Assembly (NCBI GenBank): GCA_026645735.1
Contig: JAPKMT010000023.1
Location: 1 to 46,053, forward strand
Length of the DNA stretch: 46,053 nt
Origin: Flexilinea sp.
GTDB lineage: Bacteria; Chloroflexota; Anaerolineae; Anaerolineales; Anaerolineaceae
Direction: 5' to 3'
The notes under the pieces are model-generated. The model saw only the letters and a list, made by a program, of their open reading frames with translations. It ran no database searches and was not told the DNA's origin. Shown one piece after another: positions 1 through 46,053 of this stretch (the first letter of the stretch is position 1; each line of letters begins with the position of its first letter). The translations under genes were made by a program, and so were the position numbers.

Positions 1-171
1 TTTTCGTGGCTGTTGGGTAACATTTTTATTTGATTCTTCGATCCCCGCAAAGTAACATTTTCTTTTGATACACACCGTTATGATTTTTGTTTTTATGACT
101 TTGTGTAAAGATACATTAATGAATATAATCTGAATTATACTGTACGTTTTTTATGATTACTTGTCAATTCA
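1..171. other. AT-rich non-coding left edge
   Basis: No open reading frame with a plausible start and no RNA gene is recognisable here. The stretch is AT-rich and has two short TAACATTTT copies near 17 and 52. It may be the upstream or downstream flank of a gene outside the window. Confidence 0.4.
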
Positions 172-173
172 GC

Positions 174-270
174 AATTCGAAGTATGGGGAGATTTATTTT
201 CTGTTGTGTTGTTTTTGCGCGTAGCGCAAAAACAACACAACAACGGACAATACTACCGAAATTTTGAATG
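174..270. repeat. GNA-loop palindromic repeat, copy 1
   Basis: A perfect 19 bp stem (202-220 pairing with 224-242) is capped by the triloop GTA inside the core GCG-TA-GC. The left outer arm (about 174-184, AATTCGAAGTATG) matches the other copies, while the right outer arm (about 256-268) is degenerate. It lies upstream of rarA, has no T-tract on either side and so does not look like a classic terminator. Related copies are at 2428, 10503 and 10660. Confidence 0.8.
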
Positions 271-294
271 ACTGCATGCACATTGGACGTCGGG

Positions 295-300
295 TATAAT
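295..300 (+). promoter_or_regulatory. Candidate -10 box of rarA, possibly leaderless
   Basis: A perfect TATAAT ends 7 bases before the rarA ATG at 308. No good -35 hexamer is seen at 16-18 bp spacing. If the box is used, transcription would start at or within a base or two of the ATG, giving a leaderless message; no ribosome binding site is visible before the ATG. The position of the box is seen; its use is inferred. Confidence 0.45.
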
Positions 301-307
301 CACACCT

Positions 308-1639
308 ATGGATTTATTTGATTTTTCAATGAATGAGAATGTCGATCGGATGGCACCTCTGGCTGCTCGTTTGCGCCCGCATTCTCTGGATGAAATTGTC
401 GGACAGGATCACATTATCGGAAAAGGCAAACTCCTGCGCCGGGCAATCGAAACAGATCGATTGTTTTCCTCGATCATCCTGTTTGGCCCTCCGGGTACTG
501 GTAAAACGACATTAGCAAAATTAATTGCAATCCAATCAAAAGCGCATTTTGAATCTATATCCGCTGTTTTAGCCGGAGTGGCCGATTTACGGAAGGTGAT
601 TGTTGAAGCGCAGGAGCTGCGCCGATTATACAACAAACGTACATTATTATTTATTGATGAGGTCCATCGATGGAATAAGGCGCAGCAGGATGCCTTGCTG
701 CCGCATGTGGAAAATGGCCTCATCACCTTGATTGGTGCGACCACAGAAAATCCATATTTTGAAGTGATTCGCGCATTGGTTTCCCGTTCACGCATTTTTG
801 AAATGCATCCATTGGATGAGAAAGCTTTACGTGAAATTCTTGATCGGGCATTGAACGATAAAGATCGAGGTTACGGAAATCGCCGAATTGAGATGGATGC
901 GGATGCCAGAGATTTGCTGATCGATTTGAGCGGCGGAGATGCACGGAATTTGTTAAATGCTGTTGAACTTGCCGTTGAGACAACCCCTTTGGAAGCTGAT
1001 GGTTCATCTCATATCACACTTGAGATTGCAGAGGAATCAATCCAACAGCGATCCTTGCAGTATGACAAAGGTGGCGATGCACACTATGATACAATTTCTG
1101 CTTTTATCAAATCCGTTCGGGGCAGTGATCCGGATGCAGCCTTATATTGGGTCTCAAAAATGCTCATGGCTGGAGAAGATCCCAGATTTATATTGAGGAG
1201 ACTGATAATTTTGGCAAGTGAAGATGTTGGACTGGCTGATCCTCGCGCACTGCAAATTGCCACTGCAGCTGCTTCTGCTTATGAATTTGTGGGTATGCCG
1301 GAAGGATATTATCCGATTGCTGAAGCGGTGCTCTATCTTTCCACAGCCCCGAAATCGAATTCAGCCATGGCAATTTTTAAAGCGATGAATCAGATTAAAG
1401 AAGAAGGTGCAGGAGAAATTCCAATCCATCTGATGGATTCCAGCCGAGATGCAAAAGGGCTTGGCCATGGAAGCGGTTATCAATATCCACATAATTTCCC
1501 GGACCATTATGTTCCACAACAATACTTGCCGGTTTCTGTACATGGAGGTTTTTACGAACCTACCGAACAGGGATATGAAAAAGAAATTAAAGAGCATCTG
1601 ACCAGATTAAAGAAAAAAATGGCACAAAAAAACGGGTAA
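308..1639 (+). CDS. rarA: Replication-associated recombination protein A (RarA/MgsA AAA+ ATPase)
   Basis: Encodes 443 residues, the usual length for RarA. An N-terminal RPHSLDEIVGQDH segment is followed by Walker A GPPGTGKT (residues 60-67), Walker B LLFIDEVHR, and a sensor region with ATTENPYFEV. The C-terminal half is the MgsA tetramerisation/clamp-loader-like domain, with YWVSKML, GEDPRFI and the DPRALQIA region. RarA is a cytosolic ATPase related to RuvB and clamp loaders that acts at stalled replication forks. The start is the ATG directly after a TATAAT box, without a Shine-Dalgarno sequence. The 3' end overlaps the convergent HAD gene by 33 bp. The family call is very secure. Confidence 0.96.
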   Translation: MDLFDFSMNENVDRMAPLAARLRPHSLDEIVGQDHIIGKGKLLRRAIETDRLFSSIILFGPPGTGKTTLAKLIAIQSKAHFESISAVLAGVADLRKVIVEAQELRRLYNKRTLLFIDEVHRWNKAQQDALLPHVENGLITLIGATTENPYFEVIRALVSRSRIFEMHPLDEKALREILDRALNDKDRGYGNRRIEMDADARDLLIDLSGGDARNLLNAVELAVETTPLEADGSSHITLEIAEESIQQRSLQYDKGGDAHYDTISAFIKSVRGSDPDAALYWVSKMLMAGEDPRFILRRLIILASEDVGLADPRALQIATAAASAYEFVGMPEGYYPIAEAVLYLSTAPKSNSAMAIFKAMNQIKEEGAGEIPIHLMDSSRDAKGLGHGSGYQYPHNFPDHYVPQQYLPVSVHGGFYEPTEQGYEKEIKEHLTRLKKKMAQKNG

Positions 1640-2293
1640 TTCTTTTACCGATGGTATGATTTTTTTTGCACCAAATAATCGAAGTAGCCATTCCCCATCA
1701 AAACCAGATTTTACTCCGATAAAATCCGCACCTGCGTTCTGTGCAGATCCAAGATCAAAAATCGTATCACCTATCATGAGACAGTCCTGAACTTGAACGC
1801 CCATTTGATCTGCTATATAACGCAGCGGTTGTCCGCTGGGTTTGGTATATCTGCATGTTTTTGAGGTTACGACCACTTCAAACAAATCTGATAAACCGAC
1901 TCGTTTCAAGAAAGCTTCTGTACTTTTTTCTCCCCCGGCAGTGAAGATGGCAAGGCGGTATTGTTTTGACAATTCCAAAAGAACTTCTCTGTAACCCTCC
2001 ATTAATTGATAACGATATTCCACGCCTCGTTGAGAAATACGATTATGAAGTGTCCGAAACAATGCATCCAAATCAAACCGATCCAACAAAGTATAAAAGG
2101 AACTCAGCAGGGTTTCACCCGCCATCACAATTTTTCGGATGATTATTCTGGTTCGTTTTCTTGACAGAAAAAATAACACCGGACCGATTAATCTTTGTAT
2201 TGTGTCAATATAATACTCATCTGTTTCGGCCAGTGTTCCATCAATATCAAACACGATGACTTGAATTGGTTGTTTTATAAGTGAGCTTGTCAT
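1607..2293 (-). CDS. HAD-superfamily phosphatase (phosphoglycolate-phosphatase-like)
   Basis: A 228-residue protein with the HAD motifs in order: DIDGT with the nucleophile and acid aspartates (residues 16-20), IFTAGG as motif II, TKPSG with the motif III lysine, and MIGDTIFDLGSAQNAG as motif IV. The helical cap between motifs I and II (about residues 25-100) places it in subfamily I, like Gph or PPi phosphatases. The substrate cannot be read from sequence. No strong ribosome binding site precedes the ATG. Its last 33 bp overlap the end of rarA on the other strand, so the two genes converge with no space for a terminator. Confidence 0.85.
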   Translation of the reverse strand: MTSSLIKQPIQVIVFDIDGTLAETDEYYIDTIQRLIGPVLFFLSRKRTRIIIRKIVMAGETLLSSFYTLLDRFDLDALFRTLHNRISQRGVEYRYQLMEGYREVLLELSKQYRLAIFTAGGEKSTEAFLKRVGLSDLFEVVVTSKTCRYTKPSGQPLRYIADQMGVQVQDCLMIGDTIFDLGSAQNAGADFIGVKSGFDGEWLLRLFGAKKIIPSVKELPVFLCHFFL

Positions 2294-2427
2294 GGTAAAA
2301 ATTTAAAAAATAGAATTGGCTGATTAAAATTATTCAAAAATATAACTATCTTCATCGACCTTTGAATTCTTTCTCAATGGTCCATTTTTTTCTGATATTA
2401 TCGTAAAAATCGGCTTGGATGACAGTG

Positions 2428-2540
2428 ATTCGAAATATGGAAAAAAATAATTGTTGATGTGGGGTTTTTACGCTTCGCGCAAAAACCCCACATCAACATA
2501 TTTCATCTCTCTATTCAAAACACATGTCAATATTTCGAAT
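2428..2540 (-). repeat. GNA-loop palindromic repeat, copy 2 (inverted)
   Basis: An 11 bp perfect outer inverted repeat (2428-2438 ATTCGAAATAT with 2530-2540 ATATTTCGAAT) encloses a hairpin, 2452-2473 pairing with 2477-2498 (22 pairs with one A/C mismatch). The loop on the plus strand is TTC, so the core reads GCTTCGC. That is the reverse complement of GCGAAGC, so this copy is in the opposite orientation to copies 1, 3 and 4. It lies between two minus-strand genes. Confidence 0.85.
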
Positions 2541-2576
2541 CGGAACTTGGATGAATAAGGCCTTGCATTCAGACTT

Positions 2577-3965
2577 TTATAATGAAGAACCACTCCGGAT
2601 TAAATCCAACAATGAATTATTTTCAAATGAATCCGGACGAATCATAAAATAAATAATATCTTCCTGTTGGATCACGTCAATGATCTCATGATTGGTTCCT
2701 ACCCATGTAGAATCTGTGTCACCAGGGTTCCAACGCAATTGATTGTAATCAGAAAGGGCTTTTACAAACTCATCCGCATCTTCCTTTGTATCCCAGATAG
2801 GTTTACTGAAAAACATCGGTTTACCGTCACATCTGGAAAACTGGAAGTGACCACCTCCCCATCCATCCGCAGCTTTTTGGGCAGTTATTTCTGAAAGGCG
2901 CCACTTTTCTTCATAACCACTATCCAGCAACCAGAGCAAATCGGCCTCGTTCAGCGTATTATCAAAGGTCGGTTCACATTGTTCAGCGATTACATTCTGA
3001 AACGGTTCCATCAATATCGAAATCGGTTTTTCATTGGGATAACGTTCCGGATGCATAACTTGTTCGATGCTCACAGGCGGGTTGATGTAAAGGTTATCCA
3101 CTGCAGAGAAACCGTTTTTGATATAAAAGGAATAAACAAAATTAAAACCATAAGAGTATGGAAACATCAAGTATTCCTGGAAGTATTTCGGTGCTTTTTC
3201 AAAATTTGTGGTGACCGATTCATCAATTTCATCTTTCTGTAAATCTAAATCTTTTTGGCGGGAAAGAATGGTTTCCATTAATGTGGCATCACCTTCCATG
3301 ACTGCTTCTAAAGACAGGCAGTATTCACTGTCTGATTCACAGGATTCATTATTGTAATTAAGCTTTCCATCCATATCAAAATTGTCGAATTGCAGGTAAT
3401 GAATGAATTCATGAGCCAATGTCAAGCTGTTTTCCTTTTCAGTTCCATCTTCAACCAAAAACATTTCATCGGATTCATGGTCATAAAATCCTGCAATCTG
3501 TTCAGAGTAAAAATCAAGATAAAATTTTTCCAAATCAAATTCTTGCGGTACAAAACCCAGTATTGCCAACAGGTCGTGTTCATCAATTAAGTCCTGAGAG
3601 GTTGTATTTTGGTGCATTTTATCGATCAGATATTGCCGTAAATCATCCTTGTTCTTGTATTCAGGAGAAAAATCATTTTGTGTACTGAGTCCGCGAATCT
3701 TCTGCGCTGAATCAATAATTTTTAATTGTGCCGGCGTCAGAAAATTTTTGGCTGTATTCTGTTCGGGTTCAACTATTTGATCCGTAGCGCTATGTTCTTT
3801 TTCATCTTCGGTGGTGTTGAAAATTTTTTCAACCATGCTTTGCGGTTCTGCTTTTAAGAAGAAATATAATCCGGTAGCACATACAGAAAGACACAAACAG
3901 CTGATAAACAAAACTGCTGCAATAACAACAATCCATATCGTGGTTTTCTTTTGGTTGTGTTCCAT
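2577..3965 (-). CDS. Membrane-anchored HExxH protein, putative zinc metalloprotease
   Basis: A 462-residue protein with one N-terminal membrane helix (about residues 9-37), so the bulk is likely extracytoplasmic. The motif HEFIH (185-189) is followed 35 residues later by AVMEGDAT, whose Glu224 could be the third zinc ligand; HExxH plus a downstream Glu is the gluzincin arrangement. The C-terminal third (about 340-460) recalls a lipoprotein-like beta domain but is not recognised. A good ribosome binding site (AGGAG) precedes the ATG. It is the last gene of a minus-strand set, 18 bp after the C39-like gene, which suggests joint action on extracellular protein or peptide. The protease activity is inferred from the motif only. 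Confidence 0.72.
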   Translation of the reverse strand: MEHNQKKTTIWIVVIAAVLFISCLCLSVCATGLYFFLKAEPQSMVEKIFNTTEDEKEHSATDQIVEPEQNTAKNFLTPAQLKIIDSAQKIRGLSTQNDFSPEYKNKDDLRQYLIDKMHQNTTSQDLIDEHDLLAILGFVPQEFDLEKFYLDFYSEQIAGFYDHESDEMFLVEDGTEKENSLTLAHEFIHYLQFDNFDMDGKLNYNNESCESDSEYCLSLEAVMEGDATLMETILSRQKDLDLQKDEIDESVTTNFEKAPKYFQEYLMFPYSYGFNFVYSFYIKNGFSAVDNLYINPPVSIEQVMHPERYPNEKPISILMEPFQNVIAEQCEPTFDNTLNEADLLWLLDSGYEEKWRLSEITAQKAADGWGGGHFQFSRCDGKPMFFSKPIWDTKEDADEFVKALSDYNQLRWNPGDTDSTWVGTNHEIIDVIQQEDIIYFMIRPDSFENNSLLDLIRSGSSL

Positions 3966-3983
3966 GGTTAGTCTCCTGCCAAC

Positions 3984-5345
3984 TCAATTATTTTTTAAGA
4001 ATTCAATTGCATAAAGGGCTTCATGATAATCAGATTTGATCGAAAGTGCTTTTTGAAAACATCGGGCGGCTTCTTCCTCCTGATTGCGGAGGAGCATTGC
4101 CCACCCTTTCCACAACCAGGCTTCCTCAGAGTGAGAATTTATTTTCAAAGAAAAATCAGCAAAAGTACTCAATTCATCCGCATTTCCGGTATGAAATGCA
4201 GCAGAATACAATGATGGCTGATACAGGAAATAGCGTTGCGGAATTGATAAATTTTGAATGGATCTGAAAATGTTCCATGCCTCTTCATATTGTTCATTTC
4301 GAACCAGAATTGCAGCGATGTTGAGCCAGGTGTAAACATTTTGTGGCAGCATATCTGCGTCTTTGCGAAATTTTTCAAGAGCTGATTCAAGATTATAATC
4401 CCTATCCCATTGATCATCGAGGATACGCTGTATAGTTGGCTTATCTGTTTCAGGATGAATAACCATGTATGTCCGCTGATATGCATACCAGTTTTTCATA
4501 ATTTGCTCGTATGATTCATCTAGTTGATCACCCATGAATGGATCCTGATAAATGAATCGATTATCTGCTTTGTCAAATCCAGTTACCAAAATATATCGAC
4601 TGTCTTTTAAATCATCGCCAACCCAGGCCGGGAATGATTTTATTGTTTCAATTCGGATGATCACAGGGTATCCGGCAGAGATCAGGTGTTCAAGAATATC
4701 GGTATCACCATTGATTCGAATCTGAGATGCGAAACCCGGGTAATTCTCTCGCAGATAAACTTCCATTTCATCAAAAGATACATTTGGATCAAAATAATCC
4801 GGTTTTATTTTATCGGCTATTAAATATTGGCTTTCAGTTTTTCCAAAAAAACGGATTGCCGCACTTAGAACTGCAGGACCGTCGTTTTGAAAATCCTGGT
4901 GTTCAAAGACAGGAGGAATGAGTAAAGCTTTGCTGCCTTCGGCTTCCACCGGAGTTTTCGAATCGGACGGAGGCCGTTGGGTTTTGATAATCCATGTGAT
5001 GCCTGGTGTAAGTGTTACGACAGAGCTACGATTTGCGTTAGTTTCCTCAGGCTCGATGTTGATATCTTCAAGATTTTCAGCAAATATGACTTCTTCCGGC
5101 GGCATGTCCACTGTCGGATAAATTGTAGGAATTCGAAATTGTAACGGGTCAGGTGTATTAATGGGTATGAATAAGCTTTTTCCATAGGAACGCACATCCA
5201 TCAATCGCCATCCAAATAATTGACGGATACGTGGAACACGAATACCCCAAATGGTAAAAATCACTATTCCGATGATTAATAAAAGAATTTTCGGCCAAAT
5301 TGTTTTCTTTTCCTGATAAAAAAAGGGCCGGTTTTTATTCCTCAT
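3984..5345 (-). CDS. Membrane-anchored C39-like pseudopeptidase with C-terminal TPR repeats
   Basis: A 453-residue protein with an N-terminal membrane helix (about 17-34), a C39-like domain (about 143-300) and TPR-like helices (about 311-453). The C39 fold is recognised from FQNDGPAVLSAAIRFFG, YPVII, RYILVTGFD and the following QDP. In active members the first motif is NCGP and the later one begins with His (HYVxVxGYD). Here the cysteine position is Asp155 and the histidine position Arg250, so both catalytic residues are lost. It is therefore probably a binding or scaffold protein. Its ATG overlaps the stop of the upstream gene (ATGA), indicating translational coupling. The ORF is otherwise intact, so it does not look like a decaying pseudogene. 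Confidence 0.75.
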   Translation of the reverse strand: MRNKNRPFFYQEKKTIWPKILLLIIGIVIFTIWGIRVPRIRQLFGWRLMDVRSYGKSLFIPINTPDPLQFRIPTIYPTVDMPPEEVIFAENLEDINIEPEETNANRSSVVTLTPGITWIIKTQRPPSDSKTPVEAEGSKALLIPPVFEHQDFQNDGPAVLSAAIRFFGKTESQYLIADKIKPDYFDPNVSFDEMEVYLRENYPGFASQIRINGDTDILEHLISAGYPVIIRIETIKSFPAWVGDDLKDSRYILVTGFDKADNRFIYQDPFMGDQLDESYEQIMKNWYAYQRTYMVIHPETDKPTIQRILDDQWDRDYNLESALEKFRKDADMLPQNVYTWLNIAAILVRNEQYEEAWNIFRSIQNLSIPQRYFLYQPSLYSAAFHTGNADELSTFADFSLKINSHSEEAWLWKGWAMLLRNQEEEAARCFQKALSIKSDYHEALYAIEFLKNN

Positions 5346-5686
5346 GTTTTTTTATGTTCATTTTTGATTGAAATAAGCGTCCCGATCACGATGATCAGGA
5401 CCAGAATTGTTCCACCAAGTATGATTCCATTGGTCTGATTTTCATTTTCAAAAAATTCACGCGGTAATTTCGGATAATCTTCAGGTAATGGTGTCAAGGT
5501 CGGCAAAAGATCTGCAGATCCTTCCATCTTTGCTGCTTTCAGGAGTTGGTTGTCGTTTTTGTCCATAGTCAGTATCTGGAATGGATCTGCAAGAATCATA
5601 GCAAATATCAACACAGTAATCAAAATAAAGAATGGAATCCAGTAGATCCTTTTATTTTGCTTTTTTTTAATTTTTTCCTTGTTCAT
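5342..5686 (-). CDS. Small two-helix membrane protein, unknown
   Basis: A 114-residue protein with a lysine-rich N-terminus, a membrane helix at about 16-33, an extracytoplasmic loop of about 50 residues rich in Pro, Glu and Asp, a second helix at about 87-106, and a basic C-terminal tail. The positive ends suggest both termini are cytoplasmic. No family is recognised. It lies 7 bp after the solute-binding lipoprotein gene and overlaps the next gene by 4 bp, so it is almost certainly co-translated with the C39-like protein. It could be an assembly partner of the surrounding membrane-anchored proteins. Confidence 0.65.
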   Translation of the reverse strand: MNKEKIKKKQNKRIYWIPFFILITVLIFAMILADPFQILTMDKNDNQLLKAAKMEGSADLLPTLTPLPEDYPKLPREFFENENQTNGIILGGTILVLIIVIGTLISIKNEHKKT

Positions 5687-5693
5687 ATTTTTC

Positions 5694-7058
5694 TTATTCC
5701 AATTCTGAAATTGCTTCCTGCGCAGCTTGCTCGGGAGTAGATTGGCTTTTAATCACTTTTGAAACTGCGTTGTTTAAGATCGGTGATATTTTGTTCAGGA
5801 TTTGACTGTCCGGAAGAAGTGCCGCATCAGGAAGGATCTTGGAAATCATTTCATAAGAATCGTTTTTCTGCCATTCTATATGTTCGGATTGCCTGACAGG
5901 GAAAAAACCTGCGCTGGCTGTCCATAAATCATTAAAAATTGGATCGGCCATTTTTTCTGCAAGCTGGATCCCAAGATTTTGAGTTTCAGTGTCACTTGTG
6001 GTTACTGCGACATTCCATGTGTCCATCAAAGGATACATCTTGTTGTCTGCAAATAATGGAATCGCAATGGCTTTGATGTCGGGACCTTTATTATGCTGGT
6101 AGGTTGAAAAATTTGATATCGTAATACTGACTGAACCCTCTAAAAACATTTGCCAATTTTGGCTTTGATCCACCACTTGAGACAATGAGGGCGGGAAGGC
6201 ACCATTCTGTCCGCCTGTCAGGAAAAAATTCAACGATTCAACCAGAATGGACTGATCCAGCCAGGGTTGACCTTTTTCATCAATCAATTTTCCTCCTTTA
6301 GCGGTGTAAATGAAGGTAGGAAATAACCCATCAGAACTGGAAGGAACAAAAGCAATCGGAAGTCCCCGGGACAGGATTTCTTCCCAGGTTGTCATCTCAG
6401 CACCAGTTTTGCTTGCTCGATAGACCATGACTAATGCATCACCGGCGATCGGAATCCCATAGATGTAGTTTTCTACAGCTGAGGCTTGTTTTGCGTAGGA
6501 ATACCATGAATTTGCCTCAGAAAAAATATTGGTTGTGATGGGATAGACTAATCCTTTTTGGACTGCAGACAAGAGATCATTGCGGTTTAATATGACCAGA
6601 GAAGGGATAACATCTGGTGCAGCGTTTTTTGCAGATCCAAGCGCACTCAATGCACTGCCATCACCAGTAACAGCTTTAATCCTGACTGAAATACTAACCT
6701 CAGGGTGCTCTTCTGTAAATTTATTGATGAGATTTGTCAGAGCCTTTGATTCTTTTGTGTTTTGAGATGGATCAAATTGCGGAGGAACCCAAATCGCCAG
6801 ATTTTTCGTGTCCGGTACGGATGTCCGATCCGGTGAAGGTGATTGCTGAACGGTTTCACCCGTTTGTGAATTCATCTGAGAAATTGGCGTAACCGGAATC
6901 GTTGAATTGGTGATTTTTTCGATCGATACAGGTGCCGTATTATTCTCTTTCATATGGTTAATCGAATCGATAATTGTAGAACACCCTGAAAGGAAACTGC
7001 AAAAAACGAGGATGCTGAAAAAAGTGAGACTAAATTTTATTATTGGTTTTTTTCTCAT
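5694..7058 (-). CDS. Extracellular solute-binding lipoprotein (family 1-like)
   Basis: A 454-residue protein with a lipoprotein signal peptide: a basic start, a hydrophobic core, and lipobox LSGC with Cys26. A Ser/Thr/Pro-rich linker (about 40-85) precedes a periplasmic-binding fold beginning IWVPPQFDPSQ. The body resembles sugar-type ABC binding proteins (NLINKFTEEHPEVSISV, IPIAGDALVMVYR, WEEILS, GSVSITISNFS). No permease or ATPase gene is adjacent, which is unusual; instead it heads the C39-like/HExxH set. GAGGAT lies upstream of the ATG, and a TATAAT (7073-7078 on the minus strand) is so close that only a very short leader would result if it is used. The ligand is unknown. Confidence 0.82.
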   Translation of the reverse strand: MRKKPIIKFSLTFFSILVFCSFLSGCSTIIDSINHMKENNTAPVSIEKITNSTIPVTPISQMNSQTGETVQQSPSPDRTSVPDTKNLAIWVPPQFDPSQNTKESKALTNLINKFTEEHPEVSISVRIKAVTGDGSALSALGSAKNAAPDVIPSLVILNRNDLLSAVQKGLVYPITTNIFSEANSWYSYAKQASAVENYIYGIPIAGDALVMVYRASKTGAEMTTWEEILSRGLPIAFVPSSSDGLFPTFIYTAKGGKLIDEKGQPWLDQSILVESLNFFLTGGQNGAFPPSLSQVVDQSQNWQMFLEGSVSITISNFSTYQHNKGPDIKAIAIPLFADNKMYPLMDTWNVAVTTSDTETQNLGIQLAEKMADPIFNDLWTASAGFFPVRQSEHIEWQKNDSYEMISKILPDAALLPDSQILNKISPILNNAVSKVIKSQSTPEQAAQEAISELE

Positions 7059-7232
7059 AGTTTCTATCCTCGATTATAGTGTGTTGAAAACAGATTATTC
7101 ATTAAATAAGAATTCCGATTACAGAAAGGAGCGAGTAAATTTATACTTTCTATCTTACAAGAAAAAAATAAAATCGCAAAATCAACGCTGAAAAAAAGCT
7201 GCATCGCCCATTGTTGTTTTCTGAATCGCGAT
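7059..7232. other. Intergenic spacer between lipoprotein and M42 genes
   Basis: It contains the candidate -10 box of the lipoprotein gene (TATAAT, minus strand, 7078-7073) and A/T-rich runs. No clear hairpin terminator for the M42 genes ending at 7233 was found, so read-through from the M42 genes into the lipoprotein set is possible. Confidence 0.35.
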
Positions 7233-8225
7233 CTATAGAATAACCGGTTTTTCCAAGATTTCTGTAAGCAGTTGAATGGAGTTTTCGACATCTTTCCAAT
7301 CCACCATTTCAGAGGGAGAATGAACATACCGGCAGGCAACGGAAAGACAACCCGATGGAACGCCTGAGCGAGCGAATTGAATTGCACCGGCATCCGTTCC
7401 AGCATATCGCAGGACTTCCATCTGATAAGGAATTCCTTTCCTCTCAGCAGCATCAGTCATCGTTTTGATGACCTTGGGATGGGAAATCAGCATACTGTCC
7501 TTTATTTTTACGCAAGGTCCCTTTCCAAGAACCGGATTCAACTGTTCTCCGCCTGGAACATCTGATGAGATGGTTACGTCAACCGCAATTCCCATGTCAG
7601 GATCGATAGCATAGGCTGATGTAACCGCACCGCGTACACCAACTTCCTCCTGGACTGTGAAAACGAAATATAATTCATTTGGTGAATCTTTTATAGATTT
7701 CAGCGTTTCGATCGTTATCAAACAACCAATCCGGTCATCCAGTGCTTTTGAAACCACGCGGTTTCCCAGATCCAAAAAAGGTCTGACAAAAACACCGACA
7801 TCGCCAACCTTTATCGGACAATCCTCTTTGGATGAAGCACCGACGTCTACAAACAACTGTGTGACGTCTGGAATTTTGTTCATTTTTTTCGTCTCTGCGT
7901 AAACGACACCTTCAGTGCCGTCCATAAATTTAACGCGGGTGCCGAAACAGGTCAGCGGATTAATTCCCCCGATGAACGCGATATAAACAAAGCCATCTTT
8001 ATCGATATGCGATGCCATCACACCAAGCTCGTCCATATGCGCAGAAATCATGATCCGTTTTCCGTCCTGCTTCTGCGTCCCTTTTCTGGCAATCAGGTTG
8101 CCCAGAGCGTCGATATGAATTTCATCAACAAAAGGTTCTATTTCTTTTTGAATAAAATTCCGTATTTCTTTTTCATACCCGGAAGGGCCGAAGGTTTGAG
8201 TCAGTGTGTTCAGTAAATTTTTCAT
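7233..8225 (-). CDS. M42-family metallo-aminopeptidase
   Basis: A 330-residue protein with the M42 landmarks: AHMDELG (His63, Asp65), KALDDRIG with the bridging Asp, TVQEEVGVRGA with the catalytic Glu pair, a DAGAIQ segment and CRYVHSP near the C-terminus. M42 enzymes are cytosolic, dinuclear-metal aminopeptidases that often form dodecameric tetrahedral shells and trim peptides. Members are often misannotated as endoglucanase or cellulase M. AAGGAG precedes the ATG at good spacing. It is the last of three M42 genes in the same direction, 38 bp after its neighbour. Confidence 0.93.
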   Translation of the reverse strand: MKNLLNTLTQTFGPSGYEKEIRNFIQKEIEPFVDEIHIDALGNLIARKGTQKQDGKRIMISAHMDELGVMASHIDKDGFVYIAFIGGINPLTCFGTRVKFMDGTEGVVYAETKKMNKIPDVTQLFVDVGASSKEDCPIKVGDVGVFVRPFLDLGNRVVSKALDDRIGCLITIETLKSIKDSPNELYFVFTVQEEVGVRGAVTSAYAIDPDMGIAVDVTISSDVPGGEQLNPVLGKGPCVKIKDSMLISHPKVIKTMTDAAERKGIPYQMEVLRYAGTDAGAIQFARSGVPSGCLSVACRYVHSPSEMVDWKDVENSIQLLTEILEKPVIL

Positions 8226-8263
8226 TCATTTCTCCTTATCAGTCAGGACGATGATTGAATTGA

Positions 8264-9349
8264 TCAGCGGTCAGCTTTGAGAACATCCGCATGGATGTGC
8301 GCAAGCGCAGCAGTCATTAATTGGAAGTGCTTTTCCCAATCAGCGATTCGAACGATCATGGCAGCTGTATGGGCATAACGACCCGGGACTGAGATCGCTG
8401 CAGTTGGGATACCGCTCTTTGACAAATGGATTGCGCCAGCATCGGTTCCGCCGGGTCCAGGTTGGCGAATCTGATACGGAATCGCATAGTCTTCGCAGAT
8501 CGAAGTCAGATAGCGAATTAATCGGTAATCATACATGGTTCGTCCGTCAGAAGTATAAATAGCGGGACCTTGATTCAGTTTGGTTTTGTAACGTGTATTT
8601 TCAGATTCGTCCCAGGCTGGCTGATCATTGGCAGGTGTACAGTCAATAACAAAAGCCACATCCGGTTCATAATGAAATGCTACAACTTTCGCTCCACGCA
8701 ATCCAATTTCTTCCTGAACGGTAAAAGCAGCGATTAATTCAATGGATTCCGGACAATATTTGATTAATTGAATTAATGTGGCAACACCAATTCGATTATC
8801 TAATGCTTTTCCACAAATACTGGGGCCCATGCGCATGAATTTTGTTGCAAATGTTCCATATTCTCCCGGCTGTATATCGGAAGTACCGGGTCCTGTGTCA
8901 ATTCTTAAAGAATCAACAGCTAAAATTCTTTCCCGTTCTTCCCTTGTGGATAAATGAACAGGGCAAGCACCGATAACACCGGGTTTTTGATTTTTTCCAA
9001 TTTGAACAGGTTTTCCAGGAAGGGCACGCTCATCGATTCCTCCAATTACTTTAAAACGGAAAATTCCATCCGATTCTTTTTCCACAAGCATGAATCCGAC
9101 TTCATCCATGTGAGCTGCGATCAGTACTTTCAGTGGATTTTCAATTTTTGCTTTTTTAAGTGCAATCAGATTTCCCAGAGCATCGGTGTGTAACGCGTCA
9201 ACAAATCCGATAATCTCATCCCGTACAATTGCCCGGACCGCATTCTCATTCCCGGATACACCCGCGGTATTGCTTAAATTTTCAAGCAGCTTAATGATCT
9301 CATCCGTCAGGGCAGGAAGATGGATCAAATGATCTTTTTTTGTATTCAT
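8264..9349 (-). CDS. M42-family metallo-aminopeptidase (second of three)
   Basis: A 361-residue protein with AHMDEVG (His80, Asp82), KALDNRIG, TVQEEIGLRGA, GGTDAGAIH and GRYAHT, all expected metal-ligand or catalytic segments of M42 peptidases. Its ATG overlaps the stop of the upstream M42 gene (ATGA), so the two are translationally coupled. It differs clearly from the two flanking paralogues, which argues for old duplication and distinct residue preference rather than recent copying. Substrate specificity cannot be read from the sequence. Confidence 0.93.
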   Translation of the reverse strand: MNTKKDHLIHLPALTDEIIKLLENLSNTAGVSGNENAVRAIVRDEIIGFVDALHTDALGNLIALKKAKIENPLKVLIAAHMDEVGFMLVEKESDGIFRFKVIGGIDERALPGKPVQIGKNQKPGVIGACPVHLSTREERERILAVDSLRIDTGPGTSDIQPGEYGTFATKFMRMGPSICGKALDNRIGVATLIQLIKYCPESIELIAAFTVQEEIGLRGAKVVAFHYEPDVAFVIDCTPANDQPAWDESENTRYKTKLNQGPAIYTSDGRTMYDYRLIRYLTSICEDYAIPYQIRQPGPGGTDAGAIHLSKSGIPTAAISVPGRYAHTAAMIVRIADWEKHFQLMTAALAHIHADVLKADR

Positions 9350-10428
9350 TGCTCATCCTCCCATTTAATTTTCTCGATAAAATCCGGTGTGAGCCTTGCA
9401 ATGAATTCTGCCATCAAGTGACCTGTACGCATGACATCTTTAATGGATATAATTTCGACTGGTGTGTGCATATAACGTAACGGAATGCTAAGTAAGATTG
9501 TCGGTACCCCGGCACCTGTGATTTGAATCGGATCTGCATCAGTTCCTGACATTAATGGCTGCGGGGACAAGGTATAGGGTATATCAAGCTGTTCACAGAG
9601 TTGTTTCATTTCATTGAATAACATCGGATGTAAATTTGCCCCATATCCGATGGATACACCGCTTTCCAATGCAACGGTTCTCCATCCATCTGCGCCTGGC
9701 CCTTTTGCAAATGTAACATCAATTGCGATGGCTAAATCCGGTTGAATGTCAAAAGGAGAGGTAGCCCCTCCCAGAAAAGCAGTTTCTTCTTGCGTGGTTC
9801 CAACCGCATAAACGTCCCACTGGTGATGAAAATGCTGTAATTCCACCAGGCATTGTGTTACAGCGGCAACAGAAGCACGATTATCCAGGCTGTGTCCAGC
9901 GATGCAATCTGAAGGAAGTTCTTGCGGCAAATTCGCATAGGAAACAATATCTCCGACCTGGAAAATTGCTTTTACGGTCTGTTCGTCTAAACCGGTATCG
10001 ATGACTAACTGGTCTAAAGGCACCGGTTTCCCCTCATAGGATTCTGAGAGCAGATTGGGAGCAAGCTGAACGATGACACCTGGAAATTCCCCTTTTTGAC
10101 TGTGGATGGTAACACACTGTCCAGGCAAAATTCTTGGATCAAACCCTCCAATTGGTGCAAAATACAGGAGCTCCCCTGAAACTTTTGCCACAACCATACC
10201 GATACCATCCATATGGACAGCCAGCATGATTCGTTTGGTTTTTCCGTCTTTCGAAGGACTGCCTCTTTTGATACCATACAGATTTCCGATTTTTGAAACT
10301 CTCACTTCATCGACCAATGGCTCCCATGTGGTTGCTATGGCGTTTGTGACAGGAGTTTCATAACCGGAAATCCCGGACAGAGAAATAATTTCACATAAAA
10401 ATTCTTTGATTTTTGTTTTTTCTTCCAT
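9346..10428 (-). CDS. M42-family metallo-aminopeptidase (first of three)
   Basis: A 360-residue M42 protein and the most divergent of the three. The first motif is VHMDGIG (His72, Asp74) with Gly75 where the other two have Glu. HSLDNRAS, TTQEETAFLGG, GTDADPIQ and LRYMHTP supply the other metal-site segments, so it should still bind two metals. GGGGAA lies just before the ATG. It begins the three-gene set transcribed toward 7233. Upstream on the same strand lie the paired palindromic repeats at 10503-10750. Confidence 0.92.
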   Translation of the reverse strand: MEEKTKIKEFLCEIISLSGISGYETPVTNAIATTWEPLVDEVRVSKIGNLYGIKRGSPSKDGKTKRIMLAVHMDGIGMVVAKVSGELLYFAPIGGFDPRILPGQCVTIHSQKGEFPGVIVQLAPNLLSESYEGKPVPLDQLVIDTGLDEQTVKAIFQVGDIVSYANLPQELPSDCIAGHSLDNRASVAAVTQCLVELQHFHHQWDVYAVGTTQEETAFLGGATSPFDIQPDLAIAIDVTFAKGPGADGWRTVALESGVSIGYGANLHPMLFNEMKQLCEQLDIPYTLSPQPLMSGTDADPIQITGAGVPTILLSIPLRYMHTPVEIISIKDVMRTGHLMAEFIARLTPDFIEKIKWEDEQ

Positions 10429-10502
10429 GGCTTCCCCGGAAAAGGTTTTGTGGTGATAATTAAAATTATAAATCTGATTTGTGAACCAAATTCCAATCAG
10501 CT

Positions 10503-10615
10503 ATTCGAATTATGAGAGGGATTATTTGTTGATGTGTTGTTTTTGCGCGGAGCGCAAAAACAACACATCAACAACTTTTCTCTTTTTTCTCAAGAGGCTT
10601 TTCCATATTTCGAAT
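10503..10615. repeat. GNA-loop palindromic repeat, copy 3
   Basis: A perfect 23 bp stem (10526-10548 with 10552-10574) is capped by GGA inside GCG-GA-GC. The outer arms are ATTCGAATTAT (10503-10513) and ATATTTCGAAT (10605-10615), with one mismatch. The element is 113 bp long, the same as copy 2. It stands 44 bp from copy 4 in the same orientation. Confidence 0.87.
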
Positions 10616-10659
10616 TGTTGAATTCCAACAGTTCCAGCAATTCAAAAAATGATTTGGCT

Positions 10660-10750
10660 TTTCGAATAATGAAAAAAATTGTTGTTCTCAAGGTTTTGCG
10701 CGAAGCGCAAAACCTTGAGAACAACATAGAATTCTTTTCATATTTCGATT
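10660..10750. repeat. GNA-loop palindromic repeat, copy 4
   Basis: A perfect 22 bp stem (10680-10701 with 10705-10726) is capped by GAA, giving the core GCGAAGC. The outer arms are TTTCGAATAAT (10660-10670) and ATATTTCGATT (10740-10750). The outer half of the stem (GTTGTTCTCAAGG) differs from the other copies, yet both strands of the stem changed together. After the right arm comes a GCAACAGTTCAGCGATTC tail similar to the tail after copy 3. Confidence 0.87.
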
Positions 10751-10825
10751 TATTGCAACAGTTCAGCGATTCATAAAAAGGGAGGAAAATCGGAACCTTA
10801 TCAATGTTAATCGCAACCTTGCGTT

Positions 10826-11722
10826 TTACAACTCCTTTTTCACAGTTCTGACCAGTTCATCAGCTTTCAAACCGGCAACCAGATAACACGGTGCATTTAA
10901 TTGTTTTGCAAGTTCAGCTGCCAATCCCTGATCAAATGTATATTGTTCCATGTCAATCACAATACTGCGAAATCCTTCATCTCGAATTTTCTCAGCAATT
11001 TTCCTGGATTCTACTAAAGGATCTGCATTTCCCATCGCCACGTTCCCGGCACCGTCTGTCAGAATAATTAGAAGTGAATTGACGTCCGGATGGATTTGTT
11101 TTTCATGTTTCAATAACTCATAAGCTTTCCATAATCCAGCGGAAAGTGGTGTTTTCCCACCCACTCTTACCCGTTTCATGGATCTTTCTGCAAGCATTAC
11201 TGAATGAGTTGGCGGCAAAATGACTTTTGCACTGTCTTTTTGGAACGTAATCAGACCAACTCGATCCCGTTGTTGATAAGCATTTGTCAGGAGTGATAAA
11301 ATCGCACTTTTTGTAATTGCCATCCGTTCCTGAACAGCCATAGACCATGAGAGATCTACCAGAAAGAGCAACAAATTGGATGATTTTCTCATCCTTACTT
11401 TCTCCATAATGTCCTGTCTTTGGACAATCAACTTTTTAGCCTTTTCATCGTTTTTTCTTGATTTTTGAAAAGGTGCAGCTGCACGGATGGTAGCATCAAA
11501 AGCAATATCCCGGATTCTATCCAAAGCAGGGCGGGCTTTTATGTAATGCCCCCGTCGGTCTTTCGAGATAATCCGGGATCTTTTTCCAGAGCTTTTCTTT
11601 TGAGAGGCAGATGGAGTGTATTCGTTTGAGATCAGCGGTGTGTCGAAGTTAAAATTTCGGGCACCGTCCCACCATGCTCCCTGTCCGGAATTGAAAATGG
11701 TATCCCCGGTATGAGAATACAT
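10826..11722 (-). CDS. VWA-domain chelatase subunit (ChlD C-terminal part), probably expressed by -1 frameshift
   Basis: Counting from its first ATG this is a 298-residue protein. A basic linker (about 40-110) is followed by a VWA domain with the MIDAS set DLSWS (Asp123, Ser125, Ser127), GGKT (Thr191) and LTDG (Asp223). It matches the C-terminal half of ChlD/BchD or putative cobaltochelatase subunits. The ATG at 11722 has no ribosome binding site. The same frame is open further upstream to 11779 with no ATG, GTG or TTG, reaching back into the A9 run at the end of the ChlI gene. The likely product is therefore a ChlI-VWA fusion of about 680 residues made by -1 slippage, or else a free subunit from an inefficient start. 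Confidence 0.82.
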   Translation of the reverse strand: MYSHTGDTIFNSGQGAWWDGARNFNFDTPLISNEYTPSASQKKSSGKRSRIISKDRRGHYIKARPALDRIRDIAFDATIRAAAPFQKSRKNDEKAKKLIVQRQDIMEKVRMRKSSNLLLFLVDLSWSMAVQERMAITKSAILSLLTNAYQQRDRVGLITFQKDSAKVILPPTHSVMLAERSMKRVRVGGKTPLSAGLWKAYELLKHEKQIHPDVNSLLIILTDGAGNVAMGNADPLVESRKIAEKIRDEGFRSIVIDMEQYTFDQGLAAELAKQLNAPCYLVAGLKADELVRTVKKEL

Positions 11723-11763
11723 TGACGAATTGGCAGGAGCGACTGTGGCGATTGTGCCTTCAT

Positions 11764-12858
11764 TTAAATTTTTTTTTCCTCATCATTTAATTCTGATACG
11801 TTTTTGAAATCAGAATTTTCCGGTGCATTTTTGCCTCGTAATTGTTCAATTCGGTCTTGCAGCTCTTCGGTACTGATTTCTTTTTCAGAAAATGGCCCTT
11901 TTTGAAGTCTATGCGGTAATGCCAGTTCGGCTGCCATTGCGATATCCAAATCAGTGATATAAGTTCTACTATCGAAAGCAGCCTGAGCAACGGCTGTTTT
12001 TAAGATGACCAAATCAGCACGGTGACCTTCCACTTTCATAGATGCTGTTAAGGATGCAATCGAAATCAGATCATGATTCTGATATTTCACATGAGCTAAA
12101 TTTTTCCGGGCTGTGATGATTTTTTCCGAGAGAATATTCTCTTCTGTTTCCCATTCATGGCAGAAACTATCCGGATCCTTTTCATAATGGATCGTCCTTT
12201 TGATGATTTCAACCCGTTCCCAGGAATCTGCGATGCCGAAAATGTCCACTGCATGTGCAAATCGATCTAATAATTGCGGACGCAGGTCCCCTTCTTCCGG
12301 ATTCATAGTTCCAACTAAAATAAAACGAGCCGGGTGAGAAAAAGAAATTCCCTCCCGTTCGATTCTGTTGACTCCCATGGCAGCAGAATCCAGCAGGATA
12401 TCGACAACATGGTCTTCTAACAGATTCACTTCATCGATATATAACAGACCACGATTTGCGGCAGCTAAAACACCTGGTTCAAATCTTTTTTCTCCACTCT
12501 GAATCGCTTTTTCGATGTCTAACGTTCCAATTACGCGATCTTCTGTTGCAGAAACTGGCAGATTGATGAAAGGTGTTGGCCGTAAAATGACTGATATCGG
12601 AATATTCTTCGCCTGGCGTTCTTTGCATTCTGTGCACCAATGGACTTCATCCGAAGGGTTGCATCCAAACCTGCATTCCGCGATAACCTTTTCCTGCGGT
12701 AATAAAGCTGCCAGAGCGCGAGCAGCAGTCGATTTGGCGGTACCGCGTTCTCCGCGGATGAGAACTCCTCCAATACGAGGATCAACAGCATTTAAAATCA
12801 GGGCACGTTTCATCCGTTCCTGACCAACGATGGCAGTAAAAGGGAATATATTTGACAT
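11764..12858 (-). CDS. ChlI-type AAA+ chelatase subunit (Mg/Co-chelatase family)
   Basis: 364 residues from the ATG at 12858, chosen because the family starts close to FPFTAIVGQE. An upstream in-frame ATG at 12912 with GGAAG before it would add 18 residues. Walker A is GERGTAKST (36-44), Walker B GLLYIDEVNLL, and sensor GTMNPEEGDLRPQLLDRF. A cysteine set CRFGC..WCTEC (about 61-77) is typical of the putative-cobaltochelatase branch. The gene ends in an acidic tail (LNDEEKKI) across a run of nine A, with TAA just after. It would act as the ATPase motor of a metal-chelatase or a related MoxR-like remodelling complex. No large chelatase subunit (CobN/ChlH) is in the window, so the metal and pathway are open. 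Confidence 0.87.
   Translation of the reverse strand: MSNIFPFTAIVGQERMKRALILNAVDPRIGGVLIRGERGTAKSTAARALAALLPQEKVIAECRFGCNPSDEVHWCTECKERQAKNIPISVILRPTPFINLPVSATEDRVIGTLDIEKAIQSGEKRFEPGVLAAANRGLLYIDEVNLLEDHVVDILLDSAAMGVNRIEREGISFSHPARFILVGTMNPEEGDLRPQLLDRFAHAVDIFGIADSWERVEIIKRTIHYEKDPDSFCHEWETEENILSEKIITARKNLAHVKYQNHDLISIASLTASMKVEGHRADLVILKTAVAQAAFDSRTYITDLDIAMAAELALPHRLQKGPFSEKEISTEELQDRIEQLRGKNAPENSDFKNVSELNDEEKKI
11768..11778 (-). promoter_or_regulatory. A9 slippery site, candidate -1 programmed frameshift
   Basis: On the coding strand the ChlI frame reads GAG GAA AAA AAA ATT TAA. Slippage by -1 on the A-AAA-AAA heptamer changes this to AAA AAA AAT TTA and continues without a stop into the VWA frame. 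TGAGGA lies immediately upstream and could act as an internal Shine-Dalgarno stimulator. No strong downstream hairpin was found; GGC..GCC around 11759-11748 is weak. Transcriptional slippage on A9, or a sequencing error of one A, would have the same effect on the frame. Confidence 0.6.
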
Positions 12859-12928
12859 GGATTTGATTATATTCAAATAATTGAAAATGAGGGGAAAAAA
12901 GTATTGCCGCATGGCAGCTTCCAGTATT

Positions 12929-13056
12929 TTATAATAAGAACCCGATTATCTTCATTTTTCGAACGACTGATGAAAAACCGCTCATTTCCAACAATGCGAA
13001 ATATGGAAATGCTTTTCGAATACAGAACAACAAAGAATTCTTTTCATATTTCGAAC
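12929..13056. repeat. Hairpin-less repeat derivative, copy 5, with flank
   Basis: The arms TGCGAAATAT (12995-13004) and ATATTTCGAA (13046-13055) match the outer arms of the palindromic family. The interior has CTTTTCGAATA, then GAACAACA and AATTCTTTTCATATTTCGAA, which are also found in copy 4, but the left stem arm and loop are gone. It looks like a copy-4-type element that lost its hairpin. The flank from 12929 carries further AT-rich TTCGAA fragments. Confidence 0.65.
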
Positions 13057-13209
13057 AGCAGATGAAAGAAATTACACATCCGATAATGAAAATCGAATTC
13101 AATTTTTGTAGGAATTGCTGGCTCATTCCATTATCTATCCCTGATAAAATTAATTTCGGATGAAATATGAACAAGCAAATTGGGATTTGGATTTGCCTTT
13201 CAACTTAAT

Positions 13210-13231
13210 CGTAAAAAACAACGCAACAACG
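13210..13231. repeat. Decayed half of a palindromic repeat
   Basis: CGTAAAAAACAACGCAACAACG resembles the right stem arm and tail of copy 1 (224-246) with two or three changes, but no matching left arm is present. It lies about 95 bp before the LysM/M23 gene. Confidence 0.45.
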
Positions 13232-13315
13232 ATAAGTTTTTCTGCTTATCTTGAATTTCTGTGTTTGAACCATTACCTTGCCCCGATTCTTTTTAATTGT
13301 GATATTATGACGGAC

Positions 13316-13320
13316 AGGAG
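13316..13320 (+). promoter_or_regulatory. Ribosome binding site deciding the LysM/M23 start
   Basis: AGGAG is followed by five bases and ATG at 13326. A closer ATG at 13322 is out of frame, so the site fixes the start at 13326. Confidence 0.7.
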
Positions 13321-13325
13321 TATGA

Positions 13326-14546
13326 ATGATAAATAATCCTTCTGACAACGATGATCTGCCGACACAAAAACTGACAGAAACAGAAAAAGCCGCGGATTCG
13401 GTTGTAAAAAAAGATCGCTGGTCACCCATCTGGATGAAAATCGTATGGATGGGATTCGGAGAAAAATTTGTGCAAATTGGATCTGCTGTTATTACGCTGA
13501 TCTTGATTTGCGTTGTGCTTTGGTTTATGGGGAGTTATTATTTAAAAAACCGATCTGAGGAAGTAATTCCGACAGACCAGATAGTACGAGAGACCGTTAG
13601 CGTTGCGGATGCAGTCTTACCATATTACAATCCCTCTTATCCTCGTCTTGATTTTAAGATTCAAAATGAGGGAATCTTTCGATTCTCACAGAATCATACG
13701 GATTTACCTGCAAAGCCAAGAAGCGCGGTTATCTCTTACACGGTCATGCCGAATGATACCGTAATTGCAATTGCTGAAAAATACAATCTCAGTCCAAGCA
13801 CAATTTTATGGGGTAATCCGTATACTTTATCAGATAACCCTCATAATCTGCTTGCGGGAATGACCATTAATATTCTTCCAGTAGATGGGGTCTATTATGA
13901 GTGGCATGATGGTGACGGATTGAATGGAGTGTCCGATGTTTACGGAGTTTTACCAGAGGAAATTATCGAATTCCCTGGAAATAAGCTTTCCATGGAGACC
14001 ATCGGAGATTACAGCCATCCCAATATAACTGCCGGAACCTGGTTAATTGTTCCTGGCGGATCACGTGAATTTATTAATTGGTCCGCGCCTTTAATTACCA
14101 GAGAAAATCCTGCGGTTGCAACGATTTACGGCCCAGGTGCCTGTGAAGCTGTGATGGATGGTCCACTGGGAAGCGGCAATTTTATTTGGCCAACAACGGA
14201 AACATGGATATCCGGATACGATTATTCACCAGAATCCAATCATCGTGCAATCGATATCTGGGGAGTAACAGGGAATCCAATTTATGCCGCGGATGCCGGA
14301 GTTGTTGTCTACGCCGGATGGAATGACTGGGGATACGGCAATGTTGTCATGATTGATCATGGCAACGGGTGGCAAACGTTGTACGCCCATTTGGATTCTT
14401 ATAATGTTCAATGTGGATATTACGTTTTTAGCGGTGATGTCATTGGTGGATTAGGTACGACAGGAAATTCATCTGGTCCCCATCTGCATTATGAAATGCG
14501 GTATAACGGTGTCGCGCAAAATCCGCATAATTTCTATGCTTTTTAA
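13326..14546 (+). CDS. LysM-domain M23 peptidase (cell-wall endopeptidase), membrane-anchored
   Basis: A 406-residue protein. A cytoplasmic N-terminus (1-46) is followed by a membrane helix (about 49-73), a LysM domain (about 137-185, SYTVMPNDTVIAIAEKYNLSP), a second weaker LysM-like stretch (about 190-243) and a C-terminal M23 domain. Zinc ligands are His306 and Asp310 (HRAID) and His388 of HLHYE, with His386 catalytic, so the active site looks intact. Such enzymes cut peptidoglycan cross-links or act as anchored remodelling factors. It lies upstream of the AI-2E-type permease with about 60 bp between them and probably shares a transcript. Confidence 0.92.
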   Translation: MINNPSDNDDLPTQKLTETEKAADSVVKKDRWSPIWMKIVWMGFGEKFVQIGSAVITLILICVVLWFMGSYYLKNRSEEVIPTDQIVRETVSVADAVLPYYNPSYPRLDFKIQNEGIFRFSQNHTDLPAKPRSAVISYTVMPNDTVIAIAEKYNLSPSTILWGNPYTLSDNPHNLLAGMTINILPVDGVYYEWHDGDGLNGVSDVYGVLPEEIIEFPGNKLSMETIGDYSHPNITAGTWLIVPGGSREFINWSAPLITRENPAVATIYGPGACEAVMDGPLGSGNFIWPTTETWISGYDYSPESNHRAIDIWGVTGNPIYAADAGVVVYAGWNDWGYGNVVMIDHGNGWQTLYAHLDSYNVQCGYYVFSGDVIGGLGTTGNSSGPHLHYEMRYNGVAQNPHNFYAF

Positions 14547-14605
14547 GCAAAGTGAGATAAATTTTTGAGAAAATCCTTCTAAGAATGGGTACAGGCAGGA
14601 TTCCG

Positions 14606-15814
14606 ATGGAAACAAAACGACAATGGAGTGATACGCTGCGCTACATGGCGCTAACAGGAATTATCCTTTTATCAATTATCCTGTTCTTTTTTGCGCGAGG
14701 AAACCTGAATTTAATTTTTATTGCTGGTCTTATCGCTTATCTATTGTCACCCCTGGTTCGTTTTCAGGTACGGATATTACGATTCAATAAAAGCCTCGCC
14801 GTAATTCTTTCCTACCTGATTTTAATCGTAATCGTCGTCTTGATATCCAGTCTTGTCATTCCGTTTATTACCAGTAAATTTCAGGTATTCCTTTCAACAG
14901 ACTGGCCGATGGTGATTCAAAGCATCGATACCTGGATCGGGGAAATGATTCTTGAGTTGGAAGTGAAGCAATTGAAAATCGGAAGTGTCGGGATTGATCT
15001 AACCGTTCCGCTCGTTGAATTAAGGAAGACGATCAATTCTTTTGATATTTCGAAAATAAACATTTCATCCATCGTTCCGGATCTTTCTTTGATGCTGCAA
15101 TCCGTGATTTCAGTTTCTGCCAATGTGCTGAGTTCTGCTTTTCACATATCCATTGCAATATTAACAACGATTATGGCTTCTTTCCATTTTAGCAACGATG
15201 GTTGGAAAATGAAGGATTGGATTGCCAGTCAATTTGTGGAATCCTATCGATCTGAAGTACGAGAATTGATCGGTCGTCTCGGAGGCGTTTGGAATAATTA
15301 TTTTGTTGGTGAATTGAAATTAATGATTTTGATCGGGATCATTACTTTTCTTGTTTGCACCGGACTTGGATTGAAATGGGCATTGTGGTTGGGGATCATC
15401 GCTGGCTTTTGCGAAGTGGTGCCCAATATTGGCCCGATCATATCCAGTTTTCCAGCGATCTTATCAGCCATGATTTTTGGCTCGGAATGGATTCCGTTAA
15501 ACAATTTTCTGATGGTCCTGGTTGTAATCGCTGCCTATCTTCTTATACAGCAGATGGAAAATATTCTGATCACACCGCGAGTGATGAGTGAAGCATTGGA
15601 TATTCATCCGGTCATCATTACCTTGGGAATCCTGATTTTAAGCTCAAGACTTGGTTTGTTTGGGGCGCTTTTAGCAGCACCACTGATCGGTTTAGCAAAA
15701 GAAATCCTGAGTTTTTTGATGTGTAAAATTCGCAAAGAAGATCCATATCCGGACCTTTATCACATTCCTGAACTCAATTTTGAAGTGATGAAGAAACAAG
15801 CAAAAAAACGATGA
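14606..15814 (+). CDS. AI-2E-family membrane permease
   Basis: 402 residues from the ATG at 14606, chosen because AGGA lies five bases upstream; an in-frame ATG at 14585 would add seven residues. Several hydrophobic helices open the protein (YMALTGIILLSIILFFF, LIFIAGLIAYLLSPL). A long extracytoplasmic segment (about 95-170) follows, then the family signature of helices around GLGLKWALWLGIIAGFCEVVPNIGPIIS and the PxLIGLAKE region. Members include E. coli TqsA and archaeal Na+/H+ antiporter-like proteins, so the substrate is uncertain. It is followed by a strong terminator. Confidence 0.9.
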   Translation: METKRQWSDTLRYMALTGIILLSIILFFFARGNLNLIFIAGLIAYLLSPLVRFQVRILRFNKSLAVILSYLILIVIVVLISSLVIPFITSKFQVFLSTDWPMVIQSIDTWIGEMILELEVKQLKIGSVGIDLTVPLVELRKTINSFDISKINISSIVPDLSLMLQSVISVSANVLSSAFHISIAILTTIMASFHFSNDGWKMKDWIASQFVESYRSEVRELIGRLGGVWNNYFVGELKLMILIGIITFLVCTGLGLKWALWLGIIAGFCEVVPNIGPIISSFPAILSAMIFGSEWIPLNNFLMVLVVIAAYLLIQQMENILITPRVMSEALDIHPVIITLGILILSSRLGLFGALLAAPLIGLAKEILSFLMCKIRKEDPYPDLYHIPELNFEVMKKQAKKR

Positions 15815-15913
15815 AAAACAAATCATCGCCTTATTTTAAAAATTCATCCATCTTAGATTGAATTACAGAATGGATGAATTGGATTACAGAAAATCAAATT
15901 ACTGCAAGAAATC

Positions 15914-15948
15914 AAAAAAAAAAAACCTGACTTTGTCAGGTTTTTTTG
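15914..15948. terminator. Bidirectional rho-independent terminator
   Basis: The stem ACCTGAC-TTT-GTCAGGT (centred at 15933) is flanked by an A-run on the left and a T-run on the right. It can therefore end the plus-strand permease transcript and the minus-strand metG transcript. It sits in the 218 bp between the two convergent genes. Confidence 0.92.
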
Positions 15949-16031
15949 TTATTCCATATCTTATTTATTTTTTTCAAACATGAGCATATCACGAAATTTT
16001 ATGAGATAAAATCTTGTTTCTGTAACGGGTT

Positions 16032-17810
16032 TTATCCTAGTTTTGCCCGTTCGATTTCGACAATAGATGGATCTAATTTTTTAAATAGTGGTGAAATTTC
16101 TCCAAATTTTTGCCCGGATGGCAAGTTGGACGGTTCCCATTTTCCTGTTGCTTTGGCAGGGTCATAACAATTTACGGTGTGTTCACCCAGTTTGTCTTTT
16201 AACGTTTTTGTGACCAGATCACCAAATATCTGACCTTCGTATCCCAGCATTTTGTGCAATTTTTCTGAAGAGAATGGAAGAATCGGAGCGAATAATATTT
16301 TTAACGAATCAATCGCCCGTAATGCAGTATAGATTTTTCTGCCGGCAGCATTTTTATCGGTTTTCACTAATTGCCAGGGAGCTGCGACGTCCAAGTAACG
16401 GTTCACCTCTGTTGCGAGACGCAATGATTCAGCCAGTCCTGCACGCAGTCGGACCGCTTCATATTCTTTTGAGACACTATCGAATCCAGATTCAATTGTT
16501 TCCAATAATTGTTTGTCATCTTCATCCAGTTCGCCTGGAACTGGAATTTCTCCCCAATGTTTATTGGCGAATGAAATGACACGGTTGGCAAGGTTTCCCC
16601 AGTTCGCAACCAGTTCATTATTATTTCGTTTCAGGAAATCTTCCCAGTCCCAATCTGTATCCTGTGATTCTGGCATATTTACGGTCAAATAGTAACGCAG
16701 TGGGTCAGGATCAAAATCTTCCAGAAAATCGTTGACAAAAATTGCCCAATTTCGGCTACCGGAGATTTTCTGTCCTTCAAGATTCATAAATTCATTTGCC
16801 GGAACGTCGAATGGAAGGTTCAAAGCTTCGCCATCTTTTCCGTCGAAAAGCAAGTCAAATTTTGTTCCCATTCCTGCTAATTGAGCAGGCCAGATAACCG
16901 CATGAAATGGAATATTGTCTTTGCCGATGAAATAATAGGATTTGCTGTCGGAATCTTCCCACCATTTTTTCCAGGCATCAGGTGTTCCCTGCAGTTTTGA
17001 CCATTCAATCGAAGCGGACAAATATCCGATCACTGCTTCAAACCACACATAAAGGCATTTACCGGCTGCATCTTCTACTGGAACCGGAATTCCCCAATCT
17101 AAATCGCGTGTAATCGCTCTGCCATGCAGATCTTCTGCCAGAATTTGTCCAAGGGACTGACGAAGAACATTGGGACGCCAATAATCTTCTCTTGATTTCA
17201 GAAAATTTACCACCCGGTTCTGCAGTTTGCCAAGATCCAGGTAGTAGTGTTCTGTCTCCCGTAATTCAGGCATGGATCCATCGATCTTTGAGCGCGGACT
17301 GATCAATTTTTCGGGATCCAGTAAATTACCGCATTTATCGCATTGATCGCTGCGGGCATTGTCGTATCCGCATATATAGCATGTTCCCTCAACGTACCGG
17401 TCCGGAAGAAATTTTTTCTGGGATGGCGTGTACCATTGTTTTTCTGTGGCTTTGTATAAATATCCGTTTTCTTTTAGTGCCAGAAAAACATCCTGAGAAA
17501 CCTTAAAATGATTTTCTGTGTGTGTGCTGCTGAAAAGGTCGTAGGTGATTCCGACCTTATGCTGCATATCCAAAAATGATTCATGAAATCTTTTGTAGAC
17601 TGCTTCCGCAGTTGAGTTTTCAGCATCTGCCCGGACAGTAATCGGCGTTCCATGCGCATCAGAACCTGAGACGAATAATGTTTCTCGCCCCATCAGCCGT
17701 TGAAATCGTGCGAAAATGTCAGCCGGAAGGTAGGCACCGGTAAGATTTCCGACATGGATATAAGCGTTTGCATAAGGCCAGGCTGCTGTAACGAGAATAT
17801 TTTCTTTCAT
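16032..17810 (-). CDS. metG: Methionyl-tRNA synthetase
   Basis: 592 residues from the ATG at 17810, chosen because GAGG lies six bases upstream and the family starts with ILVTxAxPYAN. In-frame ATG (17843) and TTG (17873) codons upstream are alternatives. The HIGH motif is HVGN (19-22). The four-cysteine zinc knuckle CYICG..CDKCG (about 143-160) is complete. The KMSKS loop is KISGS in GQKISGSRNW, a variant seen in the archaeal-like branch. The anticodon-binding helical domain follows (about 400-530). No C-terminal EMAP-like dimerisation domain is present. It charges tRNA-Met with methionine in the cytosol. Confidence 0.96.
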   Translation of the reverse strand: MKENILVTAAWPYANAYIHVGNLTGAYLPADIFARFQRLMGRETLFVSGSDAHGTPITVRADAENSTAEAVYKRFHESFLDMQHKVGITYDLFSSTHTENHFKVSQDVFLALKENGYLYKATEKQWYTPSQKKFLPDRYVEGTCYICGYDNARSDQCDKCGNLLDPEKLISPRSKIDGSMPELRETEHYYLDLGKLQNRVVNFLKSREDYWRPNVLRQSLGQILAEDLHGRAITRDLDWGIPVPVEDAAGKCLYVWFEAVIGYLSASIEWSKLQGTPDAWKKWWEDSDSKSYYFIGKDNIPFHAVIWPAQLAGMGTKFDLLFDGKDGEALNLPFDVPANEFMNLEGQKISGSRNWAIFVNDFLEDFDPDPLRYYLTVNMPESQDTDWDWEDFLKRNNNELVANWGNLANRVISFANKHWGEIPVPGELDEDDKQLLETIESGFDSVSKEYEAVRLRAGLAESLRLATEVNRYLDVAAPWQLVKTDKNAAGRKIYTALRAIDSLKILFAPILPFSSEKLHKMLGYEGQIFGDLVTKTLKDKLGEHTVNCYDPAKATGKWEPSNLPSGQKFGEISPLFKKLDPSIVEIERAKLG

Positions 17811-18057
17811 TTTTTGCCTCTGTTTCTGAACAGGATCATTCATTCTGTATCTCTTGAGTTGTGTATCGCTCAAAATTTTATCATAGATGAGAGGGGTTGA
17901 TTGTTTTTTGCTGATTGTTCAGACAAATTTTCTAACAAATAATGACATCCAGAGCATGAAAATTGTTGAATCGCTGAATCAATTTTGACAAGATTCTGAA
18001 TTTCAATGAATATGATAAACTATTGAGACTGATTTAGAAATTGAGGATTGCAGATTA

Positions 18058-19281
18058 ATGAACAGAGTACAGTTTTCTCGCGGAAAATTAGGAAAATTTC
18101 CGGTTCAGCTTTATATTATTATGGGAAGCGCATTAATCTTCTCCATCGGTTCATCCATGGCGTGGCCTTACCTAAATATTTTTTTACGGGAACGCCTTGA
18201 CCTTCCGTTGCGAGTGACGACTTTATTGATTTCTCTGCGTTCAGTTACTGGAATATTGGCCTCTTTTTTTGCAGGTTCTTTTGCCGACCGTTTTGGACGA
18301 AGAGGTCTGCTTTTAACTTCCCTCTTCGGAGGCGCTGCATATTATTTTCTGATGTATTCTGCGACAACGTTGTGGCAGTTTGCTCTGCTAATGGGAACCT
18401 GGGGCGCTTTGGATCTTTTTTATGCCATCAGTTCCAGCGCTATGGTAGCAGACCTGGTTTCAGATGCTGACCGTCTTGAAGCGTATTCCTGGTTACGAAT
18501 GATGACCAATTCAGGTTTTGCAATCGGACCTATCGTCGGCGGATTCCTGGCTACAAGATCGTATGCCTTGATTTTTTATTGTGCTTCTGTCGGTTATTTT
18601 ATTTCATTTCTGATTTCCATTCTGACGATTAAGGAAACTTTCACGAAACATCTTTTGACCTCAAAGAAGATTGAATCCAAAACAAAATTCACGGATGTCT
18701 TTCGGGATAAAACTTTTATTTCTGCAATTTTTTTCATGAGTGTCATTTTTATGGGCGCTTCTGTTGTATTCAATCTGCTTTCATTGTATAGTCGGGAAAC
18801 TTATGGATTCCGTGAAAATCAGGTCAGTTATGTCTACTCAGTTAATGCCATATTGTGTGTTTTGTTGCAACTTCCGGCACTCAAAATCAGCCGCAGAGAA
18901 CATCCTCTCAAAACGATGATATTTTCTGCGTTATTTTATATGGTCGGAATCGGTGGATATGCACTTTTCCCCAGTGTTCTGTGGTATTGCTTATGCATGT
19001 CAGTGCTGACGATCGGAGAAATACTCATGTCGCCGACTATGTCAGCCTTAGCTGCTCGATTATCTCCATCCGATGCCAGGGGAAGGTATATGAGCATTCT
19101 GAGTCTGGCTCATCCATTTGGTTATGGAATTGGACCGGCATTTGCCGGTTATCTGTATGACGTTTACACTCCGCAGAGTATCTGGGTTTATGGATCTTTC
19201 TGTGCGATGATTGCAGCAATAGGATTTATAATTTTATATCGCAAGAATAGACACTCAATTCGCCTCACTGAACATTTGTAA
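18058..19281 (+). CDS. MFS transporter
   Basis: A 407-residue protein with about twelve hydrophobic helices. The MFS loop signature GSFADRFGRRG lies between helices 2 and 3 (about 76-86), and a long central cytoplasmic loop separates the two halves (about 195-220). A second signature-like region (LSPSDARGRYMSI) is in the C-terminal half. It resembles drug- or metabolite-efflux MFS proteins, but the substrate cannot be assigned. GAGG lies 11 bases before the ATG, rather far. TTGACA lies at about 17985 upstream, but its -10 partner is poorly spaced. Confidence 0.9.
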   Translation: MNRVQFSRGKLGKFPVQLYIIMGSALIFSIGSSMAWPYLNIFLRERLDLPLRVTTLLISLRSVTGILASFFAGSFADRFGRRGLLLTSLFGGAAYYFLMYSATTLWQFALLMGTWGALDLFYAISSSAMVADLVSDADRLEAYSWLRMMTNSGFAIGPIVGGFLATRSYALIFYCASVGYFISFLISILTIKETFTKHLLTSKKIESKTKFTDVFRDKTFISAIFFMSVIFMGASVVFNLLSLYSRETYGFRENQVSYVYSVNAILCVLLQLPALKISRREHPLKTMIFSALFYMVGIGGYALFPSVLWYCLCMSVLTIGEILMSPTMSALAARLSPSDARGRYMSILSLAHPFGYGIGPAFAGYLYDVYTPQSIWVYGSFCAMIAAIGFIILYRKNRHSIRLTEHL

Positions 19282-19781
19282 TGTGGCTTTTCCGATGAAT
19301 GTAAAAAAAATAAAAAAAAGCACTTTTATGTTTTTTCAGTTTTATCAAAGCAATTCCCGGATTTGATGCCGATGAAAATTTCGGCCTTCGATTTCAGTAG
19401 AATTCAGTGAAAAAAATACCCTTGAAACATTTTCTTTAAGAAGAAAGTCATTCAAGTAACATGATAGTATTACTTTAGTATATCAATAATAGAGATAGAA
19501 TAGTAATAAGGGGATTTATTGGATCTTATTGAATTACGAGACCGTTTCACCGGCATTTATTGAGCAATTATTTATTATTCTCTCGTTTATATACAAATTA
19601 TTTATTTTGTCCCCATTAATAAATCCTCATTCTGAATTCAAGCGTTAAATTTGGGACGAAGAAATCCCATCTTTTTTCGTTTGCATGCAGTTTTCTTTTT
19701 TTCAGGCACATAACTGATCCGATGTGTCCCTGTCGCACTTGTTTGGCTGGTTGTTTAAAAAAAGTATACAAGGAATTATTC
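19282..19781. other. 500 bp AT-rich gap with a weak hairpin
   Basis: No convincing gene is seen. The direct repeat AATTATTTATT occurs near 19564 and 19596. The hairpin TGGGA-CGAAGAAA-TCCCA (19652-19669) is followed by TCTTTTTT and could be a weak terminator for transcripts coming from the MFS gene or an attenuator for the PIN-TRAM gene. A reading frame from ATG 19722 would only extend the PIN-TRAM gene by twenty unlikely residues. Confidence 0.4.
19652..19677 (+). terminator. Weak candidate terminator before the PIN-TRAM gene
   Basis: A five-pair stem TGGGA/TCCCA with an eight-base loop is followed by T-C-T6. The stem is short, so activity is uncertain. Confidence 0.35.
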
Positions 19782-20861
19782 ATGAGAAAAATTGATCGAA
19801 TCATACGAATTTTTGGACTTATTATTTTTGGTTTTTGTGGTTACTGGCTGGGCAAATCGTACGCTCCGGCTTTCTTTCCAGAACGTTGGAGTCATTTACA
19901 GACCGAAATCATTTCCTGTGTTTTGGGGGTGATTATCGGATATTTTTTAACCCCATTTTTTACGATAATTCCGTTGCGGAAGCTCAGCTCAAAATTAAAG
20001 CTGATCCCGATGAATCGATTAACAGCCGGTTTGTTGGGATTGCTTCTGGGTCTTATTGGTGCAGCATTGGTTTCTATTCCTCTCTCATTCTTACCAGGGT
20101 TTTTTGGAAGAGTCTTGCCAATTGTATTCAGCGCTGTCTTCTGTTATCTTGGCATTGTGATCGGAGTGGCAAAATATCAGGAAATTAATGCATTAACAAT
20201 GCATCTGGCTTTGGGTAGACCTGAGAGCAATGAACCACTCATCCATCATGAAAAAAACGTCCTTTTAGATACAAGCGTGATTATTGACGGACGAATTGCA
20301 GATATCGCACATACCGGATTCATCCCCGGGGTTATGATCATTCCGCGCTTTATTTTGCAGGAACTGCAATACATTGCAGATTCGGAGGACAGTCTTCGAC
20401 GGCAACGCGGCAGGCGCGGTCTGGAAATTCTGGCTCAGCTCCAAAAAGAACCAAACGCTGAAGTGAAAATCAGTGATCTCGAAGTGGATGGCGTCAAGGA
20501 TGTGGATGCAAAGTTGGTTGTCCTGGCACGGCAGCTAAATTGCCAGATACTGACGAATGACTATAATCTCAATAAAGTTGCTGATTTGCAGGGAGTTGGC
20601 ATTTTAAATGTAAATGATCTCGCGAATGCAGTAAAATCAGTGTTACTTCCGGGTGAAGGACTGCAGATAAAAGTCATCCAGGAAGGGAAAGAGCACAACC
20701 AGGGTGTCGGATATATGGAAGATGGAACGATGGTTGTGATCGAAAATGGCAGGAATTTTCTAAATCAGGATATTTATGTTGTTGTCACAAAAATTCTCCA
20801 AACGGCCGCCGGCAGAATGATTTTTGCCCGACAGGAAAAGGAGACAGGAGCGAAACGGTGA
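19782..20861 (+). CDS. Membrane PIN-TRAM domain protein (YacL family)
   Basis: 359 residues from the ATG at 19782, chosen because AAGGA lies seven bases upstream. Four N-terminal membrane helices (about 5-130) are followed by a PIN domain with LLDTSVIIDGRI (metal-binding Asp), ILQELQ, DVDAKLVVLA and ILTNDYNLNK. A C-terminal TRAM domain (about 280-345, EGKEHNQGVGYMEDGTMVVIE) follows. This matches the YacL family, membrane-tethered putative RNases. The stop overlaps the GTG start of cysS by four bases (GTGA). Linkage to cysS is also seen in the Firmicute yacL-cysS neighbourhood, but the RNA target is unknown. Confidence 0.9.
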   Translation: MRKIDRIIRIFGLIIFGFCGYWLGKSYAPAFFPERWSHLQTEIISCVLGVIIGYFLTPFFTIIPLRKLSSKLKLIPMNRLTAGLLGLLLGLIGAALVSIPLSFLPGFFGRVLPIVFSAVFCYLGIVIGVAKYQEINALTMHLALGRPESNEPLIHHEKNVLLDTSVIIDGRIADIAHTGFIPGVMIIPRFILQELQYIADSEDSLRRQRGRRGLEILAQLQKEPNAEVKISDLEVDGVKDVDAKLVVLARQLNCQILTNDYNLNKVADLQGVGILNVNDLANAVKSVLLPGEGLQIKVIQEGKEHNQGVGYMEDGTMVVIENGRNFLNQDIYVVVTKILQTAAGRMIFARQEKETGAKR

Positions 20862-22273
20862 GCATTCAAATCTTTAATACACTGACCCGAACAAAAGAGC
20901 AGCTTGAAACGATTGAACCAGGCAAAGTCCGGATGTATGTCTGTGGTCCGACTGTTTACAATAAAGCACATATCGGTCATGCGATGTCCGCTCTGGTGTT
21001 TGATGTGATTCGTCGATATCTGGAATATCGGGGATTCGATGTTCAATTTGCAATGAATTTTACAGATGTGGATGATAAAATTATCCGTCGGGCAAATGAA
21101 ATGGGTATAGATCCATTTGATCTTGCAGAAGGATACATTCAAGATTTTCAAAAAAACATGGCGGAGTTAAATATCAAGCCAGCTTCATTCAATCCGCGGG
21201 CATCTAAAGAAATTGACCAGATTATTGCGATTGTTCAAGGCTTGATTGACAAAGGCGCAGCTTATCCATTGGAAGGTGACGTATATTTTCGAGTTCGCAA
21301 TGATCCGAATTATGGAAAGCTTTCCGGTCGGAATCTGGATGATATGCGCGCCGGTGTGCGCAAGGAAGCAGATGATCGAAAAGAAGATCCGATGGATTTT
21401 GCTTTATGGAAATCTGCAAAACCGGGTGAACCGGCCTGGGAAAGTCCATGGGGGCCAGGACGCCCAGGATGGCACATTGAATGTTCCGCAATGAATTATC
21501 ATTATTTTGGCGATTCCATTGATATTCATGGCGGCGGAAATGACCTGATCTTCCCTCATCATGAAAATGAAATTGCTCAAAGCGAACTATTTACCGGCAA
21601 ACCCTTCGCACGATACTGGGTGCATAACGGAATGTTGCAGCTTCGCGGCGAAAAAATGTCAAAATCTCTTGGTAATATTATCAGCATAGATGAATTCCTG
21701 ACACAACACAGTGCTGATTCTTTTCGTTATCTGATTCTAAATTCTGCTTATCGAAATCCTATCATATTTAATGACGATGTATTAATGCAGGCAGAAAAAG
21801 CATTGGATCGAGTTCGATTTGCATTCAATCCAGCCGTGGAAAGCGCAAAAGGAGCATCCGATTCGGTGAAACAAACGCTTTCGGAGCAAATCAATGCAAC
21901 CCGAAACGGTTTTATCAATGCAATGGATGATGATTTTAATTCAGCCGGTGCGTTAGGCAATATTTTTGAATTAATTCGTGTAATCAATTATTCTCGTGAT
22001 GAAGGAGCAACACAATTGGAATTACAGCCTGCACAGGACTTGTTAATGGAATTAACCAATGTTTTAGGTTTGACATTGGCTGACGGTTCTGAGAAAAAAC
22101 AGATGGCTGAGGCGGATCCATTTGTGCAACTGTTGGTTGATTTGCGTCTTGAATTACGAAAACAGAAAAATTGGGGATTAGCGGATCAAATTCGAAACCA
22201 GCTTTTTGAAAAAGGTGTTGTACTAGAGGATACGAAGGATGGTACGACCTGGCATTGGGATCGAAGAGCCTGA
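20858..22273 (+). CDS. cysS: Cysteinyl-tRNA synthetase
   Basis: A 471-residue class I synthetase starting at GTG, overlapping the PIN-TRAM stop. Cys29-GPTVYN and HIGHAMSALVFD form the HIGH region. GWHIECSAM and HHENE supply the other zinc ligands, and GEKMSKSLGN is the KMSKS loop. The DALR-like helical domain occupies about 330-450. Length and motifs are all typical. It loads cysteine onto tRNA-Cys in the cytosol. It is followed by a strong terminator. Confidence 0.97.
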   Translation: MSIQIFNTLTRTKEQLETIEPGKVRMYVCGPTVYNKAHIGHAMSALVFDVIRRYLEYRGFDVQFAMNFTDVDDKIIRRANEMGIDPFDLAEGYIQDFQKNMAELNIKPASFNPRASKEIDQIIAIVQGLIDKGAAYPLEGDVYFRVRNDPNYGKLSGRNLDDMRAGVRKEADDRKEDPMDFALWKSAKPGEPAWESPWGPGRPGWHIECSAMNYHYFGDSIDIHGGGNDLIFPHHENEIAQSELFTGKPFARYWVHNGMLQLRGEKMSKSLGNIISIDEFLTQHSADSFRYLILNSAYRNPIIFNDDVLMQAEKALDRVRFAFNPAVESAKGASDSVKQTLSEQINATRNGFINAMDDDFNSAGALGNIFELIRVINYSRDEGATQLELQPAQDLLMELTNVLGLTLADGSEKKQMAEADPFVQLLVDLRLELRKQKNWGLADQIRNQLFEKGVVLEDTKDGTTWHWDRRA

Positions 22274-22290
22274 AGCAATAAACTTTTATG

Positions 22291-22332
22291 AAGCCGGATT
22301 TTTGAAGAGAGAAAATCCGGCTTCTTTTTTTA
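22291..22332 (+). terminator. Rho-independent terminator of cysS
   Basis: A twelve-pair stem AAGCCGGATTTT / AAAATCCGGCTT with a nine-base loop is followed by CTTTTTTT. The tail reaches the last codon of the convergent amidohydrolase gene. Confidence 0.92.
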
Positions 22333-23868
22333 TTCTGAATAAATGACATGTCCTTTTGCGATCGTCATTTTCACCGGAATATCCTTGATTTCAGCGGGAT
22401 TGACTTCCGTTGGATCAGCTTCCAGAAGAACCATATCAGCGAACTTGCCGGGTGTGATGCTGCCTTTATCTTTTTCTTCCATACCAATATATGCACTCCC
22501 CATCGTGTGAAAGTACAAAGCATGGGCTGGAGAAATTCGCTCATGTGGAAGCGAATGGTTTACTGCGCTGGAAATTGTCAATAGCGGATCACAGGGGGTA
22601 ACAGCACAATCTGAACCAAATCCCATTGGAATTCCTTTTTCAACAATCGATTGAATGGGATCTGCTCTCATCGCTCTGCTTTCGCCTAACTGTTCAATAT
22701 ACGTGGTGTGATTCCAGAAATGATTGAAGTTTGGCTGAATCGACAGACATACTCCCAAACGTTTTGCTTGTTCCATCTGCTCTTTTGTTCCAAATTCAAA
22801 ATGTTCGATGCGATGACGCAATTTTCTACCACTCCGGTTTTGAACAGCTTCGATGGCATTCAATACTTGTTGTGAGGCTGCGTCACCCACGCAATGCAAC
22901 GCAAGCTGCAGGCCGGCTGAATGAACTTCCCAAACAAAATCTTCCAGCTCTTCATCTGAATAATAAAGCAAACCGCTGGTTTCAGGCCTCTCTGTGTATG
23001 GCTCCAGAAAAGCGGCTGTAAATGGTCCTGAATCACCGTCAACCATAACCGCGCCACATCCGCCAATTTGTTTTAAACCCGCGGCTTTAACTGCTTTAAC
23101 GTTCTTCGTCTCAGTGTAGATTTTCAGATCAATGGGCAGAATATCTTTGTAATAGATAAGTCCATTCATCTCCTCTTCTGTAACGATCGCATGTATGGAT
23201 GTGACCCCATGCTTCGCAGCAGTCAATGAAGCGTATTTCCAGGCAGTTTTCAATGTTATCGGATCGCGAAGACCTTTCTGAATGAAGTGGTGAAGGGTTG
23301 AATTTGCCAAGCCACAAATTTCACCTGTGAAACCAGTCATTTTTAAAGTGCATGGCACGATGCACTGCAGGCATTCTTTTGGATCCAGGTTTATTTCTGC
23401 AATTTGCAGTGTTTGTTCGGTTGTTACTGACATATGTGAGCTGCGATCGGATATTTGAATGGTTCGTCCGGGAGCTGCTTTCTGCAAATCAAATTTGTAA
23501 ATATGATAATCTTTAGGAATGTGATCTACTTCGTAGTTAATTCCAATTAACGGCAGGTTTGGATCTAATGTCAGGTGTTCCTGGTGAATTCGGTCCAAGA
23601 TCACTTCCCGATTAAAAATTCCACCTAAATCAAGCTCGTACTTCTGTACACCCATCAGTGTATAGTGATTGTGTGCATCGATGAAACCGGGAACGATAAC
23701 TGCACCTTTCGCATCAAAAATATCTTTGTTGTTGATTGCGTATATATTCTTTAAATCGCTGCTGTTACCAACTGCAATGATGCGCTCTCCTTCAAAGAGA
23801 ATAGCCTCCGCTTTGGGAAGAGAGACATCCATTGTTCTAATTTTTCCATTGACAATTAATTTTTTCAT
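22330..23868 (-). CDS. Amidohydrolase, YtcJ-like (metal-dependent, amidohydrolase 3 family)
   Basis: A 512-residue protein with the amidohydrolase barrel signature DAHNHY after GFI in the N-terminal third, LHCVGDAA and HRIEHFEFG in the middle, and the late metal-ligand segment GFGSDCAVTPCDPLL. The C-terminal beta domain ends GSITPGKFADMVLLEADP. YtcJ-like enzymes hydrolyse amide or formamide bonds on poorly known substrates. It lies 137 bp downstream of the dpp genes on the same strand, so it may use peptide-derived substrates brought in by them. The ribosome binding site is weak. Confidence 0.88.
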   Translation of the reverse strand: MKKLIVNGKIRTMDVSLPKAEAILFEGERIIAVGNSSDLKNIYAINNKDIFDAKGAVIVPGFIDAHNHYTLMGVQKYELDLGGIFNREVILDRIHQEHLTLDPNLPLIGINYEVDHIPKDYHIYKFDLQKAAPGRTIQISDRSSHMSVTTEQTLQIAEINLDPKECLQCIVPCTLKMTGFTGEICGLANSTLHHFIQKGLRDPITLKTAWKYASLTAAKHGVTSIHAIVTEEEMNGLIYYKDILPIDLKIYTETKNVKAVKAAGLKQIGGCGAVMVDGDSGPFTAAFLEPYTERPETSGLLYYSDEELEDFVWEVHSAGLQLALHCVGDAASQQVLNAIEAVQNRSGRKLRHRIEHFEFGTKEQMEQAKRLGVCLSIQPNFNHFWNHTTYIEQLGESRAMRADPIQSIVEKGIPMGFGSDCAVTPCDPLLTISSAVNHSLPHERISPAHALYFHTMGSAYIGMEEKDKGSITPGKFADMVLLEADPTEVNPAEIKDIPVKMTIAKGHVIYSE

Positions 23869-24005
23869 TGGTTCATGTAACTGTGCCAGTTAAGAATTTT
23901 TTAACAAAGCCGGTTGGCTTTTCAAAAGTTGGATACTCCTGAACTTGTGAAATCAACAGATCTGTTTTCAGAGCAGTCAAAGATCACGGTGATCAGAAAG
24001 AAAGC

Positions 24006-24875
24006 TTATTTATTAATCGGATCGAGTACATCACCAAGCCCATCACCGATGAGATTGATGCTCAGGATAGCCAAAAAAATTCCCAAACCCGGAAATACGC
24101 TGACCCACCAGGCGTTTGTTAAAAATGCCCTGCCTGCTGAAAGCATGGAACCCCATTCCGGTGTCATCGGTTGAGCACCAAGACCAAGATAACTGAGTGA
24201 AGCCCCCTCCAGAATTGCACCGCCGATTCCCAGCGTCGCCAGAACAATCAATGGCCGCAGAATATTCGGCAGAATGTGGCGAAAAAGGATTCTGAAGTCT
24301 GTGCAACCTATTGTTCTGGCTGCTTCGATGTAATCCATTTCGCGCGTTTTCAGCACAGAACTGCGAGCCATCCGCATAAAGGAAGGAATGGATCCAATTC
24401 CAACTGCGATGATGACATTGGTCAAACCAGGACCCAGTACTGCCATAACCGATAATGCAAGCAGCATACCTGGAAAAGCCATCAACACCTCAGTCATCCA
24501 GGAAAGGACACTGTCAATCAGGGACCCATAAAATCCTGCGATAATACCTAATATGGAGCCGAACAACATTCCGATCACCATCGCAGCCAGACCAACCAGC
24601 AGGGAAATCCGGGAACCAAAGACGAACCTTGACCAGATATCCCGTCCAATGTTGTCTGTCCCCATCCATTGATTAACATTAGGGACGATAAAAGTAGCAG
24701 TCGGATCGGCAGAATTCACATCTTGCGTTGCAAGCATCGGAGCAAGAAGAGCGATTAGAACCAGCAAAATCAGGATTACCGCACCGAGAATAAAATTAAA
24801 GTTGTGCATCAACAAATCAAAAATTGAGGGTGGTTTCGGGATTTGCCCGTGTCGAAAGTCATTCATCTTGTTCAT
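24006..24875 (-). CDS. Oligopeptide/dipeptide ABC permease, DppC/OppC type
   Basis: A 289-residue protein with a cytoplasmic N-terminus and then six membrane helices. The N-terminal OppC motif TDNIGRDIWSRFVFGSR is present, as is the EAA loop YIEAARTIGCTDFRILFRHILPN that contacts the ATPase. The late segment GLGAQPMTPEWGSML is characteristic of this branch. It overlaps the DppB-type gene by four bases. With DppB it forms the membrane channel of a peptide or nickel-type importer. No ATPase gene follows; the next gene is the amidohydrolase. Confidence 0.93.
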   Translation of the reverse strand: MNKMNDFRHGQIPKPPSIFDLLMHNFNFILGAVILILLVLIALLAPMLATQDVNSADPTATFIVPNVNQWMGTDNIGRDIWSRFVFGSRISLLVGLAAMVIGMLFGSILGIIAGFYGSLIDSVLSWMTEVLMAFPGMLLALSVMAVLGPGLTNVIIAVGIGSIPSFMRMARSSVLKTREMDYIEAARTIGCTDFRILFRHILPNILRPLIVLATLGIGGAILEGASLSYLGLGAQPMTPEWGSMLSAGRAFLTNAWWVSVFPGLGIFLAILSINLIGDGLGDVLDPINK

Positions 24876-25798
24876 TTCAATCGAACCCTCGGATCAACAA
24901 CAGCATAGATGAGATCAGTTATTGTATTAATCAAAACATAAATTACAGCGATAAAAGCAACCGTTCCTTGTACAAGAGGGAAATCACGGTTTTGTATCGC
25001 AGTTACAGCCAGGCGTCCAATTCCCTGACGGGCAAAAATGGATTCCACAACGACGGATCCGGCCATTAAGTAGACAAACTGCAGACTGATAGCGGTAACA
25101 ATTGGGATCAGAGAGTTTCTCAAAACGTGATAAAAAAGGACAGTACTTTCACGAACGCCTTTTGCCCGCGCTGTCCATTGGTAGCTTTTGTCAAATTCTT
25201 CCAGAATGCTCGAGCGAACGAGCCGTGCAAGCCAGCTTGCCTCGCCGATTGCCAAAGTGAATGCCGGAAGAATCAAACCTTGCGGATCGTTGCTTTTCGC
25301 AACCGCCGGGAGCCAATTTAACTTCACGGAGAAAAACAGGATTAATAGCAGACCAAAAAAAAAGGGTGGAATTGAGATTCCGCTAATCGTCACAATCGAT
25401 AGTATCTTATCCCACCAGGAATTATGTGAAAAAGCAGTGATGGTCCCGATGAAAATACCAAACGTACTGGATATCAGCAATGCCACAATCGTTAATTGAA
25501 ACGTGCTTGGAAATTGTTCTTTAATGGAATCAAGGACAGAGCGATTTGTTTTTAAAGATCTTCCAAGATCACCTTGAAAGACGTCTTTGATGTAGTTGAA
25601 GTATTGGACAGGAATGGGATCATTCAATCCCAATTCCTGTCGAAGTTCTTCAAGTCTTTCGGGCGTAACAGCCTGCCGGCCCAAAAGTGCGTGGACAGGA
25701 TCACCCGGTACCAGATGGAGCATCAAAAATGTGAAGATAGACACACCAATCAATACCGACAAAGATGTCAGTAGTCTACGCCCGAGATATCTCCACAT
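24872..25798 (-). CDS. Oligopeptide/dipeptide ABC permease, DppB/OppB type
   Basis: A 308-residue protein starting MWRYLGRRLLTSLSVLIGVSIFTFLMLHLVPGDP, the typical DppB opening. Six helices carry the EAA-like loop YQWTARAKGVRESTVLFYHVLRNSL and end with the VYVLINTITDLIYAVVDPRV helix common to the family. It starts three bases after the stop of the binding-protein gene and overlaps the DppC gene, so the three are one operon. It forms half of the inner-membrane channel. Confidence 0.94.
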   Translation of the reverse strand: MWRYLGRRLLTSLSVLIGVSIFTFLMLHLVPGDPVHALLGRQAVTPERLEELRQELGLNDPIPVQYFNYIKDVFQGDLGRSLKTNRSVLDSIKEQFPSTFQLTIVALLISSTFGIFIGTITAFSHNSWWDKILSIVTISGISIPPFFFGLLLILFFSVKLNWLPAVAKSNDPQGLILPAFTLAIGEASWLARLVRSSILEEFDKSYQWTARAKGVRESTVLFYHVLRNSLIPIVTAISLQFVYLMAGSVVVESIFARQGIGRLAVTAIQNRDFPLVQGTVAFIAVIYVLINTITDLIYAVVDPRVRLK

Positions 25799-25801
25799 CG
25801 A

Positions 25802-27394
25802 TTATTCCGCCGCGATTGAGACTTCGTAAAGATAAGGGAATCCTTCGGGATCAAAGCGGAATCCGGTGATGTTTGCATCCGCTATGTAGACGCTGCCGTA
25901 ACAATGAATCGGAAGTGCAATGGCATTCTCCATGATAATCATTTGCGCTTCCTGATACAATGCTTTGCGGGCTTCTTCGTCGATTGTCTGAGGTGCAGTT
26001 CTTAAAATCTCATCCAGACGATCGCTGCGGAACCGGGTATAACTGGATTGGTTTCCGCCTTCAATGTTTTCTGAATCATAGACATAACTCAGTACTGCGG
26101 GATCTCGGCTGACCCAACCCATATTAAGAATATTGTGTTTGCTGGCGAAACCAAATTCGGAGATACCGGCATCATCCAATTTTGTTATGTTGACTTCGAA
26201 TCCAGCTTTTTGCAGATAGGAAGCCAGCAATTCCATGAATGCTTCTTCGTATGCCGGAAGCGCCGGATATTCAATATGCAAATTTACGCCATCTTTTTCA
26301 CGAATTCCATCGCCGTTGCTGTCAATCCATCCGGATTCTTCCAACAACGCAGCAGCTTTCTCCGGGTTATAACTGTATAATTTTGCAGCTTCTTCGTTAT
26401 AGCCCCAGGTGCTGGGAGATATCACGTTGTGAGCAGCAGGCTGCAGACCATAGAATGCAACCTGAGAAATTGTTTCCTGATCGACTGCGTAAATCAGTGC
26501 TTTGCGTACATTGATATCATCCGTGGGCGCTTTTTCAACATTTATCATCTGATGAGATGTCATGCCTGGATTGACAAAGGTAAAGAGCTGTACGCTCGGA
26601 TCTGCTGTCATCTGAGATGCTTCCAGGTATGAGGGATCCTGTACAATTGATGCTTCACCGGATTGGAACGCTGCAATTCTTGTTGCCTGTTCCGGCAGAA
26701 AACGGAAGGTTATTTCATCTAACAAAGCCGGACCGGTATGGACATAAAAATCAGATGCCCAGTTATAATCTGGATTCTTTGTCAGTGTAATGTGGTCCTG
26801 AGCTGCCCATTCTTTCAGAATGAAGGGCCCTGTACCTACCGGATACTGTCCATAATCCTCGCCATGTTTTTCGATGGCAGCAGGTGATGAGATCATCAGC
26901 CAGGGGCGAGTGAGATCTTGCAGAAATGTTGCATGCGGTGAAGAGAATTTTACGATGACGGTTGTATCATCAACGACTTGTGTTTCAATGTAATCATAAA
27001 AAATTGTGGGGGCTGCTGCTGCAACAGTGGATCCTTTTGCTGCGCGATCGAAGGAGATTTTTACAGCTTCCCCGGTAAATTTTGTACCATCATGGAATTT
27101 TACATCGTCTCTCAGATGAAAAGAAAATTCGCTTCCCATTTCATTTACTTCCCAGCTTTTTGCCAATGCCGGATGTAGATTTAATGCTGGATCAGCAGCA
27201 ATCAATGGATCGAAGATTTGCTGAATTAAAAATTGTTCAGGTATATATAATCCACCAGCTGGATCTAACGATATGGGTTCGACTGAAATTCCGATTGTCA
27301 AAGCGTTGGTTTCGCTTTGGGCAGGCACTGCAATAGTGCCGAACAATACAGCTAACAGGGACAAGATTAAAACAAGATGCTTTCGATTTTTCAT
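25802..27394 (-). CDS. Peptide-type ABC substrate-binding protein (SBP family 5)
   Basis: A 530-residue protein with an N-terminal signal peptide (MKNRKHLVLILSLLAVLF then AVPAQS) but no lipobox cysteine, so secretion by signal peptidase I is expected. Family 5 landmarks are EPISLDPAGG, FDPLIAADPALNLHPALAKSWE, FHLRDDVKFHDG, the PVGTGPFILKEW stretch, INVRKALIYAVD and the late RFDPEGFPY. Members bind oligopeptides, dipeptides, nickel or glutathione; here the peptide-degrading neighbours favour peptides. AAGGAG precedes the ATG at seven bases, at the end of a long structured leader. Confidence 0.92.
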   Translation of the reverse strand: MKNRKHLVLILSLLAVLFGTIAVPAQSETNALTIGISVEPISLDPAGGLYIPEQFLIQQIFDPLIAADPALNLHPALAKSWEVNEMGSEFSFHLRDDVKFHDGTKFTGEAVKISFDRAAKGSTVAAAAPTIFYDYIETQVVDDTTVIVKFSSPHATFLQDLTRPWLMISSPAAIEKHGEDYGQYPVGTGPFILKEWAAQDHITLTKNPDYNWASDFYVHTGPALLDEITFRFLPEQATRIAAFQSGEASIVQDPSYLEASQMTADPSVQLFTFVNPGMTSHQMINVEKAPTDDINVRKALIYAVDQETISQVAFYGLQPAAHNVISPSTWGYNEEAAKLYSYNPEKAAALLEESGWIDSNGDGIREKDGVNLHIEYPALPAYEEAFMELLASYLQKAGFEVNITKLDDAGISEFGFASKHNILNMGWVSRDPAVLSYVYDSENIEGGNQSSYTRFRSDRLDEILRTAPQTIDEEARKALYQEAQMIIMENAIALPIHCYGSVYIADANITGFRFDPEGFPYLYEVSIAAE

Positions 27395-27469
27395 GATTTA
27401 CTCCTTCGTTTCTTTTTGAGTCCGATAATCTCCCGTTCGCATGCCTCCATCTCAATGATATTGGTTAAA

Positions 27470-27522
27470 TTAAAAAACGAACGGACTTCTCAGCCAATAA
27501 AATAACGAGGAATTCCGTTCGT
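27470..27522 (-). terminator. Terminator-like hairpin inside the dpp leader (attenuator)
   Basis: Read on the minus strand, a nine-pair perfect stem ACGAACGGA / TCCGTTCGT (27522-27514 with 27485-27477), extended inward by a few imperfect pairs, is followed by six T and AATTT. It lies between the promoter and the ATG at 27394, so transcription could stop before the binding-protein gene. Two GGAATTCC copies (27577-27570 and 27516-27509) could pair with each other instead. Confidence 0.68.
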
Positions 27523-27637
27523 CAGTTTGTCTAAAGTTGCATCAACATCAGCCAAAGCTGTTCAGAAAAGGAATTCCCCGCCAGGTACACAAGCACATAA
27601 TAATATATAACTGGTTTTTAAAGTTAAACATGCAGGT

Positions 27638-27665
27638 ATTATAAAAAGAATAGATGTTTCGTCAA
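27638..27665 (-). promoter_or_regulatory. Sigma-70-type promoter of the dpp operon
   Basis: On the minus strand TTGACG (27665-27660), a 16-base spacer and TATAAT (27643-27638). Transcription would start near 27631, leaving a leader of about 237 bases before the binding-protein ATG. Confidence 0.75.
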
Positions 27666-27687
27666 GTTAACTTATTACATTTTCGCA

Positions 27688-27715
27688 ATTCGAAATAGGG
27701 ACATGCATTTCGAAT
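27688..27715. repeat. Collapsed repeat remnant, copy 6
   Basis: AATTCGAAATA and ATTTCGAAT stand eight bases apart, with no hairpin between them. It looks like a palindromic-family element reduced to its outer arms. It lies just upstream of the dpp promoter. Confidence 0.55.
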
Positions 27716-27769
27716 AGAGAGAGGAAATATATCAAACAGCGTAAATACCTGAGTGGATCGGTGAATATT

Positions 27770-28933
27770 TCAACGGAAGTATCGTAATGCGAACTCCGCA
27801 TAATATCTGGCAGCAATGGATAACGCTTTTTCTTCAATCTCGAAGGCAGGATGGTGCAGGGGGTGCCAGGTTTCCGGTTTGTCCGGATTGGCTGATCCGA
27901 TTTTCACATATAATCCAGGGGCTTTTTGCTGATAAAAGGCAAAATCATCTCCTGCCAGCGATTTTTCGAATTTTACAACGACATTTTCTTTACCTACAAT
28001 TTCTGCAGCAACGCTTTGCCCGAATACAGAAAGATCCCCCGGGTTGATCACCGGCGGTGTAAATTCTTTAAAATCAATTACTGCCTCTGTATGATAGGCT
28101 CTGGCAATATTCTCTGCCATATCACGAATCGCTTTCTGAGCATGCAATTGGGATTTTGGGTTGTAATATCGAATAGTTCCTTCCATACAGGCTTCATTCG
28201 GAATAATGTTGTACTGTGTCCCCCCTGAGAACTTCCCAATTCCTATCAATATCTCCTCAGATGGTGAAAATTGCTGTGTGATGATTGATTGGAAACTGTT
28301 CAGAATCTGAGCTCCGGCAAGTAATGGATTTACCGCCAGGTGCGGGGTGCTGATATGTCCTCCTTTTCCTTGGACTTTAATCTGAAAATAATCACAACCT
28401 GCCATTACCGGGCCATCTGCACAACATATTTTTCCATACTCGAGCGTCGGCATGAGATGAATTCCAAGTGTACAAGCAATATCATCGAACTCACCTTTTT
28501 GGACAAGAATTTTTGCTCCTTCACAGATTTCTTCCGCAGGTTGAAATATTAATTTCACTTTGCCGGAAAACTGGGATCGATTATGCTGCAGTAAACATGC
28601 AGCTCCCAGAAGCGCAGCGGTATGGCCGTCATGTCCACAGGCGTGGGCGACACCCGGATTCATGGATCGAGAGGTACTGTTGCTCTGATCCTCCATACAT
28701 AACGCATCAATATCTGCTCTCAAACAGACTGTTGTGTCTGTGATCCCATTTTCACCGATGACCATTCCGCAGATACCGGTCGAACCAATGGAATAGGTTT
28801 GAATTTGGAAGGAGTTTAAAATTTCATTAATTTTTTGTGTTGTTGATATTTCCTTGAGACTGACTTCAGGATTTTGATGAAAAAAACGGCGCCATTGGAC
28901 AATCTGATTATCTAAATCTTGTGGAATTTCCAT
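27770..28933 (-). CDS. M20-family amidohydrolase (N-acyl-amino-acid hydrolase type)
   Basis: A 387-residue protein with CLRADIDAL, HACGHDGHTAALLGAA (metal ligands Cys, His), FQPAEEICEGAK with the catalytic Glu pair, the dimerisation domain (about 185-290), and a late HHPAFEIEEKAL ligand segment. This is the M20D-type set of aminoacylase, hippurate hydrolase and IAA-amino-acid hydrolase enzymes. It releases an amino acid from an N-acyl group in the cytosol; the acyl preference is unknown. GGAAGAG precedes the ATG. The dpp promoter lies about 105 bp beyond its stop, so dpp transcription does not depend on this gene. Confidence 0.93.
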   Translation of the reverse strand: MEIPQDLDNQIVQWRRFFHQNPEVSLKEISTTQKINEILNSFQIQTYSIGSTGICGMVIGENGITDTTVCLRADIDALCMEDQSNSTSRSMNPGVAHACGHDGHTAALLGAACLLQHNRSQFSGKVKLIFQPAEEICEGAKILVQKGEFDDIACTLGIHLMPTLEYGKICCADGPVMAGCDYFQIKVQGKGGHISTPHLAVNPLLAGAQILNSFQSIITQQFSPSEEILIGIGKFSGGTQYNIIPNEACMEGTIRYYNPKSQLHAQKAIRDMAENIARAYHTEAVIDFKEFTPPVINPGDLSVFGQSVAAEIVGKENVVVKFEKSLAGDDFAFYQQKAPGLYVKIGSANPDKPETWHPLHHPAFEIEEKALSIAARYYAEFALRYFR

Positions 28934-29295
28934 CTTATGCTCTCTTCCCTATAAATTGACTGATAAATTGGACCCTGTATTTGTTGATTTTAATCTGAGA
29001 AGAACTTTTACATATGAATTATGACCAAAACATTACCGGTTTAAACCATAGTTTTTTTAGGCTTTTTTTCCTGATGGTCATGAAGAATTAGAGTTGAATA
29101 AGAATCTCGATCGGGAGAAAAAAATATAATGTAATTATTTTTTTCGATGCAGCGATTTTTGTGATGAGAAAAAAACAATAAATATCATGACATTTGTTTT
29201 TGAATAACAAGACGAATGACCCTGTCAGATCAGAACTGAATGGTTTACCTTGACCTTCGTTGAAAACAAGGTATAATTCAGCTATTGAATATTAG
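28934..29295. other. Divergent intergenic region before the glycan cluster
   Basis: About 360 bp with no gene. It holds the upstream part of the M20 gene (Shine-Dalgarno-like GGAAGAG next to 28933) and, at its right end, the strong promoter of the glycan cluster. T- and A-rich runs around 29050-29140 show no clear hairpin. Confidence 0.4.
29250..29277 (+). promoter_or_regulatory. Sigma-70-type promoter of the surface-glycan cluster
   Basis: TTGACC (29250-29255), a 16-base spacer and TATAAT (29272-29277). The start would be near 29284, about twelve bases before the first ATG of the regulator gene, leaving little room for a ribosome binding site. Confidence 0.75.
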
Positions 29296-29826
29296 ATGCC
29301 TATGACGATTTTGAGCCCCGATCAGGGATATAACGACAATGAAGATCTGAAGGACCTGGATATATTGGAATTGCTTGAAGAGAACCCGAATTCTACTCAG
29401 GCAATTCTCGCGAACAAACTTGGCGTAGCCGTAGGAACTGTAAACTGGCATGTCAAGCGGCTGGTGGATAAGGGCTACTTGAAGATCCAGCGGTTGGAGC
29501 GCAGAAAGCTCAAATATATTATCACTCCTGAAGGTTTGGCTCTCCGTACACGTCTGGCTTTCGATTATATTCATTCTTCCTTTCAGCTATATAGATTATT
29601 ACGACAACGAATGAAAACTGTTTTGGATCAATGTTCTGAAGCACAATATAGTGCATTGATCCTTAACGGGGATGGTGATGTCGCTGAGATCTGCCGACTG
29701 ACCGGAATAGAATATGGTTTTACAATCATTGATCAGAAAACGGCTGTTGAAAATGAAATGAAGCTGCCGGTTGTTGATATCCAGGGGTTAAAACTTATTC
29801 TGACAATCCCGGATAATTTGAAGTAA
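29296..29826 (+). CDS. Winged-helix transcriptional regulator heading the glycan cluster
   Basis: A 176-residue protein. An acidic N-terminus is followed by a winged helix-turn-helix (about 33-90) with STQAILANKLGVAVGTVNWHVKRLVDKGYLKI, the wing containing ERRKLKYIITPEG. The remaining 80 residues (LNGDGDVAEICRL, YGFTIIDQKTAVENE) form a small alpha/beta part that is not recognised and may sense a ligand. It is encoded directly after a strong promoter, with an alternative ATG at 29302, and 28 bp before the first sugar gene. Most simply it autoregulates and controls the cluster; whether it activates or represses is unknown. Confidence 0.82.
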   Translation: MPMTILSPDQGYNDNEDLKDLDILELLEENPNSTQAILANKLGVAVGTVNWHVKRLVDKGYLKIQRLERRKLKYIITPEGLALRTRLAFDYIHSSFQLYRLLRQRMKTVLDQCSEAQYSALILNGDGDVAEICRLTGIEYGFTIIDQKTAVENEMKLPVVDIQGLKLILTIPDNLK

Positions 29827-29854
29827 TTTCTGATGGAAGGTTAAGGACACAAAT

Positions 29855-30820
29855 ATGACGGAAGATTCTCCGCTCTCAGGAAAGAAGATTTGTATCACTG
29901 GTGGTTCCGGCTTTTTAGGATCATTTGTTCAGGAAAGTTTGCGAAAACGCGGTATTCATGATTTTTTTATTCCTGCCTCAAAAAATTACAATTTGATTAA
30001 TGTTGCTGATATCAAGCGAATGCTGGAAGATTCCAAACCGGATGTAATTATCCATTTGGCAGCTAACGTGGGCGGAATCGGTGCAAATCGGGAGCATCCT
30101 GCTGAGTTCTTTTACGATAATCTCATGATGGGAGTGCAACTGATTCATGAATCCTGGAACTTTGGTGTCAAAAAAATGGTTGCAGTTGGTACAATTTGCG
30201 CTTATCCAAAATATACACCGATCCCGTTTAAAGAATCCGATCTCTGGAATGGATATCCGGAAGAAACGAATGCGCCTTATGGCCTGGCGAAAAAGATGTT
30301 GCTTGTTCAGTCACAAGCCTATCGACAGCAATATGGTTTCAATTCCATTTATCTGCTGCCAGTCAATTTATATGGGCCACGCGACAATTTCAGTCCGCGC
30401 TCTTCCCACGTGATTCCTGCATTAATTCACAAGTGCCATGAAGCGAAACTGAATGGGGATTCGGAAGTGGTCATATGGGGAGATGGAACGCCGACGCGCG
30501 AATTCATTTATGCCGGTGACGCAGCCGAAGGAATTGTCATGGCTGCCGAGTTCTACGACGGTTCGGAACCGGTTAACATCGGATCCGGATCCGAAATTTC
30601 CATTCGGGATCTGGCTGAAAAAATTGTAACAATGACCGGTTTCAAAGGGAAAATTGTCTTTGACCCGACCAAACCAAATGGACAACCACGGAGGGCACTG
30701 GATGTTTCCCGGGCAAAAGAATTTTTTGGCTTTTCTGCAAAGATGGATTTTGATACGGGATTAAAAAATACAATTGAATACTACATATCGAACCGCGATA
30801 CGATATTGAAAAAAGGCTGA
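29855..30820 (+). CDS. GDP-L-fucose synthase-like NAD(P)-dependent epimerase/reductase
   Basis: A 321-residue SDR with the Rossmann motif GGSGFLGSF (about 16-24). The Fcl-type sequence [21 protein letters not shown] is present, together with the catalytic Tyr/Lys pair YGLAKK, and [27 protein letters not shown] and NIGSG further on. Fcl converts GDP-4-keto-6-deoxymannose to GDP-L-fucose by epimerisation and reduction. The partner dehydratase Gmd is not in the window, so the exact product is inferred. AAGGACAC precedes the ATG. The following exporter gene starts after 14 bp. Confidence 0.87.
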
Positions 30821-30834
30821 TTCGGAGTAATATT

Positions 30835-31683
30835 TTGAATGTAAAAAATGTACCTGAAGCGATCATCACGATGATTCAGCCTTCTAAAGGTTGGAAAATC
30901 GTCGATTTAAAAGAATTAATACGATCACGCGAATTGATTTTTTTTCTGACCTGGCGGGACCTGAAAGTCCGTTACAAACAAACAATTCTGGGTGTTGCAT
31001 GGGCGGTTATCCAACCTGTCATGACCATGGTTGTTTTTTCCATATTCTTTGGCGGTTTAGCCGGAGTTCCTTCTGATGGCATTCCTTATCCATTGTTTTC
31101 ACTGGCGGGTTTGCTTCCCTGGCAGCTTTTTGAAAATTCGTTGAGAAATGCCAGCCGTTCCCTGGTTACAAACCGGAATATGATCACGAAGATTTATTTT
31201 CCACGGGTTGTTCTGCCGCTTTCCAGCGTGTTGGCATCCATTGTGGATTTTTTTGTTGCTGGTCCGATTCTAATTTTCATGATGATTTATTATCACTATT
31301 CACCTAACATTTACGCGCTTTTGATTCCATATTACATCTTGTTGACGATTGTTACCGCCTTTGGTGTGGGCTTGTGGTTTTCAGCCATGGATGTTTTGTA
31401 TCGGGATATCGGGTATATCATCCCGTTCCTTTGTCAGCTTTGGATGTATTTAACACCGATTGCATATGGGTCGGGAATGATTTCTAATCCAAAATTGCAG
31501 TTTATATACAACCTGAATCCTATGGTGGGTGTCGTCAATGGTTTCCGTTCCTCATTGTTGGGTGTTTATGCTGCAGTGCCTGTACAAAGCATAGTCTTCA
31601 GTTCAATCATCTCAATTTTGATCCTGGTCAGTGGATTGGTTTATTTCCGGCGGATGGAAAAACAGTTCGCCGATCTTATATAG
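30835..31683 (+). CDS. Polysaccharide ABC exporter permease (Wzm-like, ABC-2 type)
   Basis: A 282-residue protein starting at TTG, supported by GGAG seven bases upstream. A short cytoplasmic start with LIRSRELIFFLTWRDLKVRYKQTILG is the family's N-terminal amphipathic region. About six membrane helices follow, with the NPMVGVVNGFRSSLLG segment near the end. It pairs with the ATPase encoded 11 bp downstream to move lipid-linked glycan across the membrane. Confidence 0.92.
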   Translation: MNVKNVPEAIITMIQPSKGWKIVDLKELIRSRELIFFLTWRDLKVRYKQTILGVAWAVIQPVMTMVVFSIFFGGLAGVPSDGIPYPLFSLAGLLPWQLFENSLRNASRSLVTNRNMITKIYFPRVVLPLSSVLASIVDFFVAGPILIFMMIYYHYSPNIYALLIPYYILLTIVTAFGVGLWFSAMDVLYRDIGYIIPFLCQLWMYLTPIAYGSGMISNPKLQFIYNLNPMVGVVNGFRSSLLGVYAAVPVQSIVFSSIISILILVSGLVYFRRMEKQFADLI

Positions 31684-31694
31684 GGGAGAAAATT

Positions 31695-32963
31695 GTGCCT
31701 CAAAATTCAGTCATTGTAAGTCATATTGGCAAGAGATACAGAATCGGTGCTGCCCCTGCCTCTTATCGAACTTTTCGGGAGACGTTAATCGATACGTTAA
31801 CCAAACCAAAAAAACGTCTGCATGGAAAAATGACTGATGCAAACTCTTTCTGGGCATTAAAAGATATCTCCTTTAATGTAGAAAAAGGAATGGCACTGGG
31901 AATAGTCGGTCGCAACGGAGCCGGAAAAAGTACATTATTGAAAATTCTCTCCAGAGTGACAGAACCCACTGTCGGATCTGCTGTCATATCCGGAAGAGTT
32001 GGATCTTTGTTGGAAGTCGGAACCGGTTTTCATCCTGAATTGACGGGAAGAGAAAACATTTTTTTGAATGGTGCCATTTTAGGAATGAAACATGGTGAGA
32101 TTTCTCGAAAAATGGATGAAATTATTGCCTTCTCAGAAGTGGAAGATTTTATTGACACACCTGTAAAAAGATATTCAAGCGGTATGTATCTGCGTCTTGC
32201 CTTTGCAGTGTCCGCTCATCTCGAACCGGAAATTCTGGTGATCGATGAAGTCCTGGCTGTTGGAGATGCTGAATTTCAGCGGAAATGCCTTGGAAAAATG
32301 AGTGATGTCGCCAATCAAGGCAGGACCGTGTTATTTGTCAGTCATAACATGTCAGCCATTCTTCGGCTGACACAGGAAACAATTGTTTTGGAAAAAGGCA
32401 ATCTTGTGATGCAGGCGCCGTCTGGAGAGGCCGTGGATTATTATCTTTCACACGGTTTTTCACAGGAAGGATTCCGTGAATGGACTCCTGATGAAATTCC
32501 TGCTGAAGCCGCTCCCTTTGTTCCCGTGGCAATCCGAATACTGAATTATCAGGGTGATATTTCAGATACTGTGCGTTCAATACAACCGTTTTCTATTGAA
32601 TTTGAATATCGATTGGATGAACCGATCACAGGATTGCGGGTTGGAATCTATCTGATCAGTGTTCGGGGTGAATTCATCTTTACTTCTTTTGATGTCGATG
32701 ATTCAGCAAGATTCGAGGAATTCAGTGTACGTGACAAAGGTACCTATATCAGCCGATGTGTGATTCCGGCAGATTACCTGAATGAGGGACGTTTTGTTTT
32801 AGGTGTAAATGCGAGTACTTTTAAAATCAAGCGTTTTTTTCACGACGAACAAGCGCTTGTATTTCATGTGGATGGCACTGGAGCGCCGGGAACGCAATGG
32901 CCGGAACCACGCACCGGATTAGTTCGTCCAAGATTATCATGGGAAATAGAGGCGAAAAACTAA
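31695..32963 (+). CDS. Polysaccharide ABC exporter ATPase (Wzt-like) with C-terminal glycan-binding domain
   Basis: A 422-residue protein starting at GTG after AGGGGAG. Nucleotide-binding domain: Walker A GRNGAGKST (72-80), signature YSSGMYLRLAFAV, Walker B ILVIDEVLAVGD and the H-loop SHN. From about 250 onward comes the Wzt_C-type immunoglobulin-like domain (VAIRILNYQGDIS, ISVRGEFIFTSFDVDD), which in O-antigen exporters recognises the finished chain end. That suggests export in the Wzm/Wzt mode, with a chain-terminating modification; the methyltransferase gene downstream could supply it. Confidence 0.93.
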   Translation: MPQNSVIVSHIGKRYRIGAAPASYRTFRETLIDTLTKPKKRLHGKMTDANSFWALKDISFNVEKGMALGIVGRNGAGKSTLLKILSRVTEPTVGSAVISGRVGSLLEVGTGFHPELTGRENIFLNGAILGMKHGEISRKMDEIIAFSEVEDFIDTPVKRYSSGMYLRLAFAVSAHLEPEILVIDEVLAVGDAEFQRKCLGKMSDVANQGRTVLFVSHNMSAILRLTQETIVLEKGNLVMQAPSGEAVDYYLSHGFSQEGFREWTPDEIPAEAAPFVPVAIRILNYQGDISDTVRSIQPFSIEFEYRLDEPITGLRVGIYLISVRGEFIFTSFDVDDSARFEEFSVRDKGTYISRCVIPADYLNEGRFVLGVNASTFKIKRFFHDEQALVFHVDGTGAPGTQWPEPRTGLVRPRLSWEIEAKN

Positions 32964-34582
32964 TGCAAACGACTTATAAAGAAACCATCAGCAAAATTCT
33001 GGGTGAAATCCCCTTAACAGCCGAATTTTATTTCCAATTAAAGAATAAAGGTGAACCTGGAACCCGTTATTCTCTGAAGAATATTCAAGCCCGGCTGCCG
33101 CAAATTCTCAAGGATATTGAACAATTTAAAACTGAACAAAAGAAACCGAAAAAAATATTTGTTTTTACATCGCTCCATTATTGGGTCGAACAAGCTGCTA
33201 CTGTTTCTCTCTATTTTGCAGCGAAGGGACATCAGGTAACATTTGGTTATCTTCCTTATGCAGAGTGGCAAAAACCAATTAATAAATTTGATTTGCGCCG
33301 GCAAGACTTATATACAAAGAAAGTTTTTGAAGATGCTGTGAAGTATATGGATGTTGTGTCTTTCCTACCGATTCACCCTTCCTATAATTCCATTCCGGAA
33401 GAACTGCATCACATTATTGAAGAGGTTAGTACTTATGATACGCAATATACGCTTCAGGTGGAAGAGTTTGATCGGACGGATCCGTTATTTAAGATGCGAA
33501 TGGAACGAAATGAATCATTTGCGAGGCTCTTATATACCTGGTTGAAGAACAATCGGCCGGATTACGTGATCATACCCAACGGCACAATTCAGGAAATGGG
33601 CATTGCGTATCGAATTGCAAAATGGATGAATATACCGGTGACAACCTATGAATTTGGTGAACAGCGCAAACGAATCTGGATTGCACAAAATCGCGAGGTG
33701 ATGCGTCAGGAAACGGATGATCTTTGGGAAATACGAAAGAATATACCGGTCACTGATGAGGAACTTGAGAAAGTTAAAGCGATGTTCGGTGCCAGGCAAC
33801 ATGCCAATATTTGGGAGAATTTCTCACGACGCTGGCAGGGAAGTGATCGCGTCGGGAGTGAAAAAATTCGCGAAACTTTAAAATTAGATGAACGTCCGAT
33901 TGTTTTTTTAGCAACAAATGTTTTAGGCGACAGCCTAACACTGGGGAGACATACTTTTTCAAAAAATATGGCTGAATGGATCGAACGGACTGTTCAATAT
34001 TTTGTGGAACGAACCGATGCTCAATTGGTGATCCGTGTACATCCAGGAGAGCAATTGACACATGGGACGTCCATGGTGGATGTCGTTCGTAATCTGCTGC
34101 CCAAACTGCCGGAACATATTCATCTGATAACTCCGACGGACAAGACCAATTCCTATGATCTGGTGGATATTGCCCGTCTGGGTCTGGTTTACACAACGAC
34201 GATGGGTCTTGAAATGTCCATGAGTGGAGTGCCGGTAATCGTTGCCGGACAAACCCATTATCGTGGAAGAGGATTTACATTTGATCCGGAAAACTGGGTC
34301 AGCTATTATAAGATTTTGGGTGGAATGCTGGATGATCCTGAGAAAGCTTCACTGAGTGAAATCCAGGTAAAGCAGGCATGGGCTTATGCTTATTCCTTCT
34401 TCTTCGAGTATGCACGACCATTCCCGTGGCATCTGGTGAAAATGTGGGATGATTTTGACAGACGTCCTTTCTCTTATGTATTGAGCAAAGAAGGACAAAT
34501 TGAATATGGAACCAGCTTCGAGTATCTGATCGGGAAAAAATTAGATTGGACCGAAATTTTTGCCGACAAAATGGATAAATAA
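32963..34582 (+). CDS. Capsule-type glycan biosynthesis protein, likely GT-B glycosyltransferase
   Basis: 539 residues from the ATG at 32963, which overlaps the Wzt-like gene's stop (TAATG) and has GAGG upstream. An in-frame ATG at 32897 would lie inside Wzt and is unlikely. The N-terminal half has a Rossmann-like KKIFVFTSLHYWVEQAATV; the C-terminal half has VIRVHPGEQ, LVDIARLGLVYTTTMGLEMSMSGVPVIVAG and GFTFDPE. The latter is the nucleotide-sugar-binding arrangement of capsule-synthesis (KpsC/KpsS- or TagF-like) proteins. Donor and acceptor cannot be assigned. It resembles the product of 42877-44388 only in that fold. Confidence 0.72.
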   Translation: MQTTYKETISKILGEIPLTAEFYFQLKNKGEPGTRYSLKNIQARLPQILKDIEQFKTEQKKPKKIFVFTSLHYWVEQAATVSLYFAAKGHQVTFGYLPYAEWQKPINKFDLRRQDLYTKKVFEDAVKYMDVVSFLPIHPSYNSIPEELHHIIEEVSTYDTQYTLQVEEFDRTDPLFKMRMERNESFARLLYTWLKNNRPDYVIIPNGTIQEMGIAYRIAKWMNIPVTTYEFGEQRKRIWIAQNREVMRQETDDLWEIRKNIPVTDEELEKVKAMFGARQHANIWENFSRRWQGSDRVGSEKIRETLKLDERPIVFLATNVLGDSLTLGRHTFSKNMAEWIERTVQYFVERTDAQLVIRVHPGEQLTHGTSMVDVVRNLLPKLPEHIHLITPTDKTNSYDLVDIARLGLVYTTTMGLEMSMSGVPVIVAGQTHYRGRGFTFDPENWVSYYKILGGMLDDPEKASLSEIQVKQAWAYAYSFFFEYARPFPWHLVKMWDDFDRRPFSYVLSKEGQIEYGTSFEYLIGKKLDWTEIFADKMDK

Positions 34583-35472
34583 TGAACGACCCTGAGATTA
34601 AACAGAACGTACGTGCATTTTATGACCAGATTGGCTGGAAGAAAGAGTCTGATGGATATTATCAAAATGCTCGGTATGAAGACTTGCGACCGGTTTCTGC
34701 TGAATATATTCACCGTTGCCATATGCGGATCACCCCCTATTTTTCAGCCGGCGGAAAATTTTTTCTGGATGCCGGATCAGGTCCGGTTCAATACCCTGAA
34801 TACCTGACTTATTCGATGAATTTTGAAAAAAGAGTGTGTGCGGATATCTCCATTACCGCTTTGATAGAAGCTCGGAAAAAAATTGGCGCCCACGGTCTTT
34901 TTGTGGTCGCTGATGTTGCCAATCTCCCATTTTCTGCACAAGCTTTTGATGGAATTGTTTCGCTTCACACGCTGCATCATCTGCCATTGGAAGAGCAAAA
35001 AAAAGCCTGGCTGGATTTAATTCGAGTGTTGGCGCCAAAAAGAACTGCAGTGGTGGTAAATGGTTGGACAGAGTCAGGAATGATGAAAAAATGGCAAAAT
35101 ACGATGGGAACAATGGAGAAAATCGGCCGTTTTGCTGCAAGACTTCGAGGAAAAGATCGGAAAAAAGAACAAAAAGTTAAGCAAATCGATGCTAATGCTT
35201 CTCAGGCTACAGGAACGTTTGTGCAGAAATTGGATGCAGCCTGGATTAAAAACACATTACGTTTTCCGGAAACCTTGTCGGTTGAGATCAGGTGCTGGCG
35301 AAGTGTCAGTGTTCGCTGGCTGCGTGCGATGATTCATCAGCCTTATGGCAAACTTGCTCTGCGTATCTTGTTCCGAAATGAAGAAAAAAGACCTGAATTT
35401 TATGGTGAATATGGTCAGTATCCGTTGATCATTGTAAAAAAAATTGAAAATTGTAAGACTGAAAACTCATAA
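34582..35472 (+). CDS. Class I SAM-dependent methyltransferase
   Basis: A 296-residue protein. Motif I is FLDAGSGPVQYPEY (about 55-68), followed by ADIS and ADVANLPFSAQAFDGIVSLHTLHHLP, the usual SAM-binding and post-motif regions. A basic insertion (about 180-215) separates the core from the C-terminus. Its ATG overlaps the preceding stop (TAATG). In a Wzm/Wzt cluster a sugar methyltransferase commonly caps or decorates the glycan. It also looks like a UbiE/COQ5-type protein, so the acceptor is only inferred. Confidence 0.85.
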   Translation: MNDPEIKQNVRAFYDQIGWKKESDGYYQNARYEDLRPVSAEYIHRCHMRITPYFSAGGKFFLDAGSGPVQYPEYLTYSMNFEKRVCADISITALIEARKKIGAHGLFVVADVANLPFSAQAFDGIVSLHTLHHLPLEEQKKAWLDLIRVLAPKRTAVVVNGWTESGMMKKWQNTMGTMEKIGRFAARLRGKDRKKEQKVKQIDANASQATGTFVQKLDAAWIKNTLRFPETLSVEIRCWRSVSVRWLRAMIHQPYGKLALRILFRNEEKRPEFYGEYGQYPLIIVKKIENCKTENS

Positions 35473-35510
35473 TTTTCAGTTGGATTCGGAATATCTTGAA
35501 GGAGAATTGA

Positions 35511-36518
35511 ATGGACTGGACAAATAAAGTAGTCTTAATTACTGGCGGGACCGGTTCTTTTGGCAAAAAATTCATCAGGACGATGTTGAATGAATATCAT
35601 CCTGCAAAGATTATCGTTTACAGCAGAGATGAATTAAAACAATACGAAATGCAAATCTCAGGTTATGACGATCCAAGTTTGCGATATTTTCTTGGTGACA
35701 TTCGCGATCTTCCCAGGTTGAAACGAGCCTTTGAGGGAGTGGATATTGTGGTACATGCTGCTGCGTTAAAACAGGTTCCTGCTTGTGAATACAATCCGAT
35801 GGAAGCTGTTAAAACAAATATTCTTGGCAGTCAAAATGTCATTGAAGCCGCTCTTGACGCCGGTGTGAAAAAAGTTCTCGCAATTAGCACCGATAAGGCA
35901 GTTAATCCGCTAAATTTGTATGGGGTTACAAAATTGGCTGCTGAAAAACTCTTTATTCAAAGTAACTCTTATGCAGGCGGTCGTACCGTGCGCTTTTCCT
36001 GTGTTCGATACGGAAATGTGGTTGGCAGTCGCGGATCTGTAGTTCCGGTTTTTCTGCGGCAAAGTGCAAATGGCACGTTGACGGTAACGGATGAACGGAT
36101 GACGCGATTCTGGATTTCTCTGGAAAATGGCGTCCATTTTGTCATTCGCTGCACAGAACAGATGTATGGAGGTGAAGTTTTTGTTCCGAAAATTCCCAGT
36201 ATGGCGGTTAAGGATCTGGCGACAGCCATCGCTCCGGAAGCACAAATTATGTATACTGGCATTCGTCCGGGAGAAAAACTGCATGAAGTTCTGATTTCTG
36301 AGGATGAGGCACGAAACTCAGTTGAACTGAGTGATATGTTTGTAGTGCAGCCGACCGGAACCACCTGGTTTGGTCGTGAATGGGAAAAAATTGGCAAACC
36401 GCTGCCAGAAGGATTCCATTATTCCAGTGATAATAATTCGGAATGGCTCAATTTGGAAGGTGTTAAACGGATGATTGCTCCTTTTAAAGAAGCATTTGAT
36501 AACGGACATCCTAAATGA
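35511..36518 (+). CDS. UDP-N-acetylglucosamine 4,6-dehydratase (inverting), PseB-like
   Basis: A 335-residue SDR with GGTGSFGKKF (about 12-21), KQVPACEYNPMEAVKTNI, and the catalytic STDKAVNPLNLYGVTKLAAEK with the Tyr and Lys. The STDKAVNP form is typical of PseB, FlaA1 and CapE-type inverting 4,6-dehydratases. It makes a UDP-2-acetamido-2,6-dideoxy-4-ketohexose, inverting at C5 in the PseB case. AAGGAG precedes the ATG. Its stop overlaps the next gene's ATG (ATGA). It feeds either 6-deoxy-aminosugars or pseudaminic-like acids; the gene context is discussed under findings. Confidence 0.9.
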   Translation: MDWTNKVVLITGGTGSFGKKFIRTMLNEYHPAKIIVYSRDELKQYEMQISGYDDPSLRYFLGDIRDLPRLKRAFEGVDIVVHAAALKQVPACEYNPMEAVKTNILGSQNVIEAALDAGVKKVLAISTDKAVNPLNLYGVTKLAAEKLFIQSNSYAGGRTVRFSCVRYGNVVGSRGSVVPVFLRQSANGTLTVTDERMTRFWISLENGVHFVIRCTEQMYGGEVFVPKIPSMAVKDLATAIAPEAQIMYTGIRPGEKLHEVLISEDEARNSVELSDMFVVQPTGTTWFGREWEKIGKPLPEGFHYSSDNNSEWLNLEGVKRMIAPFKEAFDNGHPK

Positions 36519-37486
36519 GTCAACAACACACCATGGCATCCACCGATTTACCGGCAAGCAAGAAAAAACTGCTGGTAACAGGAGCTTCCGGCCTGCTGGG
36601 TTTAAATCTGGCTTTACAGCTGAGAGATGCTTATCAAGTGACAGGTGTTTTCAATCAGAAGCGGATGCATCAAACTCCCTTTGAATTAATTCAGGGGGAT
36701 TTTTTTGTGGAAAATACCGCTGAAAAGCTGGTTGCTGAAGTACAGCCGGATGTGATCATCCATTGTGCTGCGATGGCGAATATTGATGCCTGTGAAAAAG
36801 ATCAAGAGAAGGCACATTATATTAATGGTGTTGTCCCTGGAAAAATTGCTTTCGAAGCCAGAAGAAATAAAATTCGTTTCATTCATATCTCAACGGATGC
36901 AGTATTTGACGGCGTGGATTGCGGCGAAAATGGTTATCATGAAGAGGATCGAACAAACCCAAACAATGTTTATGCTCAGACAAAATTACTGGGAGAACAG
37001 AATGTCATGGATCAGAATCCGGATGCTTTGGTAGCCCGTGTCAATTTCTATGGTTGGAGTGTGGCACAAAACCGAAGTCTGGGAGAGATTTTTTTCCAAA
37101 ATCTGATTCAAAAAAAACCGATGATGGGATTTACTGATGTTTTTTTCAGTACGCTTTACGTTCAAAATCTTGTTCGTATCCTGGATCGATTGATCCACGA
37201 ACAAGCTTCCGGTATCTATCATGTTTTCAGTTCTGATTATCAAAGCAAATATGAGTTTGGAGTATCCATTGCACGACGGTTTGGATTGGATGCGTCATTA
37301 ATTTCTCCGGTTTCGTGGAAAGACAGCGGATTGGCCGCAAAACGTTCACCCAATTTGATTATGAATACTGATAAACTGCAGCGGTTGTTGGGAGTCAGTC
37401 TGCCGACGCAAATGGAGAGCCTTGAAAATTTCTATCAGGCATATCGGGATGGACTGCCGGAATTATTAAAAAAGACTGGATTCTAA
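36515..37486 (+). CDS. SDR sugar reductase, RmlD-like
   Basis: A 323-residue protein with TGASGLLG (22-29), IHCAAMANIDACEKDQEKA, the ISTDAVFDG motif, and catalytic VYAQTKLLGEQ. This matches the RmlD family, which reduces dTDP-4-keto-L-rhamnose, and relatives that reduce 4-keto-6-deoxy-aminosugars. It is translationally coupled to the PseB-like dehydratase gene, so it most likely reduces that enzyme's 4-keto product. It lacks the C-terminal cupin of CapF/FnlB. Confidence 0.85.
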   Translation: MSQQHTMASTDLPASKKKLLVTGASGLLGLNLALQLRDAYQVTGVFNQKRMHQTPFELIQGDFFVENTAEKLVAEVQPDVIIHCAAMANIDACEKDQEKAHYINGVVPGKIAFEARRNKIRFIHISTDAVFDGVDCGENGYHEEDRTNPNNVYAQTKLLGEQNVMDQNPDALVARVNFYGWSVAQNRSLGEIFFQNLIQKKPMMGFTDVFFSTLYVQNLVRILDRLIHEQASGIYHVFSSDYQSKYEFGVSIARRFGLDASLISPVSWKDSGLAAKRSPNLIMNTDKLQRLLGVSLPTQMESLENFYQAYRDGLPELLKKTGF

Positions 37487-37631
37487 AGACGGATCTTGCA
37501 AAGGGATAATCCTTCCTGAAGTTATCCTCCATAATAGCTGAGGGATACAAATCGAAAACTTTTATCTTATAAGAATTACTCAATGAACAAATCAATTCAT
37601 CAGAAATCTTATACCGTAAACAGGATGAATT

Positions 37632-38699
37632 ATGAATAAAATAAAAATCGGTAACAAAACAATCGGGATTGATGACCCTGTATATTTCATCGCTGATATT
37701 GCTGCCAACCATGATGGCGATTTGAATCGGGCAAAACAATTAATTCATATTGCAAAAGAAAATGGTGCTGATGCCGCAAAATTTCAGAACTTTAAAGCTG
37801 AAAAAATTGTCTCCGATTACGGTTTCCGAACCATGGGCGGGCAGCAATCCCATCAGGCAAAATGGAAAAAATCCGTTTTTGAAGTTTATCAGGATGCTTC
37901 GGTACCCGATCGCTGGTCTTCCGAATTAAGAGAAACATGCGACAAAGAGGAGATTGAATATTTCTCTGCCCCATATGATTTTGAATCGATCGACTGGCTG
38001 GATGGGTACATGTCAGTGTATAAAATCGGATCCGGAGATATCGACTGGCTTGAATCATTGGAGCGAATTGCTTCAAAAGGCAAACCGGTTTTGCTGGCAA
38101 CCGGTGCCTCGGATTTGTGCGATGTGCAGCGTGCAGTTCACACAATCCTTTCGAAAAATTCACAACTGGTTTTAATGCAGTGCAATACCAACTATACAGC
38201 CAGCCTTGAAAACTTTCAATATATTCATCTGCGTGTTTTGCTGACTTATGCGGCGATTTGGCCGGATTTGATTTTGGGATTATCCGATCACACACCCGGA
38301 CATTCAACCGTTTTAGGCGCAGTAGCTCTCGGCGCCCGTGTGATTGAAAAGCACTTTACGGATGACAACAATCGAGAAGGTCCGGATCATAAATTTGCGA
38401 TGAATCCTGTCTCCTGGGCGGCAATGATCGAAAATACGCGCCAGTTGGAGAAAGCGCTGGGTTCTCCAGAAAAGTATGTTAACGAGAATGAATTGGAAAC
38501 TTCGGTAATCCAGAGGCGCTGTCTCCGTGCAGCTCGCGACATTAAAGCAGGTGAAGTTTTTTCAAGGGATATGATTGATGTATTGCGCCCTGCCGTCCCG
38601 GGAGCCATCAAACCACCGGAGATTTCTGCTGTAATTGGCATGAAAGCGTTGGTGGATATTCCATTTGGTAAAGAAATCAATTGGAGCCTGCTGGGATAA
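37632..38699 (+). CDS. Nonulosonic acid synthase (NeuB/PseI/SpsE family)
   Basis: A 355-residue protein. The TIM-barrel starts FIADIAANHDGDLNRAKQLI, with ADAAKFQNFKAEKI, KIGSGDIDWL, LATGAS, LMQCNTNYTA, LGLSDHTPGHS and GARVIEKHFTDD, the PEP- and metal-binding segments of NeuB enzymes. A C-terminal SAF antifreeze-like domain (about 288-355) is present. It condenses a six-carbon amino sugar with PEP to a nine-carbon acid. AGGA precedes the ATG. The preceding dehydratase and reductase fit a 6-deoxy substrate. Sialic, legionaminic and pseudaminic variants cannot be told apart by eye. Confidence 0.93.
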   Translation: MNKIKIGNKTIGIDDPVYFIADIAANHDGDLNRAKQLIHIAKENGADAAKFQNFKAEKIVSDYGFRTMGGQQSHQAKWKKSVFEVYQDASVPDRWSSELRETCDKEEIEYFSAPYDFESIDWLDGYMSVYKIGSGDIDWLESLERIASKGKPVLLATGASDLCDVQRAVHTILSKNSQLVLMQCNTNYTASLENFQYIHLRVLLTYAAIWPDLILGLSDHTPGHSTVLGAVALGARVIEKHFTDDNNREGPDHKFAMNPVSWAAMIENTRQLEKALGSPEKYVNENELETSVIQRRCLRAARDIKAGEVFSRDMIDVLRPAVPGAIKPPEISAVIGMKALVDIPFGKEINWSLLG

Positions 38700-38793
38700 A
38701 TCAACCAAAGCAAGATTGCGTATGGACGCCAATGTTGCTGGAAAAGTCAACTCAAATTCTCCTATAGGATCAGAAAGTTTTTTTCATAAATTT

Positions 38794-39918
38794 ATGAAAG
38801 TTTTATTTTTTTCAAGAGACTATACACCACATGATTATCGCTTTTTAAAGGCAATAACTGAAATAGGCCATGAGTGTTATTACTTGCGACTGGAAGATCG
38901 GGGTCAGAATCTGGAACGCAGAAATCTTCCTGACTCAGTGCGGTTGGTTGACTGGAAGTGGGGAAAGTTACATCGAAATCCTGCAAATGATCCTGATGTC
39001 ATCCATGATTTGAAAACAATCTGGAACGAAATCCGGCCGGATGTAATTCATACCGGACCGCTTCCGGATGTATCCTGGCTTGCAGCGAAAGCGGACTTGC
39101 ATCCGCATGCCGCGATGTCCTGGGGTTTTGATCTTATGCATGACATCGAAATCAGTGCCGAAATGAGAGCGACGACCGCAGCTGCATTGCAAAATGCGGA
39201 CTGGTTTTTAGGCGATTGTTATGTAGAACGCGATATGGCTGCATCTCTGGGATTGAATCCTGCCCATGCAACGATTTTTCCCTGGGGTGTTGATTTGAAG
39301 AAACTGGTTCGTGAAAAAAGTTCCATTCGAGAGAAACTGGCACAAGAGGACGACTTTGTTCTTATCAGTTTGCGAACAATGGAGCCAAATTACAGCGTTG
39401 CCACCATTGTGAAAGGTTTTTTGCTGGCTGCGCAAAAAATCGCATCCTTAAAGCTGTTATTAATAGGGGATGGCAGCCAAAAAAATATGCTGCAGCAAAT
39501 AGTATCCTTAGCTCCTGAGGATGTTCAGAAGCGTATTTTCTGGATTGGACGAAAAAAGAATGATGAACTGAAGGATTACTATTGCGCATCCGATCTTTAT
39601 CTAAGTGCATCGATTACGGATGGAACATCCGTGTCTCTGCTTGAGGCGATGGCATTTGAAGTTCCGGTGCTTGTTTCTGCTATTCCAGGTAATCTTGAAT
39701 GGGTGACAACAGGTGAAACGGGTCTTCTTTTTGAGACCAATAATGAACAGATGCTGTCAGAAAAAATCCTCTATTGTTATTATAATCAGGAAAAACTGGA
39801 TACAATCGCAAAAGCTGCGCGACGCATGGTGGACGAGAATGCTGACTGGGAAAAGAATAAATATTTATTGACAACCGCGTATGAACAGGCAATTGCAATA
39901 GCAAAAAGCAGAACTTAA
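38794..39918 (+). CDS. Glycosyltransferase family 4-like
   Basis: 374 residues from the ATG at 38794, chosen because the GT-B core starts MKVLFFSRDYTPHDY; in-frame upstream starts (38665, 38722) would overlap the NeuB-like gene or add an unlikely tail. No good ribosome binding site is seen. GT4 landmarks are RPDVIHTGPLPDVSWLAA, FPWGVDLKK, LLLIGDGSQKNML, RIFWIGRKKNDELKDYYCASDLYLSASITDGTSVSLLEAMAFEVPVLVSAIPGNLEWV, and GLLFE. These are the donor-site helix and EX7E-like acidic pair. It transfers a sugar in cell-surface glycan assembly; donor unknown. Confidence 0.87.
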   Translation: MKVLFFSRDYTPHDYRFLKAITEIGHECYYLRLEDRGQNLERRNLPDSVRLVDWKWGKLHRNPANDPDVIHDLKTIWNEIRPDVIHTGPLPDVSWLAAKADLHPHAAMSWGFDLMHDIEISAEMRATTAAALQNADWFLGDCYVERDMAASLGLNPAHATIFPWGVDLKKLVREKSSIREKLAQEDDFVLISLRTMEPNYSVATIVKGFLLAAQKIASLKLLLIGDGSQKNMLQQIVSLAPEDVQKRIFWIGRKKNDELKDYYCASDLYLSASITDGTSVSLLEAMAFEVPVLVSAIPGNLEWVTTGETGLLFETNNEQMLSEKILYCYYNQEKLDTIAKAARRMVDENADWEKNKYLLTTAYEQAIAIAKSRT

Positions 39919-40075
39919 CCGGTTTTATGAAGATATGTTCATATTTTGTTGCAAAGCAAGTGAAAATGAATTGGTGATGATCATAGTAAATGACACACAG
40001 CGAGATCGTTCCTGCAAAGGAAAAATCTCTTGATGTATGAGGAAAAATTAAAATGGTGAATTCCGGAAAGTACGC

Positions 40076-40843
40076 ATGAAGAAAATATTGATAATCCAGG
40101 CTCGAATGGGATCGAGCAGATTGCCGGGAAAAGTCTTATTAGATTTACAGGGCAGACCGGTACTCGAATGGGTGGTGCGCCGTGGGGCGCAGGCGAAATT
40201 CATTGATGGAGTTCTTGTAGCAACAACTGTGAATATGACAGATGACCCAATTGAAAATTGGTGTCAAGAGAATGGCGTAGGTTGCTTTCGCGGATCAGAG
40301 TTTGATGTTCTGGACCGTTTTTATCAGGCTGCCAAACACGTTCACTGTGATTTGATTGTGCGCGTCACTGCAGATTGTCCGTTGATTGATCCTGCAGTTA
40401 TCGACGATACGATTCATCTTTTCCTCAAATCAGGAGCAGATTTTTCTGCAAATCGTCTGCCACCGCCCTGGCATCGAACATTTCCCGTCGGACTGGATGT
40501 GGAAGTCGTCAGTTTTCAGAACCTTGAGAAAGCATGGTATGAAACGATGGAACCTTTTGAGCGGGAACATGTGATGCCATGGTTTTATTCTGTTAAAGGT
40601 CGTTGTAAAGTCGAAATTCTGGATCATGATCCGGACTTTGGAAATCATCGCTGGACCATCGATACACCGGATGATTATTTACTCTTGCAAGAAATATTTA
40701 AAAGATTATCAGATCCCATGCAAGCTTCATGGTATGATGTATTAAAAATCATTGAACAAAATCCGGATTTGGAACGGATTAATGAATCTACTCATGCAAA
40801 ACAGGTTGATGTTGTGGATGAAAGGAGCTTGAAAAAGACATGA
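40076..40843 (+). CDS. Cytidylyltransferase-like protein (SpsF/CMP-NeuNAc synthetase family)
   Basis: A 255-residue protein with IIQARMGSSRLPGKVLLDLQGRPVLEWVV, the nucleotide-binding opening of CTP-transferases. VLVATTVNMTDDPIENWC, FRGSEFDVLDRFYQAA and RVTADCPLIDP follow. SpsF-type proteins activate nonulosonic acids as CMP-sugars or act in the same step. It follows the NeuB-like and GT4 genes and overlaps the next gene by four bases, so it most likely charges the NeuB product. Confidence 0.87.
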   Translation: MKKILIIQARMGSSRLPGKVLLDLQGRPVLEWVVRRGAQAKFIDGVLVATTVNMTDDPIENWCQENGVGCFRGSEFDVLDRFYQAAKHVHCDLIVRVTADCPLIDPAVIDDTIHLFLKSGADFSANRLPPPWHRTFPVGLDVEVVSFQNLEKAWYETMEPFEREHVMPWFYSVKGRCKVEILDHDPDFGNHRWTIDTPDDYLLLQEIFKRLSDPMQASWYDVLKIIEQNPDLERINESTHAKQVDVVDERSLKKT

Positions 40844-41769
40844 GTTTGATGACAATTTTTATATCTCCAAAAGCCTTCACCAGGAATCATATCGCAACAA
40901 TTCAATGGAATGCAATTCAATCATGGAAACAACTTGGAAAAGAGGTGGATGTTGTCTTGATTGGCGATGATCCCGGCGTGGAAGAAGCATCCATTGATTT
41001 GGAGGTCCGCTATATTCCGCATGTGAATCGAAATGCATCCGGGACGCCGTTACTGAGCGATATTTTCTTGTTAGCCCGAGAAACATCTATCTCCCCATTA
41101 ATGGCATATGTGAATGCCGATATCATTCTTCTTCCAAATTTTCTGGAAATTTCCGAAAAATTATTACGATACGAGAAACAGTTCTTACTGGTCGGGCAGC
41201 GCTGGGATTTAGATATCCGTGAAAAAATCAACTTTTCTGAAGGATGGGTTGATCGGATCCAGACGGATTTGAAAAGTCGCGGCAGACGCCATCCGGCAGG
41301 AGGTAGTGATTATTTTGTATTCCCTAGAACCTGTTTTATGAAATTACCTGATTTTGCAATCGGTCGATCCGGTTGGGACAACTGGATGCTATATGAAGCA
41401 AGGATGAATGGCTGGAAACTGATTGATTGTTCTAATTCTATTGACATTATCCATCAAGACCATGATTATGCACATCTTCCAGGAGGACAGCCTCATTACC
41501 GTCAGCAGGAATCTTTTGAGAATGTGAAACTGGCTGGAGGAAAACGAACGGTTTTTTCCCTGCTGGATTGTGACTGGAAGATGAAAAAAGATGGATCTTT
41601 AACCCGCCCCAAACTGACAAATAAGAAAATATTAAGAGAAATCGAAATTTTCCCGCTGGTAACCTTAAAATCAAGAGTTTTGGGAGATGCTGCTTTTGCA
41701 GTATTTCATCCAAAGAAAGCGTATGGTGAATTACGCAGACACTTTAGTAAAAATCAGGAGAATTCCTGA
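40840..41769 (+). CDS. Probable glycosyltransferase (GT-A-like, surface glycan)
   Basis: A 309-residue protein. It starts MSLMTIFISPKAFTRNHIATIQWNAIQSW. YVNADIILLPNFL could be the metal-binding DxD-like segment, and GGSDYFVFPRTCF and GRSGWDNWMLYEA follow. The pattern recalls GT-A enzymes acting on capsule glycans, but no family is certain. Its start overlaps the SpsF-like stop, so it is translationally coupled and may use the CMP-sugar. Confidence 0.62.
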   Translation: MSLMTIFISPKAFTRNHIATIQWNAIQSWKQLGKEVDVVLIGDDPGVEEASIDLEVRYIPHVNRNASGTPLLSDIFLLARETSISPLMAYVNADIILLPNFLEISEKLLRYEKQFLLVGQRWDLDIREKINFSEGWVDRIQTDLKSRGRRHPAGGSDYFVFPRTCFMKLPDFAIGRSGWDNWMLYEARMNGWKLIDCSNSIDIIHQDHDYAHLPGGQPHYRQQESFENVKLAGGKRTVFSLLDCDWKMKKDGSLTRPKLTNKKILREIEIFPLVTLKSRVLGDAAFAVFHPKKAYGELRRHFSKNQENS

Positions 41770-41804
41770 CATCGACGGATGATACGGAATACAAGGGAGA
41801 CACC

Positions 41805-42767
41805 ATGCGACTGGGACAAAATCCTGCAAAATTTGTGAAGGATGTAGCGAAACCTGCCAGGGTAACTGTGGCAGTCTTGAACTATATCCCGTTCATCAGT
41901 GGTTTCTATGCCGAAATGCCTGAAGTTCTGAAAGCCTGTTTAAATAGTATTCGAAACAGCACAACGGATATCGATTATGATCTGATGGTTTTCGACAATG
42001 GAAGCTGCGATGAAATAAAAGCATACTTGTTAAATGAACAGAAGTCGGGCAAGATCCAATACCTTATTTTTTCTGAAAAAAATTTGGGTAAAGGTGGCGC
42101 CTGGAATATCATTCTGAAAGGTGCACCCGGTGAAATTATCGCTTATACCGACAACGATTGCCTGTTTTCTCCAGGCTGGCTATCAGGCAGCCTGAAAATT
42201 TTGGAAACATACCCCCATGTCGGTATGGTGACAGCAAGACCTTTTCGAACCAATCCTGATTATTACAGCAGCACGCTTGAATGGGCTAATAATCAGGCAG
42301 GTGTTCACCATAAGAATGGACAACTTGTCCCTTATGAAATTTTTCGAGAATTTGATTTAAGTCTCGGACAACCTGAAGAAGAAATCCGGGCGCATTATGA
42401 CTCCAGCGAAGATCATTTACTGACCTATCATGAAGTTCAGGCGATGGTTGGCGCATCTCATTGGCAATTTACAGCATATCGCAGTGTCTTATCCGAATTT
42501 CTCCCCTTCCAAATGGATCGTCCGATGGGCCAGGTGAAACAATTGGATATGCGGATGAATGAAAAAGGGTATTTACGATTGATGACCGCGCAACCATTTG
42601 CGATGAATATGAGTAATACAACAGAAAATGTCGCCAGCACGGCTGCTCAAGCAATCCCTGAAAAAACTGTGGAACATCGATTTATCGATCTCCCGCCTGT
42701 CAAAAAAATACTTCTGGGTGTGTACAATAAGATTTTTCACTGGTATTATGATCAAAGATCAAAATAG
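41805..42767 (+). CDS. Glycosyltransferase family 2-like
   Basis: A 320-residue protein with VTVAVLNYI at the start of the GT-A fold, LKACLNSIRNS, DYDLMVFDNGSCD, FSEKNLGKGGAWNIIL, IAYTDNDCLFSPGWL (DND as the metal-binding motif) and VGMVTARPF. It is a canonical GT2 arrangement. AGGGAG precedes the ATG. Donor and acceptor are not readable. Its neighbours place it in glycan assembly on the cytoplasmic side. Confidence 0.87.
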   Translation: MRLGQNPAKFVKDVAKPARVTVAVLNYIPFISGFYAEMPEVLKACLNSIRNSTTDIDYDLMVFDNGSCDEIKAYLLNEQKSGKIQYLIFSEKNLGKGGAWNIILKGAPGEIIAYTDNDCLFSPGWLSGSLKILETYPHVGMVTARPFRTNPDYYSSTLEWANNQAGVHHKNGQLVPYEIFREFDLSLGQPEEEIRAHYDSSEDHLLTYHEVQAMVGASHWQFTAYRSVLSEFLPFQMDRPMGQVKQLDMRMNEKGYLRLMTAQPFAMNMSNTTENVASTAAQAIPEKTVEHRFIDLPPVKKILLGVYNKIFHWYYDQRSK

Positions 42768-42876
42768 AGTCAAATTCTCAAAACACACTGAAAGCGTCTC
42801 TCAGCGGGGACTGTTATGCTGAATTCACATGAATAACCAGCCGGGAGATTTTTGGATCATGATTTTCAGATAAAGT

Positions 42877-44388
42877 ATGAATAGCGAATCTATGGAAAAA
42901 AAAGAAAAAAATCAAAAAACGGTCTTCATCAGCGCAGATCATGGATTGGCGTTGGTTTATTTTTTGCAGACAGATGTTGTTAAAACGATGTTATCCAATG
43001 GTATCCGTGTTGTCATCCTGACTGATGACGGTGTAACAGAGAAGGTTCGTTCCAAATTTTCTGAGGATAACCTTTTTTTTGAGGGATTGCGACTGGAGAC
43101 CTTAAAAAATTATTTTAAAAAAGTGGATCACAACCGCCAATATTGGCTGCATTTTTTGCGTTGGATGGGCGGATCGGATAGAGTCAATACGACCGCAATT
43201 GACAGCCATTTGCGGCAAATGAGTCATGAAACATCGAAACGCGGTAAATTACTGATGCCTTTACTTAAAGGATATATCAGGATTCTGCGAAAATCCAGAT
43301 ATGCCCGAAAAAATCTGGTAAGAAGGCAGGTGCGCTATACACCCGTCGTTTATGCTGATCTCTTTGAAAAATATACACCATCTCTTGTGATTGCCAGCAC
43401 TGCCGGGTGGCGGTTAGACCGCTATCTGTTGCGGGAAGCTTCACAAAGAGGCATTGACACATGTATGGCTGTTATTGGATGGGATAATCCAAGCAGCTAT
43501 CGATTGCCGGGTGCACCGATGCAATGGGCAAATTGTTGGTCAGAGATTCAAAAACAGGAGCTGACGGACGGTGCTGATTGGAATCAAGATCGAGTAAATG
43601 TTGGCGGGATTCCCACGTATGACGGATATTTTCAGAAAAAATGGCAGCTTTCGCGGGAAGAATATTTTCGAATGCATCAGTTGGATCCAGATCGTAAACT
43701 GATTTCATTTGCCTGCAGTTTTGTGACTTTCTCTCCGAATTATCAGGACATAGAAGCATTGGTTCAACTGGTCTCTGAAGATGCCTTGAGCCAGCCTTGC
43801 CAGTTATTGATTCGACTTCATCCTAATCATTTTCTTGCCGGATCCCTTTTTGAAGGAGAAGCAAATCGAATTCGCAAACTGATTGAGAACAAATCACATA
43901 TTCATCTTGTGGAGCCTGTAGCACTGGGTGGAGATCTCGGATTTTATTCCGGTGAGGATATGCCGGAAAAATCTTCGATGATGGCGTGGTCAGATGTCTT
44001 TCTAACGGTTTATTCAACGATGGTCGTTGAAACAGCAATCCATAATCGTCCGATTGTCAGTGTATGCATCGATGCCCCTGGCGGATGGAATCAACCGGGA
44101 AAATTCAGCCTTTCATTATCTGAAATCGGAGCGTGGCCTACCCATGAACGTTTTCGAAACGCTCACGCTGGTCGTGTTGTTTACAACAAGGAACAATTGA
44201 AGGATGCCATTAATATGTATTTGGAACATCCAGAAGCAGATGAAACTGAACGTATCAAGTTCGTTCACGATGAATGTACTTTTACAGATGGTTCTGCCGG
44301 TAAAACAACCGGAGAATATTTTTCCCGGCTTGCAGAGCAAGGGAAAATCAGTCCTTCGGTCATCTATCAATTCGATCCAATACAATGA
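42877..44388 (+). CDS. Putative capsule-synthesis/GT-B glycosyltransferase, unknown substrate
   Basis: A 503-residue protein; an in-frame ATG at 42892 is an alternative start, and neither has a good ribosome binding site. The N-terminal half includes FISADHGLALVYFL and an LVIASTAGW strand; the C-terminal half includes LLIRLHPNHFL and MMAWSDVFLTVYSTMVVETAIHNRPIVSV. The latter is a donor-site motif of CDP-glycerol-transferase or capsule-synthesis proteins. No exact family is recognised. Confidence 0.68.
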   Translation: MNSESMEKKEKNQKTVFISADHGLALVYFLQTDVVKTMLSNGIRVVILTDDGVTEKVRSKFSEDNLFFEGLRLETLKNYFKKVDHNRQYWLHFLRWMGGSDRVNTTAIDSHLRQMSHETSKRGKLLMPLLKGYIRILRKSRYARKNLVRRQVRYTPVVYADLFEKYTPSLVIASTAGWRLDRYLLREASQRGIDTCMAVIGWDNPSSYRLPGAPMQWANCWSEIQKQELTDGADWNQDRVNVGGIPTYDGYFQKKWQLSREEYFRMHQLDPDRKLISFACSFVTFSPNYQDIEALVQLVSEDALSQPCQLLIRLHPNHFLAGSLFEGEANRIRKLIENKSHIHLVEPVALGGDLGFYSGEDMPEKSSMMAWSDVFLTVYSTMVVETAIHNRPIVSVCIDAPGGWNQPGKFSLSLSEIGAWPTHERFRNAHAGRVVYNKEQLKDAINMYLEHPEADETERIKFVHDECTFTDGSAGKTTGEYFSRLAEQGKISPSVIYQFDPIQ

Positions 44389-44397
44389 TTCGAAATA

Positions 44398-46053
44398 ATG
44401 AAAAAACTGGCATTTCATCTCATTATTCCGTTATTAACAATTCTTGAAGCTTTCTTTGCAATATTATTTTTATGGAAACCGGCTAAGGATGGACTCTCCC
44501 CAGTCAGAATCAGTTTTATCCTGATAATCGTTCTCGTTTCGTGTTTGATGTGCGCTGGCTGGTTATGGCTTTTCAAACATCACGGGCAATTATATAAAAA
44601 TTGCCCGGTACAAAAGGCTTTCTTTTGCGAAAAGACAGTGCTGATCCTATTTTTTTTCAGCATAATCAGTTTCGCTTTCGCGATTGCTTCTCAATTTTAT
44701 TACGATCATGCACCGGTTGACCGGATCTTTGGTTATGTTCGACAGGCTGTCCCTGCTCTGATTTTTTTTGGTTTTTATCTTATTCAAGGAGCTATTACTT
44801 TCTCCTATTTGCTCTCAAAACCGAAAAAGAATTTTCGGAAAACTTACCAGCAGATTGTTTGGCAAGGAAGGATAATCTGGCAGACAGCTCTGATCGTTAT
44901 GGCCAGTCTGATTCTTATGGGGGCTTTCATCCCTTTACGGAAAAATTATTATCCTTCTTATGATTATTCGATTTTTTCTTACATTGGTCAGCAAATTCTG
45001 AATGGAAAAATTCCATATTTGGAAATTTGGGACCATAAACCACCTGTGGTTTTCTATCTGGATGCACTTGGTTTGTTTCTCGCAAACGGATCCTTGCTGG
45101 GGATCTGGTTGTTGGAATTATTTGCATTAATTACAGGCGCATTCATCTTTTTCAAACTCCTTTCCCGTACATTTTCTGAATCCATAACGATTACGGTAAT
45201 CTTATTAACCATTCTGCATTACGTCAGAGTTTTCGATTTTGGTAATTACACGGAAGAATATGCATTGTTGTTCCAGATGCTTTCGTTGGGATTATTCTTT
45301 TCCAGCTTCTGGACGGTCAAACCACGTTTTTCAGGATTCATATCGGGAATATTGTGCGGATTGGCATTTACCTGCAAGCAAAATACAATCGGTATCTGGA
45401 TTACTTTCTTTATAATGGAAATTCTTTCGTGGATTCAAGGCAAAGAAAACCGAAAACAAATAATCCATCGGGGAATTTTTTTTCTCATAGGATTTCTCGC
45501 CACTAATGGGCTTTGGCTTCTATTTTTCTGGTCCAAGGGTGCGATCCGGGAGTACTGGAATGTTGCTTTTTTGTATAATTTGATTTACTCCGAACAAAGT
45601 ACGACGAATCGTTGGGCAACCGGACTTACGACACTGACTTTTCTGCCGGGAATATCCGCCTTTCTGTTCGCCGGATTTTTTTCATGGGTCATTATTTTTG
45701 TCCAATTTTTTGGAAGAATGCATAAGAAAAAAGTCATTTTTTTCGGATCAGTCGAACATCCGAGAATTTTATTGTGGGCGTTTATATCACTTCCAATCGA
45801 ATTATTTCTGGCTGGTTTATCCGGGATGAATTATCAGCATTATTTCATCTTGTGTTTTCCGCCGGTCTGTATGCTGATTGTCTGGTTGGGAATGCAGATT
45901 TTTGACTTTCTTAAAAAATATACAAAAAATAGAACTGCTGTATTCCTGGTTATTCTCTTATGTGCGGTCGCATCCATTCCCATCGTCCCGCTTTTTCGTG
46001 AAAATTACAAACCACGGATGCCATCCGTGTATACAAAAACTGCTGATTTTCTG
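44398..46053 (+). CDS. GT-C membrane glycosyltransferase-like protein (PMT/ArnT-like), partial
   Basis: Open from the ATG at 44398 to the window edge, at least 552 residues, with the C-terminus missing. Many hydrophobic helices surround a luminal loop beginning YPSYDYSIFSYIGQQILNGK and containing WDHKPPVVFYLD. This matches the D-x-K-P-P-type loop of the PMT_2/ArnT family, which use lipid-phosphate sugars. The ATG comes nine bases after the previous stop and has no ribosome binding site; it lies next to an ATTCGAAATAAT fragment resembling the outer arm of the palindromic repeats. It would add a sugar on the outer face of the membrane. Confidence 0.8.
   Translation, partial: MKKLAFHLIIPLLTILEAFFAILFLWKPAKDGLSPVRISFILIIVLVSCLMCAGWLWLFKHHGQLYKNCPVQKAFFCEKTVLILFFFSIISFAFAIASQFYYDHAPVDRIFGYVRQAVPALIFFGFYLIQGAITFSYLLSKPKKNFRKTYQQIVWQGRIIWQTALIVMASLILMGAFIPLRKNYYPSYDYSIFSYIGQQILNGKIPYLEIWDHKPPVVFYLDALGLFLANGSLLGIWLLELFALITGAFIFFKLLSRTFSESITITVILLTILHYVRVFDFGNYTEEYALLFQMLSLGLFFSSFWTVKPRFSGFISGILCGLAFTCKQNTIGIWITFFIMEILSWIQGKENRKQIIHRGIFFLIGFLATNGLWLLFFWSKGAIREYWNVAFLYNLIYSEQSTTNRWATGLTTLTFLPGISAFLFAGFFSWVIIFVQFFGRMHKKKVIFFGSVEHPRILLWAFISLPIELFLAGLSGMNYQHYFILCFPPVCMLIVWLGMQIFDFLKKYTKNRTAVFLVILLCAVASIPIVPLFRENYKPRMPSVYTKTADFL

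Follow-up and report, generated by a model that had tools for sequence, protein, structure and literature searches.

A candidate -1 frameshift site linking ChlI-type ATPase and VWA reading frames in a Flexilinea chelatase-family gene, and its conservation across the order

We analysed a window of 46,053 nucleotides from Flexilinea sp. (contig JAPKMT010000023.1) and propose that a gene on its minus strand is of the fs-chlD type, in which a single message probably gives both a 364-residue ATPase and a 677-residue AAA-linker-VWA fusion, the latter through a -1 slip that is most likely ribosomal. Standard decoding of the message would yield the 364-residue ChlI-type AAA+ ATPase, and a -1 slip on A AAA AAA within a run of nine adenines (A9) would yield the fusion. 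This would most likely be a tandem lysine-codon slip by the ribosome, perhaps aided by slippage of RNA polymerase, and the two products would probably form a joint AAA+/VWA motor, as suggested by BchI-BchD. We infer the occurrence of the slip, its rate and the machine responsible from features read directly in the sequence, namely the layout and the run, the conservation of both, and a coding constraint that spans the junction.

Gene structure and conservation of the A run

The ATPase ORF ends in GAG GAA AAA AAA ATT TAA, and the VWA-frame ORF lies in the -1 frame relative to it (Table 1). The former would serve both as the short product and as the N-terminal part of the predicted fusion, and the latter as its C-terminal part. 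An alternative ATPase start at ATG 12912 would add 18 residues, giving 382. The ATPase ORF scored 494 bits with TIGR02442 and 422.5 bits with TIGR02030, and its relatives in the PDB are the ChlI/BchI structures 6l8d, 8osf and 1g8p. The VWA-frame ORF matched the BchD VWA domain 2x31_A (1.9e-18) and contains the stretches DLSWS, GKTPLS and LTDGAGN, which we take to be MIDAS-type. The 677-residue fusion matched TIGR02442 over residues 5-659, at 753.1 bits. The initial annotation of this DNA had described the same ORF end and A9 run, had predicted a 364-residue ATPase and a fusion of about 680 residues, and had noted that the VWA frame, after its upstream TGA, offers no usual start until ATG 11722, which lacks a ribosome binding site. 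Each of these points was confirmed: the sizes are right with the ATPase starting at ATG 12858, ATG 11722 stands alone before the VWA homology, and no Shine-Dalgarno sequence was seen by eye before it.

Table 1. Features of the predicted dual-product gene and the M42 genes of the window
Feature	Position	Strand	Evidence or remark
Whole predicted dual-product gene	10826..12858	-	677-aa fusion predicted by -1 slip on A9
ChlI-type AAA+ ATPase ORF, 364 aa	11764..12858	-	Pfam AAA_lid_2, Mg_chelatase, AAA_5
TGA closing the VWA frame	11780..11782	-	just upstream of the A9 run
A9 run, candidate slip site	11769..11777	-	in-phase A AAA AAA
TAA, ATPase-frame stop	11764..11766	-	two bases 3' of the A9 run
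VWA-frame ORF, 317 codons stop-to-stop	10826..11779	-	Pfam VWA_2 1.1e-13, VWA 3.9e-10
ATG 11722	11720..11722	-	sole ATG/GTG/TTG of the VWA frame ahead of the VWA homology
M42 aminopeptidase 1	9346..10428	-	PF05343 6.6e-68; possible functional neighbour
M42 aminopeptidase 2	8264..9349	-	PF05343 3.7e-78
M42 aminopeptidase 3	7233..8225	-	PF05343 7.7e-89

An alignment of related genomes had been suggested as a check of the slippage reading, and it revealed that both the out-of-frame layout and the A run are conserved. Sixty-one genomes (the window's own genome and 60 relatives) were searched, and all matches at E 1e-90 or better, with six other loci, made up a first set of 66 loci. The -1 layout was present in 51 of these loci, the window included, and all 51 carry an A run. 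The loci left out were L002 and L066, with a weak or no ATPase match; L006, L018 and L057, truncated by a contig end; L007, fused with A10; L059 and L060, about 50% identical, with a +1 layout and without an A run; L061, fused, 51% identical and without an A run; and L032, L056 and L062-L065, which have an ATPase with no VWA found. A second set of 102 loci came from 102 of the 113 new genomes of the order with an ATPase match, and contained 94 loci with the -1 layout, two fused, two +1, one separate and three cut; A7, A9 or A10 was present in all 94. Over both sets, an A7-A10 run lies in the overlap of 145 of 145 -1-layout loci (the window and 144 others), with 13 A7, one A8, 96 A9 and 35 A10. 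These loci span 14 of the 15 families sampled in the order (families assigned by eye), and locus GC ranged from 41 to 69% across the first 51. Of the 161 genomes of an order sample that partly overlaps the 61-genome set, 142 had an ATPase match with E 1e-90 or below.

The A run at the ends of the ATPase ORFs is more than chance. A run of seven or more A occurs in the final 80 nt of 51/51 ATPase ORFs and in 3/611 control 80-nt stretches of the same ORFs, and dinucleotide shuffling (100 shuffles) left such a run in the final 80 nt of a mean of 9.7 and a maximum of 17 of the 51. Among more distant loci, 80 of 585 were kept for layout calling, and these comprised 33 -1, 17 +1, 16 fused, five same-frame split, two separate and seven without VWA. 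In most of the 33, more than 900 nt separate the ATPase and VWA matches, and these loci look like ordinary chlI and chlD neighbours, whereas the nine with a gap below 720 nt all carry A7-A10; one of the nine, L087, is on the same contig as L005.

Slippage, coding across the junction and alternative readings

If the ribosome slips at the run, a stimulatory element might be expected nearby, since frameshift signals of the fs-chlD type usually have a downstream structure (PMC9227772). No such structure was apparent in the window (55 nt from 5 nt past the run; z +0.43 against shuffles), and over the 51 first-set loci the mean z of the downstream fold was -0.36, similar to control windows (-0.32 at -300, -0.47 at +90, and between 0.34 and -0.16 in three further windows). 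All four A7/A8 loci among the first 51 had a downstream fold z below -1.7, a pattern noticed post hoc. A hairpin compensating for short runs was rejected, as the pattern was absent in the 94 new loci: short runs there had a mean z of -0.51 (n=10, one below -1.5) and long runs -0.42 (n=84, 13 below -1.5; Mann-Whitney p 0.24). A Shine-Dalgarno stimulator before the run was likewise not supported, the mean SD-like score being 4.47 against 4.14, 4.14 and 3.41 in controls. The TGAGGA that the initial annotation had pointed out is indeed present; it abuts the run and is not kept in all congeners (GCGGA in L004 and L016, CAGGA in L008), and its role as a stimulator is therefore doubtful.

The phase of the runs is informative about the slipping machine. 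The 14 runs that fall short of nine A (13 A7 and one A8) are all in the phase that gives A AAA AAA, and because ribosomal slipping demands this phase and polymerase slipping does not, the ribosome is favoured. A7 and A8 are too short for ready polymerase slipping. The 131 longer runs (A9 or A10) hold A AAA AAA in any phase and are uninformative on this question; the 14 short runs are confined to three families (by eye) and represent few independent events, so that the phase evidence for the ribosome is moderate. The alternative is transcriptional slippage, in which RNA polymerase would add an A on A9 and the resulting A10 messages would be translated normally into the same fusion. We consider this possible and rather unlikely. 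It suits the 131 of 145 runs that are A9 or A10 and the lack of a ribosomal stimulator that stands out, and by the same route the congener L007, fused with A10, could still yield both products; against this, the 14 A7/A8 runs all keep the phase needed for a ribosomal slip. In published work, bacterial polymerase slips at high efficiency on nine A or T (PMC5009743), A_AA.A_AA.G with a stimulator was one of the most efficient heptamers in an E. coli study (PMC4066793), and the excerpts of PMC9227772 cited here treat the chelatase-gene mechanism as ribosomal. At A9 either machine could slip, and on balance we favour the ribosome.

Evidence that the junction is translated came from codon evolution in the stretch that follows the run and precedes any ATG, GTG or TTG. 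In 20 non-overlapping pairs passing filters, substitutions at VWA-frame codon positions 1, 2 and 3 numbered 51, 40 and 135. Changed codons were synonymous in 90 cases and non-synonymous in 89 in the VWA frame, against 25/151 and 14/159 (synonymous/non-synonymous) in the other two frames. This stretch evolves as VWA-frame coding sequence, which supports slippage and disfavours a separate VWA start, since a stretch under this constraint and ahead of any usual start would be translated only via a slip or from a rare-codon start. Between the window and L003, the changes ahead of the ATG were four synonymous and two non-synonymous (E/D and T/S).

These observations bear directly on the possibility of two ordinary overlapping genes, with a 298-residue VWA protein made from ATG 11722 by re-initiation and without a slip. 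This ATG lies 41 nt past the ATPase stop, in L003 as in the window, and the first 51 loci include 10 with an ATG between -30 and +60 relative to the stop and seven in which the overlap itself contains a usual start. We nevertheless regard overlapping genes as very improbable: L004 has valine at the position of ATG 11722, where no Shine-Dalgarno sequence was seen in the window; no ATG, GTG or TTG precedes the VWA homology in 37/145 loci (13/51 and 24/94); the pre-start stretch is constrained as coding sequence; and the A run would be left unexplained. The initial annotation had held that a conserved start and ribosome binding site of the VWA gene would speak against slippage, and no conserved start of its own was found for this gene among the 145 -1-layout loci. 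At the level of sequence, the slippage reading that it put forward appears borne out by the run in 145 of 145 loci together with the VWA-frame constraint after it.

Exceptions to the -1 layout within the clade were three species fused with the run, two species +1 and one separated. In L007 (G009:C34, same genus as the window) the ATPase and VWA frames are fused through A10, and two other species are fused with A9 (L170, G110:C15) and with A10 (L207, G147:C51). In all three, both shifted frames hit a stop within one to seven residues. Their layout is the mirror image of the window's, with the run kept at the junction. These loci could make the short product by slipping, by analogy with E. coli dnaX; alternatively, they could be one-base assembly errors. 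The others are L225, +1 with A10; L228, +1 without a run; and L194, in which ATPase and VWA are separated by a stop and A10 is kept. The extra ChlI-like ATPase genes in L032 (G016:C23), L056 (G020:C19) and L062-L065, with no VWA match in the stretch, are 63-69% or 37-40% identical.

The initial annotation had named ten A, or an in-frame count, as an outcome that would tell against slippage. Such fused frames are seen in L007, L170 (with A9) and L207, while the window and L003 both have A9 with the -1 layout. L003, from a genome of three contigs (G010) and with an ATPase 97% identical, shows that this is not a homopolymer error of one assembly. That the true gene is one fused A10 frame, altered in the window by sequencing or assembly error or by decay, is suggested by these fused loci and has a negligible chance of being right given the independent A9 of L003, the -1 layout common to 145 loci, and window-L003 changes in VWA codons that are mostly synonymous (104/130 changed codons).

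Partner subunit, cobalamin genes and M42 neighbours

The likely role of the two products was approached through the genes that accompany them. In the genome that holds the window (G000; 3.35 Mb, 86 contigs, 92% complete), neither of two CobN/ChlH models, PF02514 included, gave a match. None was found in any of the 61 genomes, and one of the 161 genomes of the order sample (G082) had a partial match over 148/1090 positions, against 33/201 matched by the same model among genomes drawn from the phylum. At 92% completeness, a gene that the organism possesses could be lacking from the assembly of the window's genome. The genome has one ChlI-type gene and one weak match (3.0e-4). No second, separate small-subunit gene was found in it, and an extra close ATPase without VWA is present in G016 (L032) and G020 (L056). 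The fusion falls below the curated cut-off of TIGR02442 (putative cobaltochelatase; 753.1 against 779.45 bits, with L007 at 747.2) and below those of TIGR02030 (420.2 against 466.95 bits) and TIGR02031 (433.2 against 499.55 bits).

The same genome carries a cobalamin cluster (L275, G000:C41:7000-26500) in which Pfam identified CbiK, CbiD, CbiC, CbiG, CbiA-type and methylase ORFs. The CbiK ORF has a signal-peptide-like start and adjoining ABC-uptake-like ORFs (by eye); as a guess, this CbiK may be exported. CbiC is present in 10/14 genomes of the genus and in 14/61 overall, and as the ATPase gene is present in 142/161 genomes, the fs-chlD gene does not track B12 synthesis. A role as B12 cobaltochelatase was accordingly judged unlikely. 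Given the lack of any CobN/ChlH match and the presence of a gene for the cobalt chelatase CbiK, the fs-chlD gene here is probably not a B12 cobaltochelatase. By analogy with NorQ-NorD, the likeliest function is a putative MoxR/VWA-like remodelling or metal-insertion role.

Three M42 aminopeptidase genes lie downstream of the VWA gene on the same strand (Table 1). By ORF clustering, M42 genes follow in 13/21 neighbourhoods, and tblastn added a 14th (L078). All M42-positive neighbourhoods are of the window's family, to which 19/21 of the neighbourhoods belong, and the upstream neighbours vary between genera of the M42-linked neighbourhoods. In the congeners L050 and L054 the best M42 match is on the opposite strand, and L073 gave no M42 match by tblastn. 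None of the 102 second-set loci, which have short flanks, gave an M42 match; the 11 of these from the window's family (g11, g16 and g45, by eye) showed none in the roughly 0.5-1.5 kb behind VWA. Distant loci L088-L166 also had none. With respect to a MoxR/VWA-type system, AAA+ and VWA domains are both present, and the M42 linkage is seen in 13/21 loci and in 0/102 second-set loci. Within the literature collection searched, no paper joined an M42 aminopeptidase with a chelatase. As a speculative model that is more probably wrong than right by a wide measure, the fs-chlD of the order would be a CobN-free AAA+/VWA metal-insertion or remodelling machine with a subunit ratio set by slippage, not a tetrapyrrole chelatase, and its client may be the adjoining M42 metallo-aminopeptidases in part of the window's family.

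The gap between the VWA gene and M42 gene 1 in the window is 398 nt and contains a strong hairpin. Perfect inverted repeats with 20-bp arms lie at 10527-10573 and 10680-10726. With 40 of 300 first-look candidates scored, the stretch 10640-10800 has at least 60 matches in the genome of the window, the strong ones being 78-88% identical over about 85-130 bp, in many places and in both orientations; it is a dispersed palindromic, REP- or MITE-like family. Elsewhere in the window, at 29855-44388, ORFs resemble nucleotide-sugar enzymes, an ABC exporter, glycosyltransferases and a NeuB-like synthase, and judged from their translations this is probably a surface polysaccharide locus.

Relation to known systems

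Frameshifting in the chelatase gene family is already in print: in fs-chlD, small and medium subunits are made from one chlD gene by frameshifting, -1 being commoner than +1, and Chloroflexi are included among the carriers (Kuznetsov et al. 2022, PMC9227772). The initial annotation had pointed to work by Antonov (2020) on this mechanism, and PMC9227772 cites Antonov 2020 for exactly that. What is added here, and not met in the excerpts of PMC9227772 on which we draw, is the wider conservation data and the observations on CbiK and M42 linkage. Like fs-chlD genes, the present loci combine a ChlI-type ATPase ORF with a downstream VWA ORF in a different frame, the two adding up to a ChlD-like length, and an A_AAA_AAR-type slippery site lies in the overlap of all 145 -1 loci. 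They differ in several respects from what those excerpts describe. The stage-1 species there are without a B12 pathway, whereas the genome studied here encodes CbiK within a cbi cluster. A separate chlI accompanies fs-chlD in Anaerolinea, Ornatilinea, Longilinea and Levilinea, of the Anaerolineaceae; no second ChlI-type gene was found here. The usual downstream structure does not stand out here.

Overlapping ORFs with an A-rich heptamer are also shared with the magnesium chelatase genes of Atkins et al. 2016 (PMC5009743), where A_AAA_AAR is under purifying selection. The organisms named there, in the parts cited, are Pseudomonas, Delftia, Methanocaldococcus and Methanococcus, and high frameshifting was seen by heterologous expression, whereas the window gene is known from sequence. 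The dnaX gene (ribosomal in E. coli, transcriptional in Thermus; PMC5009743) likewise uses slippage on an A run to make two products, and a one-base change can swap which product depends on the slip, as between L007 (A10, fused) and the window (A9). It differs in its unrelated function, and the slip in E. coli yields the short product. NorQ-NorD (PMC13036017) offers an analogy of a MoxR-type AAA+ protein with a VWA partner and metal insertion without a CobN-type subunit; it differs in that its client is known, nitric oxide reductase, and in that the proteins here are of the ChlI/ChlD families.

Of the 15 families sampled in the order, 14 keep the layout, and the large subunit was found in one of 161 sampled genomes. 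A 'cobaltochelatase' or 'magnesium chelatase' annotation is probably misleading for the window gene. PMC9227772 lists Brevefilum fermentans, a chloroflexus, at stage 1 of its Table 1 with no large subunit and with function given as unknown, and describes the function as unknown for stage 1 and 2 species, which lack the large subunit. The order is well suited to studying the role of a ChlI-ChlD pair in the absence of ChlH/CobN, which the cited parts of PMC9227772 describe as unstudied.
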